From positions 1 to 64,000 of the forward strand of contig JAQVVM010000006.1 in assembly GCA_028698995.1 (NCBI GenBank): a stretch of 64,000 bases of DNA, in the 5' to 3' direction. The DNA comes from Bacteroidales bacterium (GTDB taxonomy: Bacteria; Bacteroidota; Bacteroidia; Bacteroidales; PXBB01). The translations under genes were made by a program, and so were the position numbers. Position 1 is the first letter of the stretch; each line of letters opens with the position of its first letter. The notes below the pieces were generated by a model. That model saw only the letters and a program-made list of their open reading frames with translations. It was not told where the DNA came from and did no database searches. This document shows, piece by piece, positions 1-64,000 of this stretch.

Positions 1-1720
1 ACCTGCATCAGGTATAACAGTTACATCCGGAGGACAAATGATGCTTGGGTTTTCATTGTCTTCTACAGTAACAGTTTGGTTGCAAGTGGCTGTATTTCCT
101 GCGCCATCAGTTACTGTCCATGTTACGATGGTAGTTCCGATGGGGAAAATTGAAGGTGCATTGTTTGTAATACTTACAATAGTGCAGTTGTCATCAACTG
201 ATGGTGTTCCCAAAGTTACATTGCTTGCTGAACAAACGTTGGCATCGGTTGATACGGTTATGTTTGCAGGGCAAATGATAGTTGGGTTTTCATTGTCTTC
301 TACGGTAACAGTTTGGTTGCAAGTGGCTGTATTACCTGCGCCATCAGTTACTGTCCATGTTACGATGGTAGTTCCGATGGGGAAAATTAAAGGTGCATTG
401 TTTGTAACACTTACAATAGTACAGTTGTCATAAACTGAAGGTGTTCCCAAAGTTACATTACTTGCTGAACAAATTCCTGCATCAGGTGTAACAGTTACAT
501 CCGGAGGACAAATGATGCTTGGGTTCTCATTGTCTTCTACGGTAACAGTTTGGTTGCAAGTGGCTGTATTTCCTGCGCCATCAGTTACTGTCCAGGTTAC
601 GATGGTAGTTCCGATGGGGAAAATTGAAGGTGCATTGTTGGTAATACTTACTATTGTGCAGTTGTCATCAACTGATGGTGTTCCCAAAATTACATTGCTT
701 GCTGAACAAATACCTGCATCAGGTATAACAGTTACATCCGGAGGACAAATGATGCTTGGGTTCTCATTGTCTTCTACGGTAACAGTTTGGTTGCAAGTGG
801 CTGTATTTCCTGCGCCATCAGTTACTGTCCATGTTACGATGGTAGTTCCGATGGGGAAAATTGAAGGTGCATTGTTGGTAATACTTACAATAGTACAGTT
901 GTCATTTACTGATGGGGTACCTAATGTAACATTTGTTGCACTGCATGATGCATTATCAGTATAAACAGTAACATTGGCAGGACAAATGATGCTTGGATTT
1001 ACATTATCAACAACAGTCACTATTTGAACACAACTGGCTGTATTGCCTGCTCCATCAGTAACTGTCCATTTAACAATGGTTGTTCCTATTGGGAAAATTG
1101 ACGGTGCATTATTAGAGATGTTCACAATAGAACAATTATCACTAACTGCAGGAGAACCTAGATTAACATTACTTGCTGAGCAAATATTTGCATCAGTTGA
1201 TATTGTTAAATTTGGAGGACAAATAATAGAAGGCAACTGATAATCTACAATTTTTACGGCTTGCTGACAGCTAGCAGTATTTCCTGCTCCATCTGTTACA
1301 ACCCAGGTTACAATAGTAACTCCTAGCGGAAAAACTGCAGGTGCGTTGTTAGTAACACTAATTATGGAGCAGTTATCATCAACTGAAGGTATCCCCAAAT
1401 TAACATTACTTGCTGAACACATATTTGGATCAGTATGAACAGTAACAATTGAAGGACAAGAAATTGTTGGATTCTCAATATCTACTACGGTGACTGTTTG
1501 ATTACAGCTGACAGAATGGCCAGAACCATCAGTAACAGTCCATGTAACAACAGTTGTTCCTATTGGGTATTGAGCAGGTGCATTATTAGAAATGCTTACG
1601 TTAATGCAGTTGTCGTTTACTATTGGCGTACCCAAAGCAACATTGCCTGCATAACAAACACCTGGATCTGTAGGGATTGTAATATTCGAAGGACAAATAA
1701 TTGTTGGATTTTCAATGTCA
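1..1720 (-). repeat. Tandem 237-bp HYR-domain repeats
   Basis: The same landmark (CAAATGAT or a close variant, encoding the IxCP motif on the minus strand) recurs at 35, 272, 509, 746, 983, 1220, 1457 and 1694. This is an exact 237-bp (79-codon) period over eight marks. Copies between 1 and about 960 are nearly identical; copies beyond 1000 are more diverged. The array continues past the left edge. Confidence 0.9.
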
Positions 1721-3783
1721 ATCACAGTTACTGTTACCACTGCATCATCGCAATTTGTAGGATTAAGGATCTCACAAATCTGGTATGTTAAGGTATAAAT
1801 ACCTGGTTGAGTACCAGCAGTAAGGCTTACAAAACCGTTTGGATTTAGCATCAGATTAGAGAAAGGATCAGGAACTGTTACAGAGATAATAACTTCTGAA
1901 AGGTTTGCTGTTTGACCATCAAAAATATCATTGTCAAGAACATTCAATATATTATATTGTCCTGAACAGCCATTTATATCTGCTAAGTTATCATCTTCTG
2001 CAATAATTTCAGTAAAAACATTTATAATAATTTCATTATCAGTATCACTAACGGGATTATCATTAGGATCGTTTCCCGTAGCCGTTACAATATTTGGAAT
2101 TTCTGACAGATACATATCAGAAGGTGTAATTGTATAAGTTTCAATAAATGTTTGTGATGCACCTGGTGCAAGGCTGGGAATTGTATTATTTAAGCCTGTC
2201 AGAGGATCAATCACCAAAACATCTGTAAGCGTAACGTTTCCTGTATTACTTACTACAATAGTATAAGTTATAACATTTCCAATTGCATTGTAAGTTGTTG
2301 GGTTTGCAATTTTAGAAACATTAATACCCGGCTGTTGGGTTCCTATAACAATTTCTGAATCATCATAGGAATATTCAATTCCATTAGCCCACCCATAAGT
2401 TGATGCTGTATTTAGGATTTGTCCTGCATCCATATCTGATTGGGTGATGGTATAATTATAAGTAAAAGTATGACTTTGGCCAGGGTTTAAACTTATTGGA
2501 CCAAATGTAACGCCAAGAAGTGTATCTACAACTACAACATTAGTTAAGGGATAATTTCCAGTATTTTCAACTAAAAAAGTGTATGTAATTTGGTTACCTA
2601 CTGCACTAAAAGAATTTGGAACAGCCGTTTTATTAAGGAATATTTCGGGTATATATGCATCAACAGCCATTGCAATGCAATAAATGATGTACGTATCCTG
2701 AGTTGTTCCATACCTAAATGTTGTTGATGTTTGGTAATTTGTAATGACTGAATTACTAGGATTATTAATATTAAACATGCTGATATCCAAACCAAAATTA
2801 TTAAGATAAGAAGGGTTTCTTGGATTCTGAACACCATTAGTATAGCTGTATATGGAGCTGTTAAAGAAATTTGTTGTTGCATTCTCTGGATGAGAAAGGG
2901 ACACCCAATTTGTGTTGGCATGGTTACGAATTTGAAAATAGTCACCCGAAATTGATCTATCTCCTTCTCCGGCTAACATGCCAAGTTTCATATTAACAGG
3001 GCCTGTCTGTGTAGTAATAAGACCATTTACAGGGATTGTAAAATCAGCAGTAATACCTCCAGCCACATATGCATGTCCATCAAAAATTACAATATCGCGA
3101 AAGTTCATCAAGTGATTTTCATAAACAACTATCAATGCCCAACCACCGTAATAACCAGTACCATCTGTGTTGACATCTTCATTCAGAGCAATATTTGCAA
3201 CACTATACTGACCGGTACCACCTGAATTACCCTTAACATAATTGGTAACGTCGGCAAAAGCAGAAAACATGTTTCCATCTTGATTATCAGGATAATAAAT
3301 ATCAAAAGAATCAGCAACAATGTTTGTATATGAAGTTGCTCCCGGGCCTTTTAAAAGTACTTTACTTTTATTCAAAGTAACACCTGAAACAGTAAATTCC
3401 ATGGGACTCATTGTTCTATGAGACCTACCTGTCCAATAAAGACCGGCAAACTTTATTTCAGTCTGTGCAGGATTTGCATTGTTTTCAGTCGAAAACACAA
3501 GGTTGGCAGAGGAAGAATTAATAATACCTGAACCTCCATCCACATTAACATAAACCATATTTACATATCCATTATTTGAATTATCTGAGTAAGGCAATAC
3601 TGTAAGATTTTTATTACCTATCAGTGTAAAATCTCCCCTTATTCGTTGAACGGGGTAACGGGAACTGAAACTTTTAAGTAGCTGAGCATTTGCACCTAAA
3701 CTACTTATCAGCAAAAAAGCCAGTATTAATACATAAACACTGACTGATTTAATACACAAAGTTCTATTTGTAAATTTGTTCAT
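1..3783 (-). CDS. Giant HYR-repeat surface protein, N-terminal part (gene runs off the left edge)
   Basis: The reading frame is open from an ATG at 3783 down to base 1 (1,261 codons, no stop), so the C-terminus lies outside the window. The start is followed by a signal peptide ending near ANAQ. Next comes a roughly 330-residue region with GLYWTGR and GGWALIVVYE motifs, resembling the exported DUF3344-like module. Two DUF11-like domains follow (ENTGNYPLTNVVVVD and SNTGNVTLTDVLVID), then one linker domain and a run of HYR domains of 79 residues each (DNENPxIxCPxx ... VTWTVTDGxGxxxxCxQTVTV). HYR and DUF11 domains are extracellular beta-sandwich spacers of adhesins, so a T9SS-exported surface adhesin is likely. 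The C-terminal sorting domain is not visible. The gene sits 53 bp downstream of a small exported protein gene and probably shares its promoter. The family call is strong; the binding target is unknown. Confidence 0.85.
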   Translation of the reverse strand, partial: MNKFTNRTLCIKSVSVYVLILAFLLISSLGANAQLLKSFSSRYPVQRIRGDFTLIGNKNLTVLPYSDNSNNGYVNMVYVNVDGGSGIINSSSANLVFSTENNANPAQTEIKFAGLYWTGRSHRTMSPMEFTVSGVTLNKSKVLLKGPGATSYTNIVADSFDIYYPDNQDGNMFSAFADVTNYVKGNSGGTGQYSVANIALNEDVNTDGTGYYGGWALIVVYENHLMNFRDIVIFDGHAYVAGGITADFTIPVNGLITTQTGPVNMKLGMLAGEGDRSISGDYFQIRNHANTNWVSLSHPENATTNFFNSSIYSYTNGVQNPRNPSYLNNFGLDISMFNINNPSNSVITNYQTSTTFRYGTTQDTYIIYCIAMAVDAYIPEIFLNKTAVPNSFSAVGNQITYTFLVENTGNYPLTNVVVVDTLLGVTFGPISLNPGQSHTFTYNYTITQSDMDAGQILNTASTYGWANGIEYSYDDSEIVIGTQQPGINVSKIANPTTYNAIGNVITYTIVVSNTGNVTLTDVLVIDPLTGLNNTIPSLAPGASQTFIETYTITPSDMYLSEIPNIVTATGNDPNDNPVSDTDNEIIINVFTEIIAEDDNLADINGCSGQYNILNVLDNDIFDGQTANLSEVIISVTVPDPFSNLMLNPNGFVSLTAGTQPGIYTLTYQICEILNPTNCDDAVVTVTVIDIENPTIICPSNITIPTDPGVCYAGNVALGTPIVNDNCINVSISNNAPAQYPIGTTVVTWTVTDGSGHSVSCNQTVTVVDIENPTISCPSIVTVHTDPNMCSASNVNLGIPSVDDNCSIISVTNNAPAVFPLGVTIVTWVVTDGAGNTASCQQAVKIVDYQLPSIICPPNLTISTDANICSASNVNLGSPAVSDNCSIVNISNNAPSIFPIGTTIVKWTVTDGAGNTASCVQIVTVVDNVNPSIICPANVTVYTDNASCSATNVTLGTPSVNDNCTIVSITNNAPSIFPIGTTIVTWTVTDGAGNTATCNQTVTVEDNENPSIICPPDVTVIPDAGICSASNVILGTPSVDDNCTIVSITNNAPSIFPIGTTIVTWTVTDGAGNTATCNQTVTVEDNENPSIICPPDVTVTPDAGICSASNVTLGTPSVYDNCTIVSVTNNAPLIFPIGTTIVTWTVTDGAGNTATCNQTVTVEDNENPTIICPANITVSTDANVCSASNVTLGTPSVDDNCTIVSITNNAPSIFPIGTTIVTWTVTDGAGNTATCNQTVTVEDNENPSIICPPDVTVIPDAG

Positions 3784-3788
3784 GTTAA

Positions 3789-3810
3789 TTTAATTAAAAA
3801 ATTAATTAAA
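3789..3810 (-). other. A+T-only inverted repeat just before the giant gene's start codon
   Basis: TTTAATTAA (3789-3797) and TTAATTAAA (3802-3810) form a perfect 9-bp inverted repeat with a 4-base loop. It ends 5 bases before the ATG at 3783 in the mRNA. It is made only of A and T, so the stem is weak. It could affect translation initiation or be chance in A+T-rich leader DNA. Confidence 0.3.
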
Positions 3811-3836
3811 GAAAATTCTTTGCATTTTCTAAAACA

Positions 3837-4349
3837 CTATTGTATGATTTCGAACCTGTAAATTACATTAATATTTTGAGGTTGTTCATTGTTTAAAAGT
3901 TGATTAACAATAGGGACTAAACAAGAGGAACTCATATCTTGGCAAACATCGTATTGAAAAAATATTAAAAGATAATCTAATGAGGAAAAACTTTGCATTA
4001 GAGTTGGACTAAATGTATTTGCGAGATCTGAATTATTCCTGATATCAATTCTTAAAAATTCGATTTCATTATATAAAGGGTTATTTTCATAAAGCCTGTT
4101 GACAGCATCAACTTCACAAACAGCAACTGTTGGATTATTACCACCCAAAAGTTGAATATTATTTTGTGTTACAAAAATTCTTGGGTGCAAATCTTCAACA
4201 AGACTCTGTAAATGTTCTGCTTCAGCCGAATCAAGAGAATTTAAAACTGAAGAATATTCCTGACTATAAGCAAATAATTCAATGTTAAATAGAACTACTA
4301 AAATGATTAAACGGTTTAATTTTCTAAGAAGTGTAGCGTTTTTATTCAT
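3837..4349 (-). CDS. Small exported protein of unknown function, first gene of the HYR adhesin operon
   Basis: This 170-residue protein has a clear signal peptide (hydrophobic LIILVVLFNIELFAYSQ, cleavage after AYSQ). I do not recognise a family. The mature part has alternating hydrophobic strands (EIEFLRIDIRN, LDYLLIFFQYDV) and three or four Cys. The stop is TAG. It lies 53 bp upstream of the giant HYR gene on the same strand, and a sigma-54-like promoter with two palindromes lies upstream. An analogous small exported protein (43539-43991) precedes the other giant HYR gene in the window. That position suggests a helper or partner for the large surface protein, which is inference. The start is chosen for the signal peptide. 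Confidence 0.75.
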   Translation of the reverse strand: MNKNATLLRKLNRLIILVVLFNIELFAYSQEYSSVLNSLDSAEAEHLQSLVEDLHPRIFVTQNNIQLLGGNNPTVAVCEVDAVNRLYENNPLYNEIEFLRIDIRNNSDLANTFSPTLMQSFSSLDYLLIFFQYDVCQDMSSSCLVPIVNQLLNNEQPQNINVIYRFEIIQ

Positions 4350-4448
4350 AGTATTTTTCTTGAAATTATTAAAAGGTCTGAAATTGATAGTTTATATAAA
4401 AATTATTAATATTAATAGATTTTATAAAAGAATAAAACCAAAAAAGCC

Positions 4449-4464
4449 AGCAAAAATCACACCA
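4449..4464 (-). promoter_or_regulatory. Candidate sigma-54 promoter for the HYR adhesin operon
   Basis: On the minus strand the sequence is TGGTGTGATTTTTGCT. The invariant GG and GC doublets are 10 bases apart, and the -12 half (TTTGCT) fits the sigma-54 consensus. The start point would be near 4438, leaving a leader of about 90 nt before the ATG at 4349. Two palindromes lie 75-95 bp upstream of the -12 element, as expected for binding sites of an NtrC-type activator, and such an activator is encoded at 5667-7013. Confidence 0.55.
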
Positions 4465-4517
4465 TGTATGTATTTAACTGACTTATTAGTATTTACAAAA
4501 AATTATAAGCAAGAATA

Positions 4518-4553
4518 TTCCAAATTATGGAAAATAAATTCCAAATTTCGGAA
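4518..4553 (-). promoter_or_regulatory. Pair of palindromic upstream activator sites, 21 bp apart
   Basis: TTCCAAATTATGGAA (4518-4532) and TTCCAAATTTCGGAA (4539-4553) share the pattern TTCC(A)-N5-(T)GGAA, and their starts are 21 bp apart, two helical turns. They are centred about 75 and 96 bp upstream of the -12 GC of the candidate sigma-54 promoter. A third copy lies at 5218-5232. I infer binding by the adjacent NtrC-family protein. Confidence 0.55.
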
Positions 4554-4700
4554 TCATTTGATTTAAAATTCTATTAAATTCTTAAATTAAGTTATGAAAA
4601 GAATTCAATAAATTTTTGTTTAATATTTGCTGACAAAACAGCATCTAATTCATTATCAATTTCTTAAATTAAAATTAGAAATATGGATTTATTTCTTAGA

Positions 4701-5105
4701 TCAGCAAGCTGTTGTGTAAGCAGTGAGTACTTTTCTAATTTTTTCTATATCTTTATTACCTTTCATGATATACTCAACAGCGCCACTTTTAATCGAATCG
4801 GCTGCTATATAAATATTATCATGACCTGATAAAATGGCAATTATGATATTTGGATACTTATCTTTTACAATTTTTATAAATTCAAGTCCATTCATTTCTT
4901 CCATTTCATAATCACAAAAGATAATATCCGGTTGTTCCTCTTCTATTGTATTGATGCATTCCTGACCATTTGAAAAGGTTTTCACATAACTGCATCCAAT
5001 CTTCTTTACATGATGTTTATAAAATGTCAGTGAAAAATAATCATCATCAACAAGGAATATTTTATAAGCTTTAGATTTATCGTAATTAAAAAGATTTTCA
5101 AACAT
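4701..5105 (-). CDS. Stand-alone response-regulator receiver protein
   Basis: This 134-residue protein is essentially one REC domain. The acidic triad VDDD is at residues 19-22, the phospho-acceptor Asp65 lies in CDYEMEEMNG, the conserved Ser is in LSGHD, and the Lys is in MKG. There is no output domain, as in CheY or Spo0F-type relay proteins. It lies downstream of the HPt and NtrC-type genes on the same strand, so a phosphorelay intermediate is likely. It has its own candidate sigma-54 promoter and a palindromic activator site, which suggests that the relay feeds back on this gene. The partner kinase is not in the window. Confidence 0.88.
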   Translation of the reverse strand: MFENLFNYDKSKAYKIFLVDDDYFSLTFYKHHVKKIGCSYVKTFSNGQECINTIEEEQPDIIFCDYEMEEMNGLEFIKIVKDKYPNIIIAILSGHDNIYIAADSIKSGAVEYIMKGNKDIEKIRKVLTAYTTAC

Positions 5106-5147
5106 ATTAATACTTTTAAAATTTAAAAATTAGTTTGAAAACACCAT

Positions 5148-5163
5148 ATCAAATAACGAACCA
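5148..5163 (-). promoter_or_regulatory. Candidate sigma-54 promoter for the receiver gene (degenerate -12)
   Basis: The minus-strand sequence TGGTTCGTTATTTGAT has GG, the inner C and G, and TTG in register, but the -12 doublet is GA instead of GC. The predicted start is near 5137, about 30 nt before the ATG at 5105. The palindrome at 5218-5232 is centred 75 bp upstream of the -12 element, within 1 bp of the spacing at the adhesin operon. Confidence 0.42.
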
Positions 5164-5217
5164 AAATTTATACTTTATTGAATTTCAGTTAATTAGGAAA
5201 TACTTTGGGGGGAATTA

Positions 5218-5232
5218 TTCCAAAATGTGGAA
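5218..5232 (-). promoter_or_regulatory. Palindromic upstream activator site (third copy)
   Basis: TTCCAAAATGTGGAA is a TTCCA-N5-TGGAA palindrome matching the pair at 4518-4553. It lies between the HPt stop and the receiver start, at the same distance from a sigma-54-like promoter as the proximal site of the pair. Confidence 0.5.
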
Positions 5233-5240
5233 AATGATTT

Positions 5241-5600
5241 TTAAGGATGAAGTTCTTTTAATTCCTGAATAACTTTTGAGATGGTTATATCAATTTTTGT
5301 GATAGCGCATTTAATATCATAATCAGTTAGTTTTTCTTTATCTAAAAGACTAAGAGCTTTAATTTCATTGGAGATTGTGTTGATTTTGAGGCTATAAATA
5401 CTTAGCTTAATGCGATGAGCCACTCTTCTTATCGTTTCATAATCTTTTTTAGCATAGGACAACTTTATTTCTTCTAATGCATCAGGAGTATGTTTAACAA
5501 AAATATCAATCAATGATATTAGAAATTCATTGTCGCCATTGGAAAGATGTTTAATATAAGTTAAATCACAAAGTTCCATTTTAGGATAATAAGAATACAC
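5241..5600 (-). CDS. Histidine phosphotransfer (HPt) domain protein
   Basis: This 119-residue, mostly helical protein has the HPt signature around His62 (VAHRIKLS, compare the usual AHxLKGxS). The first helix region contains FLISLIDIFVKHTPDAL, typical of HPt four-helix bundles. HPt proteins carry a phosphoryl group between receiver domains in multi-step phosphorelays. It is 66 bp downstream of the NtrC-family regulator and upstream of the stand-alone receiver on the same strand, so the three genes plausibly form one relay. No hybrid kinase is encoded nearby. The Gly normally after the Lys is Leu, a mild deviation. Confidence 0.8.
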   Translation of the reverse strand: MYSYYPKMELCDLTYIKHLSNGDNEFLISLIDIFVKHTPDALEEIKLSYAKKDYETIRRVAHRIKLSIYSLKINTISNEIKALSLLDKEKLTDYDIKCAITKIDITISKVIQELKELHP

Positions 5601-5666
5601 ATTTAAACTAAATTCAATTAGTTTGGTTTCAAAATTAATAAAAAAAAACTAATAATAATAAAAAAA

Positions 5667-7013
5667 TTATTTTTTTATTTCACCGTTTTTTAAAAGGTTG
5701 TAAATTGTTGATTTTCCAATGTCAAGTTTATTTGCAACAGAAATGACATCAAAATTATATCTGTTCAGAAATCTTCTGATAATTTCAGTGTTGTATTCTT
5801 TAATTGTTCTTTCATTTTCCCAAAAATCATCTGAATTACCCGTAGAGGAAAAGGTTATATCGGAGGCTGTTATTAAAAAATCTGTACACATTACACAAGC
5901 CAAATCTACAATGGCTTTTAGTTCACGTACATTACCCGGGTATGCATGTTGCATCAATTTGTCTTTTGCATCAGTCGAGAAGGTAAAGTTCTGCAGGCTA
6001 TTTTCTTTTGAGAAAACTTCTGTAAAATGTTTTGCAAGTACAAGTATATCATTGTCTCTATCCCTTAAAGGTGGCATAACAATAGGAAGACCAATGACTC
6101 TGTAATATAAATCTTCTCTGAATCTCTTTTCCTGAACTTCGTTCATTAAATTTTTATGTGTGGCAGTAATTAACCTAAAATTCAGTTTAATTGCTTTAGT
6201 ACCTCCTACCCTATAGATTTCTTTTTCTTGTAGCGCTCTTAGAATTTTACTTTGCAAATTCAAGTCCAATTCTGCAATTTCATCTAAAAAAAGGGTTCCA
6301 CAATGAGCTCTTTCGAATTTTCCAATATTGGTAGTAACTGCACCTGTAAAGGCACCCTTTTCATGGCCAAAAAGTTCACTTTCCATCAATTCGGATGGAA
6401 TAGCTGCCATATCAACAGCAACAAAAGGGCTGTTTTTTGATGAGCTGCTATAATGGATGGCTTTAGCAACCAGTTCTTTACCCGTTCCTGTTTCTCCAGT
6501 AATAGACACATTTATACTTGTTTTAATAGCCTTTTCAATCAGAGTAAAAGTTTTTCTAATGGCTGCACTTCGACCAATAATATTTTTCTCAAAGTCGTAT
6601 TTGATATTGATTTGTTCTTTAAGCTCTTCAATTTCCTTTATTAATTCTATTTTCTCTTGAATTTTAAGAATTGAATTCCATAACAATTCTTTGGTATTAT
6701 TTCCTTTTTCAATATAATCATCGGCTCCGGATTTTAACAATTCAACAGCTACTGCAATTTCCTCTTGACCACTGATAATAATAACATGAGTATATGGGTT
6801 TATATCTTTAATCTTCTTCATTAATACATCACCTCTCATGTCAGGCAAACCAAAATCAACAGACACAATATGAGGTTTCTTATACATGTTGTTTAAGCAA
6901 TCGCGTCCGTTCTTAAACAAACTAACATCAAACTCTTTATTGAGTGAAAGGTAATGTTTTAACAATTCTCCATAGAATGGATCATCCTCAACAATAAATG
7001 TTCTTAATCCCAT
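5667..7013 (-). CDS. NtrC-family sigma-54-dependent response regulator
   Basis: Domains in order over 448 residues: an N-terminal REC domain (EDD at 9-11, phospho-acceptor Asp53 in VDFGLPD, Lys in IEKG), a short linker helix, and an AAA+ sigma-54 interaction domain. The AAA+ domain has Walker A GETGTGKE, the sigma-54 contact loop GAFTGA, Walker [10 protein letters not shown] and the arginine-finger region [11 protein letters not shown] Fis-type helix-turn-helix closes the protein ([16 protein letters not shown]). The intact GAFTGA loop means it should activate RNA polymerase carrying sigma-54. It heads the minus-strand relay cluster and is divergent from the transporter gene at 7127. Likely targets are the sigma-54-like promoters at 4449 and 5148. 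Confidence 0.95.
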
Positions 7014-7047
7014 ATAAATGATTTTAAAATGTAAAAATACTACAAAA

Positions 7048-7077
7048 ATTATAACAGAATAATATTAATTTTGTCAA
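7048..7077 (-). promoter_or_regulatory. Consensus -35/-10 promoter for the NtrC-family regulator gene
   Basis: On the minus strand TTGACA (7077-7072) is followed after 18 bp by TATAAT (7053-7048). Both hexamers match the classical sigma-70 consensus exactly. The leader to the ATG at 7013 is roughly 30 nt. Bacteroidota usually use a TAnnTTTG -7 box instead, and the overlapping TAATTTTTG is close to that too. Confidence 0.55.
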
Positions 7078-7079
7078 TA

Positions 7080-7094
7080 GGGACTACTTATGCA
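7080..7094 (+). promoter_or_regulatory. Possible sigma-54 promoter for the transporter-ATPase gene
   Basis: GGGACTACTTATGCA contains GG-N10-GC with TGCA at the -12 side and AC after the -24 GG. The predicted start is near 7105, about 22 nt before the ATG at 7127. No TTCCA-N5-TGGAA palindrome is present upstream, so the call is weaker than at 4449. Confidence 0.33.
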
Positions 7095-7126
7095 GAAATA
7101 GTAAAATTTAATATTACAATAAAAAG

Positions 7127-10100
7127 ATGAATAAAATAAAAAAACTAAGAACTTTCGGTGGTGTTTTTGTGCCATCACTACTGACAATTCTTGGTGTTAT
7201 CTTGTATATGCGTTTGCCATGGATTGTCGGAAATGCCGGTTTATATGCTACTTTAGGGATTATTCTGGTTGCACATATTATTTCCGTTACAACAGGATTG
7301 AGTATTTCATCCATAGCTACTGATAAGAAAGTTGAGACCGGAGGAACTTATTTTATGATATCTCGCAGCTTAGGGCTACCTATTGGTGGCACCTTAGGGC
7401 TTGCGTTATTTGTTGGCCTATCTTTCAGTACCAGCCTTTATCTCATAGGATTCTCAGAGGCGTTTCTAAGCTTTTTCGGCATGGATAATTCTCTTAACTC
7501 TATACGCTTGACAGGATTAATTGTACTCAGCACAGTTACACTAATTACTTTTATAAGTACTAAGCTGGCAATTAAAACACAATACCTGATATTAACAGCA
7601 ATGATTTTGTCTCTCTTATCTATTTTCTTTGGCAACCATGACTTAAAACCATCACCTGCATTTTTGCAGAACCCAGTTCAAACAATACCTTGGATAGTTC
7701 TATTTGGCATCTTTTTCCCTGCTGTAACTGGTTTTGAGGCAGGAGTATCAATGTCAGGGGATTTAGAGAACCCAAAAAAATCTATCCCACGTGGGACGAT
7801 AATGAGTATTTTCTTAGGTTTGATAGTATATATCGGAATAAGCATTTTCTTATCCTTGACGGTATCTTCCGAACAATTGCGTAATAACCCCAATGTATTG
7901 TTTGATATTTCATTAATTAAGCAGTTGGTTATTACCGGTGTTTTTGGGGCTACACTTTCTTCTGCTTTAGGCAGCATATTGGCTGCTCCAAGAATTTTAC
8001 AGGCAATTTCCATAGATAAAATCACTCCCAAATTCTTTGCAAAGGGGTACGGAGACATGAATGAACCACGTCATGCACTTCTTTTTACTTTTCTTATTGC
8101 ATTATCTGGGATAATGATTGGAGAACTTAATGTTATAGCACGTATTGTAACTATTTTCTTTATTATCACCTATGGATTTCTAAATCTTAGCTGCTTTATT
8201 GAGAATTGGTCAAGTTCCGATTTTCGTCCAACCTTTAGAATCCATCCTATTATCAGTATTATTGGATTTGTTGCATGTTTCGTTGTCATGATTCAACTTG
8301 ATTTTCTGGCCATGATAATAGCCTCAGCAGTTCTTATTTCAATGTTCTTTTATTTAAAACGGAAAGAACTTGTTTTAAGCAGTGGTGATGCATGGGATGG
8401 TGTATGGGCATCATTAGTCAAATCGGGTTTATCATATTTAAAAAGGAGCCCAATAAATACTCGAAATTGGAGGCCCAACATAATCCTCTTCAGCGGTGGA
8501 AATAAATCTCGTCCCTATCTTATTGAAATTGGATCAAATTTGATAGGGAAGCAGGGGTTGCTTACTGATTTTGAACTCATTGAGGATTCAAAAAAAAATG
8601 AAGACAGTGGCAGAATACAAAATGCCGAAGATCAATCATATAAGGATTTGTCAGCACATATTTTCAGAAAGCAATACCACTGCAGCAATATTTACAAAGG
8701 CATTGAAAGCATTACACAACTTTATGGTTTCTCAGGTGTAGAGCCAAACACAGTTCTTTTGGGTTTTCCAAATGATGAAAGTAAAATTGATGAATTTATC
8801 AACATTTGCAAGATATTTGAAAAAAATAATTATAACAATATCTTTATTAAATACAATAAAGAGAAATATTTTGGACAAAAGAAAAACATCGATATTTGGT
8901 GGGATGGAGAAAGCAACAACTTAGTTTTTGCGATTATTCTACTTAGATTTTTAACTTCAGGGTTTACATGGCGACATGCTAAATGCAGACTCAACCTTGT
9001 AAACAATTTTAACATTCCCGAAGAAGACATTTTAAAAAAGGTTAAAAACATACTTAATTCTTTTCGTTTTGACTTAGAAATTAAGGTTCATAACAACGCT
9101 GTTGAGGATAAACCTATTTTTGATCTTATGACTAAAGAATCAATATCAGCAGATCTTATAGTTTATGAAGTACCGGCAGCAAATTCAAATAATATTTCTA
9201 AAGCATTAAAGGATCTACAAAAACAAACTTCAGAACTACCTACAATGATGCTACTTAAAGCCTCAGATGTTTTTGAAAGTGGCAGTATATTCAGAAAAAA
9301 ATTGAAAATTGATGCAAAAAATTACGATCTTATAAATGAAAGTATTACCAAAGCAGAATGTATTGATTTTCCACTAACTGAGGATGATGAACTCAACAAA
9401 CATATAATCATTGCTAAAGAACAAATAGAAATTATTCTCAATAATTTTTACAAAGATTTTTTTGTAAAAATTCATGAGCGCAATGTATTTATAAGCAATG
9501 AGTTACAAAAAATTATTGACAATGCATTTAAAAACATCAATAAAAATATTTTAATACAGGATAACAATCTTAGAAAAGATGATTATTATCGGATTTGGGA
9601 GGACATGTTAATAAGAATAAAGGAACTTTCAAACGAGATTATCGAATCATATCTGCAATTAGACAAAATGCTTACAGATAAGGCTCTTAAAGTTTTACTT
9701 GACGAACTTGACAATTTTAATAGAAAAATACCTAAATATACTTATCTGACCTTCAACAAAAATCAATATGCAAGTTTAAAGAATGACTCCATCCGAACAA
9801 AAACCTATAAGTTTTTTAAAAGAATGCAATGTCATTTGAATGCGGGCAAGAAAACAGAGCGCATACGTTTCAGAGATAGTATTCAGCACAATCTTCAGCA
9901 AAAGTTGCTTTCACATATCAACATATTGTTAGTAAGATATCAGGATAACAGCTATTTTTCCGTACTTGAACTTCGAAAAATTATTGAGCAGCTTAAAAAT
10001 CTATTTTACAAAATTGAAGTTGACATTCACAATGGAGTTGCTGATAATTTAGTATATACTTCTTACAAAAATGAAATTGCACAAAGCATCCTTGAAAATG

Positions 10101-12268
10101 ATAAAAATTTGGAATTGGGTATCATTTTTTTTAAAAGAAGTATTTTTTCAGCTTTACGCAGGGAAATGAAAGATTTAACAGAAGCCATGGGCCAGATTCA
10201 TTTCAGGAAATACTTCCAAAAAAACAAAGCCCGTTCAAAACATGAGACCATACTGCTTTTCCATCTGAACACATTTGCGGATGTATGGTTTCATAATACA
10301 ACAAGTCATGCTCGACAATTGTATGTTGAGATTTTAGTACAGTTGCTGACAGTGCGGTTAAAGTCGAAAATCTTTAACCCTTACAACCAATTTTTAAACA
10401 CCATCAATAAACAAAACGGAGATAAATTGTTACAAATAAAAAGAAAGATAAAATTTTATATTGATGAAATTATTGCCAGAGATTCATTAGAATACGATCT
10501 TGACGCCATAATGTTTAATGAAATTCAGCTTATTGATCTTTTTGAGGATTTATTCGAGAGCCTTAAGCCACTCACTAATGATTTTAACGGTGATTTTTTC
10601 ATAGCAAAACCTAAATTTGATGACACTTTAAAAAGCAAATATATTAAAGCAATTCAAACATTCGAACTGCCTTTAAGGAAGCAAATTGATTATGTTGTAG
10701 ATGGGCAATTCTATGAAAATATAATTCAACTTTTAAGTGCATTAAATATTGAGCTTAATCAGAAATTGTCGAAATGGAACAACTTGCTTAATTTGTCGAG
10801 ATACAATTTAGAAAATGTTTATATCAGTGATCATAAAGAATCGGATGAACGCACCAATAAAATACTTTTTCTAAATGAACTCCAAAAAAATTTACAAAAA
10901 GAGGTCAATAGTTTTGAGGAATTGACAAATAACTTCTGTCCTAATTTGAGCAAAACACTTAAAGATACATTTGACCCTATCACTATAAATTATTTGTATA
11001 ATGAATCATTATCAAAGAAAAGCTCACTCAGAAAAATGGGGAAGGTTCAATTTCGCAGGATATTACCTTTAAAATGGGCAGGTAATCTTATTCGCAAGCT
11101 CATGGAGGTGCTATTGTATGGCAGAAGTAAAGGAATTATTCTTGCTCAAAATATGAAATCAGATTATAAGGAGCATAAATCAGCCATATATAGACTTTTA
11201 AATTTTGCAGAAAACAATAGCCCAAATAATAAGGTAATGGATAAACTACCTTTTTATTATAAAAATCTGTTTAATAATAAATTCTCAGTTAATCAGCTAC
11301 TATGGGTAGGTCGTAAGCATGAACTTGAAAAAGCTCAGAAAGCCGTTATGCAATTCAGAAATGGAAGCAAGGGTGCTATTATGGTTCTAGGAGAACGAAA
11401 TTCCGGAAAAACATCCCTGTCAAATTTCATTGCACAAAATCACTTTAACAGGGAAAATATCTTTCATCTTTATCCACTCAGAGAAGGTTCGGCAGAGGTC
11501 AATGATTTTGAAAAAGCACTATCAAAAGCTACAGGTCAAATTGGAAATGCTCATGAAATAATGCAGCAAATACCAAAAGATGCAGTAATAATAATAAACG
11601 ATATGGCTCTTTGGTGGGAGCGCTCTATTAATGGTATGGTGGTTATTAAACTCATCATGGATTTGATATTTGAATTTGGTCATAAGTGTTTATTTATCAT
11701 CAACTCAAATGACACATCATATACATTTATGAATAAGCTGTTATATATGAATAATCATTTTTTAGTGGTCATTAAATGTAAACACTTCACAACCCATGAA
11801 ATTCGCGACCTTATACTAAAACGCCACCAGTCAAGTGAACTTAGATTAAAGTACGGTAAACTCCCCGAATCCTTAATGATAGAATGGCGTTATGCCCACC
11901 TTTTTAATCATTACTTCAACTATTCTGACGGCATTATTGGAACAGCCCTTAATGGGTGGTTAACTAATATTTCAAGTGTTAATGATAAAGAGATTATAAT
12001 TCAAAAGCCAAAATTACCTGATTTAAAAGCTTTTGAAATGTTGCCTGATGAAGCTCTTAACGTACTGATACAATTGGTTTTACATAGAAGACTAAACAAG
12101 AAAAGACTTTTAAAAATATTATTTATAAGTGAACATTCAATGGATGAAATATTAAATTTTTTAATTTCAACTAAGCTGATAATCCGATTGCTAAATGACA
12201 TATATATGTTAAACGCTTTTGTAGAGCCCCATTTTGTAAAATACCTAAAGAATAAGGAGGTAATATAA
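7127..12268 (+). CDS. SLC12-type cation-chloride cotransporter fused to a P-loop ATPase domain
   Basis: This protein has 1,713 residues. Residues about 1-420 form an APC-superfamily transporter with about 12 membrane segments and SLC12 hallmarks: LGVILYMRLPWIVG near the N-terminus and FFPAVTGFEAGVSMSGDLEN in the core. Residues about 440-760 match the cytosolic C-terminal domain of SLC12 proteins (WRPNIILFSGG, PNTVLLGFP, IDIWWDGESNN). About 600 residues of mostly helical sequence follow, then an ATPase module with Walker A GERNSGKT near residue 1421 and a Walker B-like VIIINDMALWW near 1485. SLC12 proteins move chloride with Na+ or K+. A fused ATPase is not part of the usual SLC12 layout. Its stop overlaps the start of an MscS-like channel gene, so a role in ion or volume control is inferred. 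The region near 7105 may be a sigma-54 promoter. Confidence 0.88.
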   Translation: MNKIKKLRTFGGVFVPSLLTILGVILYMRLPWIVGNAGLYATLGIILVAHIISVTTGLSISSIATDKKVETGGTYFMISRSLGLPIGGTLGLALFVGLSFSTSLYLIGFSEAFLSFFGMDNSLNSIRLTGLIVLSTVTLITFISTKLAIKTQYLILTAMILSLLSIFFGNHDLKPSPAFLQNPVQTIPWIVLFGIFFPAVTGFEAGVSMSGDLENPKKSIPRGTIMSIFLGLIVYIGISIFLSLTVSSEQLRNNPNVLFDISLIKQLVITGVFGATLSSALGSILAAPRILQAISIDKITPKFFAKGYGDMNEPRHALLFTFLIALSGIMIGELNVIARIVTIFFIITYGFLNLSCFIENWSSSDFRPTFRIHPIISIIGFVACFVVMIQLDFLAMIIASAVLISMFFYLKRKELVLSSGDAWDGVWASLVKSGLSYLKRSPINTRNWRPNIILFSGGNKSRPYLIEIGSNLIGKQGLLTDFELIEDSKKNEDSGRIQNAEDQSYKDLSAHIFRKQYHCSNIYKGIESITQLYGFSGVEPNTVLLGFPNDESKIDEFINICKIFEKNNYNNIFIKYNKEKYFGQKKNIDIWWDGESNNLVFAIILLRFLTSGFTWRHAKCRLNLVNNFNIPEEDILKKVKNILNSFRFDLEIKVHNNAVEDKPIFDLMTKESISADLIVYEVPAANSNNISKALKDLQKQTSELPTMMLLKASDVFESGSIFRKKLKIDAKNYDLINESITKAECIDFPLTEDDELNKHIIIAKEQIEIILNNFYKDFFVKIHERNVFISNELQKIIDNAFKNINKNILIQDNNLRKDDYYRIWEDMLIRIKELSNEIIESYLQLDKMLTDKALKVLLDELDNFNRKIPKYTYLTFNKNQYASLKNDSIRTKTYKFFKRMQCHLNAGKKTERIRFRDSIQHNLQQKLLSHINILLVRYQDNSYFSVLELRKIIEQLKNLFYKIEVDIHNGVADNLVYTSYKNEIAQSILENDKNLELGIIFFKRSIFSALRREMKDLTEAMGQIHFRKYFQKNKARSKHETILLFHLNTFADVWFHNTTSHARQLYVEILVQLLTVRLKSKIFNPYNQFLNTINKQNGDKLLQIKRKIKFYIDEIIARDSLEYDLDAIMFNEIQLIDLFEDLFESLKPLTNDFNGDFFIAKPKFDDTLKSKYIKAIQTFELPLRKQIDYVVDGQFYENIIQLLSALNIELNQKLSKWNNLLNLSRYNLENVYISDHKESDERTNKILFLNELQKNLQKEVNSFEELTNNFCPNLSKTLKDTFDPITINYLYNESLSKKSSLRKMGKVQFRRILPLKWAGNLIRKLMEVLLYGRSKGIILAQNMKSDYKEHKSAIYRLLNFAENNSPNNKVMDKLPFYYKNLFNNKFSVNQLLWVGRKHELEKAQKAVMQFRNGSKGAIMVLGERNSGKTSLSNFIAQNHFNRENIFHLYPLREGSAEVNDFEKALSKATGQIGNAHEIMQQIPKDAVIIINDMALWWERSINGMVVIKLIMDLIFEFGHKCLFIINSNDTSYTFMNKLLYMNNHFLVVIKCKHFTTHEIRDLILKRHQSSELRLKYGKLPESLMIEWRYAHLFNHYFNYSDGIIGTALNGWLTNISSVNDKEIIIQKPKLPDLKAFEMLPDEALNVLIQLVLHRRLNKKRLLKILFISEHSMDEILNFLISTKLIIRLLNDIYMLNAFVEPHFVKYLKNKEVI
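12253..12260 (+). promoter_or_regulatory. Strong Shine-Dalgarno site for the MscS-like gene
   Basis: TAAGGAGG lies 7 bases before the ATG at 12268, inside the end of the transporter gene. Such a strong match is uncommon in this window and fixes the start of the overlapping gene. Confidence 0.7.
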
Positions 12269-12972
12269 TGATTATAAAACTGATAGTTATAGGATTGGGA
12301 CTATTATTGTTTTTTCGTTTGGCAGGTCACTATATATATGTGCTTCCTATAAAAAAAACAATGAGGATATTTTTTATCAGATATTTTCCCATTCTTGAAA
12401 CGGCAACTTGGATAATTTTTATTTACTTAGGACTCAGGGGAATATTTGAGGAACATTACTTCTGGGAAATAATTTTATTTATTGCCATTCTTGTCGTGTT
12501 GTTTTTTATTAGTTGGTTTTTTCTTCGGGATTTTCTTGCAGGTATTTTTATTAAATCAGAAAATCAACTTGATATAAATAAGAGTATAAATTTGCCCGTA
12601 ATAAAAGGTAAGATTAATAAAATTGGTTATAGAAGTATTGAAATAAAAACAGAAAACGGAGAACTCACAAAAATTCCTTACTCAAAATTAGCCAATGATA
12701 TTATTACTTTCCCAAATGAGGGTAAAGAATATTGCGTTAAACATATTATTGAGTTAACATTAAAAAATGACAGACCATATACCGACTATTTACAGATGCT
12801 GCGTATGTATGTTCTTAATATACCATGGACACACATTTCAAAAGATCCTGTTATATCACTTGAAGGAACCAGCATCGATGAATATACTTTCAAGGTCGAA
12901 TTTTACGCTCTAAACAAGGACCAAGCACAGAGGGCAGAAATTATTTTAAGAAATCACCTGAAAAAAATCTAA
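12268..12972 (+). CDS. MscS-family mechanosensitive channel-like protein
   Basis: The protein has 234 residues. Three hydrophobic segments at about 2-22, 42-60 and 66-92 are followed by the MscS pore-to-beta transition (FFLRDFLAGIFIKSENQ). A beta domain follows with GKINKIGYRSIEIKTENGE and IPYSKL, equivalent to the usual I.R.T.I.T.DG...IPN. It then has a short alpha-beta tail. It is at the small end for MscS (E. coli MscS has 286 residues). The start overlaps the transporter-ATPase stop (TAATG) with a strong Shine-Dalgarno site, so the two are translationally coupled. MscS channels release solutes on osmotic downshock. Pairing with a cation-chloride cotransporter suggests an osmotic-balance module. 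The missing usual Asn in IPYS is a small deviation. Confidence 0.82.
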   Translation: MIIKLIVIGLGLLLFFRLAGHYIYVLPIKKTMRIFFIRYFPILETATWIIFIYLGLRGIFEEHYFWEIILFIAILVVLFFISWFFLRDFLAGIFIKSENQLDINKSINLPVIKGKINKIGYRSIEIKTENGELTKIPYSKLANDIITFPNEGKEYCVKHIIELTLKNDRPYTDYLQMLRMYVLNIPWTHISKDPVISLEGTSIDEYTFKVEFYALNKDQAQRAEIILRNHLKKI

Positions 12973-12997
12973 ATTTGCATTTCATATATTTTCTCAA

Positions 12998-14236
12998 ATG
13001 GATACTTTAAAATTTTATATTATATATAACGGTTGCCAACTCCGTTCTTTGGATTCAACAAGATTGCACAATTACATTATTTATAACAACCATACAATTG
13101 TTGACAAACCAGATGATGCCGATTTTAATCTTGTTGTAACCTGTGGTGTAATCCGTAAGCAAGTTGATTCATCCTTCCTTTTAATTGAGGATTTTTTAAA
13201 ATACCGTGGTGAACTGATTGTATTGGGATGTGTTCCTTCCATTGCACCTGAAGAATTTAACAATAAATTTAAAGTCAAGTATTTATCCACAAAAAACATG
13301 GAAGAAATAGATAATTTTTTTCCAAATTTTAAAATTAAATTTAGAGACATACCCTTTGCGCATGATTTATACCGTAATCATATAGAAGATAAGGTTTTTA
13401 CTGAAAAGGAAGAAAAAGGAATCATCAAAGACTTCGGCAACGAGTTTGAATTCTCTAAAAAATTTTATGCCAAATGTGTTACAACACTCAAAAGTAACAT
13501 CAATAAGAAAATCCTTAATAAGACAGAAAACAGGGAGGTTAAATATATCAGTATTGCAAGTGGATGTAGAAATAATTGTGCATATTGCGGTATTCGTAAA
13601 GCCATTGGAAAACTCAGAAGTAAATCAGTTGAGGTTATTCTTAAAGAATATAAAACCCTTTTAGATCAGGGTTACAGACATTTCAGAATCATTGCAGATG
13701 ATCTTGGGGCTTATGGGCTTGACATAGGAACTACATTCGGTAGTTTACTTTACAAAATGGCTGAAGTTGATAAAGACTTAGGTGCCAAGTGGTATTTTGA
13801 AGACCTAAATCCAAAATGGCTTATAATTTACAAAAAAGAACTGCTTTATTTTGCAAGGAAAAAGAAAATAATTGAAATGTTGTGCCCATTTCAAAGCGGC
13901 AATAACCGTATTCTCAAATTAATGAACAGAGAATACAACATCAATGAGGTGGTTGATATTTTAACAAAATTCAAATCTTACAACCCGCTTATAACTCTTA
14001 TAAGTCATGCTATTGTAGGATTTCCTTCAGAAAGTGATGAAGAATTTCAGGACACATTAAAAGTACTTGAGAAAATTGATTTTGATGAATTAACCATACT
14101 AGGATACCATGATTCAGAGGGTATTTTATCCCATAAAATTGAGCCAAAAATTGAATCAGAAGTAATTCAGGAAAGACTAAACAGAGTAAGAGCCCTATTG
14201 AAGAAATTGAATACCCCATTGCCAAGAGTATATTAA
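12998..14236 (+). CDS. MiaB-like radical SAM methylthiotransferase homologue lacking TRAM
   Basis: This 412-residue protein has a UPF0004-type N-terminal domain with three Cys at 13, 49 and 78. The spacing is close to the Cys triad that binds the auxiliary [4Fe-4S] cluster in MiaB. The radical SAM motif CxxxCxxC follows at Cys190, 194 and 197 (SGCRNNCAYCGIRKAIG). Later radical SAM features include the GFPSESDEEF stretch. The protein ends at the end of the TIM barrel (VRALLKKLNTPLPRVY), where MiaB and RimO would continue into an RNA- or protein-binding TRAM domain. It therefore looks like a methylthiotransferase relative with an unknown substrate. A TAAATTTG -7-like box overlaps the upstream stop (12970-12977). 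A B12-dependent radical SAM gene follows 10 bp downstream. Confidence 0.85.
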   Translation: MDTLKFYIIYNGCQLRSLDSTRLHNYIIYNNHTIVDKPDDADFNLVVTCGVIRKQVDSSFLLIEDFLKYRGELIVLGCVPSIAPEEFNNKFKVKYLSTKNMEEIDNFFPNFKIKFRDIPFAHDLYRNHIEDKVFTEKEEKGIIKDFGNEFEFSKKFYAKCVTTLKSNINKKILNKTENREVKYISIASGCRNNCAYCGIRKAIGKLRSKSVEVILKEYKTLLDQGYRHFRIIADDLGAYGLDIGTTFGSLLYKMAEVDKDLGAKWYFEDLNPKWLIIYKKELLYFARKKKIIEMLCPFQSGNNRILKLMNREYNINEVVDILTKFKSYNPLITLISHAIVGFPSESDEEFQDTLKVLEKIDFDELTILGYHDSEGILSHKIEPKIESEVIQERLNRVRALLKKLNTPLPRVY

Positions 14237-14246
14237 ATAAATTAAA

Positions 14247-15767
14247 TTGCAAAAGAAAACCCTCATATTATTTTTTCCCGTTTTTGATTATGGTTATAAA
14301 GGGAGTGAATATTTACCTTTTTCCATCCTTCAGTTAGAAAGAGCAGTAAGACATCTTAACATTAATATTATTTTGATAGACGAAAACACAACTGCAAATT
14401 TTGAAGATGTTATCATACAATACAAAGAATCACTCTTTCTTGCAGCAGTTAGTGCTATTACCGGATTTCAGATAAGGGGGGGGATTGATTTTTCAAATGC
14501 AGTCAGGAAACACGCTCCTCATGCAAAAATTGTATGGGGAGGTTGGCATCCGACAATTGTTCCAGAGCAAACATTGAAAGAGGACTATATTGACTTCATT
14601 ATTCGTGCACAGGGTGAAAAGTCATTTAAAGAGCTCTCAGAGGCACTGTTACAAGAAAACAATTTTGAAAATATAAACAATCTGGGTTACAAAAAAGATG
14701 GACATCTCGTTTTAAATCCTTTAAATGACTTCTGTAATATTAACGATTTTCCTGATGTAGATTACAGTTTATTAGACATTAACAAATACGTCATGAAAAC
14801 CGATTTTTCAGAAAGACGGATGATGTATTTTGCTTCCTATGGTTGTCCTTTCAACTGCCCGTTTTGTTCTGGAGCTCAGATATTTCAAAAAAAATGGTTT
14901 CCAAAAAAGATTGACACAGTTATCAACGACATTAAATATTTTATTAATGTTTCCGGTATTGACAGCATTATGTTTTGGGATGACAATTTTTTCAGCAATA
15001 AAAAATTTGTACTCGAACTGGCCCAAAGAATGATAGATGAAAAGCTCAACATGATATGGGCAGCCTCTGCTCATGCAGGAGGATTTCTAAAAATGTTTAA
15101 TGAGGAAGAAATAAAATTTTTACGAACTTCGGGTTTGAGAAGAATAGATACGGGGGCTGAATCTGGCAGTACTTATGCATTAAACATAATAAAGGATAAA
15201 CTGAATAAAAAAGATGTTCTCAACTTGATAAAAACATTAAAAAAAAACAATATAGCTACATTTTTCTCCACAATGATAGCCTATCCTTTTCCTAAAAGTG
15301 ACGACATCAAGTTCACAATGGACCTTATCCGAAAAGCCAAAATAATTGATGATTCTGTTAAAATACAAATAAATATTTACACACCTTATCCCCAGACTTC
15401 ACTATATGGAATGGCTATCAATGAAGGATTTGAGCATCCTCAACAACTTTCTGATTGGATAAATCACTCCCCTGCCCGTTTTAAACCGCCATGGTTATCC
15501 AAAGCCTTTTATACAAAACTAAATGACTTGATGAATTTTTATCTGCCATTTTCTGAAAATAGAATTTATGAAAGAGCCCCGGAAAAGTTTAAGAAAACCA
15601 CACACCTTTTTAGCATCATATGCCGTCCACTAATCGTATTACGCTTTAGATTAAATTTCTTTGGACTAAGATTTGAAGCAAAAATTTTTAACTTTTTTTT
15701 AAAAAAATTCAACAAAAAAAATAATTCAAACTTCAAGTTTTACTCTTACGGGGTTTTTGGAGTGTAG
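14247..15767 (+). CDS. B12-binding-domain radical SAM protein
   Basis: This 506-residue protein appears to start at a TTG (14247). The nearest upstream in-frame stop is at 14238 and no upstream ATG exists. The N-terminal about 150 residues form a cobalamin-binding-like Rossmann domain (LPFSILQLERAVR, GGWHPTIVPEQ), followed by the radical SAM motif CxxxCxxC at Cys200, 204 and 207 (YGCPFNCPFCSG). DDNFF and GAESGS mark barrel strands typical of this class. The C-terminus is basic and aromatic. Class B radical SAM enzymes are often methyltransferases or ring-forming enzymes; the substrate is unknown here. It is 10 bp downstream of the MiaB-like gene, so the pair probably works in one pathway. Confidence 0.85.
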   Translation: MQKKTLILFFPVFDYGYKGSEYLPFSILQLERAVRHLNINIILIDENTTANFEDVIIQYKESLFLAAVSAITGFQIRGGIDFSNAVRKHAPHAKIVWGGWHPTIVPEQTLKEDYIDFIIRAQGEKSFKELSEALLQENNFENINNLGYKKDGHLVLNPLNDFCNINDFPDVDYSLLDINKYVMKTDFSERRMMYFASYGCPFNCPFCSGAQIFQKKWFPKKIDTVINDIKYFINVSGIDSIMFWDDNFFSNKKFVLELAQRMIDEKLNMIWAASAHAGGFLKMFNEEEIKFLRTSGLRRIDTGAESGSTYALNIIKDKLNKKDVLNLIKTLKKNNIATFFSTMIAYPFPKSDDIKFTMDLIRKAKIIDDSVKIQINIYTPYPQTSLYGMAINEGFEHPQQLSDWINHSPARFKPPWLSKAFYTKLNDLMNFYLPFSENRIYERAPEKFKKTTHLFSIICRPLIVLRFRLNFFGLRFEAKIFNFFLKKFNKKNNSNFKFYSYGVFGV

Positions 15768-15887
15768 ATTGAATCTCAGAAATAATCATATTACTCCCGT
15801 TTTGATAATTTATCAATTTGAATAACCATCTAAAAACCTCCCTAATTTTTTTATAACATTTTACACATGTCTTTTAGAAAAAAATCA

Positions 15888-15895
15888 TAGTTTTG
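15888..15895 (+). promoter_or_regulatory. Bacteroidota -7 box (TAGTTTTG) before the TPR lipoprotein gene
   Basis: TAGTTTTG fits TAnnTTTG. It overlaps the first possible ATG of the frame at 15893, so translation must begin at the later ATG at 15932. No good -33 TTG was found. Confidence 0.4.
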
Positions 15896-15931
15896 TTTTT
15901 TGAAATTAACTTCTTATGTACAAATTCAAAT

Positions 15932-16477
15932 ATGATGAAAACTAACCTAAAGATTTTTCTATTTACTAGTGTTGTCGTTTTATTATTGGCATGTAAAAGC
16001 AATGAAAATAAAATGCTTGAAAGAATTGCAGATTTAGAAAATTTAATTAAAGCAGACAGTTTACAGATGCCTGACAAAGTAAAGGTTACAGAGCTTATTA
16101 ACAGCTATGATGAATTTGCTCAGAATTTTCCTGATAACGAAAAAACACCGGAATTTCTTTTTAATGCAGGAAAATACGCCATGAGTTACAATATGTCAGA
16201 AAAAGCCATTGGTTTTTTTGATAAAATAATTACGAATTACCCACAATACGAAAAACATGCTGACAGTTTTTTCCTAAAGGGATTTGTTTATGACAGCCAA
16301 TTGAGTAATATCCCAATGGCTAAAGCCACATACGAGGCCTTTATTGAAGCATATCCTGATCATGATCTAGCTATAGAAGCAGGTTACCTCATTGAGCTAT
16401 TAGGCAAACCAATGGAAGAAATAATTGCAGGTTTTGAAGCACAGAACAACCTAAATAAAGATACTACAGAAAATTAA
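15932..16477 (+). CDS. TPR-containing lipoprotein
   Basis: From the ATG at 15932 the protein has 181 residues and a classic lipoprotein signal (VVVLLLAC, lipidated Cys21). An upstream in-frame ATG at 15893 would bury this signal and lies inside a -7 promoter box, so it was rejected. After a short coiled segment, residues about 45-160 contain two or three TPR-like helix pairs (EFLFNAGKYAMSYNMSEKA, FFLKGFVYDSQLSNIPMAKA), as in BamD or YbgF-type proteins. It likely faces the periplasm, anchored to a membrane, as a protein-interaction scaffold. It stands alone: convergent with the DUF2461 gene downstream and separated from the radical SAM pair by 164 bp. Confidence 0.78.
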   Translation: MMKTNLKIFLFTSVVVLLLACKSNENKMLERIADLENLIKADSLQMPDKVKVTELINSYDEFAQNFPDNEKTPEFLFNAGKYAMSYNMSEKAIGFFDKIITNYPQYEKHADSFFLKGFVYDSQLSNIPMAKATYEAFIEAYPDHDLAIEAGYLIELLGKPMEEIIAGFEAQNNLNKDTTEN

Positions 16478-16565
16478 ACACAAAAAAGCTGGTCTTGTTC
16501 TTATTGCAATTTTTGTTTAAAAGAGTCAAAAAATTCAGTAGTCCCCCCCAAAAAAAACTTCCAAG

Positions 16566-17228
16566 CTACTCGTTTCCAAGTATATTGTTAAGAAAATTAT
16601 TGAATGGGTATTGCACTTTAAAAACCTCCTTAATTTGTTCAACAAGGTTTCCCTCAGTCCAGAATTCGTTACTAACATTATAACCTACAGCATAATGCTT
16701 GAATTTAAGTAGGTCAATGTCTTCAAAATCTTTAGGAAAGCCTTTTGGTGCTGTTTTTAAAGGTTCACCAAAAAAGCCATTGAAGTATTTTTTAAAAGTA
16801 TCGTTCTGAACAATGGCTTTAAAATCTGCTGTGTTGTTAAAAATCCCGGTGCGAATTTTATACAACACTTCCGGTTCGGGCATGTAAATTCCTCCACCTA
16901 GAAATGAATTGTCGGGTTCGATATGAACATAATAACCAGCATTAATACTTTTGCGCCCACCTTTAGCGATATAAGCACCAAAATTTGATTTATACGGATC
17001 CTTATTAGTTGAAAAACGTACATCTCTATAAATTCTGAAAATACAATCTTTGGCAGTAATATCCTCAATGTTTTTGTCGAATATTTTCAGTTTTGGAATG
17101 AGATTGTCAATCAAAAGTTCAAAAGTTTTCTGTGCATTTCGGAATCGCACATCATTTAATTTTAACCAATTTCTGTTATTGTTAAATTTTAAATCAATCA
17201 GAAAATGAAGGACTTCTTCTAAATTCAT
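16566..17228 (-). CDS. DUF2461 family protein
   Basis: This 220-residue protein shows the family pattern: an N-terminal LHFLIDLKFNNNRNWL helix, RIYRDVRFSTNKDPYKSNFG, then GYYVHIEPDNSFLGGGIYMP, and a C-terminal segment with KGF and HYAVGY. DUF2461 proteins are common in Bacteroidota and have no established biochemical role. The length fits the family (about 210-230). It lies 24 bp downstream of the giant secreted protein gene on the same strand and converges on the lipoprotein gene. No terminator hairpin was seen in the 88-bp convergent gap. Confidence 0.85.
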   Translation of the reverse strand: MNLEEVLHFLIDLKFNNNRNWLKLNDVRFRNAQKTFELLIDNLIPKLKIFDKNIEDITAKDCIFRIYRDVRFSTNKDPYKSNFGAYIAKGGRKSINAGYYVHIEPDNSFLGGGIYMPEPEVLYKIRTGIFNNTADFKAIVQNDTFKKYFNGFFGEPLKTAPKGFPKDFEDIDLLKFKHYAVGYNVSNEFWTEGNLVEQIKEVFKVQYPFNNFLNNILGNE

Positions 17229-17252
17229 AAACCATTATTTTAAATATTCAAG

Positions 17253-20200
17253 CTATTTAACCACTAATTTTTTGATTATTAATTTGTTGTTATTACGCAT
17301 TTGCAGAAAATAAACACCAGGTGTGGCATAACCCAGAACAATTCCTACAGCTTCATGGGTAAAGAGATTGGCTATACTTTTGTTATAAACCATTTCACCA
17401 AGATTGTTGAAAACAGTTAAACTGACATCATTCAATGCAATACCGTCCCATACAACTTCAAATTGGCCGTTACTTGGGTTAGGAAATATCGAAAGATTTT
17501 CAACAACCTGAATCTCAGTATCACCTACCCAAATATAGTTAATAGTATCAGAAACCGCTGTACATCCGTAGATATCAGTATAAACAACAAAGTAATGCCC
17601 GTTTAGTGATGGTGTATAACTTTGATTAACAGCTCCTGAAATTAAATTACCTTCATAATACCATTGGTTGCCGCTTGAATAGCTGGATGTCAACGTAGAT
17701 GCCAATACACTAATTGTTGGTGAAACAGGGTTATGTACAGTAATTGATAATGTTTGAGCAGAAGATTGTCCACAAATATTACTTGCTTTAACAGTGATTA
17801 TACCGCTACTTGCATTTGTAGTCACATCAATTGAGTTGGTTGTTGAAGTGCCTGTCCATCCTGAGGGTAATGTCCATATATAAGAAGTTGCTCCACTGAC
17901 AAGTGCAACGGTATAAGTATTCAAGGTATTGGCACACGCATTAATGTCTCCGGAAATAGCGCCTGGTGTTGAAGGAACAGTATTAGCATTAACAATTAAA
18001 TCTTGCGCTTGTGATGACCCACAGTCATTATGAGCAACCACACTGATGGTACCATTGTTTGAGCCTACAACTACATCAATAGAGTATGTAGTTGAAGTCC
18101 CAGTCCATCCAATAGGTAAAGTCCAAGTATAATATGTAGCTCCTGAAACAGGTTGAACATAAAATGTTTCAGTACTTCCAAAACAAACAGAAACTGATCC
18201 ATTTATAGCACCTGGTTGATCAGGAACACTACTACCATTGGGTGCAATAAGAAGTGAAGAAGCAGAACCCTGTCCACAAGTATTGGTGGCATAAACCTGA
18301 ATATTTCCGGGATTTACTCCTGTTAAGACCTGAATACTGTTGGTATTAGAAGCTCCTGTAAAGCCTGAAGGTAAAGTCCAAGTGTATGACATTGCACCCT
18401 GAATAGGATCTATACTGTAAACTTCATTAATTCCTGAACAGGGTGTGTTATTGCCGGTTATAATACCAGCAGCAGCGGGGATATTATTAACATTTATATT
18501 TAGAGATTGAGGAGTTGAGTTACCACAACTATTACCTGCTGAAACTGTAATAATACCACCAATGGCATTTGCAGTTGTTATTATACTTGTTGTTGTTGAA
18601 GTACCCGACCAGCCTCCTGGCAAATTCCATGTATATGAAGTTGCACCGTTAACAGGAATTACTGAATAGGTATTGTTTGTACCTTCACAAATTGCAGTGC
18701 TACCAGTAATGCTCATAGGTGAATTTGGAACAACTGTCACATTCACAGCCAGAGTTTGAATTAAAGAAGCACCGCATGAATTGTTAGCTGTAACAGTAAT
18801 ATTTCCACTAACAGTTCCGGAAGTTACATTGATGGTGTTTGTTAATGAAGAGCCGGTAAAACCAGATGGCAGCAGCCATGTGTAAGATGTGGCATTGTTA
18901 ACAGGTGTTATGCTATAAGTTTGTAAAGATCCGGCACAAATGGTGTTATTGCCACTGATTGTAGTGGGTTGTGACGGTATAGGATTAACGGTTGTGTTAA
19001 GAATTGAAGTCTGAGACAATCCGCAATCATTTCCAGCTGCTACTGTAATGTTACCACTGGCTTGTCCTGGAATAACATTAATTATATTTGTTGAAGAGGT
19101 ACCCGTCCATCCTGAAGGTGTACTCCAAATGTAATAAGAAGCACCATTAACTGGTGATACGCTATAAGTATTGGAAACTCCTTCACAAATAACAGCATTG
19201 CCAGTGATATTACCGGGTGTCGTTGGCAGGGCGTTTACTGTAATTGTTTTGGTTTGTGCACCAGATGAACCACAGCTGTTATTGGCTGTAACCATAATGT
19301 TTCCGCCTGAGGTACTAGTATTTGTGTTAATACTTGTTGTGTTAGACGTACCCGACCAGCCTGAGGGTAAAGTCCATGTGTAGGAAGTTGCACCATTGAC
19401 AGATGCTATGCTATATGTTTGAGCCGTGGAGGAGCAAACAACAGCACTTCCCGTTATGGATGTAGGCATAGCCGGAACATTGTTAACGCTTACATTTATA
19501 CTGGACACTGATGAAGATCCACATGCGTTATTTGATTTTACAGTGATTGTTCCACCATTAGCTCCTGCTGTTGCATTAATGCTTATACCGGTGGAAGTTC
19601 CTACCCAACCTGATGGTAAAGTCCATGTGTAGGATGTTGCATTGTTTACGGCTGAAATTGAATAAGTCTGATTAGTTCCTGAACAAACAGCAAGACTGCC
19701 AGATATTGCTCCGGGTTGTACAGAAAGAGGATTAACAGTAACAGTCAGTGATTGAGAAGTGGACGATCCACAGGAATTTCCTGCTGTTACAGAAATTGTC
19801 CCTCCTATTGAGCCACCAGTAGCATTGATAGAACTTGAGGTAGAAGTTCCTGTCCATCCAGAAGGTAATGTCCAAGTATAGAATGTAGCACCGCTTACAG
19901 GTGTTACAGAATAGGTGTTTTGAACGCCCTGACAAATAGCAGTATTACCTGTAATAGTACCTGGTGTTGCAGGAATAGTACTTACCGTTACAGCCAAGGT
20001 CTGAGCTGTTGAAGAGCCACATGAATTTTCGGCCACAACAGTGATGTTGCCACCAATTGAATTAGATGAAGCAGTAATACTGTTTGAGGTTTGAATCATA
20101 GACCAACCTAAAGGTGTTGTCCATAAATAGGATGTAGCTCCGTTAACCGGAGTAATTGAATAGGTATTTTGAGAATTTTCACAGATACTGGTATTACCTG

Positions 20201-23200
20201 TAATAGTACCGGGTGTTACGGGTGTACTGTTCACTGTAACAGCCAAAGTCTGTATGGCTGATGAACCGCAAGTATTGTTAGCTTTAACAGTAATATTACC
20301 GGAAGAAGTACCAGCAGTTACGTTAATACTATTTGTTGTTGATGTACCCGACCAACCAGAAGGTAATGTCCATGTATATGATGTGGCATTGGCAACAGAT
20401 GTTACACTGTAATTCTGTGCTGTTCCGGAACATACAGATGTGTTGCCACTAATAGTTCCTGGTTGTGCAGGGACAGGACTTACAGTTACATTTAGTGAAG
20501 CAGCCTGAGACGTGCCACAGGTATTAGAAGCAGTTACTGTAATATTGCCACTGTTAGAGCTTGGTGTCACATTAATAGTATTTGTTGTGGAAGTTCCAGT
20601 CCATCCTGAAGGCATTGACCATGTGTAAGATGTGGCACCGCTCACTGCAGTTACACTGTAAGTACCTTGAACACCTTCGCAACTTGTGGTGCTGCCACTT
20701 ATAATACCGGGAGTAGCAGGTATTGTCTGAACAGTTACAGCTTTTGTTTGCGAACCGGAGGTGCCGCAAAGGTTTGAAGCTGTTACCGTTATATTTCCAC
20801 CTGTACTGTTGGATGTGGTATTGATTGTTTCGTTTGTTGAGCTTCCCGACCAGCCAGAAGGCAATGTCCATGTATAAGATGTGGCTCCGCTCACAGGAAT
20901 GATGCTGAAAGTGTTTTGTGTTCCCGAACATATAGGCGAGTTTCCTGATATGATACCAGGAGTTGCGGGTACAGTTGAAGATGTTACGGCAAGGTTTGTA
21001 ACTGATGAAGAACCGCAGGCATTATTAGCCTTAACAGTAATATTACCGTTGTTTGTGCCTGTTGTAACGTTGATACTATTGGTTGCTGATGTACCTGTCC
21101 AACCGTTAGGCAGCGTCCATGTGTATGAGGTGGCATAATTAACTGCATCTGTTTCGTAAAGTTGCGTAGTTCCAGCACAAACAAAAATACTTCCTGATAT
21201 GGCAGTAGGTTGAACCGGAAGCGGGTTAACATTCACATTAAGTGTTTGGACTCCTGATGTATCGCAGGAATTGGCTGCGGCAACAGTAATGGAACCACTT
21301 GAAGCACCGGCTGTCACATTAATGGAACTTGATGTTGAGGTCCCTGTCCAGCCGTTAGGTAGTGTCCATAGATATTCTGTTGCCCCGTTAACGGGTGTAA
21401 CCGAATAAGTCAGTTGTTGACCTTCGCATGTTGTTGTGCTTCCTGTAATAGATCCCGGCATAGCAGGTGCTGTTGCTATAGAGTATGTGAGCACATTTGA
21501 ATTTGCAAGGCCAGGTGTAGCACAGGCTTTGCTCGTAAACATCTGTACACTAACCTGAGCACCATTGTATAGCGCAGAGGTGGTATATGTATTGGAGGTG
21601 GCTCCGGGTATAGGACTGCTATCTAATAACCATTGATAGGTTGGTGTTGTACCGCCATTTACGGGTGTAGCTGTAAAGGTTACAGTGCCGCCATCACAAA
21701 CCGGACTAACAGGGTTACCAACAATGCTTACACTTGCTGTTGTAGGACTGTAAACTTGCATAGAGATGCTATTGGATGTTGCTGTAGAAGGAGAAGCACA
21801 AGAAGCAACAGAAGTTAAAACAACCGTAATGACATCACCGGATACCAGAACTGAAGAGCTGTAAGTTGAACTTGTTGCTCCGGAAATGTCGCTGCCGTTT
21901 TTCTTCCATTGGTATGTTGGAGCAGAACCACCGTTTAGAGGCGTTGCCGTAAATTGAGCTAGGGTGCCACTACATAAAGTGTCGTTAGGACTTACAGTTA
22001 CTGTTACAGAAGGAGTTACACTACTTGAAACAGACATCAATACAGCATCGGAAGTATCTTTTGTTTGTTGTAAACAGGCGTAGTTTGAAGTTAAAATCAC
22101 ATCATAATAATCACCGTCGCTTATTGATGCAGTGGCATAAGTAGTTGCATTAGCACCTGAAATATTTAAGCCGTTTTTGCGCCACTGGTATTGCGGAGTT
22201 GTTCCTCCGTACTGTGGTGTAGCTGTAAAGGTTACACTTTGACCGAGGCAAATGGGGTTGTTGTCAGCTACAATATTAACCTCAGGTACAACATTCTGAT
22301 TAACGTTCATGATTATGGCGTTTGATATTACTATAGCAGGGGAAACACATGTCAGAGAAGACGTCATATAACATCGTACCGTATCATTATTGTTTAAAGA
22401 ACTACTTGAATAAGAGCTTGCTGTGCCCACGCTTACTCCATTGACTGTCCATTCATAAACAGGGGTTGTACCACCATTTGTCGGGTTCGATGTGAAAGTA
22501 ACCTGAGTTCCGTTGCAAATAGCACCGTTAGGTGAAGCAGCAATGGATATTGATGCTACAAAGTTATTTGAAACTGACATAGTAATGCTGTTTGAGGTAA
22601 CACTTACAGGCGAAGCGCATGGTGCATTAGAAACAAGCACACAAGAATATATTTCACCATTAACAATACTATTTGTAGTATAAGTAGCCGCATTTGCGCC
22701 ACTGATGTTGGATCCATTTTTTCTCCACTGATAGGTGGGGTTGCTGCCACCACCGCTGATATTAGCTTCAAAAACAACACTTTGTCCAGAACAGACTGAT
22801 GAACTTGCAGTTGATATAACGATAGTTGGGACAGTTACAGGTGTTACATTCAATACCAATTTATTTGATGATACAAGAGGTGATGTTATGCATGAGAGTC
22901 CAGATGTCATAAGCACCCAAACGCTATCGTTAGCATTCCAACCTGAAGCAGAATACACAGGGCTGTTGGTGCCAACAGCTACATTGTTTTTCACCCATTG
23001 ATATTGAGGCGTACCACCATTTACTGGAGTTGCGGTAAAAGTAACACTGGTATTACCACAGATAGAACCTGTAGGTGTTTGAGATATGCTTACAGAGGGT
23101 GTTAGGGGTGATGTTACCGTAACGGTAAGTGTACGTGGGGTTGAGGCTCCGCACACATTGTTTGCTACCACTTGAACATCGCCATTTTGGCCGGAAGCTA

Positions 23201-26200
23201 TGGCATTAATAGCTGTGGTATTAGATACACCTGTCCATCCATTGGGAAGTGTCCATGTATAACTAGTGGCGCTACTGATATTGCTAATAGTATAAACATT
23301 AGAGGAGTTTAGACAAATATTAGTGTTACCTGTTATTGTGCCGGGTTGATTAGGAACAGCTTTGATGGAAACAGCAAGTGTTTGAGCTGTTGAGGAACCA
23401 CAAGCATTGTGGGCTACTACACTTATAGTACCACTTGACGCACCTGATGTAGCAATTATACTGTTGGTTGATGAAGAGCCTGACCATCCATTAGGTAGAG
23501 TCCATGTGTATGAGGAGGCTCCTGCAACGTGAGATATACTATAAATTTCTGTTTGATTGGCGCATACAATAGGTTCTCCTGTAATATTACCCGGTTGCTG
23601 AGGTATTGCGGTACCATTAGGTGTTACAGTAAGAGAAGTACCCGGACTTGTGCCACAAGTATTAACAGCATAAACGGTAATTGAGCCTGTTGAAGCACCA
23701 ATAAGAACATTTATAGAAGTTGAAGTTGAGGTACCGTTGTATCCGGAAGGCAATAACCAATTGTATGAAGAGGCATTTGCCACTGCATCAATAGTATAAG
23801 TTTGTGATACACCGGTACAAGGTGCTGCTTCGCCTGTTATAGATACAGGAGCTGAAGGTAGAGCTGTAACTGAAACAGCTTTTGTTGAAGCAGCACCGGA
23901 AGAGCAGGTATTATTGGCTACCACAGAAACAGTTCCTCCTGTATTTCCAACAACACAATTGATGGTATTGGAACTTGAAGAGCCTGACCAACCTGAGGGC
24001 AAGGTCCATGTGTAAGATGTGGCTCCTGTAACTAACGGTACAGAGAAAGTTTGTACAGAGCCTTCACAAACAGTTGTATTTCCTGTAATTGTACCGGGAG
24101 TACCTAAGGAGGCAATTGCGAACATGTTATTGCTTTGATCGGTATATGATCCATTTGAAAAGTCAGTAACTTTTATCAACCCCTGTGTTGTTGCAATAGT
24201 GGGTGTTGTCCAGTTGTATGTTCCATTTGAACTTATGTAATTCGATATGATAGATGTCCATGTACCTCCATTGTTGGCAGAATAATCAATATTGTAAGAG
24301 CCCGACGTACCGTTTGCACTCCAAGTAATAACCTTATCTGAGCATACTTGCCATGTTTCACCACCATTTGGTGATGTAACTGTGATAGAAGCAGGGGATG
24401 CAGTAATTGTAAAAGGTAAGTCGGTTTGGTCTTGTTTACAGGAGTTATTATTATCAGTAACTCTAATGAGACAATTGGTCGAAGACACAGCAGGCACAGT
24501 CCAGTTGTATGAATTAGTTGTAATATTCGAGTTGATAACTATTGGAGTCCAAGTACTACCACCATTTAAAGAGTAATTAATATCATAATAGTTTGATACA
24601 CCTTGCGCTGTCCAAGTAATATTTAGCGTTGCTCCAGATGCGTATGTGCCTCCATTATTTGGGTTGGTAACTGTAATTGTAGGTTGTATATTGAAAACGG
24701 CATCGCTGACATCAGTTTTGCTGGAATTGCTGTTATGTGTTATTTTAACAAGGCAATAATTAGATGGTGAATTAGGTAATGTCCAGTTATAAGAAAAATT
24801 TGGTCCACCACTAAATGATTGACTGACAATGCTGTTCCATGTATTGCCCCCATTGGTGGAATATTGCAAGCTGTAGCTCTGGGAACCACTTTCTCCTTCC
24901 CAAGTGATGGTTGTCATGGTACAACCTCCAAGGTTTTCGCTGCCATTAGGAGATGTAATTTTTACAGCAGGCTTAATAGTAAATACAGCATTACTCACAT
25001 CGTAAGTGGCATTGTTGCCCACATCTGTAATACGAACCAATGCTTTTGTTGTTGAGATATTAGGAATCGTCCATGAATAGGAACCTGAATTATTTGTTGA
25101 TGCAATTATATTATTCCATGTAAACCCGCTGTCAACTGATAATTCAAGCTTTACATAAGAAGAGCTCAGATAAGAAGATGACCAAGTTATGTTGTATGAG
25201 TTGAAAGCATACAAAGTTTGCCCACCATTGGGATTGTTTACAGTAATTTGAGGTGTGGGAGCTGTAATGGTAAACGAGGCGTCGCTAACATCGTATTTGC
25301 AGGTATTGTTATAATCTTCTACCATTACAAACACATTGTTTGAGGCTACATTAGGCAGTGTCCAAGAATACTGGTTTGAGGTTATATATTGATATGAGAC
25401 AATTGTTGTCCATGACATTCCACCATTTAGAGAGTAATAAATGTTATAGTAATTGCTTACGCCTGAGCTTGCCCATGTAATCAACCTTGATGATGGGTTG
25501 GCTACCTGCCAGTCTTCGCCCCCATTAGGAGAATTAACAATGATATAGGCCTGTTGAATTAGGTTGAAGTTGGCATCACTCACATCATTGATTGTTGCAT
25601 TGTTGGTAAGGCTCACACGTACAAGTGCTTGAGAACTGCTGATATTAGGGACGGGATTCCACGTATAAGATGAAGAGGTTGTGCTGTTAGTAAGTAAATT
25701 CCATGAGTAACCATTATCGATAGAGTACTCTACTCTATAAGGACCAGAGCTGGTGCCATAACCTGACCAAGAAATGCTTTGAGAAGTGCATCCCGTAATG
25801 TTATCCCCTCCATTTGGCGTATTCACTTTTATATAGGGAGCCACAATGCTAAAAACGTTATTACTTACATCATTAACGACAGGATTGCCATACTCGCTCA
25901 CACGTACAAGACATTGTGAAGAAGGCGTATTTGGTGTCAGCCAGCTTTCGGAGCCATCATTTGAAGTAGCAGTTGTAATTACAGTCCATGTGGCACCGTT
26001 ATCAGTTGAATATTCAAGCTTGACAAATGATGAGGTAAGATATTGAGAAGTCCATGTAATATTATATGAAGTTCCCACATAGTAAGTATTACCACCATTA
26101 GGTGCCGTAACAGAAATAACAGGTGTTGGAGCTTCAATAGTAAAGACGGCATCACTTATATCGAATTTGCAAGTATTATTGTAATCTTCAATCATCACCA

Positions 26201-29200
26201 ATGCATATTGTGAAGGCGTGTTAAGTACAGTCCATGAGTACTGATTAGAGGTAATATATTGATTATATACAATTGAGTTCCAAGTTTGGCCATTGTTTAT
26301 AGAATAATAAATATTGTAATTATTGCTTACCCCTGTTGAAGTCCATGTGATGAGGCGGCTTGAAGGATTGGCTACTTGCCAGTTTTCACCTCCAATAGGA
26401 GAGGTAATGACAATGGCTGTATTCGGAGTAATTGCAAAAGCTGCATCACTCACATCGGTAACTAATGGATCTGTAGTTTTAGTAACGCGTACCTTAGCTT
26501 GTGTTGAAGGCGTGTTGGGTACGGGATTCCAAGTATAAGAAGAACTTGTAGTGCTTGCAACAATTGTGTTCCATGATTGTCCATTGTCGAGGGTGTATTC
26601 AATTTTCCAGGGTCCAGAACTAGAACCGTATTTCGACCATGTAATGCTTTGAGAAGAGCAGCCGTTCCAACTTTCATTGCCATTAGGCGAAGTTACAATG
26701 ATATAGGGGTAGATGATACTGAAAACGGCATTGCTGACATCGTTCACAGAGGGGTTGCCATACTCGCTGATACGCACAAGACAATTAGCTGATGGTGTAT
26801 TTGGCGTTGTCCACGACTCGCTGCCATCATTTGTTGAAGAAGCAAATATGGTTGTCCAACTTGCCCCATTGTTAATTGAGTATTCGATTGTTACAAAGTT
26901 AGAGGACAAATACCCTGAGCTCCATGTGATATTATAGGCTGTACCGACATATAAACCGTTAGCACCATTGGGGTAGTTAACAGTTATAAAGGGTATTGGT
27001 GCAGCTATGGTAAACACATTATCACTGATATCGTATTTACAGTTGTTGTTATAATCTTCCACTTTAACAAGTACCTGCGTTGAAGGATTGTTAGGAATTG
27101 GCCATAAATATTGACCGTTGGTAATATATTGGTTGTACGCTATGGAAATCCAATTGGCACCGGCGTCTATTGAATAATATAAATTGTATTGGTTACTGGT
27201 TCCCGACCATGCCCATGTAATAGGCTGAGAAGGTCCACCTACCTGCCAGTTTTCACCACCATTGGGGGTATTAAGTACTATAGCTGTATTGAGAGTTATT
27301 GTAAATGGCATATTGCTTACATCGGAGACCAATGTGTCGGTTGTTCTCCTGACACGAATAATATAGTCTGTTCCTGGAATATTAGGCACAGGACTCCATG
27401 TGTATGATGAAGAGGTTGTACTATTTGTAAGGGTATTCCACGAAGCCCCATTATCATCTGAATATTGAACCCTCCATGGACCATTGCTTGCCCCGTAACC
27501 TGTCCAAGTAATCGACTTAGACGAACAGCCTTCCCAGCTTTCGCCACCATTGGGTGATGTAATAACTACATAAGGATATACAATCGAGAATACAGCATTG
27601 CTGATATCATAAACAGAAGGATTCCCATATTCGCTAATCCTAACGAGACATTGTGATGATGGTGTATTAGGCACAGTCCAACTTTCGCTTTCATCGTTGT
27701 TAGTTGATGACAATATCGTAGTCCAAGTAGAACCATTATCAATAGAATACTCAAGCATGACAAAAGGAGAAGTAAGGTAATTCGATGACCATGTGATATT
27801 ATAGGCAGTTCCCACATAAAACGTATTGCCTCCATTGGGAGATGCTACTGTAATTACAGGGTTTGGGGCTAAAATTTCGAATATAGCATCGCTGATATCA
27901 AACTTACAATTATTGCTATAATCTTCAACTTTTATAAGAACCTGATTTGAAGGAAAATTAGGGATTGTCCAATTAAACTGATTATTTGTGATAAGTTGAT
28001 AAGAGGCTATAGTACTCCATGTTTGACCGTTGTTTATGGAATAATATATATTGTAATAATTACTAACCCCCGTTGATGTCCATGTAATAAGTCGGTTTGA
28101 AGGATTAGATACTTGCCAGCTTTCACCGCCGTTGGGAGATGTAATAACTATAGCTGCATTCTGTGTAATTGTAAAGGCAGCATCGCTTGTATCTTTAACA
28201 AGAGCATCGGTGGTTTTTGTAACTTTAACGTAAGCTTGTGTGCTTGGAGTATTTGGAACCTGAGACCATGAATATGAAGAGGAACTTGTACTGTTTGTAA
28301 GTACATTCCAAGTATTGCCATTATCAATAGTGTATTCCAGTTTCCAAGGACCAGAGCCTGCTCCGTAGCTAGTCCAATAAATCGTTTGAGGAGAACAACC
28401 ATTCCAACTTTCACCACCATTAGGTGTAGTGACTATGACATAGGGATATCTGATATAAAATACAGCTTCGCTAACATCGTTTAAACTTGGATTTCCATAT
28501 TCACTTATACGAACAAGACACTGCAGCGATGGGGTATTGGGAACAGTCCAACTCTCTGAACCATCGTTGGTTGTGGATGCAAAAATTGTTGACCAAGTTG
28601 TTCCATTATTAGTGGAATACTCAATGGTTACAAAACTTGATGTCAAGTACCCTGAATTCCATGAGATAGTATAAGCGCTGCCTACATAAAACGTATTACC
28701 ACCATTTGGACTGCTTAAATTTATATAAGGTGTTGCAGGAGCAATGGTAAAAACAGCGTCGCTGACATCATATTTGCAGGTATTACCATAGTCCTCTACT
28801 TTAATTAGCGCCTTGGTAGATGGGGAATTTGGCATGTTCCATGAATATTGACCATTGCTTATATATTGATTGTATACAATCGTGGTCCAAGTAGCTCCGC
28901 TGTCTAATGAATAATAAATATTGTAATAACTGCTGGTGCCCGACCATGCCCAAGTAATGAGTTTAGTACCTGTCCCTATCTGCCACACTTCACCACCATT
29001 CGGTGTGTTTACAACTATGGCTGTATTAAGTGTAACGGTAAAGTTGGCATTGCTCATATCGGTTACAAGAGGGTCTGATGTTTTAGTAACACGTATAAGA
29101 TATTGTGTGCCTGGGTTGTTCGGTAGTTGATTCCAACTGTAAGAAGTTGAAGATGTACTATTGGTTAATGGAATCCAGATTAAACCATTGTTATCCGAAT

Positions 29201-31121
29201 ATTCCACTTTCCATGGCCCACTGCCAGCGCCATAACTTGTCCAGGTGATTGATTTGGTGGAGCACCCCTCCCAGCTTTCGCCACCATTGGGGGATGTAAC
29301 CACCACATAAGGATAAACAATACTGAAAACCGCATTGCTCACATCAAAAACAGTGGGATTTCCAAATTCACTTACCCTTACCAAGCACTGCGATGATGGG
29401 GTATTGGGAGTTGTCCAGCTTTCAGAGCCATCATTGTTGGATGAATTGGCTATGAGCAGCCATGTAGCTCCGTTATCGACAGAGTATTCAAGTTTTACAA
29501 AAGCAGAAGCCAGATATTGTGATGACCATGTAATGTTATAGGACGTGCCCACATAATACGTATTGCCCCCATTGGGAACTGTAACGGTAATTACAGGTGT
29601 GGCAGGTGTAATTGCAAATAGGTTGTTGCTGTTATCGGTTCGGCAACTTGAGTTCTGATAATCGTACACCTGTATGAGGCAGTTACCTGAAGGAACATTT
29701 GCTACAGAATTCCAAGTATATTGACCATTAGTAATCTGAGTATTGTTCACAATATTTGTCCAACTGTTTCCACCATCAGTTGAATAACGAATAGTCCAAT
29801 AATTGGAAGCCCCAGTACCCTGTGTCCATGTAATGGTTTGCGATGTACCGCCTTGCCATATTTCACCGCCATTAGGAGATGTAACAGTTACGGCGGGATT
29901 AATTGTGAATATGGCATTACTTGAATCTCTGATAACATTGTTGTTATAGTCGTAAACCCTTATCAGTGCTTGCGTTGAGCTTATGTTTGGAATAGACCAT
30001 GAATAAGAGCAGTTTGTTCCTGACTGGTAATAGTTAGTGGTTACATAATTCCACGTTACACCGTTGTCGGTAGAATAGTCGAGGTTAAAATAATTTGATG
30101 TACCTGTACGTGTCCATGTGATGTTGTAACTCTGACAACCATTAAACACTTCGCCACCGTTGGGATAAGTAACGGTTAGGGTGCCCAGTGCAATGCTGAA
30201 AACGTTGTCGCTCATGTCATAGGTAGCGGGATTGCCCACATCTGAAATTTTTATCAGGCAGTTGTTACTGGCAGTGTTAGGAATGTTAGTCCATGAATAA
30301 CTTCCCGTGTTTTGTACTGAACTGATAATGGTGTTCCAATTGGTACCGTTATCATAAGAATATTCAATCTTCACAAAACTACTGCTCAGGTATTCAGATG
30401 ACCAGGCAATGGTATGCGATTGGCCTATATAGAGGGTATTGCCGCCATTAGGAGAATTAATATTAATAATGGGTGTGGGTGGAGCAATGGTAAAAACATT
30501 ATCACTTTTGTCGTTTTTGCATGTTGGTGAATTATTATCTGTAACACGCACGAAACAAAAAGTTGAGGGGGTATTAGGCAGTGTCCATGTATATGAAAAG
30601 GTATTACCTGTGGCTGTAAATATGCTGCTGGTAATTGGTGTCCATGAACTGCCTCCGTTTATTGAATAATCCAGCGCAAAAGAATTACTGGATCCATAGC
30701 CAAAGCCATTCCATGTAATGGTTCTTGTGGTGGGATTGGCCACCTGCCAGCTTTCTCCCCCATTGGGCGATGTTATAATAAGAGAGGGTGTGATGGTAAA
30801 ATTGCTGTTGCTTACATCATTTACCAAGCTGTCATTAAAACTTGTTACCAAAACTAAAGCCTGAGTAGTGCTTATATTGGGTACAGTGTAGCTGTATGAT
30901 GTTCCTGCAAAATTTGTTGTTAACGAGGCCCAAGTAGCACCGTTACTGGTCGAATAATACACATTAAAACCTCCTGTAACGCCACTTTGTGTCCATGTTA
31001 TTGTTTGACTTGTGCAGCCGGCAAGGGTTTCACCTCCGTTGGGTGATGTGACAGTTATTGTTTGTGAGAAAACATGAAATGTAACAATGAAAGTCAGCAA
31101 GGTAAAAATCATTTTTTTCAT
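17253..31121 (-). CDS. Giant secreted repeat protein with type A T9SS sorting domain
   Basis: The protein has about 4,622 residues. The start is set at the ATG at 31121 because MKKMIFTLLTFIVTFHVFSQ is a clean signal peptide; a start at 31169 would add 16 residues before it. Domains in order: 24 Ig-like repeats (each opening with a PNGGE/PNGGN motif and with an ITW core), then 4 PKD-like repeats (PGxITGN..C), 6 Ig-like repeats (ISxxxxxxxC ... YQWxKNG), 15 more PKD-like repeats, one closing Ig-like domain, and a type A T9SS tail (SIFPNPSNGQFEV ... LVVK). Such proteins are exported by T9SS and attached to the surface. Ligand unknown. It is the longest gene here. Its upstream region holds only an acyltransferase remnant and the terminator of the next gene. 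Confidence 0.93.
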   Translation of the reverse strand: MKKMIFTLLTFIVTFHVFSQTITVTSPNGGETLAGCTSQTITWTQSGVTGGFNVYYSTSNGATWASLTTNFAGTSYSYTVPNISTTQALVLVTSFNDSLVNDVSNSNFTITPSLIITSPNGGESWQVANPTTRTITWNGFGYGSSNSFALDYSINGGSSWTPITSSIFTATGNTFSYTWTLPNTPSTFCFVRVTDNNSPTCKNDKSDNVFTIAPPTPIININSPNGGNTLYIGQSHTIAWSSEYLSSSFVKIEYSYDNGTNWNTIISSVQNTGSYSWTNIPNTASNNCLIKISDVGNPATYDMSDNVFSIALGTLTVTYPNGGEVFNGCQSYNITWTRTGTSNYFNLDYSTDNGVTWNYVTTNYYQSGTNCSYSWSIPNISSTQALIRVYDYNNNVIRDSSNAIFTINPAVTVTSPNGGEIWQGGTSQTITWTQGTGASNYWTIRYSTDGGNSWTNIVNNTQITNGQYTWNSVANVPSGNCLIQVYDYQNSSCRTDNSNNLFAITPATPVITVTVPNGGNTYYVGTSYNITWSSQYLASAFVKLEYSVDNGATWLLIANSSNNDGSESWTTPNTPSSQCLVRVSEFGNPTVFDVSNAVFSIVYPYVVVTSPNGGESWEGCSTKSITWTSYGAGSGPWKVEYSDNNGLIWIPLTNSTSSTSYSWNQLPNNPGTQYLIRVTKTSDPLVTDMSNANFTVTLNTAIVVNTPNGGEVWQIGTGTKLITWAWSGTSSYYNIYYSLDSGATWTTIVYNQYISNGQYSWNMPNSPSTKALIKVEDYGNTCKYDVSDAVFTIAPATPYINLSSPNGGNTFYVGSAYTISWNSGYLTSSFVTIEYSTNNGTTWSTIFASTTNDGSESWTVPNTPSLQCLVRISEYGNPSLNDVSEAVFYIRYPYVIVTTPNGGESWNGCSPQTIYWTSYGAGSGPWKLEYTIDNGNTWNVLTNSTSSSSYSWSQVPNTPSTQAYVKVTKTTDALVKDTSDAAFTITQNAAIVITSPNGGESWQVSNPSNRLITWTSTGVSNYYNIYYSINNGQTWSTIASYQLITNNQFNWTIPNFPSNQVLIKVEDYSNNCKFDISDAIFEILAPNPVITVASPNGGNTFYVGTAYNITWSSNYLTSPFVMLEYSIDNGSTWTTILSSTNNDESESWTVPNTPSSQCLVRISEYGNPSVYDISNAVFSIVYPYVVITSPNGGESWEGCSSKSITWTGYGASNGPWRVQYSDDNGASWNTLTNSTTSSSYTWSPVPNIPGTDYIIRVRRTTDTLVSDVSNMPFTITLNTAIVLNTPNGGENWQVGGPSQPITWAWSGTSNQYNLYYSIDAGANWISIAYNQYITNGQYLWPIPNNPSTQVLVKVEDYNNNCKYDISDNVFTIAAPIPFITVNYPNGANGLYVGTAYNITWSSGYLSSNFVTIEYSINNGASWTTIFASSTNDGSESWTTPNTPSANCLVRISEYGNPSVNDVSNAVFSIIYPYIIVTSPNGNESWNGCSSQSITWSKYGSSSGPWKIEYTLDNGQSWNTIVASTTSSSYTWNPVPNTPSTQAKVRVTKTTDPLVTDVSDAAFAITPNTAIVITSPIGGENWQVANPSSRLITWTSTGVSNNYNIYYSINNGQTWNSIVYNQYITSNQYSWTVLNTPSQYALVMIEDYNNTCKFDISDAVFTIEAPTPVISVTAPNGGNTYYVGTSYNITWTSQYLTSSFVKLEYSTDNGATWTVITTATSNDGSESWLTPNTPSSQCLVRVSEYGNPVVNDVSNNVFSIVAPYIKVNTPNGGDNITGCTSQSISWSGYGTSSGPYRVEYSIDNGYSWNLLTNSTTSSSYTWNPVPNISSSQALVRVSLTNNATINDVSDANFNLIQQAYIIVNSPNGGEDWQVANPSSRLITWASSGVSNYYNIYYSLNGGMSWTTIVSYQYITSNQYSWTLPNVASNNVFVMVEDYNNTCKYDVSDASFTITAPTPQITVNNPNGGQTLYAFNSYNITWSSSYLSSSYVKLELSVDSGFTWNNIIASTNNSGSYSWTIPNISTTKALVRITDVGNNATYDVSNAVFTIKPAVKITSPNGSENLGGCTMTTITWEGESGSQSYSLQYSTNGGNTWNSIVSQSFSGGPNFSYNWTLPNSPSNYCLVKITHNSNSSKTDVSDAVFNIQPTITVTNPNNGGTYASGATLNITWTAQGVSNYYDINYSLNGGSTWTPIVINSNITTNSYNWTVPAVSSTNCLIRVTDNNNSCKQDQTDLPFTITASPASITVTSPNGGETWQVCSDKVITWSANGTSGSYNIDYSANNGGTWTSIISNYISSNGTYNWTTPTIATTQGLIKVTDFSNGSYTDQSNNMFAIASLGTPGTITGNTTVCEGSVQTFSVPLVTGATSYTWTLPSGWSGSSSSNTINCVVGNTGGTVSVVANNTCSSGAASTKAVSVTALPSAPVSITGEAAPCTGVSQTYTIDAVANASSYNWLLPSGYNGTSTSTSINVLIGASTGSITVYAVNTCGTSPGTSLTVTPNGTAIPQQPGNITGEPIVCANQTEIYSISHVAGASSYTWTLPNGWSGSSSTNSIIATSGASSGTISVVAHNACGSSTAQTLAVSIKAVPNQPGTITGNTNICLNSSNVYTISNISSATSYTWTLPNGWTGVSNTTAINAIASGQNGDVQVVANNVCGASTPRTLTVTVTSPLTPSVSISQTPTGSICGNTSVTFTATPVNGGTPQYQWVKNNVAVGTNSPVYSASGWNANDSVWVLMTSGLSCITSPLVSSNKLVLNVTPVTVPTIVISTASSSVCSGQSVVFEANISGGGSNPTYQWRKNGSNISGANAATYTTNSIVNGEIYSCVLVSNAPCASPVSVTSNSITMSVSNNFVASISIAASPNGAICNGTQVTFTSNPTNGGTTPVYEWTVNGVSVGTASSYSSSSLNNNDTVRCYMTSSLTCVSPAIVISNAIIMNVNQNVVPEVNIVADNNPICLGQSVTFTATPQYGGTTPQYQWRKNGLNISGANATTYATASISDGDYYDVILTSNYACLQQTKDTSDAVLMSVSSSVTPSVTVTVSPNDTLCSGTLAQFTATPLNGGSAPTYQWKKNGSDISGATSSTYSSSVLVSGDVITVVLTSVASCASPSTATSNSISMQVYSPTTASVSIVGNPVSPVCDGGTVTFTATPVNGGTTPTYQWLLDSSPIPGATSNTYTTSALYNGAQVSVQMFTSKACATPGLANSNVLTYSIATAPAMPGSITGSTTTCEGQQLTYSVTPVNGATEYLWTLPNGWTGTSTSSSINVTAGASSGSITVAAANSCDTSGVQTLNVNVNPLPVQPTAISGSIFVCAGTTQLYETDAVNYATSYTWTLPNGWTGTSATNSINVTTGTNNGNITVKANNACGSSSVTNLAVTSSTVPATPGIISGNSPICSGTQNTFSIIPVSGATSYTWTLPSGWSGSSTNETINTTSNSTGGNITVTASNLCGTSGSQTKAVTVQTIPATPGIISGSTTSCEGVQGTYSVTAVSGATSYTWSMPSGWTGTSTTNTINVTPSSNSGNITVTASNTCGTSQAASLNVTVSPVPAQPGTISGNTSVCSGTAQNYSVTSVANATSYTWTLPSGWSGTSTTNSINVTAGTSSGNITVKANNTCGSSAIQTLAVTVNSTPVTPGTITGNTSICENSQNTYSITPVNGATSYLWTTPLGWSMIQTSNSITASSNSIGGNITVVAENSCGSSTAQTLAVTVSTIPATPGTITGNTAICQGVQNTYSVTPVSGATFYTWTLPSGWTGTSTSSSINATGGSIGGTISVTAGNSCGSSTSQSLTVTVNPLSVQPGAISGSLAVCSGTNQTYSISAVNNATSYTWTLPSGWVGTSTGISINATAGANGGTITVKSNNACGSSSVSSINVSVNNVPAMPTSITGSAVVCSSTAQTYSIASVNGATSYTWTLPSGWSGTSNTTSINTNTSTSGGNIMVTANNSCGSSGAQTKTITVNALPTTPGNITGNAVICEGVSNTYSVSPVNGASYYIWSTPSGWTGTSSTNIINVIPGQASGNITVAAGNDCGLSQTSILNTTVNPIPSQPTTISGNNTICAGSLQTYSITPVNNATSYTWLLPSGFTGSSLTNTINVTSGTVSGNITVTANNSCGASLIQTLAVNVTVVPNSPMSITGSTAICEGTNNTYSVIPVNGATSYTWNLPGGWSGTSTTTSIITTANAIGGIITVSAGNSCGNSTPQSLNINVNNIPAAAGIITGNNTPCSGINEVYSIDPIQGAMSYTWTLPSGFTGASNTNSIQVLTGVNPGNIQVYATNTCGQGSASSLLIAPNGSSVPDQPGAINGSVSVCFGSTETFYVQPVSGATYYTWTLPIGWTGTSTTYSIDVVVGSNNGTISVVAHNDCGSSQAQDLIVNANTVPSTPGAISGDINACANTLNTYTVALVSGATSYIWTLPSGWTGTSTTNSIDVTTNASSGIITVKASNICGQSSAQTLSITVHNPVSPTISVLASTLTSSYSSGNQWYYEGNLISGAVNQSYTPSLNGHYFVVYTDIYGCTAVSDTINYIWVGDTEIQVVENLSIFPNPSNGQFEVVWDGIALNDVSLTVFNNLGEMVYNKSIANLFTHEAVGIVLGYATPGVYFLQMRNNNKLIIKKLVVK
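17730..24110 (-). repeat. PKD-like and Ig-like repeat block of the giant protein
   Basis: Nineteen PKD-like domains (opening PGxITGxxxxC, with SYTWTLPSGWSG in the core) are interrupted between about 21450 and 23100 by six Ig-like domains with YQWxKNG cores. The domain type changes abruptly at about 24110, next to the ABC array. Confidence 0.75.
24115..31058 (-). repeat. 24 Ig-like repeats in a three-domain (A-B-C) higher-order array
   Basis: The domains alternate by their first motif: A (PNGGE with GC), B (PNGGE with WQ) and C (PNGGN with YVG). The order ABC repeats seven times before it breaks down in the last three domains. A-type starts lie near 31040, 30150, 29285, 28415, 27550, 26685, 25810 and 24940, a spacing of about 868 bp. 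Confidence 0.8.
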
Positions 31122-31323
31122 AATCGGTATTTTATTTAAAAAAGAATAAACTAATTTGAGTATTGACAATTTTTCAGGAAGGATGTTAGAAATTCAATAA
31201 TGTCAATAATTACAGTATTAAGAATTGGCTAAAAAATCAAGAAAAATCATTAATGCTTGCAAAAATAAAAAACCTTTAACAAATCATAACTTTTTTTTTG
31301 TTAAACACAAGATGAAAATGGAC

Positions 31324-31500
31324 TTAGATTCCTGTTTCATTGTAGAATCCCTCGAAGTGAGAATTAAAAGTTTTCTGTCGGTATGGATTAATTTCTTCAA
31401 TTTTTCTGTCAGGTCAACGGGTTCAAAATTCATATAAAATTTGAGGCTTAAGAAAAATCCTCCGATGATAAGATAGTGCAATAATATCGAAAACAATTTT
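31324..31500 (-). pseudogene. Frameshifted 3' remnant of an acyltransferase (PlsC-like) gene
   Basis: The translated sequence NFEPVDLTEKLKKLIHTDRK matches FEFVDLTEKLKELSHTDRK near the end of the intact acyltransferase at 44346-45065. After DRK the match continues in the other frame (FNSHFEGFYNETGI then TAA at 31324-31326, against FNAFLERFYNESEI). One base is missing in the remnant at the run corresponding to AAAAGTTTTCCTGTC. The similarity extends upstream to about 31500 (LHYLIIGGFF against FRYLALRGFF). By eye the DNA is roughly 70 percent identical. The 5' three quarters of the gene is absent. Confidence 0.75.
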
Positions 31501-31635
31501 ATAAGGATAAGTAAATAATTTAATAGAAAGAAAAACACTATATGATTTCAATTTTTATTTTCAGTAGAGATATTTGTGTTTTTTTTTAATTTTCATTCTG
31601 GGATAAAATATTTTTCTAATAAGAAATCATATAGA

Positions 31636-31679
31636 AAAACCGAAGTAAAAAAATGATTAGATTTTTATTACTTCGGTTT
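31636..31679 (-). terminator. Rho-independent terminator after the OmpA-family gene
   Basis: AACCGAAGTAA (31638-31648) pairs with TTACTTCGGTT (31668-31678), with further A/T pairs inside. On the minus strand the stem is followed by TTTTTC. It lies 44 bp past the OmpA-family stop and closes the adhesin cassette operon. Confidence 0.75.
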
Positions 31680-31722
31680 AGTTTTATTTCGATATTATAC
31701 CGATGTAAAGGGAACTTAAATT

Positions 31723-33948
31723 TTACTGAATCCGGTAAATTAAAAACTCAGTACGCCTGTTTTTGGCATGTTCTTCTTCTGTACATGGGTCAGGAATATC
31801 ACCTTCACATGCACAATGGTTATTAAGCATTGTCTCTCCCCATCCTTTTGCTTTAAGCCTGTTTCTTGAAATACCTTTGGACACAATGTAATCAACCGAA
31901 GATTTTGCACGTTTTTCTGATAAAGTCAGATTGTATGCAGCTGTGGCCCTGCAGTCGGTATGAGAGCCAAGTTCTATTGAAATAGTTGGATTCTGCATCA
32001 TGAATGCAACAACCTTGTCCAATTCAATTGCAGCATCGGGCCTGATGTTGTGTTTATCAAGGTCGAAGTAAATGGGATTGAGAACAATTACATCATCAAG
32101 AGAAGTTCCCAGCTGAGCTTTATTTAACTTTTCGTTCAAAGAAATATCTTGTATCTGAGCAATAAAATACATCCAATCTATGACTTTAGAGATGTATCCA
32201 TCTTTTGACAGAGATATCTTATAATTTAAACTATCTCCAACATTTACATCGGGTAATTCTATAATATGATTACCATTTGCAGAAGTGCTAAAAATTTCAA
32301 TTAAATTTGTCTTGTTGTTAAGAATTTCAATTTTAACATTTTCTATAGGATCATTATTCTGACTATCTGTTACTGAAACAACTAATCTGACGAAAGTTTT
32401 TTTCTCAAGTCCTAAATTGACTCTAATTTCGGTAATTTCTTCATTAACGCTTGTTGATACCGATTTGGGCATTGCATCAGAATATTTATCTTTTTGGCAT
32501 AATATAGTATAGTCCTTTCCGTAAGCTGCAGTAATTGAATAATTGCCATTTACATCGGTAAACACCTCATCAATAACAGAACCACTAAGGTCTTTAAGAA
32601 TAACTTTAGCTTCGGAAATAACTTCTCTTGTTTGATTGTCGGTAACTGTTCCTTGAATTTTAATATTTGTTTCAGGCTTCAATACTGTGAATTCATAAAT
32701 ATCATCATCGTTATTGATATTGCCAAAATTTGAGCTATAATACCCACTTTCCCCATCAGTATTGAAAACAATACCAAAGTCATCAAAGGGGCTGTTTATA
32801 GGGGCTCCAATATTAACGACAGTTTCGTGGGGTATGCCATTTTCATAAATATCTACTTTATAGATATCGAGTCCACCCATACCGTCTAGACCGTTAGACG
32901 AGAAGTACAGACTTTTGTCATTAAAGTTATATGGGAATACTTCATTTCCGGCAGTATTAATCTTACTACCCAGATTAACGGGTTGGCTCCAAGTAGTATC
33001 TGTTTTCTTGCTCATCCAGATATCCATACCTCCATACCCACCAGGCATATCCGAAGAAAAATACAAGATATTTTCCGTGGTATTAATTGCTGGATGAGCG
33101 CAATTGTATTCGGCACTGTTATAGAAGAACTCCCTGGTGTTGCCAAATTGATTGTATTTGTCAAGGGTTGCCTGAAATATTTTCAGATTTACTTTACCAT
33201 CTGCGCTTCTTATATCTTCGTTTTCAATAATATTGTTTCGAGTAAAGTAAATATGTTTACCATCTGTGCTGAAAGAGGCAGCTCCCACATTATAGCGGGT
33301 ATGGATGTCCTTGTTGAAACGCCTTGCTCTACGGAACTTTCCCCTTTTATTTAAAGAGGTAATATAAAGTGCATCGTAAAAGTCGCCGGTCCAAGCATTT
33401 TTATAGCTTACCATAGTGGCTCTGGTGCGCGAAGATGTAAACACAATCCTATTGTTTAACCAAATGGCGGGAGAGAAGTCGTTTTTAGAAGAATTAAAAC
33501 AAACTTTTTTTGTATGGTAAAGTTCGGCATCCTTATAAAAACTCCATATGTTTTCAATAGATTTTGAAAAAATACGCCCCCTGTCGTCGGCAGTATAAGA
33601 GTTCATATAAACTTTGGCTTCTTCGTAGCGTCCAGCTATCATTAAGGCTTGCGCGTATAGAAAACGATGCAGTGGCAGGGCTTCATTTAAACCGATGACT
33701 TTTGCATAGGTTTCAAGAGCTTTAGGGTTATTATTGATTAACCGGTAACAGTCGGCTAATTTAATAAGTGCCTCACTATTCATACTGTCTTTTTTAAGTA
33801 CCTCCATATACCTTGGAATAGCTTCATTAAATGCCAAATGGTTGTAATAATCATTTGCTTTTTTAAGCATTCTATACTGGGCATGGGTTATAAATGGACC
33901 TACCGACAGAATTAGAGCCAAACCCAAGAATTTAATGTGTTTTTTCAT
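31723..33948 (-). CDS. OmpA-family protein with TPR, PD40 and carboxypeptidase-regulatory domains
   Basis: This 741-residue protein has, in order, a signal peptide (ending THAQ), TPR-like repeats (about 30-130), PD40/WD40-like propeller blades (YFSSDMPGGYGGMDIW, YFSSNGLDGMGGLDIYK), a carboxypeptidase-regulatory-like beta domain (GTVTDNQTREVISEAKV), a second beta domain, and a C-terminal OmpA domain (ELGSHTDCRATAAYN, LSEKRAKSSVDYIV). The OmpA domain binds peptidoglycan. This architecture is common beside PorP/SprF genes and surface adhesins of T9SS bacteria, where it helps anchor or stabilise the surface complex. It is 32 bp downstream of the SprF-like gene and is the last gene of the cassette; a terminator follows. 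Confidence 0.9.
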   Translation of the reverse strand: MKKHIKFLGLALILSVGPFITHAQYRMLKKANDYYNHLAFNEAIPRYMEVLKKDSMNSEALIKLADCYRLINNNPKALETYAKVIGLNEALPLHRFLYAQALMIAGRYEEAKVYMNSYTADDRGRIFSKSIENIWSFYKDAELYHTKKVCFNSSKNDFSPAIWLNNRIVFTSSRTRATMVSYKNAWTGDFYDALYITSLNKRGKFRRARRFNKDIHTRYNVGAASFSTDGKHIYFTRNNIIENEDIRSADGKVNLKIFQATLDKYNQFGNTREFFYNSAEYNCAHPAINTTENILYFSSDMPGGYGGMDIWMSKKTDTTWSQPVNLGSKINTAGNEVFPYNFNDKSLYFSSNGLDGMGGLDIYKVDIYENGIPHETVVNIGAPINSPFDDFGIVFNTDGESGYYSSNFGNINNDDDIYEFTVLKPETNIKIQGTVTDNQTREVISEAKVILKDLSGSVIDEVFTDVNGNYSITAAYGKDYTILCQKDKYSDAMPKSVSTSVNEEITEIRVNLGLEKKTFVRLVVSVTDSQNNDPIENVKIEILNNKTNLIEIFSTSANGNHIIELPDVNVGDSLNYKISLSKDGYISKVIDWMYFIAQIQDISLNEKLNKAQLGTSLDDVIVLNPIYFDLDKHNIRPDAAIELDKVVAFMMQNPTISIELGSHTDCRATAAYNLTLSEKRAKSSVDYIVSKGISRNRLKAKGWGETMLNNHCACEGDIPDPCTEEEHAKNRRTEFLIYRIQ

Positions 33949-33980
33949 TACATAACTGTATATATAAAAACTAGCAAAGT

Positions 33981-34937
33981 TTAAAAATATCTATTTGAAA
34001 CAATCTTTTTGCCTTTATATCCAAAAAGAGCTGAAAGCACTATTTCATGAGAACCGGCAGTGAATTTATTTAAACTTGAGGTTGGATAATCGTACGCATA
34101 ACTAATCAGAAAACTTGGATTTAACTGTAATCCGATGATGGCTGACATATCAGCGCTGCTGCGGTAGGCAAGACCCAGCCACAGTTGTTCTCGGATTAAA
34201 GAGTTAAGGGTTAAATCAAATTCCATTGGGGCATTGGCAACAGCTTTTGTCATCAATGATGGTTTTAACAGGAAGTTTTCATTAACTCTGAACAGTCTGC
34301 CAATAGTCATAAAATAATGAAAATTTTCGGGTTTTAATTTGCTATCAGTAAAGGCTTTGCCCGCAGTATTAAATGACACATGGTCATCTAAAAGGCGTGG
34401 AATAGAAACACCTGCAAAGAACTTATCAGTTGTGTAATTAATACCAAATCCGAAGTTGGGGGACACTTTGTCATATACATTATTGGAGAAATTAGGGTCG
34501 TTTAATTCGGTTGTTGGAACCGTGGCAAGGTTATTAGCCTGAATATGCATTCCTCCCATAAGACCAAAGCCAAGAAAGCCCTTAGTACCTGTTTGAACCC
34601 TGTATGAGTAGCTAATATACATTAGTTTTCGTGAGGATACTCCTATCTCGTCGCTCATAAGACTCAATCCAAGGCCCATTTTGTTTTCCCAAACGGGGGT
34701 GTGCATGCTGAGCGAAGTAGTAATAGGCCTGCCTTCAACGCCAACCCATTGCTGGCGGTGAAGAGCAGTTATGCTTAAAGCTTCTTTTGAGCCTGTATAA
34801 GCAGGGTTAATAAACATTTCGTTATGTGTGTATTGGGTAAACATAGGGTCAAACTGAGCACAAACTTTTAAACTTGAACTCATGATAAGAATCAGAGCAA
34901 CTACTGCTGATACTTTTATTGTTGTTGTGTTTTTCAT
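33981..34937 (-). CDS. PorP/SprF family T9SS outer-membrane protein
   Basis: This 318-residue protein has a signal peptide (ending KVCAQ) and the family opening FDPMFTQYTHNEMFINPAYTG, followed by HRQQWVGVEGRPITT and many beta-barrel strands. PorP/SprF proteins are outer-membrane barrels that help export or attach T9SS proteins with type B (CHU_C) C-terminal domains, the kind carried by the gene immediately upstream at 34973. Gaps to the neighbours are 35 and 32 bp, so giant protein, SprF-like and OmpA-family genes form one operon, similar in logic to the SprB/SprF arrangement of gliding flavobacteria. Confidence 0.93.
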   Translation of the reverse strand: MKNTTTIKVSAVVALILIMSSSLKVCAQFDPMFTQYTHNEMFINPAYTGSKEALSITALHRQQWVGVEGRPITTSLSMHTPVWENKMGLGLSLMSDEIGVSSRKLMYISYSYRVQTGTKGFLGFGLMGGMHIQANNLATVPTTELNDPNFSNNVYDKVSPNFGFGINYTTDKFFAGVSIPRLLDDHVSFNTAGKAFTDSKLKPENFHYFMTIGRLFRVNENFLLKPSLMTKAVANAPMEFDLTLNSLIREQLWLGLAYRSSADMSAIIGLQLNPSFLISYAYDYPTSSLNKFTAGSHEIVLSALFGYKGKKIVSNRYF

Positions 34938-34972
34938 GATATGATTTTTTATTTTGTTTAAAAATTTATTAA

Positions 34973-37900
34973 TTAGTATTGAACTATGATATAACCAGAT
35001 ACTGGGGCCCTGTTATCTTTATTATATTCTATGATATAAAAATAAGTGCCTTGAGGTACAGGTTTATCTCCAATTACAATGGCTCCTGAATTTGGTTTGC
35101 CATCCCAATCGTTTTGGTATGCTGTAGTTGTATAAATAAGGTTACCCCAGCGGTTGAAGATTGATAATTTTGAATCGGGAAAATCTTCGATACCTGTAAT
35201 CACAAAAAAGTCATTTATATTATCACCATCTGGAGAAAATCCGTTTGGTATAAATATGTCTTCAGGTGTAAGAGTAACAGGTGTAATTTCAGAATTATCG
35301 CCTGGGTCAAGATTATCGTTAGGGTCAGAAATATACCCATTGTTTGAGGTATCAGCAGATATAGTACCCAAAGAGCCCATACCCATGCCCACTGCATAGT
35401 TATAGAACACTTGTGCTTCGTAACCATAAATGGCTACGTTTACAGTAAATTCTATTGTGGCTGAGGCGCCAATACTCAGGTAACTGGCTGAACTATCGAG
35501 CAGATTGACATCCGATGAACCATTAAACAAGCTGTTTGGTGTGAGGGTTCCATTGGTATAGGGTACCGACAATACAGTGTACAAAGTAGGAAGCGGGAAT
35601 GTTTCATCAAGATTATCAGTAACCTGAATATTGGTGATGACATCATTTCCGAGATTTTCTGCTGTAATAACGTATGTTAAATTAAAGGTGCCATTTTCTA
35701 ACTTCTCGATTCTCGAAAGGGCTTTTGCAATACCAAGTACAGGATTATTGACAGGTATTACCGTAATATAAACGGTTCCTATATCACATAATCCAAGGGA
35801 ATCGCAAACCTGATAATCAAACTGGTTCGTGCCTACAAAAAGGTAATCGGGTGTATAGGTTATGGTTCCATCCGAATTCACCACAACTGTTCCGTTAACA
35901 GGAACGCTTACAATAGTTACAGAGGCTGGATTGATATTGTTTCCACAATCAATGTCATTAGCCAGTACGTCTATGATAATCGGGGTGTTTTCGGGGGTGG
36001 TTACAGAATCGTTTACTGCCAGTGGTGTACATCCAACGAAAACAGTTTGAACACATGTTGATGTGTTTCCTGATGCGTCTGCAACTGTCCATATAATATC
36101 AGTTGTTCCGATAGGGTATATTACAGGTGCGTCGTTTGTTATACCCATGCCTACAGAGCAGTTATCGGTATATGTAGGAAATCCGATAGAGACTCCGGTT
36201 ACATCACAACCTCCGGGTACTGTATTAAGCGTAAGTCCAACAGGACACAGTATTACAGGGGGTGTTGTATCAATAACCGTTACCAGTTGGTCGCAAGTGG
36301 CAGTAAGACCTGCATTATCAGTAACAATCCATGTTACAGTTGTTATACCTAATGGGTAAACAGCAGGTGCGTTGTTGGTAACAGAAGCCACACCGCAATT
36401 GTCGGATGTTACAGGTGTACCAAGTGCAACGCCTGTTGCAGTACATCCGTTGTTGGTAGGCGCTACAACATTGGCGGGACATGTTATAATTGGATTAACA
36501 TTGTCAATAACGGTTACTAATTGAGAACATGTTGCTGAGTTTCCTGAACCATCAGTTACAGTCCATGTTACAGTTGTGTTGCCTAAGGGGTAAACCGATG
36601 GTGCATTGTTGGTTAATGATGCCACTGTACAGTTTTCTGTTACGAGCGGAATGTCCAGTACAAGTCCGGTTACAGTACAGGCAGTATTTGTAGGAACAAC
36701 AATTGCCGGAGCACAATGAATTACCGGGACTACACTATCAACAACAGTAACAACCTGAGTACATGTAGTAATATTTCCTGAATTGTCTATAACAGTCCAT
36801 GTTACTGTGGTATTACCTAATGGGTATATGCCTGGGGCATTGTTTATTACAGATGTAACACCGCAGTTATCTGCTGTTACAGGAGTACCCAAATCAACAC
36901 CTGTAGCAGTACATCCAGTGTTTGCGAACACTGTTTTTGCAGGAGGGCAGGTAATGGTAGGTGATACATTGTCATTTACAGTAACCAATTGTTCGCAAGT
37001 GGCTGTATTGCCTGTATTATCAGTAACAGTCCATGTAACAATTGTGGTTCCTAGTGGGAAAGCTAAGGGAGCATTGTTAGTAACAGTGCCTACACCGCAA
37101 TTGTCAGCTGTTACAGGAGTTCCTAGTACAACGCCTGTTGCAGTACAGCCTGTATTGGTGAATGTAACAATATCTGCAGGACATGTAATTGTTGGGTTTG
37201 TGGCATCTATCACAGTAACCAATTGAGTGCAAGTGCCTATGTTTCCTGAACCGTCAACGGCAGTCCATGTTACTGTTGTATTTCCTAATGGGAATGCACT
37301 TGGTGCATCGTTGGTTAATGATGTGATATTACAATTTTCAGTCACTAATGGGATATCTAAAACCAATCCAGTTAAAGTACAGCCTGTATTTGTTTCTCTT
37401 ACTATGGCAGGTGCACAATGAACTATTGGGTCAATATCATCAACAACTGTAACCAACTGTGTACATGTAGCTGTATTACCTGCATTATCTTTGACAGTCC
37501 ATGTCACAATTGTATTGCCTAATGGGTATACGCCCGGTGCATCATTGCTAACTGATTCGACACCGCAATTGTCAGCTGTTACAGGAGTACCTAAAGCTAC
37601 ACCTGTTGCGGTACAACCCGTGTTGGTAGATGCAATTACTGTTGGAGGACAAACAATAGTTGGTTTAAGTGTATCATTTACAGTAACCAATTGTTCGCAA
37701 GTGGCTGTATTGCCTGTATTATCAGTAACAGTCCATGTAACAATTGTGGTTCCTAATGGGAAAGCTAAGGGAGCATTGTTAGTAACAGTATCTACACCGC
37801 AGTTGTCAGCTGTGACAGGAGTTCCTAGTGCAACGCCTGTTGCAGTACAGCCTGTATTGGTGAATGTAACAATATCAGCAGGACAGGTAATTGTTGGGTT

Positions 37901-40291
37901 TGTGGCATCTATCACAGTAACCAATTGAGTGCAAATGCCAATGTTTCCTGAACCGTCAACGGCAGTCCATGTCACTGTTGTATTTCCTAATGGGAATGCA
38001 CTTGGTGCATCGTTGGTTAATGATGTGATATTACAATTTTCAGTCACTAATGGGATATCTAAAACCAATCCAGTTAAAGTACAGCCTGTATTTGTTTCTC
38101 TTACTATGGCAGGTGCACAATGAACTATTGGGTCAATATCATCAACAACTGTAACCAACTGTGTACATGTAGCTGTATTACCTGCATTATCTTTGACAGT
38201 CCATGTCACAATTGTATTGCCTAATGGGTATACGCCTGGTGCATCATTGGTAACTGATTCGACACCGCAATTGTCAGCTGTTACAGGAGTACCTAAAGCT
38301 ACACCTGTTGCGGTACAACCCGTGTTGGTAGATACAATTACTGTTGGAGGACAAACAATAGTTGGTTTAAGTGTATCATTTACAGTAACCAATTGTTCAC
38401 AAGTGGCTGTATTGCCTGTATTATCAGTAACAGTCCATGTAACAATTGTGGTTCCTAATGGGAAAGCTAAGGGAGCATTGTTAGTAACAGTGTCTACACC
38501 GCAGTTGTCAGCTGTGACAGGAGTTCCTAGTGCAACGCCTGTTGCAGTACAGCCTGTATTGGTGAATGTAACAATATCTGCAGGACAGGTAATTGTTGGG
38601 TTTGTTGCATCTATCACAGTAACCAATTGAGTGCAAGTGCCTATGTTTCCCGAACCGTCAACAGCAGTCCATGTTACTGTTGTATTTCCTAATGGGAATG
38701 CACTTGGTGCATCGTTGGTTAATGATGTGATATTACAATTTTCAGTCACTAATGGGATATCTAAAACCAATCCAGTTAAAGTACAGCCTGTATTTGTTTC
38801 TCTTACTATGGCAGGTGCACAATGAACTATTGGGTCAATATCATCAACAACTGTAACCAACTGTGTACATGTAGCTGTATTACCTGCATTATCTTTGACA
38901 GTCCATGTCACAATTGTATTGCCTAATGGGTATACGCCCGGTGCATCATTGCTAACTGATTCGACACCGCAATTGTCAGCTGTTACAGGAGTACCTAAAG
39001 CTACACCTGTTGCGGTACAACCCGTGTTGGTAGATGCAATTACTGTTGGAGGACAAACAATAGTTGGTTTAAGTGTATCATTTACAGTAACTAATTGTTC
39101 ACATGTTGCTGAATTACCAGCAGCATCTGTAACAGTCCATACAACTGTAGTTGTACCTATTGGGAATGCAGCAGGAGCATTGTTTGTTGCAGGAAGAGCG
39201 CTGCAATTATCAGCAGTTACAGGAGTCCCTAAAACAACACCTGTTGCCGTACAACCGGTATTGGTTACAGTAACAATATTTGCAGGGCAGGTAATAGTGG
39301 GTGAATTACCATCAGTAATTGTAATCAGTTGTGTGCAGGTAGCAAAGTTTCCTGATGCATCAGTTACTGTCCATGTTACAGTTGTGTTTCCTACAGGGAA
39401 TGCGACAGGTGCATCATTTGAAATGATTGCAAAACAATTATCATTGTAAATGGGAGTGCCAATATTTAACCCAATGGCAGTACAGCCACTATTTGCCGGA
39501 GCAATAATATTAACAGGGCAGGATATTGTAGGTGAAATGGTGTCAAAAACATTTACATCGGCATTTGCACTGCTTTGATTGTTATTTATATCAGTAACGG
39601 TCAGGGTTATGGTGTTTGGTCCGCGGTCGGTACAAGAGAATACGTTTTGGGAGAGGGTCATGTTGATTATACTGCAGTTGTCGAATGAGCCGTTATCAAT
39701 CTGGTCGGGGGTTACGGAAACCACACCTTGTGCATTTAAGTAAGCATCAATATTCTGTGTAATTACAGTGGGAGAAATATTGTCAGATACAAGTACGTGT
39801 GTCTGGCATGTATTTGTATTACCATTCACATCAGTAATTGTCCATGTTACAACAGTTGGTCCTACAGGGTAATCGCCGCTGGCATTTGAAGTGCCGTTAA
39901 AATCATTGACAATAGATGCTACCCCGCAATTATCACCGGCCAAAGGAACTTCAGTCAGGTTCAGCGTGGCTACACAAGTGCCCGGATTTACAGTACTAAC
40001 AATGCCTGTGGGGTAAGGACAATAAGAAATCAAAGGAATTTCGTTGTCGACAACTGTTATTTGTTGTACACAGGAGGTGCTGAGTTCTCCGTCAAAAACA
40101 GTCCAGGTTACAGATGTAGTGCCTACAGGGAAGGTTGTTGGAGGCACAATGGGGTTGGTGTATGAAAATACCGGTCCGGTAACAGGATTGGGACCGTCAG
40201 AAAATAGTGTGATTCCGTCAACGACAATTTCATAGGTATTTTCGCCTTCCCATGTGCCGCTGTTGTAAACAAAATCAATTGTTGAACCCAT
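34973..40291 (-). CDS. Giant HYR surface protein, C-terminal part, separated by an in-frame TGA
   Basis: This reading frame is in the same phase as 40325-43510 and is separated from it by one TGA (40325-40327). The ATG at 40291 is internal to a domain and has no signal peptide. Contents: the second half of a GDGWNG-type beta domain, about 16 HYR domains including a threefold 234-residue repeat, a cadherin-like domain (NDSVTTPENTPIIIDVLAND), a DUF11-like domain (ENLGNDVITNIQVTD), and a CHU_C/type B T9SS sorting domain (FIPNGFSPDGDNINDFF ... FNRWGNLIY). The tail would send the protein through T9SS only if the N-terminal signal peptide were attached. It is therefore probably the distal half of one 2,846-codon gene. 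The SprF-like gene follows after 35 bp. Confidence 0.85.
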   Translation of the reverse strand: MGSTIDFVYNSGTWEGENTYEIVVDGITLFSDGPNPVTGPVFSYTNPIVPPTTFPVGTTSVTWTVFDGELSTSCVQQITVVDNEIPLISYCPYPTGIVSTVNPGTCVATLNLTEVPLAGDNCGVASIVNDFNGTSNASGDYPVGPTVVTWTITDVNGNTNTCQTHVLVSDNISPTVITQNIDAYLNAQGVVSVTPDQIDNGSFDNCSIINMTLSQNVFSCTDRGPNTITLTVTDINNNQSSANADVNVFDTISPTISCPVNIIAPANSGCTAIGLNIGTPIYNDNCFAIISNDAPVAFPVGNTTVTWTVTDASGNFATCTQLITITDGNSPTITCPANIVTVTNTGCTATGVVLGTPVTADNCSALPATNNAPAAFPIGTTTVVWTVTDAAGNSATCEQLVTVNDTLKPTIVCPPTVIASTNTGCTATGVALGTPVTADNCGVESVSNDAPGVYPLGNTIVTWTVKDNAGNTATCTQLVTVVDDIDPIVHCAPAIVRETNTGCTLTGLVLDIPLVTENCNITSLTNDAPSAFPLGNTTVTWTAVDGSGNIGTCTQLVTVIDATNPTITCPADIVTFTNTGCTATGVALGTPVTADNCGVDTVTNNAPLAFPLGTTIVTWTVTDNTGNTATCEQLVTVNDTLKPTIVCPPTVIVSTNTGCTATGVALGTPVTADNCGVESVTNDAPGVYPLGNTIVTWTVKDNAGNTATCTQLVTVVDDIDPIVHCAPAIVRETNTGCTLTGLVLDIPLVTENCNITSLTNDAPSAFPLGNTTVTWTAVDGSGNIGICTQLVTVIDATNPTITCPADIVTFTNTGCTATGVALGTPVTADNCGVDTVTNNAPLAFPLGTTIVTWTVTDNTGNTATCEQLVTVNDTLKPTIVCPPTVIASTNTGCTATGVALGTPVTADNCGVESVSNDAPGVYPLGNTIVTWTVKDNAGNTATCTQLVTVVDDIDPIVHCAPAIVRETNTGCTLTGLVLDIPLVTENCNITSLTNDAPSAFPLGNTTVTWTAVDGSGNIGTCTQLVTVIDATNPTITCPADIVTFTNTGCTATGVVLGTPVTADNCGVGTVTNNAPLAFPLGTTIVTWTVTDNTGNTATCEQLVTVNDNVSPTITCPPAKTVFANTGCTATGVDLGTPVTADNCGVTSVINNAPGIYPLGNTTVTWTVIDNSGNITTCTQVVTVVDSVVPVIHCAPAIVVPTNTACTVTGLVLDIPLVTENCTVASLTNNAPSVYPLGNTTVTWTVTDGSGNSATCSQLVTVIDNVNPIITCPANVVAPTNNGCTATGVALGTPVTSDNCGVASVTNNAPAVYPLGITTVTWIVTDNAGLTATCDQLVTVIDTTPPVILCPVGLTLNTVPGGCDVTGVSIGFPTYTDNCSVGMGITNDAPVIYPIGTTDIIWTVADASGNTSTCVQTVFVGCTPLAVNDSVTTPENTPIIIDVLANDIDCGNNINPASVTIVSVPVNGTVVVNSDGTITYTPDYLFVGTNQFDYQVCDSLGLCDIGTVYITVIPVNNPVLGIAKALSRIEKLENGTFNLTYVITAENLGNDVITNIQVTDNLDETFPLPTLYTVLSVPYTNGTLTPNSLFNGSSDVNLLDSSASYLSIGASATIEFTVNVAIYGYEAQVFYNYAVGMGMGSLGTISADTSNNGYISDPNDNLDPGDNSEITPVTLTPEDIFIPNGFSPDGDNINDFFVITGIEDFPDSKLSIFNRWGNLIYTTTAYQNDWDGKPNSGAIVIGDKPVPQGTYFYIIEYNKDNRAPVSGYIIVQY
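36972..39077 (-). repeat. Three near-identical 702-bp tandem repeats (three HYR domains each)
   Basis: Copies begin at 36972, 37674 and 38376, exactly 702 bp (234 codons) apart. They differ at only a few percent of bases by eye. Each encodes three HYR domains. The sequence diverges clearly just outside both ends. Confidence 0.9.
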
Positions 40292-40324
40292 GCCCAGTGC
40301 AATGGTTGCTGTTTCATAAGTGCC

Positions 40325-40327
40325 TCA
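40325..40327 (-). other. In-frame TGA that splits the giant HYR gene
   Basis: Reading through gives IGNYFVSNS, stop, GTYETATIALGMGS, a continuous beta domain after GDGWNGGNLSVYINSLY. The frame is unchanged on both sides. The codon could derive from GGA (Gly) by one change. TGA is a normal stop in neighbouring genes, so this is a nonsense mutation, a sequence error, or readthrough. Confidence 0.85.
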
Positions 40328-43300
40328 ACTATTAGACACAAAATAGTTTCCAATGTACAAGCTATTAATATAAACGCTGAGGTTGCCGCCATTCCAGCCA
40401 TCACCCCAATTGTCAAACATATTTAATATAATGTTTTTTGTGCCATAATCATTGGTAATGCTGACAACAGTACAGTTGTCGAATGTTGCAGGGAAACCAA
40501 TGTTCACATTTGTAGCTTCGCAAACACCCGGGTCGTTGTTCACTGTAACATCGGGTGCACAATTGATGGTTGGTGGTACACCGTCAAAAACATTTACATA
40601 TTGCGGACAGGTGGCCGTATTGCCATGAATATCGGTAACAGTCCATGTAACGGTGTTAAAGCCAAGCGGGAATGTCAGCGGAGCATCGTTTGTTACAGTT
40701 GCTATGCCACAATTGTCAGTTGTGATAGGTGTTCCAATTAACAAACCGGTAGTGTCGCAGGTAGTTAAAGAAGTACTTACACTGATATCATCAGGGCAAG
40801 TGATTACAGGTGCTTCAGTATCATTAACAATGATGTCCTGCACAATGGTTGTTGTAAGGCCATTAACGTCGGTAACAGTCCACACTACAGTAGTGGTATC
40901 GACAGGGTAAACACCACTTGCGTCAGCCGTATTATTGAAGTCATTAACGATGGTACTGATGCCGCAGTTGTCGTTTGTTGCAGGAGGAATAAGGGTCATA
41001 TTTGCGGTACATGCAGCCGGGTCGTTAGGAGCGGTGACGACATAAATGCCATTTACAAACCCTGTAAGCTTGAAGGGTAAACCCTGTCCGCCCATATCTA
41101 CAACCTGTGAAAAGGGGCTACCACTAATAGACTGAAGACCGTCTCCTGTAGTTGTCTGTCCGGATATGGTTACGGGGGGTTGCCATGGTCCGGATGCCAG
41201 TGTGCCTCCGATTTGCCAGTCGAGATAGTATGTCCCCGGAGCCAGACTGAGGCCTCCCAAATCAACAGTGTTTTCCATAATCGGTCTGGCCGTGTTTCCA
41301 ATTGTTGTTTCGGTGACTCTGTAAATGTTTGAAAATACAGAGTTTGTAAGTCTGTTGGTAGAGTTGTCGCCAAACACAATATTTGAAGAGCCTGGCATGC
41401 CATCCCAAATAATCAGGTTGACGTGGTCTATTGTTGAAGTTGTTGTGGAGTTGGTTTGGTAGCAATACAGTTTTAAGTCCTGCAAAGTCCAGCCTGTAGG
41501 ATCGGTAATTGTAAACTGATCGGCGCACCTGTTGTTCATTCCAAGTTGTACACCATAACCAATGGTACTCATGCCCAGAGAATTGTTTTGCAGCATACTT
41601 TCATCAGCACCTCCGGAACCTGTACCGGGACTGTTTACCAGCGGGCCGTTATCATATAATAATCCTGGTGTGACAGGGAAGGAGGCTGTCGGGTTCTGGT
41701 TATCTGTAACGGTTACTGTGAAGCTGCAGGAGCTTGTGAGGCCTGAGCCATCAGTTACCTCGAAGGTATTTGTTGTAACACCAACTGGGAACGTGGAGCC
41801 GCTAGGTAAACCAGCTGTTTGAACTGTTATTGCACCTAAGCAGTTATCAGTGCCAACGGGTGTAACGTAATTAACTACCGCATCACAAACACCGGGATCA
41901 TTGTTAACTGAAATGTCGCCCGGACAAGTAATAATCGGATGTATGGTATCAAGTACAGTAACAATTGAAGAGCAGGTAGAACTGTTGCCGTTTATATCAT
42001 TAACTGTCAGAATAATAGGTGCTGGGGGTAATGCATAAGTTATATGAACCCGTGCATACACATCATTACCCATGCCCCAGGCGGGGTTTACTTCAATACC
42101 CTCAAAATTGACCCAGTTTAGTATAATATTGAAGTTATTAGCTCCTCCTAAATTATAAGCAGGTATTAGTGAATTGAGACTGTATGAATTAATTACAACA
42201 GGTGAGCCACAGCCGGAGCAGTTGGTTCCTGATTTTGCAAGTATACCGTAGGGTTGTCCGTTGAGTTCTGCTGAGGGGTCAGAATTACAGTTGAGGAACC
42301 ACGAAATTTCAAGTTGTATATTTGTTATGACTGCTGTTGGTGGTGTAGCATCAGTCCAGTTAAATCCGTAGTTGGGACCTGTAAAAGTCTGTGCGTAAGC
42401 CATAGTAGTTGGGGCACACCCTATTGAGAAACTTGGCGTAGTAAGGTTTGCAGCAAGGATATCATAGGTTGTGGTTATTGGCAAACTAACATCGCTACAA
42501 TCAAATGTGTTCTTACTCAATGAATAGCTTGCAATGCCGCAATTGTCGGTTGAGCCGTTGTCGATATCGGCAGGAACAATAGTGGCCAAACCTGTTCCAT
42601 CGAGGTAAACGGTATGGTTGGTACACAGTGCCACAGGTGGTTCTGTTTCTGACAGCAGGTAGGAAATCTCATTACTGTTTGCACTTGTTCCGTCATCGTT
42701 ATAGGCCCTTACCCTGTAATAGTAGGTAGTTCCGTTCGTCAAACCGGAAACAGGATAAGTTGTAACATTGCCGACATCAAAACCATTGTATCCTGTTACA
42801 AAACTGAGGAAAGTGGCATCAGTTGCCACATCAAGATAGTATCCAAGAGCCCCGGGAACAACATCCCAATTGGCATTAAAACCCGTACAGTTTATCAATG
42901 AAGGCACTGTGGCAACAGGTGCAGGTGGCGGTGTTGAAGCAGATGCCTGCAGGGCATCAATTTGTGTCCATCCGGTTACCGATGCATCAGCCTGAATTGT
43001 GATATAATCAAAATTGCTGGTGGGTGTGAAGGAGACGGTAACAAGCTCCCAAACATCAAGTACAGATGGCTGTGATGTGGTATAGACAACGGTGCCGGGT
43101 GTGTTTGGATCGTTTGAGTATCCAATAGAAAGAAGCGCGGCTGTTGAAGCTACAGGTGACCATACACGCTGATAAAAAGAAAAAGAAAACGGCACCCCTG
43201 CAATTGCTGTTGCAGACAGTTGCACGGCAACTGCATCACGCTGACATAAGGCCAGAAATACATTGCCATTTTGTGCTGTACCAAGACCAATGCAGCTGAT

Positions 43301-43510
43301 ATTGTCGAGGATATCAATATTTTCAACACCTCCGTAAAGTGAGCCGCCAAAGGCATTCACATTGCTAACTCTGCTGTTAAAATCGGCATTGAGTAAATTG
43401 ATGCCACAACTGGTAATGGTTTCGAAACTTCCATTAACAAAAAGCTGTGAAAAGCTAAAATGTGAAAGAAGCACAAAATAAAATGCTAATAAAAAAATAA
43501 ATTTTTTCAT
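40325..43510 (-). CDS. Giant HYR surface protein, N-terminal part, ended by TGA
   Basis: This part has 1,061 residues. The signal peptide FIFLLAFYFVLLSHFSFSQ is followed by a roughly 170-residue beta domain, a fibronectin type III domain (GFNANWDVVPGALGYYLDV ... GTTYYYRVRAYN), HYR-like domains (IITCPGDISVNNDPGVC), an inserted region, two more HYR domains, and the first half of a GDGWNG-type beta domain, where it stops at TGA. It lacks any C-terminal sorting domain, which lies beyond the stop in the same frame. If translation ends here, the product would enter the periplasm through Sec but could not use T9SS. It is 28 bp downstream of a small exported protein gene. The start is secure from the signal peptide. 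Confidence 0.87.
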   Translation of the reverse strand: MKKFIFLLAFYFVLLSHFSFSQLFVNGSFETITSCGINLLNADFNSRVSNVNAFGGSLYGGVENIDILDNISCIGLGTAQNGNVFLALCQRDAVAVQLSATAIAGVPFSFSFYQRVWSPVASTAALLSIGYSNDPNTPGTVVYTTSQPSVLDVWELVTVSFTPTSNFDYITIQADASVTGWTQIDALQASASTPPPAPVATVPSLINCTGFNANWDVVPGALGYYLDVATDATFLSFVTGYNGFDVGNVTTYPVSGLTNGTTYYYRVRAYNDDGTSANSNEISYLLSETEPPVALCTNHTVYLDGTGLATIVPADIDNGSTDNCGIASYSLSKNTFDCSDVSLPITTTYDILAANLTTPSFSIGCAPTTMAYAQTFTGPNYGFNWTDATPPTAVITNIQLEISWFLNCNSDPSAELNGQPYGILAKSGTNCSGCGSPVVINSYSLNSLIPAYNLGGANNFNIILNWVNFEGIEVNPAWGMGNDVYARVHITYALPPAPIILTVNDINGNSSTCSSIVTVLDTIHPIITCPGDISVNNDPGVCDAVVNYVTPVGTDNCLGAITVQTAGLPSGSTFPVGVTTNTFEVTDGSGLTSSCSFTVTVTDNQNPTASFPVTPGLLYDNGPLVNSPGTGSGGADESMLQNNSLGMSTIGYGVQLGMNNRCADQFTITDPTGWTLQDLKLYCYQTNSTTTSTIDHVNLIIWDGMPGSSNIVFGDNSTNRLTNSVFSNIYRVTETTIGNTARPIMENTVDLGGLSLAPGTYYLDWQIGGTLASGPWQPPVTISGQTTTGDGLQSISGSPFSQVVDMGGQGLPFKLTGFVNGIYVVTAPNDPAACTANMTLIPPATNDNCGISTIVNDFNNTADASGVYPVDTTTVVWTVTDVNGLTTTIVQDIIVNDTEAPVITCPDDISVSTSLTTCDTTGLLIGTPITTDNCGIATVTNDAPLTFPLGFNTVTWTVTDIHGNTATCPQYVNVFDGVPPTINCAPDVTVNNDPGVCEATNVNIGFPATFDNCTVVSITNDYGTKNIILNMFDNWGDGWNGGNLSVYINSLYIGNYFVSNS

Positions 43511-43538
43511 ATTTAATGTGTATTAAAAGTTAATAAAA

Positions 43539-43991
43539 TCAATTTTGTACTTCTACAGTATTTCCCATGTAATTTGACAGCGTTTCGATGAAGCGTTTGC
43601 CATTGTCTCCCTTACCCAATATGTCGCTGTGAAAAATTATCCTAACAGAAAATGCCTTAAATTTACTGAGCATGGCAGCATGGTCATTTAGGCTGCTCAG
43701 TGTTAGTGAAAAATTATGAAAAATTATTTTATCAGCTTCTGTGGCTGTAAAAATGTGCAGTTCATCATAATTCTTTGTCTCAAGTTTATCGGCAATACTG
43801 CCGAATGAACGCTCGTCAACGGGAATAATAAACGAAAACTGCTCGGTACTATTACCAGAAATCAGGTTGATATCGTACGTAGCTGGAGGTACTACTGCAA
43901 CAAGTTTGTTTTGTGCTTTGACATCATTGCTAAACATCCCAAAAGAAATGTAAACGAATAGCATCATGCATAAAAAGGTATTTTTTTTCAT
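43539..43991 (-). CDS. Small exported protein preceding the giant HYR gene
   Basis: This 150-residue protein has a signal peptide (LCMMLFVYISFGMF, cleavage near VKAQ). I recognise no family. It contains alternating strands and helices (DELHIFTATEADKIIFHNF, FSVRIIFHSDILG) and ends with NTVEVQN. Its position, size and export signal parallel 3837-4349, which precedes the other giant HYR gene; sequence similarity between the two is at most faint. It probably starts the operon with the HYR, SprF-like and OmpA-family genes. A helper or co-secreted role is inference only. The 354 bp upstream hold no sigma-54-like element that I could find. Confidence 0.72.
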   Translation of the reverse strand: MKKNTFLCMMLFVYISFGMFSNDVKAQNKLVAVVPPATYDINLISGNSTEQFSFIIPVDERSFGSIADKLETKNYDELHIFTATEADKIIFHNFSLTLSSLNDHAAMLSKFKAFSVRIIFHSDILGKGDNGKRFIETLSNYMGNTVEVQN

Positions 43992-44345
43992 AACTAGCTT
44001 AATATTAGATGTTAATAAATAATATATATATAAATTGCGGAAATATCTAGGTATTTAAATCTAAGTAAAGCATTTATTTCTATACTTTAAATAAATAATT
44101 CTGTAAAGATAAAATAAAAAAATATGTTTTTTTTAAAAAAATAGTAAAATTTTTTTATTAATCTTATTAAAAACAATGTTCTATCTGCTTAATTAACTTT
44201 ACAAAAAAACATATTTAAATGATAATCTGATAGTTAATACAGGATACAATAATGAAACAATAATAAAAATATGCTTTTATTTTTAATTAAGAAAAACCAA
44301 TATTAATAACAACATCTATTTTCTTAAACAGTAAAATCACTGCAT
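43992..44345 (-). other. A+T-rich intergenic region upstream of the adhesin cassette
   Basis: These 354 bp contain no convincing ORF, hairpin or repeat. A promoter for the cassette must lie here or upstream, but I found neither a TAnnTTTG box nor a GG-N10-GC element in the right orientation. Confidence 0.5.
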
Positions 44346-45065
44346 TTATATTTCTGATTCATTGTAGAATCTCTCAAGGAAGGCATTAAAAGTTTTCCTG
44401 TCTGTGTGGCTTAACTCCTTTAACTTTTCAGTCAGGTCAACGAATTCAAAATACACAGGTCGTTTTGGGCAGAAAAAAAATCCTCTTAGAGCTAAATAGC
44501 GAAATGAAGCTAACAAAGTTTTTGCAAAATCAGGTGTTTTAGTATTTCCATACTTTGACCAACGGCTCCCCCAAAAACCCTTTATTCTTACTCCAATAAT
44601 TTCAATATCATCATTGAGTTCTGAAACAATCCTGAAAGCGCCTTGTTTATTAAAAAGTTTCTCGTGTTCTTGGGCAGCTAATTGACCGGCTGGATACAAA
44701 AGCAAATGGTGACCTTTTTTAAATTCCAGACGTGCCATTTGGGACATTTTAGTATAAACATTCACATCTCTTTCTCCCTCACTCAAGTCGGCAACAGGAA
44801 TGGCATTAATTAACTTCAGCAAAGGCAAAAAAGATTTGTTTCTATAATATTTAGCCGAAATGGCAGGAGCTACATTGGCATATTTATATATAATTGAGGT
44901 AAGGAGAATGGGGTCAATCAAGGCAGGATGGTTAGGGAAAAAAATCTTCAGCTTTTTGTCTTTGAGAATTTCTTCTCCCGAAATATGCCATCTATACCTT
45001 AATGACAGAAAGAAACGAAAAGTTGCAGCAATCAACTTATGCCAGAAAACAACTTTACTGACCAT
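44346..45065 (-). CDS. 1-acyl-glycerophosphate acyltransferase family (PlsC-like) protein
   Basis: This 239-residue protein has the acyltransferase HX4D motif (FPNHPALIDP, near residue 45), the second block SFLPLLKLINAIPV, and YPAGQ in place of the usual PEGTR-like block. GFWGSRWSKYG is reminiscent of the acyltransferase domain of Aas. It transfers acyl groups to lysophospholipid-type substrates at the inner membrane. It overlaps the end of the LplT-like transporter gene by 11 bp, so transport and re-acylation of lysophospholipids is the likely joint role, as in E. coli lplT-aas. A decayed copy of the 3' end of such a gene lies at 31324-31500. Confidence 0.87.
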   Translation of the reverse strand: MVSKVVFWHKLIAATFRFFLSLRYRWHISGEEILKDKKLKIFFPNHPALIDPILLTSIIYKYANVAPAISAKYYRNKSFLPLLKLINAIPVADLSEGERDVNVYTKMSQMARLEFKKGHHLLLYPAGQLAAQEHEKLFNKQGAFRIVSELNDDIEIIGVRIKGFWGSRWSKYGNTKTPDFAKTLLASFRYLALRGFFFCPKRPVYFEFVDLTEKLKELSHTDRKTFNAFLERFYNESEI

Positions 45066-46302
45066 CTTTAGAAAGTTTGAAAATATTTATGATACTCTTC
45101 TTAACCCCTTCAACTTTAAAAGACAGCAATAAAATCATAAAAAGAGAAAGCAAACCAATGACAAAAAACACAAACAAAGAATTCATCAGATTTTCTGCAA
45201 GTCCAAAGATAAGAGCAGAGAATAAAATAAAGATAAAGTTAATCATGTTGTTATATGCTACTGCATCACCCAGCTTGCGCCCCTTAACTTTAACCTGCAT
45301 CCATGCATTAAGAGGGGTTTTAAAAAAACCTGCCATCAATGCAGTAAACATAATTAGGCTGATAAAAACCAACCCATCAGGATTAAACAGAAAAATTGCA
45401 AATATTCCCAGTACAAATCCTGTACCTCCAATAGGAATCAGACCTACAGCTATTTTATCTCCTGCAACAAGACCTGATAAATATGAGCCAATGCCAATAG
45501 AAACTGCCACTAGAGCCATAATGATTCCAGTCTCAGTGTTTGAGAACCCTAAAGTGATAGGGCAATGTATAAGCAGATTCATTTGTATCATAGAGGCAAT
45601 CATCCAGAATAATGACAATCCCAATACTATGAGATTAAGCCCCGGCACATTGTTATCAGACCATTTATACTTTCTGATAATAAAATTTATAAAATTCAAA
45701 GGTTTAATTCTGATAGTCAATGGTTTAGGTTCAACAGCTTTAATTTTCAGTGCTGAAACAAGCCCTGAAACAGTCACAAAAAGAAACATAAGACCAATCC
45801 ATATCAGTCTGTTCGGGCCACTGTCGGATAACAAACCTGCAACAAATGTTCCTATAAGTACACCAAAAAATGTTGTCATCTCAACTGTACCGGTTCCAAT
45901 GGAACTTTTTTCCTCACCTCCAATATCTCGAACCAAAGCAAATTTTGCTGGTGAAAAAAAGGTGCTTTGTAATCCCATCAGAAACATCGCAAACAGTGTA
46001 ATAAATATATTTTCAACCCAGAAGCCAAAAATTGCTATGGCCATAATAAATATCTCAGCAACTTTAAGCCATATCACGACCCTCTGTTTAAGTAATGTTT
46101 TTGAAATAAAGCCCGAATAAGGGGAAAATAAAATAAATGGAATAACAAGAAAACCCGTTGCCATCATAATAACCAAAGATTCTTTGCCTTGAGCCACCCA
46201 ATAAATTGAAATAAATGAAATCAGGCTTTTGAGAAGGTTATCATCAAAAACACCAAGAAAATTAGTCAAATACAATGGTAAAAGTTTATTCCCTTTAATC
46301 AT
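45055..46302 (-). CDS. LplT-like MFS transporter (lysophospholipid flipping)
   Basis: This 415-residue protein has about 12 membrane segments. It opens with LPLYLTNFLGVFDDNLLKSL, close to LplT (FLSAFADNALL-type opening), and has FSPAKFALVRDI between helices 4 and 5, typical of the Aas/LplT branch of the major facilitator superfamily. It probably moves lysophospholipids across the inner membrane. It overlaps the acyltransferase gene by 11 bp on the same strand. The substrate is inferred from the family and neighbour. A 347-codon ORF on the opposite strand is a shadow. Confidence 0.85.
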   Translation of the reverse strand: MIKGNKLLPLYLTNFLGVFDDNLLKSLISFISIYWVAQGKESLVIMMATGFLVIPFILFSPYSGFISKTLLKQRVVIWLKVAEIFIMAIAIFGFWVENIFITLFAMFLMGLQSTFFSPAKFALVRDIGGEEKSSIGTGTVEMTTFFGVLIGTFVAGLLSDSGPNRLIWIGLMFLFVTVSGLVSALKIKAVEPKPLTIRIKPLNFINFIIRKYKWSDNNVPGLNLIVLGLSLFWMIASMIQMNLLIHCPITLGFSNTETGIIMALVAVSIGIGSYLSGLVAGDKIAVGLIPIGGTGFVLGIFAIFLFNPDGLVFISLIMFTALMAGFFKTPLNAWMQVKVKGRKLGDAVAYNNMINFIFILFSALIFGLAENLMNSLFVFFVIGLLSLFMILLLSFKVEGVKKSIINIFKLSKDGQ

Positions 46303-46330
46303 AGCTTAAAATTTGCAGATAAAAATTGGT

Positions 46331-46822
46331 TTATGGAGTTGTTTTAGCTTCAACCATATTATTAAATCTTTGGTATAGGCTATCGAAGCGATTATTATAA
46401 CTTTCATTAAAGGTATCAAAAACTATTCGTTTTTCTTCAGGCAGGGTATCCTTAATAGTTTGAGATACTTTCTCAAGATCGGAAATATTTTTAACCAGCT
46501 CCATTACGGGTTGGGTTTTTGGTAAAACGATGTTCATAAGTTTAAAGCGTTGCCTAAAAGACGGATTTTCCCCTTTTTTAATACCCACAGCCTCAATTTC
46601 ATCAGCCAGCTCATCCATAATTAAAACAAACTTTTCAAGATTAAATGACAATTTAAAAAGATGGGCAGAAATGATACTGTCGTTTTTAAATATATCAGGT
46701 ATTTCAATCGATGCTTTTATGTCGGCATCATTAATTTCTTTTACGGATTCAGATGCGCAACGGGAATTACCAAACAATACCAACAGCAAAAAGAAGATGA
46801 GCAGCAAATTATTTTTATTCAT
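46331..46822 (-). CDS. Putative lipoprotein of unknown function
   Basis: This 163-residue protein starts with a hydrophobic signal (LLLIFFLLLVLFGNSRC) whose Cys could be lipidated, although NSRC is a poor lipobox. The rest is mostly helical and charged (LEKFVLIMDELADEIEAVGIKKGE, YNNRFDSLYQRFNNMVE), suggesting coiled or bundled helices. No family recognised. It lies 28 bp upstream of the LplT-like gene on the same strand and may be co-transcribed. A TAATTTTG -7 box is 42 nt upstream of its ATG. Confidence 0.68.
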   Translation of the reverse strand: MNKNNLLLIFFLLLVLFGNSRCASESVKEINDADIKASIEIPDIFKNDSIISAHLFKLSFNLEKFVLIMDELADEIEAVGIKKGENPSFRQRFKLMNIVLPKTQPVMELVKNISDLEKVSQTIKDTLPEEKRIVFDTFNESYNNRFDSLYQRFNNMVEAKTTP

Positions 46823-46863
46823 ATTCGAGTTTTATAGCGTTCTTAAAATTTATAAAACCGCAA

Positions 46864-46871
46864 CAAAATTA
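46864..46871 (-). promoter_or_regulatory. Bacteroidota -7 box (TAATTTTG) upstream of the lipoprotein gene
   Basis: CAAAATTA on the plus strand reads TAATTTTG on the minus strand, 42 nt before the ATG at 46822. No -33 TTG is present at the expected distance. Confidence 0.38.
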
Positions 46872-47018
46872 GAAAAAAAAAGAAAAGAGTGTCATAAAAT
46901 GAAATGAAGAAGAAAAACTAAAAAAATAAATTCAGCAAATTTATAAGCGGATTCTTATATTTTTTTTTATTTTTACGATTTTAAAATAAATCTAATAACT
47001 CAAAATTAATAAAAAGAT

Positions 47019-48266
47019 ATGGCAATTTTAAAAGCATTTAAAGGGTACAGACCACCCCAGAACATTTCCAAAGACATTGCAGCGAGACCTTATGATGTTT
47101 TAAACTCGGAAGAAGCACGCATAGAAGCAAAGGGCAATCCTTATTCTCTTCTGCACATTACAAAACCTGAGATTGATTTTCCGGTAGGAACAGACGAACA
47201 TGATGAAGCAGTTTACCTTAAAGCAAAGGAGAATTTCGGAATATTTATCGAAAAGGGCTGGCTTATTCAGGACAAAAAGGACAGTTTATATATTTATGCC
47301 CAAACTATGAACGGCAGAACACAGTACGGTCTGGTTGGTTGCGCAGGAGTTTCCGATTACATGAATAATGTGATTAAAAAACACGAACTGACACGTAAAG
47401 ACAAAGAAGAAGACCGTATGAAACACGTCAGAATAAATAATGCCAATATCGAGCCGGTGTTTTTTACCTATCGTTCCATGCCTGAAATTGACAATATTAT
47501 TGAAAACTGGATTAAAAACAATAAAATAGTTTACGATTTTGTTTCTGATGATGGGTTTGGCCATCATTTCTGGGTCATTGACAATGATGAAATTATTAAT
47601 AAGCTTATAAAACTTTTCGAATCCTTACCCAGTACCTATGTAGCTGATGGTCACCACAGAACTGCTGCAGCTGCTTTAGTAGGCAATGAAAAGAAAAAGA
47701 AAAACCCCAATCATACCGGTAAGGAAGAGTACAACTATTTTCTTGCTGTTCATTTTCCTGACAATCAATTGCAAATTATTGATTACAACAGACTGATTAA
47801 AGATTTAAATGGTCTTACTTCAACAGAATTATTAGTGAAGTTGAATGCTACTTTTGATGTTACCGAAAAAGGAACAGATATCTACAAACCTGACAGATTA
47901 CATAACTTCAGCATGTACCTTGAAGGGAAATGGTACTCACTCACAGCTAAAAAAGACACTTATAATGATAATGATCCCATTGGAGTTCTTGATGTAACCA
48001 TCCTTTCAAAGTATGTACTTGATGATATACTTGGAATAAAAGATTTAAGGACCGACAAACGCATTGATTTTGTAGGGGGTATACGTGGACTGGGAGAACT
48101 AAAAAAACGCGTTGACAAAGGTGAAATGAAAGTAGCTTTTGCCCTTTATGCTGTTTCAATGGAACAATTGTTAAATATTGCCGACACAAATAATATCATG
48201 CCTCCAAAAACAACATGGTTTGAACCTAAACTAAGGAGTGGACTGGTAATTCACACATTGGATTAA
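47019..48266 (+). CDS. DUF1015 family protein
   Basis: This 415-residue protein matches DUF1015 along its length: DIAARPYDVLNSEEA near the N-terminus, YVADGHHRTAAAA in the middle, LRTDKRIDFVGG, and the C-terminal block MPPKTTWFEPKLRSGLVIH. The biochemical function is not established; the HHR motif suggests a catalytic or metal site. In Bacteroidota it is often near serine biosynthesis genes, which are not seen here. It stands alone on the plus strand, starting a run of four plus-strand genes. Confidence 0.93.
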   Translation: MAILKAFKGYRPPQNISKDIAARPYDVLNSEEARIEAKGNPYSLLHITKPEIDFPVGTDEHDEAVYLKAKENFGIFIEKGWLIQDKKDSLYIYAQTMNGRTQYGLVGCAGVSDYMNNVIKKHELTRKDKEEDRMKHVRINNANIEPVFFTYRSMPEIDNIIENWIKNNKIVYDFVSDDGFGHHFWVIDNDEIINKLIKLFESLPSTYVADGHHRTAAAALVGNEKKKKNPNHTGKEEYNYFLAVHFPDNQLQIIDYNRLIKDLNGLTSTELLVKLNATFDVTEKGTDIYKPDRLHNFSMYLEGKWYSLTAKKDTYNDNDPIGVLDVTILSKYVLDDILGIKDLRTDKRIDFVGGIRGLGELKKRVDKGEMKVAFALYAVSMEQLLNIADTNNIMPPKTTWFEPKLRSGLVIHTLD

Positions 48267-48276
48267 AACATAAAGT

Positions 48277-48284
48277 TATCTTTG
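48277..48284 (+). promoter_or_regulatory. Bacteroidota -7 box (TATCTTTG) for the T9SS-sorted protein gene
   Basis: TATCTTTG lies 34 nt before the ATG at 48318 and overlaps the first possible ATG of the frame (48282). A TTG occurs 16 bp upstream, a little close for the -33 element. The box supports 48318 as the true start. Confidence 0.45.
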
Positions 48285-48317
48285 TTCAATTTTTTTACAA
48301 ACACAAATATTATTATC

Positions 48318-50174
48318 ATGATGAAAAAAACCACAGTATTTACAATTGCTTTAATCATTTGCTTTGGTCTGATTGTTAGGCAATCATCTGCACAGATGGG
48401 CTCAACCTGTATTGACCCCCACATCATTTCAAGTTTACCATTTAATGTAACAGGCTTATCAACAGCCAACACCGGCAACAACTATACATCATTATCCTGT
48501 GCCGGAACTTTTCCAAACTTTATAAGTGGTAACGATTATGTTTTCACATTCACACCATCTTCTACTATGAATGTAAAAATTACTTTAAGCAACACAGAAC
48601 CTGCTGTAGCTGTGTTTGTTACGAGTGATTGTCCTGATGTGGCAACCGGTTGTGTCGCCAACAATAACTCAATAATGGGGAATCCTGTTATACCAACAGT
48701 TACACTTAATGCAGGAACCAATTATTATATCACTGTTTCAAGACTTGCTTCAATGGGTATAAGTACCGACTTTGATATTGAAATTGTAGAATTATTTGCA
48801 ACTGATGCATCTGTAACTGATATTGAGTCACCTGTATCAAATTGCAACCTTACAAATACTGAACAAGTTCGTATAAAAGTAAAAAATACCGGCACTCAAA
48901 GTATAAATAACTTTGATTTGGGTTATTCTGTTAATGGTGTTCCTGTGCCCCATGAGACTATTAATAATGCCCTTGCTTCCGGTGATTCTATTACCCATCT
49001 TTTTACACAAACTGCTGATTTATCCTTACAAGGAACTTATGTAATCGAGGCTTATGTAATACTTCCGGGCGATTTGAATCACACAAATGATACCTTAGAA
49101 AAAAATGTTGGTCATTTTTCAAAGATTTCAACGCTTCCCTTTACAGAAGATTTTGAGTCAGGTGACGGTGGTTGGGTATCAGGTGGTACAAATTCATCAT
49201 GGGAACTGGGAACACCTGCCGGAACTGTTATTAATACCCCCGCAACAGGAGGAACTAACTCATGGGTTACAAACCTTACAGGGAATCATAATTTACAGGA
49301 AAATTCGTATGTTTACAGCCCCTGTTTCGACTTTAGCAGTTATCCGAATGTAAGTTTAAAAATTGATATCTGGTATCAGACTTTCCCTATGTTTGATGGT
49401 GCCAGACTTGAGGCTTCGATTGATGGAGGTGTCTATTGGTTTGTTGTTGGGAACAACTCAGAGCCTACAAACTGGTACAATGCAATGATGACAGATACCA
49501 TCTGGACACAAAGTTCATATGGCTGGATTACAGCACAACACCCACTGAATTTTCTTGGTGGAGAAAGTGATGTTCGACTGAGAATCCACTACAAAACAGG
49601 GATGGTATCTATTCAAACGGATGAAGGATTTGCATTCGACAACATCATGATATATGAATGTAATGATATGCCAACTGCAGGTTTTACATATACTCAGAAT
49701 GGCACTACTTTATCTTTTACAAATACCTCACAAGATGCAACAGCATATATATGGAATTTTGGAGATCAGCAGATAACAACCCTCCCTGACACCTCTACGA
49801 ACCCCGTCCATCAGTACTTGATCAACGGCCAATATAATGTGACTCTTGCAGCCTACAATGATTGCGGAGTAAGCTATTATACTGAAACTGTTAATATAAC
49901 CGTGGTAGGCTTAGAAGACGAATCAGGAAATCATGATAACTTCCTATATCCCAATCCGGCCTCAGAAGAAATCAGAATAAGTAAAAGTGAACTTGAGAAC
50001 CAATCTTATGATGTCAAGATTTTTAATGCCCTTGGTAAAGAAGTTTACAGCGCCCGACATTTTGGTAATAATAGTTCCATCAACTTAAAAAATTTAACAC
50101 CGGGATTTTATCTAGTAAAAATTGACAATCAGAACAACAGCTTTAATGGGAAATTCATTTTGAATAATCAGTAA
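48318..50174 (+). CDS. Secreted PKD-domain protein with type A T9SS sorting domain
   Basis: From 48318 the protein has 618 residues (a second ATG follows directly). The signal peptide ends at SSAQ. Next is a beta domain (residues about 25-150), a CARDB-like segment (QVRIKVKNTGTQSINNFDL), a MAM-like beta sandwich (LPFTEDFESGDGGWVSGG ... GFAFDNIMIYE), a PKD domain (AYIWNFGDQQ) and a C-terminal type A sorting domain (YPNPASEEIRIS ... GKFILN). Export by T9SS and surface attachment or release is expected. The longer start at 48282 adds non-signal residues and lies in the promoter box. Substrate unknown. Confidence 0.88.
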   Translation: MMKKTTVFTIALIICFGLIVRQSSAQMGSTCIDPHIISSLPFNVTGLSTANTGNNYTSLSCAGTFPNFISGNDYVFTFTPSSTMNVKITLSNTEPAVAVFVTSDCPDVATGCVANNNSIMGNPVIPTVTLNAGTNYYITVSRLASMGISTDFDIEIVELFATDASVTDIESPVSNCNLTNTEQVRIKVKNTGTQSINNFDLGYSVNGVPVPHETINNALASGDSITHLFTQTADLSLQGTYVIEAYVILPGDLNHTNDTLEKNVGHFSKISTLPFTEDFESGDGGWVSGGTNSSWELGTPAGTVINTPATGGTNSWVTNLTGNHNLQENSYVYSPCFDFSSYPNVSLKIDIWYQTFPMFDGARLEASIDGGVYWFVVGNNSEPTNWYNAMMTDTIWTQSSYGWITAQHPLNFLGGESDVRLRIHYKTGMVSIQTDEGFAFDNIMIYECNDMPTAGFTYTQNGTTLSFTNTSQDATAYIWNFGDQQITTLPDTSTNPVHQYLINGQYNVTLAAYNDCGVSYYTETVNITVVGLEDESGNHDNFLYPNPASEEIRISKSELENQSYDVKIFNALGKEVYSARHFGNNSSINLKNLTPGFYLVKIDNQNNSFNGKFILNNQ

Positions 50175-50222
50175 TCCTAAAAAAGTTTTGTCTTAATTAA
50201 AAACAAATAAAAAAAAATTAAA

Positions 50223-51422
50223 ATGCCTAAAATTTCAATAAAAGGGCAAACCATGCCCGAATCACCAATCAGGAAACTTGTTCCTTTTGCAGATGCTGCA
50301 AAAAAAAGAGGTATCAAAGTCTATCATCTCAATATTGGACAACCGGACATTGAGACTCCTAAAAACATGCTTGATGCATTAAAAAACATTAAGGAAACTG
50401 TTATTGAATACAGTCATTCAGCAGGAATATTATCTTACCGACAGCGTTTATGCGAGTATTACAAAAAAAATGACATTCACATCACACCCAATGAGATTAT
50501 CATAGCAGCAGGAGGTTCAGAAGCCATATTATTTACTTTTCAGACATGTCTCAATCCCGGTGATGAAATCATCATCCCCGAACCATTTTATGCCAATTAC
50601 AATGGTTTCGCTGTCAGTGCCGGGGTTACAGTAAAACCAATTATTTCAACCATTGAAAACGGGTTTGCTTTGCCACCGATAAGTGAATTTGAGAAGCTTA
50701 TCACCACAAAAACCAAAGCAATAATGATATGTAACCCAAGTAATCCTACAGGGTATTTATATTCACGCGAAGAACTTGAGGCCTTACAAGAAATAGTAAA
50801 GCGTTACGACCTTTATTTGATTGCTGACGAGGTTTACAGAGAATTTTGCTATGATGGAGAGACCCATTTTTCTGTTATGAATCTTAAAGACATCGAGAAT
50901 AATGTTGTGCTGATTGACTCTGTTTCAAAACGATACAGTGCATGTGGTGTTCGAATCGGTGCCATGATATCACGCAACAAAGAGGTCATGACAACTGCCA
51001 TGAAATTTGCTCAGGCAAGATTGAGTCCCCCTTCATTGGGACAGATTGTTTCAGAAGCAGCCATCGAAACACCAGATTCCTATTTTGCAATGGTTCAAAA
51101 AGAATATCTTGCAAGAAGAGACATTGTTGTTGAAATGATTAATAAAATAGAGGGTGCATTTTGTCCTAAACCTAAAGGCGCATTCTATACCGTTGCCCAA
51201 TTACCTATTGATGATTCAGATGTGTTCTGTCAATGGCTTCTCGAAGACTTCAACTACAATAACGAAACAGTTATGCTTGCTCCTGCAACAGGTTTCTACT
51301 CAACCAAAGGTGCAGGAAAACATGAAGTTCGTATCAGCTATGTTCTTAAAGTTGAAGATCTGAAAAAGTCAATGATTTGTTTGGAAGAAGCTTTAAAAGT
51401 ATATCCTGGGAGAACAATTTAA
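50223..51422 (+). CDS. PLP-dependent aminotransferase, class I/II
   Basis: This 399-residue fold-type I aminotransferase has NIGQPDIETP at the N-terminus, the YSHSAGILSYR loop, NPSNPTGYLYS, IADEVYREF with the PLP-pyridine Asp, and SVSKRYSACGVRIG with the Schiff-base Lys236. VRISYV near the end holds the substrate-carboxylate Arg. It resembles aspartate or aromatic aminotransferases of the AspB branch; the exact amino acid cannot be read from sequence alone. It is 48 bp after the T9SS-sorted protein and 41 bp before the C45-like hydrolase, all on the plus strand. Confidence 0.93.
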   Translation: MPKISIKGQTMPESPIRKLVPFADAAKKRGIKVYHLNIGQPDIETPKNMLDALKNIKETVIEYSHSAGILSYRQRLCEYYKKNDIHITPNEIIIAAGGSEAILFTFQTCLNPGDEIIIPEPFYANYNGFAVSAGVTVKPIISTIENGFALPPISEFEKLITTKTKAIMICNPSNPTGYLYSREELEALQEIVKRYDLYLIADEVYREFCYDGETHFSVMNLKDIENNVVLIDSVSKRYSACGVRIGAMISRNKEVMTTAMKFAQARLSPPSLGQIVSEAAIETPDSYFAMVQKEYLARRDIVVEMINKIEGAFCPKPKGAFYTVAQLPIDDSDVFCQWLLEDFNYNNETVMLAPATGFYSTKGAGKHEVRISYVLKVEDLKKSMICLEEALKVYPGRTI

Positions 51423-51463
51423 TACCTGTTTTATAGTTATACTTTTTCTTACCCATTATTTTT

Positions 51464-52723
51464 ATGAAACGCTTCATTTGTGTGTTGTGCTTTTGTACAT
51501 TTTTCTCTTTTACTCAAATTATATTAGCCAACCATGTTCAAGGTAAAATATGTTCAGATACCAATGGACTTAAAGTTATTAAAGTATGGGGGACACACTA
51601 TGAAAGAGGGTATGCACAAGGTTATCTTTTAGCCGAGGACATTAATGATATTTACCATGGATATATGCAACCATTTATGGACAGATATCTCGATTTGGCT
51701 AAACTTATTATTAAAGAGGAACTTATTTTTAAAATTGATGAAATCTACCATAATGAAGCTAAAGGGATGATTGATGGTATGAAAGCTGCGGGACTTGAAA
51801 TTCCTAATTTCGACAGCTACGACCTTATGCTTTCCAATTCATTTCTTGACGTCATTGGTCTCAGCCAGATGATAGAGTTACGAAACAGACGCTTTGAACT
51901 TGGGTGTTCTGTTCTTATGAACTGGGGTAAAGCCACTCAGAAAACTGATTTAAACGGCAAATCTGTTGTAACCCGCCACCTTGACTGGCCTGCAAGTAAA
52001 CATTTGATTGATAATCAAGTAATTATTGTTCATTTCCCTGAAGAAAGGGATGAGCAAAAATGGCTTATGATAGGATTTGCCGGTCAAATTTCAGCACTTT
52101 CTGGGATGAATAAAAGCCGCTATTCAGTTTTTATCAATATGATGAGTAATTATTTTGAAGAAGATATCCCTCTACCTGAAAAACCATTTGAGCCTGTATG
52201 CTTTACTCTTAGAAAAGCACTCGAGAAAAAAGACTTAAATGCTGATGGCACATTCAACATAAGTGACATTGTTACTGCAATTACAGCCAATACAAATGGA
52301 TATGGAGAAGGCTTTTTAGTTTCTGCCATGGGTCCTTCTAGAAACTCTAATGACAGCATAGCTTTTGTTGCTGAGCTTGCGCCAACCGTCCCATACATAA
52401 CATTCAGAACTAACAGCAATGGGCATTTTATGAAGAAATCAAATTTATATGTAGCAAATTCTTCTGTTCAAAGAACTCCCAACATAGAGAATTATTGCAT
52501 CCGGTACAAAGCTGTTGTCAGTGCACTTGGAAACGGGACAAGAATAAGTAGCCAGAAAAGCTGGGATATCATGCGTCTGCATTCCACACTTAATAATAAT
52601 ATTCAGTTTATGCAATATATTCCCGAAAATAACCTTTTAAAAATTGCAGTGTATTACGATGAAAAACCGGCATACCTCAACGAACCGATGATTTTTGATT
52701 TAAACACTTTATTCAGGTTGTAA
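51464..52723 (+). CDS. Exported C45-like (acyl-CoA:6-APA acyltransferase family) hydrolase
   Basis: This 419-residue protein has an N-terminal signal (FICVLCFCTFFSFTQIILA). GTHYERGYAQGYLLAEDI and the GC of LGCSVLMNWGKAT (candidate nucleophile Cys148), followed by TRHLDWP, are the pattern of peptidase C45/phospholipase B-like Ntn hydrolases. These cleave amide bonds and may self-process before the Cys. The substrate is unknown; the signal peptide places it outside the cytoplasm. Residues 257-271 read DLNADGTFNISDIVT, a dockerin-like calcium-loop pattern in the middle of the enzyme. It precedes the LptF/LptG permease by 31 bp. Confidence 0.83.
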   Translation: MKRFICVLCFCTFFSFTQIILANHVQGKICSDTNGLKVIKVWGTHYERGYAQGYLLAEDINDIYHGYMQPFMDRYLDLAKLIIKEELIFKIDEIYHNEAKGMIDGMKAAGLEIPNFDSYDLMLSNSFLDVIGLSQMIELRNRRFELGCSVLMNWGKATQKTDLNGKSVVTRHLDWPASKHLIDNQVIIVHFPEERDEQKWLMIGFAGQISALSGMNKSRYSVFINMMSNYFEEDIPLPEKPFEPVCFTLRKALEKKDLNADGTFNISDIVTAITANTNGYGEGFLVSAMGPSRNSNDSIAFVAELAPTVPYITFRTNSNGHFMKKSNLYVANSSVQRTPNIENYCIRYKAVVSALGNGTRISSQKSWDIMRLHSTLNNNIQFMQYIPENNLLKIAVYYDEKPAYLNEPMIFDLNTLFRL

Positions 52724-52730
52724 TTTTACT

Positions 52731-52738
52731 TAAATTTG
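52731..52738 (+). promoter_or_regulatory. Possible -7 box (TAAATTTG) before the permease gene
   Basis: TAAATTTG fits TAnnTTTG and lies 16 nt before the ATG at 52755. A leader this short, and the absence of a well-placed TTG, keep the call weak. Confidence 0.3.
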
Positions 52739-52754
52739 CATGAAATTTCCTTAA

Positions 52755-54365
52755 ATGAAAAAACTGCATAAATTCCTTTTATATTCTTATATAGGGCCAT
52801 TTATAATGACTTTTTTCATTGCTTTGTTTATTATCCTGATGCAGTTTTTGTGGAAATACATTGATGACCTGGTTGGCAAAGGGCTTGGTTGGGATATTAT
52901 TGCACAGTTATTATTTTATGCCTCTGCTACATTTGTTCCCCTGGCATTACCATTAGCTGTTTTACTATCATCGCTCATGACATTTGGAAATCTTGGAGAA
53001 CATTTCGAGCTTGTGGCTTTAAAATCATCCGGAGTGTCATTACAGAAATTTATGATGCCACTCATTATTTTTATTGTAGTGCTTTGTATCACTGCTTTTT
53101 ATTTCTCAAACAATATTCTTCCTATTGCCAATCTGAAAATGGGTTCTCTTTTATATGATGTCAGAGAACAAAAGCCGGCACTGAATATTAAAGAAGGCAT
53201 CTACTACAATGGCATTGATAATTATGTTATTAAGGTAGGTAAGAAAGAAAAAGATGGCATCAGCGTTCACAATATAATGATTTATGATCATTCTGCTCGT
53301 CAGGGCAATATCAACCTCACCTATGGCAAATCAGGCAGGATGGAAACGACTCCAGATGAAAAATACCTGATATTTACTCTTTTTGATGGGTTTAACTATT
53401 CAGAAAAAATTGATTCCAGAGAAAGAAGCGGCATCAATCCTTTTCAGAGAATCCGTTTTGACGAGCAAATACGCAAACTTGACCTCTCATCTTTTGCCCT
53501 AAATCGTACAAGTGAAGAGTTCTTCAAGGACAATTTTCAAATGCTCAACCTCAATCAACTTGAGAGTGCTATTGACACCTTAGAACTTGCACTGAATGAA
53601 AAATACAGAGAAGTTGGACAAAACATCGAAAGCAGGTATTATTTTTTCAACACCTATAATACCGACAGTAACGCTGTGAGTTTATCAGACACTTTTAATA
53701 ACAGCACCTCCTCTCTCCCACCAGAAACTCAGGAAATTATCACACCTGATACACCCAAACACCCTTCTATCAGAGCGCAATTTGAAAGACAACTCAGACA
53801 AGCTTTTCCTAAAAAAACAGATAGCTCAGCAATAGCACAAAATGATTCTCTCAAAATAGACACCCTTATTGTCGGCAATAGCATTCTGAAAGCATTTACA
53901 AAAAATGAACAAAAGAGAATTATAGACAATGCCCTCCTTTCAGCTCGAAATAATAAAGATTTTACCTTTTTTGCAGGAGAAGATATGTACGGGCGACAAA
54001 GGGTTATTAACCGCCACAAAATTGAATGGCATAGAAAATTTTCATTATCCTTTGCCTGCCTTATTCTTTTCTTTATCGGAGCGCCTCTTGGTGCTATAAT
54101 TAGAAAAGGAGGCTTTGGTCTTCCTGTCGTTATTTCAGTACTGTTTTTTGTAATCTACCACGTCATTTCAATAACAGGTGAAAAGATGGTACGGCAGGGA
54201 ACTATTCCTGCATACGAAGGTATGTGGATAGCTTCATTAGTTCTCTTTCCTATAGGTATTTTCCTCACCATCAAAGCCACTTCCGACTCACCTCTTTTCG
54301 ACATGGATACGTATATTAAAGTCGGGCGCAAAATCAGTCATATTTTCAAAAGGAAGATTTCATGA
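52755..54365 (+). CDS. LptF/LptG (YjgP/YjgQ) family lipopolysaccharide export permease
   Basis: This 536-residue protein has six membrane helices: three before residue 140 (including IIAQLLFYASATFVPLALPLAVLLSSLMTFG, the family signature with its proline pair), and three at the end. Between them is a large periplasmic jellyroll (KEGIYYNGIDNYVIKVGKK) with an extra low-complexity Ser/Thr/Pro-rich stretch around 310-345. E. coli LptF and LptG have about 360 residues, so this is a long form as often found in Bacteroidota. Together with LptB and LptC it would lift LPS from the inner membrane. Its TGA stop overlaps the next ATG (ATGA), coupling it to a glycosyltransferase. Confidence 0.92.
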   Translation: MKKLHKFLLYSYIGPFIMTFFIALFIILMQFLWKYIDDLVGKGLGWDIIAQLLFYASATFVPLALPLAVLLSSLMTFGNLGEHFELVALKSSGVSLQKFMMPLIIFIVVLCITAFYFSNNILPIANLKMGSLLYDVREQKPALNIKEGIYYNGIDNYVIKVGKKEKDGISVHNIMIYDHSARQGNINLTYGKSGRMETTPDEKYLIFTLFDGFNYSEKIDSRERSGINPFQRIRFDEQIRKLDLSSFALNRTSEEFFKDNFQMLNLNQLESAIDTLELALNEKYREVGQNIESRYYFFNTYNTDSNAVSLSDTFNNSTSSLPPETQEIITPDTPKHPSIRAQFERQLRQAFPKKTDSSAIAQNDSLKIDTLIVGNSILKAFTKNEQKRIIDNALLSARNNKDFTFFAGEDMYGRQRVINRHKIEWHRKFSLSFACLILFFIGAPLGAIIRKGGFGLPVVISVLFFVIYHVISITGEKMVRQGTIPAYEGMWIASLVLFPIGIFLTIKATSDSPLFDMDTYIKVGRKISHIFKRKIS

Positions 54366-55582
54366 AAGTATTGTTTTTGTGTAACAAATCACCCTACCCT
54401 CCTAAAGAAGGCGGATCATTAGCTATGTATAACATCATCTGCGGTCTTTTAGAAAAGAGCATAGATATTAAGATTCTGGCAGTCAGCACACAAAAATGTT
54501 TTGTAAACAAAGATGAAATTCCAAAGGAGTTTTCAGAGCCTACAAATTTTGACAGTTACTTTATCGATACCAACCCGGATTTGTGGGATGCTTTTCTGAA
54601 TCTTTTTTCAACTAAATCCTATCAGATTGAGAGGTTTTACAATAAAGGATTTGACAAAAAACTTCAAGATATTTTAGCTGGAGAAAAGTTTGACATTGTA
54701 CAACTGGAAAGTGTTTACATGACACCCTATGTAGATACTATCAGGAAAAATTCATCAGCGAGCATTGTTTTAAGGGCTCACAATATAGAACACATCATCT
54801 GGAACAGAATCGTAAAAAACGAAAAGAATCCCTTAAAAAAATGGTACCTACAGCTCCAATCCAGACGTCTTAAAAAATATGAAACCCTGATGACAGGCGT
54901 TTATGATGGTATAGCTGCAATAACAGACATAGATGCCGACTTTTACAGAAAAATTAATAGAAATATTCCGGTATGTACTATTCCATTTGGGGTTGTACAA
55001 AAAAATATCAATTTTAATGTAATTCAAAGGGAAGAAAGAAGTGTTTTTTTTCTGGGTTCCTTGAATTGGATGCCCAATATTGAAGGGTTGAACTGGTTTT
55101 TGAATCATGTGTGGCCACAGGTCATTGCAAGAGACAATACACTAAAATTATACATAGCAGGACGTCAAGCACCCAACCATTTAAAAGAATACCGTAAAAA
55201 CAATGTTCATTACATTGGTGAAGTAGAAGACGCCTTAGGTTTTATGGCTTCAAAGAGCATTATGGTAGTACCACTTTTCTCGGGTAGCGGCATGCGTGTA
55301 AAAATTATTGAAGGGATGATGGCTGCAAATACCATTATTTCAACGCATATTGGGGCAGAAGGAATTGAGTATAAAGAAAATGAAAATATTTTTATTGCAG
55401 ACACAGTGGAAGCCTTTGTAAACGCCATACTGCGATGTACTTCAGACAAAACCCTTTGTGAAACCACAGGCGAAAATGCTCGCAAGCTAATTCATGATAA
55501 ATACATGAATGAACGCATCATAGAAAACCTATTGAATTTTTATCAAAAAATTAGTTCAATAAAAGCCGAAAAAAAGGATTGA
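54362..55582 (+). CDS. Glycosyltransferase family 4 protein
   Basis: This 406-residue GT-B enzyme has CNKSPYPPKEGGSLAMYN at the N-terminus (acceptor side), RAHNIEHIIWNRI, and in the donor half FLGSLNWMPNIEGLNWFL, then VVPLFSGSGMRVKIIEGMMA with the conserved Glu, and STHIGAEGI. The donor and acceptor sugars are unknown. The start overlaps the LptF/LptG-type stop by 4 bp, which suggests a role in lipopolysaccharide or surface glycan synthesis. It ends 13 bp from the convergent methylmalonyl-CoA mutase gene. Confidence 0.92.
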   Translation: MKVLFLCNKSPYPPKEGGSLAMYNIICGLLEKSIDIKILAVSTQKCFVNKDEIPKEFSEPTNFDSYFIDTNPDLWDAFLNLFSTKSYQIERFYNKGFDKKLQDILAGEKFDIVQLESVYMTPYVDTIRKNSSASIVLRAHNIEHIIWNRIVKNEKNPLKKWYLQLQSRRLKKYETLMTGVYDGIAAITDIDADFYRKINRNIPVCTIPFGVVQKNINFNVIQREERSVFFLGSLNWMPNIEGLNWFLNHVWPQVIARDNTLKLYIAGRQAPNHLKEYRKNNVHYIGEVEDALGFMASKSIMVVPLFSGSGMRVKIIEGMMAANTIISTHIGAEGIEYKENENIFIADTVEAFVNAILRCTSDKTLCETTGENARKLIHDKYMNERIIENLLNFYQKISSIKAEKKD

Positions 55583-55595
55583 ATGCTTAAGAGAC

Positions 55596-57749
55596 TTAGT
55601 TCTTACGCATTTCAATAAGAATATTCAGCATTTGAACAGCAGCTTGCGATATTTTTGTTCCGGGGCCGAAAATGGCAGCCACACCGGCGTCATACAAAAA
55701 GCTATAATCCTGAGTTGGAATAACACCTCCTGCAATAACGATAATATCTTCCCTCCCTAGAGCTTTCAATTCTTCAATAACCTGAGGAATGAGTGTTTTA
55801 TGGCCGGCAGCAAGACTTGATACTCCCAGAACATGCACATCATTTTCAACAGCCTGACGGGCAGCTTCTTTAGGGGTCTGAAAAAGGGGACCCATATCTA
55901 CGTCGAAGCCCATATCTGCATAGGCTGTTGCAACAACTTTAGCACCTCTATCATGTCCATCCTGTCCCATTTTGGCAATCATTATACGAGGGCGCCTACC
56001 TTCAAGGGCTGCAAACTCATCTGAAAGTAATTTTGCTTTCTTAAACAAACTGTCATTTTGTGATTCCATAGAATAAACTCCTGATATTGAACGAATAATT
56101 GCTTTATACCTACCAAAAACCTTTTCACAAGCTAAAGAAATTTCTCCTAAGCTGGCCCTTTTTCTTGCAGCATCAACAGCCAAGGCAAGCAAATTGCCAT
56201 TCCCGGTTTCACAAGCGAATGTAATGGCTTTAAGAGCAAGCTGTACTTCTTCCTCATTTCTTTCTGAACGTAACTTCTTAAGCCTTTCAATCTGAGCCAG
56301 TCTTACTGCTGTATTATCCACATCGAGAATATCAATGGGATCTTCTTTATCAAGTTTATATTTATTGACACCAACAATGGTGTCTTTATTTGAATCAATT
56401 CGGGCCTGTTTACGTGCAGAAGCCTCTTCAATGCGCATTTTCGGGATACCGGTCTCTATAGCTTTTGCCATACCGCCCAAAGCTTCAACTTCCTGAATTA
56501 ATGCCCATGCTTTATGGGCTATTTCATGCGTAAGATTTTCGACATAAAATGAACCTGCCCAAGGATCAACAGCTTTGCACACATTGGTTTCTTCCTGAAT
56601 ATAAATCTGAGTATTACGGGCAATACGTGCAGAAAAATCAGTTGGAAGTGCAATGGCTTCATCGAGTGCATTTGTATGTAATGACTGGGTGTGCCCTAAA
56701 GCAGCTCCCATAGCCTCGATACAAGTTCTTGCCACATTGTTAAAGGGATCTTGTTCAGTAAGGCTCCAACCCGATGTCTGGCAGTGTGTCCTCAGTGCCA
56801 TAGATTTAGGATTCTTTGGATTAAACTGTTTCACAATTTTTGCCCATAATAATCGTGCAGCTCTCATTTTGGCAATTTCCATAAAATGGTTCATTCCTAT
56901 AGCCCAGAAGAAAGACAAACGCGGTGCAAAAGAGTCAATATCCATACCTGCATTAACACCGGCACGCAAATATTCAAGACCGTCAGCTAAGGTATATGCA
57001 AGCTCAATGTCGCATGTGGCACCGGCTTCCTGCATGTGATAACCGCTGATGCTGATAGAATTGAACTTGGGCATATTCTTCGAAGTGTATTCGAAAATAT
57101 CGGCTATGATTTTCATAGAAGGCAATGGTGGATAAATGTAGGTATTACGCACCATAAATTCTTTCAATATGTCATTCTGAATTGTACCTGTAAGTTTATC
57201 CATGCTTACGCCCTGTTCCTCGGCAGCAACAATATAAAAGGCTAAAATTGGCAGTACAGCCCCATTCATGGTCATGGATACAGACATTTTATCCAAAGGA
57301 ATTTGATCAAACAGAATTTTCATATCCAAAATGGAATCAATGGCAACACCTGCTTTTCCAACGTCTCCCACAACACGCTCATGATCGGAATCATATCCCC
57401 TGTGGGTAGCAAGGTCAAATGCAACAGAAAGACCTTTCTGACCTGCTGCCAGATTACGTCTGTAAAACGCATTGGATTCCTCTGCCGTTGAAAAACCTGC
57501 ATATTGGCGGACAGTCCATGGTTTCATAACATACATAGTGGCATAGGGTCCTCTTAAAAAGGGAGGTAAACCCGCTGCATAATGAAGGTGTTCCACTTTA
57601 TCAAGGTCATGTATGCTATAAACCGGTTTAACAGGAATTTGTTCAGTAGTCATCCAATCATTTTGAATATTATTATCTGCTTCCCACTGTTTTGAGGATT
57701 GGATTTTATTGGTAGTTCTAAAATCAATTTTACTAAAATCGGGTTTCAT
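55596..57749 (-). CDS. mutB: Methylmalonyl-CoA mutase, large (catalytic) subunit
   Basis: This 717-residue protein has an N-terminal TIM barrel with [33 protein letters not shown]-like [37 protein letters not shown], and a C-terminal B12-binding domain with [20 protein letters not shown], where the His of DxHxxG coordinates cobalt (near residue 600). It interconverts (R)-methylmalonyl-CoA and succinyl-CoA, used in propionate formation or breakdown. The length is typical. It lies 27 bp downstream of the small subunit gene on the same strand; the two form the heterodimer. Confidence 0.97.
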
Positions 57750-57776
57750 GTTTTTAAAAATTAAATTTCTACAATA

Positions 57777-59648
57777 TTAAAGTACACCTAAAGCACTGTT
57801 GAATTTCTGAAGTGTTGATAACACATTGCTTCGCATGTGAATAAACTCATACACACCTTCAGATCTCAGGGCATCTATAGACTCTGTTGGATTACCTGCC
57901 ACCACTATAAGTTTCTCTTTCGACTTTTCTTTGAAGTGTTTGCAAAGTTCCACACCAAGCGTTGCATATTCTTCATCGGAACTGCAAATCACAATGATTT
58001 CAGCCTTACTGTCAAGGGCTACTTTGACACCTTCATCAATTGTATTAAATCCATTATTGTCAATAACTTTATACCCTGCACAAGCAAAAAAGTTTAGGGC
58101 AAATGAAGCCCGAGCTTTTCTCATTCCAACATTACCCACAGGCAATAAAAAAACTTTGGGGACAGGGTTTCCTCTTTTTACAAAATCTTCTGTTGCCAAC
58201 CTTAGGGCTTCAAAAGACTTTGCGAGACGCATATCCTTTTGGGCACTCAATTGCAAAGGATCTGCTTTAGGTTCAATTTTATCGAGCATTTTTTCAGAGT
58301 AATTGGGATATTGGTTTGTTCCCAGCAATATCTCCTTTCTTTTGGCAAGGTCATCTTGTTTTTGAAGGGCAATCTCGTTAATGCTTTTAAGCATGTCTCC
58401 TGACTGCGAAAATTTCACAAAACCACCTTTGCTTTCAATGTCAAGAAATAATTTCCATGAAGCTTCTGCTAAAGAATCGGTAAGATTCTCAATATAATAG
58501 GAACCTGCAGATACATCAACAACCTTGTTGAAATAAGCTTCTTCTTTGAGGATGATCTGAATGTTACGACTGACACGTTGAGATAAATTATCGGCTTTTT
58601 TATAAGTGGCATCAAACGGTACTACTGTCATCACATCACATCCGCCAATAGCAGCAGACATAGCCTCAGTTGTTGCCCTCAGCATATTGACATAGGGATC
58701 GAAGATTGTTTTATTCCATGTGCCTGTTATACTGTGAATTTGCATATACATTGATTTTTCACTTTTAGGGTTATAAGCTTTCACAATTGCAGACCACAAA
58801 AGTCTCAGTGTACGAATTTTGGCAATTTCAAGGAAATAATTTGAACCGATACCAAAAGTAAACATCATGCGTTGAGCTACATCGTCGATATCTTCACCTT
58901 TTGAAATCATATTTGACAAATACTCTACGCCCATTGACAGTGCATAAGCAATTTCCTGAGTCAATAATCCTCCGGCATTATGGATGCGATGAGCATTTAC
59001 ATTAACAACTTTTATCTGTGGAAAATCCCTTTTTGCAATACTCAATAATTGTTGCAATTCAATATAATTACTATCTAATGACGCATAAAAAGTCCCGTTG
59101 GCTATATAATAACCAAGACTGTCAAAATTGAAAGAGCCTTTTAATGAATGGCAATCAAAATTCAAGTCGGCACAAGCTTTCACAAGAAAGTCACTGAGTT
59201 GCAGATATGATGAAGCCCCATAGAAATGAATATCAATACTGTTTAGGTCAATGCCTTTCAGTAAAGTGCTTATGTCGCTGTACTTTTTACAGGAAGAAAC
59301 ATTTAAAGCAATACTTTCAGCGCCGCTTTCAATTGCTTTAAGAGCATTCTCATTGGCAGTAACCGGATTATCGTCAGATATTTCCTGACGGACAAGCCAA
59401 TTGTTTCCCTTCACTTTATTTCCCCTGACAAATGGAGGCATACAGGGCAACATTTGATGGGTGTTCAAATTTTTCAAGTCTTCATTTCTGTAATAAGGCT
59501 TTAACTTGAGTCCTTCGGGCGTTTTCCAGACAAGTTTTTTCTCGTAGTCAGCACCTTTTAAATCTTGCAAAATAAGCTGTTCCCAAGCATCAGTACTTAC
59601 CGGAGGAAAATCTTCAATGAATTTTAATTTCTCCACATTATGTTCCAT
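57777..59648 (-). CDS. mutA: Methylmalonyl-CoA mutase, small subunit
   Basis: This 623-residue protein is homologous to the large subunit: MLPCMPPFVRGNKVKGNNWLVRQ, GIGSNYFLEIAKIRTLRLLW and a matching barrel. The C-terminal B12-binding-like domain lacks DxHxxG (PVGNVGMRKARASFALNFFAC), so it cannot bind cobalamin in the normal way. This is the expected state of the non-catalytic partner. It is the first gene of a two-gene operon with a TAATTTTG -7 box 43 nt upstream. Confidence 0.95.
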   Translation of the reverse strand: MEHNVEKLKFIEDFPPVSTDAWEQLILQDLKGADYEKKLVWKTPEGLKLKPYYRNEDLKNLNTHQMLPCMPPFVRGNKVKGNNWLVRQEISDDNPVTANENALKAIESGAESIALNVSSCKKYSDISTLLKGIDLNSIDIHFYGASSYLQLSDFLVKACADLNFDCHSLKGSFNFDSLGYYIANGTFYASLDSNYIELQQLLSIAKRDFPQIKVVNVNAHRIHNAGGLLTQEIAYALSMGVEYLSNMISKGEDIDDVAQRMMFTFGIGSNYFLEIAKIRTLRLLWSAIVKAYNPKSEKSMYMQIHSITGTWNKTIFDPYVNMLRATTEAMSAAIGGCDVMTVVPFDATYKKADNLSQRVSRNIQIILKEEAYFNKVVDVSAGSYYIENLTDSLAEASWKLFLDIESKGGFVKFSQSGDMLKSINEIALQKQDDLAKRKEILLGTNQYPNYSEKMLDKIEPKADPLQLSAQKDMRLAKSFEALRLATEDFVKRGNPVPKVFLLPVGNVGMRKARASFALNFFACAGYKVIDNNGFNTIDEGVKVALDSKAEIIVICSSDEEYATLGVELCKHFKEKSKEKLIVVAGNPTESIDALRSEGVYEFIHMRSNVLSTLQKFNSALGVL

Positions 59649-59690
59649 AAAATTAATTTTTTATTGAAATTCTATTTAAAATAAGTGAGG

Positions 59691-59698
59691 CAAAATTA
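59691..59698 (-). promoter_or_regulatory. Bacteroidota -7 box (TAATTTTG) for mutA-mutB
   Basis: On the minus strand TAATTTTG ends about 43 nt before the ATG at 59648. A TTG lies 23 bp further upstream (59722-59724), slightly more than the usual 19-21 bp. Confidence 0.5.
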
Positions 59699-59724
59699 TA
59701 CTTTTTAAATTAATTTATACTCAA

Positions 59725-60213
59725 GAATCATATAAATTTATTGGACTAAACAAATGGTATTACTGCCGAAAAGCCGTGTAGTTTACCCGACAATTTCAGG
59801 ATAAATTCAATTAAAAAAAAAGCAACATCTTTATTAATTCAATGAAAAATGTCCTTGCTCACAAATGTTTAACCCAAATTCTAATACTTAGGTAAATAAG
59901 TAGAATAAACTTTCTAACTTTGGTTTGCAGCAAAAAAGCCTATGTTTAAAATGGTGAGTTTATTACTTTTCGGTAATTTACATCCTTTTTGAGGATGTCA
60001 CATATTTTATTAGCAATATTGCTTTTATTTATGGAATCAAAAGTATTCATCTTTCAAAATTAATACATTTGGCAACCTGGTATATTGCAGCCGGTAGATG
60101 CTTTATGTTGTTGCCACGAAGCACAAGCGATTAAATTCCCCACAAAACTTTGTACGAGGCACGGCCCTCACTTTAGGCAAAGCTTTTGTTAGTCATCGCT
60201 CTCTGTAAATAAT
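59725..60213 (+). other. Gene-poor region with a -7 box and two small hairpins
   Basis: No ORF of convincing quality is present. On the plus strand TAACTTTG (59915-59922) fits the -7 box. Downstream are two small hairpins, ATTAC/GTAAT (59962-59977) and ACATCC/GGATGT (59980-59998). A small RNA is possible but unproven. The segment 60090-60185 is richer in G+C than its surroundings and shows no feature I recognise. Confidence 0.3.
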
Positions 60214-60642
60214 TTAATCTTTATGGGTTAATAATGTCTTTAACTTTTCTATCTTCTCCCTTCTCGCAAGCGAGTATGTATTGTCTGCCTTTTCAAGATA
60301 TTCATAAATGAATAGACTAGTTTGACAATAGCTTTCTCCTTTGTTTAAATTGTTTATCTTGAAGAAATTATCACCCATCTGCATAAGGATTTCAGAAAGA
60401 GTTTCCAGATTTTCATTATTAAAGCCCATTTTGTCAATCAACGTATGTATCAATTCATCACGCTTTATTGAAACCAGTTCATCAAGGTCTATATCCAATT
60501 CGCTCATGAGTGAAAGGGTCGTAATGTTAATACTTTCAATTATTTCCCCTGAATTTTTTAATCCGAGCAAATCAAAAAGCACCTTACCTAAAACCCTTGC
60601 AAGTTGATTAACTTGTCTCATTAAATAATCTCTCTGTTCCAT
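60214..60642 (-). CDS. Hypothetical cytoplasmic protein (possibly DUF6483-like)
   Basis: This 142-residue protein has no signal peptide or membrane segment. It opens with EQRDYLMRQVNQLARVLGKV, a pattern I associate with the DUF6483-type hypothetical proteins, and then has helical, TPR-like stretches (MQMGDNFFKINNLNKGESYC, TSLFIYEYLEKADN). I cannot assign a function. It stands alone between two gene-poor stretches. A GGTTTA-TAAT-TAAACC palindrome lies about 80 bp upstream of its start (60721-60736). It may be real accessory content or a leftover. Confidence 0.62.
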   Translation of the reverse strand: MEQRDYLMRQVNQLARVLGKVLFDLLGLKNSGEIIESINITTLSLMSELDIDLDELVSIKRDELIHTLIDKMGFNNENLETLSEILMQMGDNFFKINNLNKGESYCQTSLFIYEYLEKADNTYSLARREKIEKLKTLLTHKD

Positions 60643-61054
60643 AATCTTTTATTTAATTAAAACACATCAGTATTTTTCGGCAAATAATGCCTAATAAGAC
60701 AAGATCTTGACTTTCGGGTGGGTTTATAATTAAACCGCTCCTTTAAGAATAAAACTGCCGATGGCAAATATAACAATTATTTCAACAGGTACTTTTTGCC
60801 AGACTAAATTAAACCGAAGTTATCAGTTCAACAGGAAGTTTGTATAAAGTTCGACTGTTTAACTAACTCTCAAATGACTTCCCGCCCGCACTGCCCGACC
60901 TAAATGTGTTTTATTTTTTTTCTTAGCCGACACACAGGAATTTTGAAAAAGTTGGGTTTATTCGGCTTTTCCATATGGCACACTTGCCTTTTTGCGAACA
61001 CACTGGCTGACAAAAAAGGCAAAAGAGCCATTATTTTTGTCAATGCTTTTTTTA
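60643..61054 (-). other. Gene-poor region between the hypothetical gene and the CBASS operon
   Basis: No ORF worth calling is present. The region holds a palindrome GGTTTATAATTAAACC (60721-60736) and an imperfect hairpin at 60976-61030 (TTGCCTTTTTG against CAAAAAAGGCAA, with outer TGGC/GCCA). The hairpin lies just past the end of the CBASS operon but lacks a clear T-tract on the minus strand. The base composition is more G+C-rich in patches (for example around 60880-60900), suggesting decayed inserted DNA. Confidence 0.4.
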
Positions 61055-61723
61055 TCATATTAATTTGTAATCAGGAAATGCATGAAAAAATGCAATCAAA
61101 TGTGCTCTATCTTGAAATAAATAGTCTTTGGCAAACTGCAACTCCCTGAAAACATCTCTATGACAGTGCCTGAATTTTACATTGTGGCAAAAGGGGCACG
61201 CAGCAGTTCTTGGTGGATTGTAATCAAGTAAAATAAAACGAAACATCTCAAGCAATTCTGCTGGATTTTTAGCTTTTAGTTTGCTTTGGTAGTATTCAAT
61301 CTTTCCGAAAACACCATGAGAGTATTCTCCATAACGATAATAACCCTCTCTAATTCTAAATGTTTGATTAGCAAAATATGGTATAGCATAGTTTTTAATA
61401 TAGTCAGATACATGTAAACCATTTTTACAGATAATTTTTGCATTGGCGGGATAATCAACACAACATGAAAAATCATTTTCATAAACATGCCAATCGGCAT
61501 TGTGCTTAAAAGCATCAGCAGTTTCAAATAGTTTAGGAAAAGAATATGGGTATCTATCGCTACCCTTAATCTCTATTTGATACTTTGCCCACACTTTTCT
61601 GTTAGCATCAACAATAGGCAGTTCACCCTTCAGAAACTTTTCACCGTTAGCTTCTACAATAGTTAGACTATTGAAAATGGCTGGAACAACTTCAATATCC
61701 TTTTCAAACTGCTCATTCTTCAT
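61055..61723 (-). CDS. CBASS-associated E2-like (ubiquitin-conjugating fold) protein
   Basis: This 222-residue protein has E2-like features: a strand pair (GELPIVDANRKVWAKYQIEI), YPYSFPKLFET as the E2 Y-P-x-x-x-P block, then WHVYENDFSCCVDYP with the candidate catalytic Cys87 or Cys88. A helical C-terminal part ends in a metal-binding-like CPFCHNVKFRHCH, similar to a SEC-C motif. In E2-only (type II-short) CBASS systems such proteins act on the CD-NTase. No E1 or JAB protease gene is nearby. Its ATG overlaps the CD-NTase stop (TAATG), so translation is coupled. It is the last gene of the operon. Confidence 0.8.
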   Translation of the reverse strand: MKNEQFEKDIEVVPAIFNSLTIVEANGEKFLKGELPIVDANRKVWAKYQIEIKGSDRYPYSFPKLFETADAFKHNADWHVYENDFSCCVDYPANAKIICKNGLHVSDYIKNYAIPYFANQTFRIREGYYRYGEYSHGVFGKIEYYQSKLKAKNPAELLEMFRFILLDYNPPRTAACPFCHNVKFRHCHRDVFRELQFAKDYLFQDRAHLIAFFHAFPDYKLI

Positions 61724-62721
61724 TATTCAGCATAAGGTTTTGTAGTAGGCGGTATCATTGCACCTAATCCCGCAGACGAGTTAGAAGTATCATCTTTATC
61801 CTCGCCTAAAGGAAATCTATCGCTTAAATGTTTACGCCAGTATTCAGTAGCCCTGTAAAAGTTTTTTTCCTGCAACGCCTTTGTTGCATCATTAATAAAC
61901 TTTGCAAGACAGTCCATGAAATAATCCTTATGTGTGTAATCCTTAAAAAGGTTTTCACCTTTGGGAGTTGTCGGTCGTTTACACTCGAAAAAAATATTCA
62001 ATTTTCGTTGAATTGCCAACAATGTTTCTTTTAACGCAACATCATCACGGTCTTTACGGTAAACTGCATTTTCAGCAATAAGAATTGCTAAGATTAAACC
62101 GCTCGGCATTGGTTTGCCATTGTTTTCAAATTCACGTTTATCAGCCCAACCTTTACCGTAGCGCACTAACTTTCTCAATTGTGGCTCTTTTTCAGCCAAA
62201 TCATTAAACCAGTCAGTAAATTCCTTTGGGTCGCTTTCAATCCAACCATCTCTTTTATGGGCAAGTTCGGGAGTTTCTCCTTTTTTGTAATAAATTGGCT
62301 GGTCAATATTATGTCCGTCTGCAAATAAAGTTCTTATACAAGTATTTTTGTCAATAGGGTCTTTATCTGTATGACCTTCAACAGCTTCATAAATCCAATT
62401 ATGATAAGTAGTTGGAGTAGCTCTATATTTTGGGTCTTTATCGCCTTGAAAATAAATACCGTCATCTACGTCATAGTAGAGAACTGTTTTTTCTTCACCG
62501 TTTTCTGTTATTTTTCGAGGAATAGGATTAATTATTGTGTCCATCGACATTGATCCTTGACCACTAAATTTAGGTTTATTTTCATTCGGCTTATTTTCAT
62601 CAAACCATTTTCTAACCTTTTTGCGTAGCTCTTTACGTGAGCCTTTTAAACTTTTTCTGCGAGCATCGGTGAGTCTAATTTTTTCGTTGTACTCTTTAAA
62701 GTGTTCATTACAATTTGCCAT
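61723..62721 (-). CDS. CBASS CD-NTase (cyclic oligonucleotide synthase)
   Basis: This 332-residue protein carries the CD-NTase active site: GQGS (54-57) in place of the usual GS motif, the acidic pair in YDVDDGIYF (Asp84, Asp86), and a third Asp140 in NIDQPIYY. The second half is helical (GWADKREFENNGKPMPSG, YRATEYWRKHLSDRFP). On phage infection it would make a cyclic di- or trinucleotide that switches on the effector. The C-terminal tail (KPYAE) is flexible and would be the end handled by the E2-like partner. It is 10 bp downstream of the Cap15-like gene and overlaps the E2-like gene. The nucleotide product cannot be predicted. Confidence 0.9.
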   Translation of the reverse strand: MANCNEHFKEYNEKIRLTDARRKSLKGSRKELRKKVRKWFDENKPNENKPKFSGQGSMSMDTIINPIPRKITENGEEKTVLYYDVDDGIYFQGDKDPKYRATPTTYHNWIYEAVEGHTDKDPIDKNTCIRTLFADGHNIDQPIYYKKGETPELAHKRDGWIESDPKEFTDWFNDLAEKEPQLRKLVRYGKGWADKREFENNGKPMPSGLILAILIAENAVYRKDRDDVALKETLLAIQRKLNIFFECKRPTTPKGENLFKDYTHKDYFMDCLAKFINDATKALQEKNFYRATEYWRKHLSDRFPLGEDKDDTSNSSAGLGAMIPPTTKPYAE

Positions 62722-62731
62722 AATATTAAAT

Positions 62732-63355
62732 TTATTTTTCGTGATACATTTTTTTATTAGTTAACTTTAAATCTAGTTTTCCCCTAGTTTGAAATGGTAA
62801 ACGCTCCGTATAATATTTACCAACTAAGTGTTTGCCCTCTTCGTTTTCGATTGATTTAAGAACTTCCGTTCCATAATGTGGTGAAAATCCTAATTCAAAA
62901 TTACCGTCATTTAAATAGTTGTGGATAAGAGAGAAACTGCCATCTTTTTCTTTAACAATGCTTGCTTCAATACTTGTAGATTTAGATGACATTGTCCCAT
63001 CCTTTTGTTTAGTCCAAGAGTTTATTACTACATCAGACCCATTTTGTGTAACAACTTTTATATGTTCGAGTATACCTGAAACAACTTCGCACTTTTCATT
63101 TCTAAATTCATAATACAATGTACCTTCATATCGTCCTGAAAAATCAGGCACATTATACATCCAACAGAATGGCTTTTTATTCCATAAATAGCTATTTATT
63201 ATCCCGAATAAAGCTCCAATAACAGCGAAAACGGAAAAAGAAATCCCCCAATGTGAATTGATGTACTTGTTTGCTGCGATTAGTGAAACCCCCAAGACCA
63301 CACAGATGAAAATGAAAGCACTTGGCTTTAAGTAACGCAAATTGTATTTTTCCAT
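62732..63355 (-). CDS. cap15: CBASS effector, Cap15-like membrane protein with beta-barrel domain
   Basis: This 207-residue protein has two membrane helices (FIFICVVLGVSLIAA, about 13-28, and ISFSVFAVIGALFGIINSY, about 38-56), followed by a small beta-rich domain (PDFSGRYEGTLYYEFRNEK ... LVGKYYTERLPFQTRGKLDLKL). This is the architecture of Cap15, in which a nucleotide-binding beta-barrel triggers oligomerisation in the inner membrane and loss of membrane integrity. It is the first gene of the CBASS operon, 10 bp before the CD-NTase. The family call depends on architecture and neighbour; a sequence search would confirm it. Confidence 0.8.
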   Translation of the reverse strand: MEKYNLRYLKPSAFIFICVVLGVSLIAANKYINSHWGISFSVFAVIGALFGIINSYLWNKKPFCWMYNVPDFSGRYEGTLYYEFRNEKCEVVSGILEHIKVVTQNGSDVVINSWTKQKDGTMSSKSTSIEASIVKEKDGSFSLIHNYLNDGNFELGFSPHYGTEVLKSIENEEGKHLVGKYYTERLPFQTRGKLDLKLTNKKMYHEK

Positions 63356-63485
63356 ATTAATCGTTTTTACTATTTAATTATCAAAACATTATCCAATGTT
63401 TTATTCATGACTTTTTGACCTAATTCTCTGACATTTGCTAAAAATTTAATTGTTCATATAAACTACCGAAAGTGTTACTTTTTAT

Positions 63486-63544
63486 TATCTTTGCAAGTAT
63501 GTTCATCATTACTACTCAAACCGTTACTAACGGTTTTTAGTAGT
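63486..63544 (+). promoter_or_regulatory. -7 box and long palindrome before the sigma-factor-like gene
   Basis: TATCTTTG (63486-63493) fits the -7 box for the plus-strand gene at 63563. Downstream, AAACCGTT (63518-63525) and AACGGTTT (63529-63536) pair around ACT, and outer ACTACT (63511-63516) pairs with AGTAGT (63539-63544). The structure spans 34 bp and would sit in the leader, ending 18 nt before the ATG. It could be an operator or an mRNA hairpin. It lies in the 207-bp gap divergent to the CBASS operon. Confidence 0.45.
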
Positions 63545-63562
63545 TAATATGCAACAGAAAAA

Positions 63563-64000
63563 ATGATTACAAGTCAGGAATTAAATAACGAACCAACGGA
63601 GAACCTCTTGGAATATATTCAATGGAAGGATGAACCTGACTATGCGGAAGTAGCTAAAGAAGCATTGAAGGTTTTTATTTTCCGTTACCAATTAGACCTT
63701 CTTAAGAAACTTGTACCAATCTGTATAAATTGGGGGTATGACAAACAGGTTGCAACTGAATTAGCTTACGAGACTTTTGACCGAATTTGGAAATATCCAA
63801 AATTTGACCTTTTAAAATCAAAGCAAAAAGATTACAATAAAGCTTTCATATTTTACCTTTTTGGTATTGCTAAACGACTTTTAGCTAATTACAAAAGAAG
63901 CGAAACAGAGGAGCCAAATCCATTTACAGGTGACGAAGACATAATTCGTGATTTTCCTGATATAGATATGTTAGAGATAGGTAAAGAGCGTAAAGCTCAA
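63563..64000 (+). CDS. Sigma-70 family (ECF-like) sigma factor, N-terminal part (gene runs off the right edge)
   Basis: The frame is open from the ATG at 63563 to the window end (146 codons). The segment FIFRYQLDLLKKLVPICINWGYDKQVATELAYETFDRIWKYPKFD looks like region 2 of an extracytoplasmic-function sigma factor (core-binding and -10 helices), followed by an AFIFYLFGIAKRLLANYKR helix and an acidic linker. Region 4 would lie outside the window. It is divergent from the CBASS operon with a 207-bp gap carrying a long palindrome. A regulatory link to CBASS is only a possibility. The upstream ATG at 63550 leads to an early stop, so 63563 is chosen. Confidence 0.65.
   Translation, partial: MITSQELNNEPTENLLEYIQWKDEPDYAEVAKEALKVFIFRYQLDLLKKLVPICINWGYDKQVATELAYETFDRIWKYPKFDLLKSKQKDYNKAFIFYLFGIAKRLLANYKRSETEEPNPFTGDEDIIRDFPDIDMLEIGKERKAQ

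Follow-up and report, generated by a model that had tools for sequence, protein, structure and literature searches.

Is the giant repeat protein encoded at the edge of this genomic stretch of Bacteroidales bacterium, 64,000 nucleotides long and hereafter called the window, expressed under the control of sigma-54, and which protein would serve as the activator? The genes concerned occupy positions 1-7013 of the minus strand in the order response regulator (RR), Hpt-like protein, receiver-only protein, exported protein and giant protein, and the putative regulatory site is located between the receiver-only gene and the exported-protein gene. On the reading that we prefer, to which we assign a probability of roughly 0.77, the region 4449-4553 is an enhancer-dependent sigma-54 promoter of the exported and HYR genes, at whose dyads the RR encoded at 5667-7013 would act, driving in addition a giant HYR gene on contig 9. 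The giant adhesins of this organism are thus probably switched on by one dedicated signalling circuit. The evidence that can be read from sequence comprises the elements and their rarity, the repeated geometry, the genes including rpoN, and the covariation of the dyads with the recognition helix of the RR in related bacteria.

Elements and genes of the locus

The sigma-54 element TGGTGTGATTTTTGCT (4449-4464, minus strand), located ~100 nt ahead of the exported-protein start codon, is an exact match to TGGYNYR-N4-TTGCW, with GG-N10-GC at -24/-12; its -24 part reads TGGTGT, as compared with the classical TGGCAC. Two dyads of 15 bp each, spaced by 21 bp, are the predicted activator sites. The proximal dyad TTCCAAATTATGGAA (4518-4532) has the form TTCCA-N5-TGGAA and lies 53 nt upstream of the -24 TGG, and the distal dyad TTCCAAATTTCGGAA (4539-4553) has one mismatch and lies 74 nt upstream of the -24/-12 element. 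A preliminary description of the locus had reported these elements at exactly these positions, and its distances of 75 and 96 bp between the dyad centres (4525 and 4546) and the -12 GC are reproduced here. A third, perfect dyad TTCCAAAATGTGGAA (5218-5232), absent from that description, is found 113 bp upstream of the receiver-only gene, followed 54 nt downstream by a putative, degenerate sigma-54-like element TGGTTCGTTATTTGAT (5148-5163, minus strand) with GA rather than GC at -12.

The first gene of the putatively controlled operon encodes a small exported protein (3837-4349, minus strand) with an N-terminal signal peptide in its sequence; it matched no known family, and its homologs occur in three of 99 genomes of the same order, this one included. 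The next gene encodes the giant HYR-repeat surface protein (1-3783, minus strand), of which 1261 aa are seen before the frame runs off the contig, leaving the C-terminus, where any T9SS sorting domain would lie, beyond the contig edge. Such sorting domains are present elsewhere in the genome, namely CHU_C at 34973-40291 and Por_Secre_tail on contig 9. The former belongs to a second HYR protein of the window (34973-40291, minus strand, 1772 aa), in which CHU_C is the type IX secretion signal, and a further open frame of 4638 aa spans 17253-31169 on the same strand; neither of the two showed a perfect dyad nearby. Divergent from the RR gene is the gene of a 1713-aa protein (7127-12268, plus strand) that combines an AA_permease/SLC12-like amino-acid-permease transporter part with a very long C-terminal part weakly matching the AAA_16 ATPase.

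Rarity of the elements and a second predicted promoter on contig 9

The preliminary description presupposed a sigma-54 gene, and the genome (4.47 Mb in 119 contigs, 98% complete) indeed carries rpoN on contig 28 (PF04552, E 2.2e-53). Loose dyads with up to two mismatches are not enriched in the window (51 observed vs 47.6 expected), and loose matches to the sigma-54 element are likewise no more frequent than chance would give. The perfect dyad TTCCA-N5-TGGAA is present in 11 copies in 4.47 Mb, eight of them inside genes, and the three intergenic copies are those at 4518, at 5218 and on contig 9; the palindrome is therefore not common at random positions, its exact copies elsewhere being mostly coding. 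The strict sigma-54 pattern has 23 matches in the genome vs two for the mirrored pattern. Of these 23, 21 fall within genes, which leaves two intergenic matches: the window promoter, crossed only by an implausible antisense ORF of 94 aa, and a site on contig 9.

Both intergenic matches carry dyads at an equal distance within 1 bp: 53 and 74 nt in the window, 52 (a half-site) and 73 nt on contig 9. The exact sequence TTTGGAA-N14-TTTGGAA occurs in the genome only at these two sites, and the composite pattern TTCC-N7-GGAA-N45-75-TGG-N8-TTGC gives two genome matches vs none for its mirrored version. With 0.004 such coincidences of a sigma-54 element and a dyad expected, two were observed (P(>=2) ~8e-6). 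A genome scan for dyads near GG-N10-GC thus recovers the same combination, with the same geometry, at a second giant HYR gene. A dyad with a sigma-54-like match was also seen on contig 67, between genes of large surface proteins.

On contig 9, the gene after the promoter encodes an exported protein. Over its first 480 residues this protein bears no resemblance to the head of the giant protein in the window, after which it enters HYR repeats with ~83% DNA identity to those of the window. Giant HYR adhesin genes thus lie downstream of each of the two predicted sigma-54/dyad promoters detected in the genome. Each of these genes (on contig 9 and at position 1 of the window) ends at a contig edge inside near-identical repeats, as the repeats interrupt the assembly. 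The HYR repeats common to both downstream genes are what would speak for mere coincidence or shared ancestry, that is, for duplicated promoter regions without function. We regard this as highly improbable, since the likeness is limited to the dyads and the -24/-12 element, the two proteins have unrelated heads, and the promoters have spacers (52-53 nt) that resemble each other no more than shuffled sequences do. The unrelated spacers argue that the motif was kept, and not simply copied within one block.

The response regulator and its relatives in Bacteroidota

The candidate activator (5667-7013, minus strand) consists of a receiver domain (PF00072), an AAA+ domain (PF00158) with an intact GAFTGA loop, and a putative C-terminal DNA-binding region, which places it in the NtrC family; the loop is invariant in 14 aligned orthologs. 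The preliminary description was correct about the loop; its placement of the activator gene just upstream is to be read as two genes away. The C-terminal region contains the recognition helix GKSTIYN and is not matched by Pfam HTH_8, only a weak match to HTH_17 being obtained (E 0.009). In the AlphaFold model (mean pLDDT 82), the three C-terminal helices 404-418, 423-430 and 434-442, modelled at pLDDT ~70, are consistent with a divergent HTH of the Fis type. The RR family profile aligns to the NtrC1 construct 4l4u over nearly its whole length, the DNA-binding domain included, and the REC-AAA+ part of the model resembles NtrC4 and NtrC1 (Z 32.6 and 31.7).

The two genes that separate the RR gene from the promoter encode an Hpt-like phosphotransfer protein (5241-5600, minus strand; PF01627 E 5e-4, below the Pfam cut-off) and a receiver-only, CheY-like protein (4701-5105, minus strand; PF00072). 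No cognate histidine kinase was found beside the window genes. An Hpt-like gene lies directly 3' of the RR gene in many orthologous loci of the GKSTIYR class, and receiver-only genes or kinases are found near other RR orthologs, which suggests a phosphorelay. We infer the individual steps as follows. The receiver domain of the RR would be phosphorylated, probably via a relay with the Hpt-like and receiver-only proteins. Dimers of the RR would bind both dyads on one face of the DNA, as these are in the same helical phase owing to their spacing of 21 bp. The AAA+ ring formed by the phosphorylated RR would touch the sigma-54 polymerase at 4449-4464 and switch on the genes of the small exported protein and of the giant HYR protein, a presumed adhesin, and the same RR would activate the giant HYR gene on contig 9.

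Four sigma-54 activator proteins (PF00158) are encoded in the genome, of which that on contig 67 lacks an HTH and has GSFTSA as its loop, those on contig 60 (PAS-AAA-Fis) and contig 42 (AAA-Fis) have ordinary Fis HTHs (HTH_8), and the fourth is the window RR, encoded beside the dyads. With Fis-type HTHs and GAFTGA or GSFTGA loops, the contig 60 and contig 42 proteins could in principle bind the dyads of a genuine sigma-54 promoter. However, they are encoded elsewhere, their loci yielded no dyad/sigma-54 pair, the dyad class in relatives follows the recognition helix of the window RR family, and the dyads adjoin receiver-only genes linked to that family, so that we consider this assignment unlikely. 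The RR encoded at 5667-7013 is the most likely activator of the window promoter.

The covariation with the recognition helix emerged from 108 orthologs of the RR gathered from Bacteroidota (47-61% identity). In the 200 bp preceding the RR gene, the dyad TTCY-N7-RGAA is present for 29 of the 61 orthologs with GKS helices vs three of the 47 with other helices, and the corresponding Fisher P of 1.7e-6 is optimistic since the ortholog sequences share ancestry. It is found in 17 of 34 family labels. In the GKSTIYR orthologs the dyad precedes 26 of 40 RR genes, where first-order Markov resampling of these upstream sequences predicts 0.95, and it is rare in other helix classes; in the 200 bp downstream of the RR gene it is found in none of the 61 members of the GKS class. 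The four GKSTIYN orthologs, which share the exact helix of the window RR, have no dyad upstream of the RR gene, so for this subgroup the link to the dyad rests on a receiver-gene promoter of Pontibacter cellulosilyticus. The RR of this bacterium is the best relative (61% identical), and in its RR-kinase-receiver cluster TTCCATTTGTTGGAA stands 53 nt above TGGCACAGCCTTAGCT, before the receiver-only gene.

A dyad with a near-perfect sigma-54 element likewise precedes receiver-only genes in two other genomes, G315 (73 nt) and G160 (56 and 76 nt), and in G160 another such pair, with 67 nt between dyad and sigma-54 element, precedes the gene of a 351-aa protein that bears the T9SS sorting domain Por_Secre_tail. 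When 2.6 million positions of RR loci were scanned, counting both strands, six dyads were paired with near-perfect sigma-54 scores, as compared with 0, 0, 0 and 1 in four controls. In the relatives, this excess over the controls is absent at weaker sigma-54 scores. At 5148-5163 of the window, and often before the receiver-only genes that neighbour RR orthologs (loci L224, L213, L287 and L238), TGGCAY or TGGTTC is found with a dyad 54-76 nt upstream and with GA, TC or AT rather than GC at -12; such sites may be degenerate or atypical forms of the sigma-54 element.

The dyads near the RR gene itself are in relatives mostly not accompanied by a sigma-54 element, and in general no such element was found at a fixed distance from the dyads upstream of this gene. 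Autoregulation at this site is therefore probably not mediated by sigma-54, and the RR in relatives may also act there as an autoregulator independent of it. The many relatives whose RR gene has dyads at positions -55 to -112 and no good sigma-54 element would also fit a different view of the window, in which an unrelated repressor or activator binds the dyads, transcription starts from an ordinary sigma-A promoter and the GG-N10-GC is accidental. We rate this as slightly less probable even than activation from contigs 60 or 42: the sole two intergenic strict sigma-54 matches of the genome both carry dyads at a distance equal within 1 bp, and the spacing is repeated in Pontibacter, G315 and G160. 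Taken together, rpoN, the rarity of the elements, their recurrence on contig 9 and the comparison across Bacteroidota support in silico the proposal of the preliminary description that the dyads are activator sites of a sigma-54 promoter.

When exact TTCC-N7-GGAA plus sigma-54 was sought in 99 genomes of the same order, its matches were ~3x as numerous as those of the mirrored pattern; this pattern by itself was rejected as evidence because the inspected matches, from RR-bearing genomes, lie mostly inside genes. Relatives of the small-protein/giant operon in genomes G007 and G074 have no dyads. In G007 (L391 4061-8556) the homologous pair of a small exported and a giant protein, the latter with SprB, DUF11 and Ig_7 domains, is free of dyads, and its RR ortholog has another recognition helix, the nearest regulator in G007 being of the GKTTIYR class. 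Near the RR ortholog at L196 (genome G097), a receiver-only gene with an upstream dyad heads a gene run that by sequence is polysaccharide-export-like (a lipoprotein, a large chain-length-type protein and a flippase-like protein), with a 1547-aa exported protein across the RR. PorX is encoded within ~7 kb of RR orthologs at L051, L052 and L058 (and L240, L247, L250, L285), and PorW/SprE is also found at L052, a possible link to T9SS regulation.

These comparisons lead us to a broader and more tentative proposal, which we hold at somewhat less than even odds: a Bacteroidota-wide phosphorelay, composed of an NtrC-like regulator with a GKS helix and either Hpt plus receiver-only proteins or a hybrid kinase, would act through paired TTCC-N7-GGAA sites and sigma-54 promoters, by which it would control the expression of surface adhesins and of the relay's own receiver-only protein. 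Such a phosphorelay would be the Bacteroidota counterpart of PrsK/PrsR, and its regulator possibly the activator behind some of the sigma-54-controlled surface genes in this phylum.

Comparison with known sigma-54 systems

Giant T9SS-type adhesins function in attachment and gliding in Bacteroidota. In the literature searched, no sigma-54 activator of such adhesins has been identified, and the window locus supplies a candidate. It also provides a short motif with fixed spacing that can be used in other Bacteroidota genomes, and a candidate regulon of two adhesins.

The preliminary description regarded sigma-54 control of adhesins as a notable circuit; this is less surprising now, since a T9SS-adhesin case has already been published in the phylum (PMC9723704). 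In Flavobacterium psychrophilum, sigma-54 controls the T9SS adhesin operon remFG-sprCDBF, as shown by mutagenesis of the -24/-12 element, and SprB, which is secreted by T9SS, has a second promoter (PMC9723704). The study of this sigma-54 (SM4) regulon did not identify the activator or its binding site (PMC9723704). The two loci are alike in the sigma-54 control, predicted for the window, of a surface-adhesin operon, whereas that of the window offers in addition a candidate activator and a paired dyad. Sigma-54 control of the bacterial exterior is in itself an established theme (PMC3162934).

With the NtrC/NtrC1/ZraR family the window RR shares GAFTGA, the match to the 4l4u profile and, given its putative HTH, the REC-AAA+-HTH order; it differs in a C-terminal HTH region that Pfam HTH_8 does not recognize and in its own predicted motif TTCCA-N5-TGGAA. 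A further close parallel is the PrsK/PrsR/PEP-CTERM regulon of Proteobacteria, in which a predicted activator motif, a spacer of ~63 nt on average and a -24/-12 element precede genes of exported surface proteins (Haft 2006, PMC1569441), and to which Aquincola pepA also belongs, as a case of the PEP-CTERM/PrsK-PrsR-RpoN system (PMC9850573). PrsR (TIGR02915) is the best NCBIfam match of the window RR, at 358.9 bits vs a curated equivalog cut-off of 502.6, which points to a protein that would work like PrsR and is not to be filed as PrsR. The circuit type is thus already known, and the assignment of activator, motif and adhesin, together with its recurrence in Bacteroidota, appears not to have been described in the literature searched. 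The window locus and the PrsR system both join an NtrC-like response regulator to sigma-54 in the same layout of motif, spacer and promoter. They differ in: i) the phylum; ii) the partners, which are Hpt and receiver-only proteins in the window vs tandem PrsK in the PrsR system; and iii) the surface proteins concerned, which here are giant HYR proteins rather than PEP-CTERM proteins.
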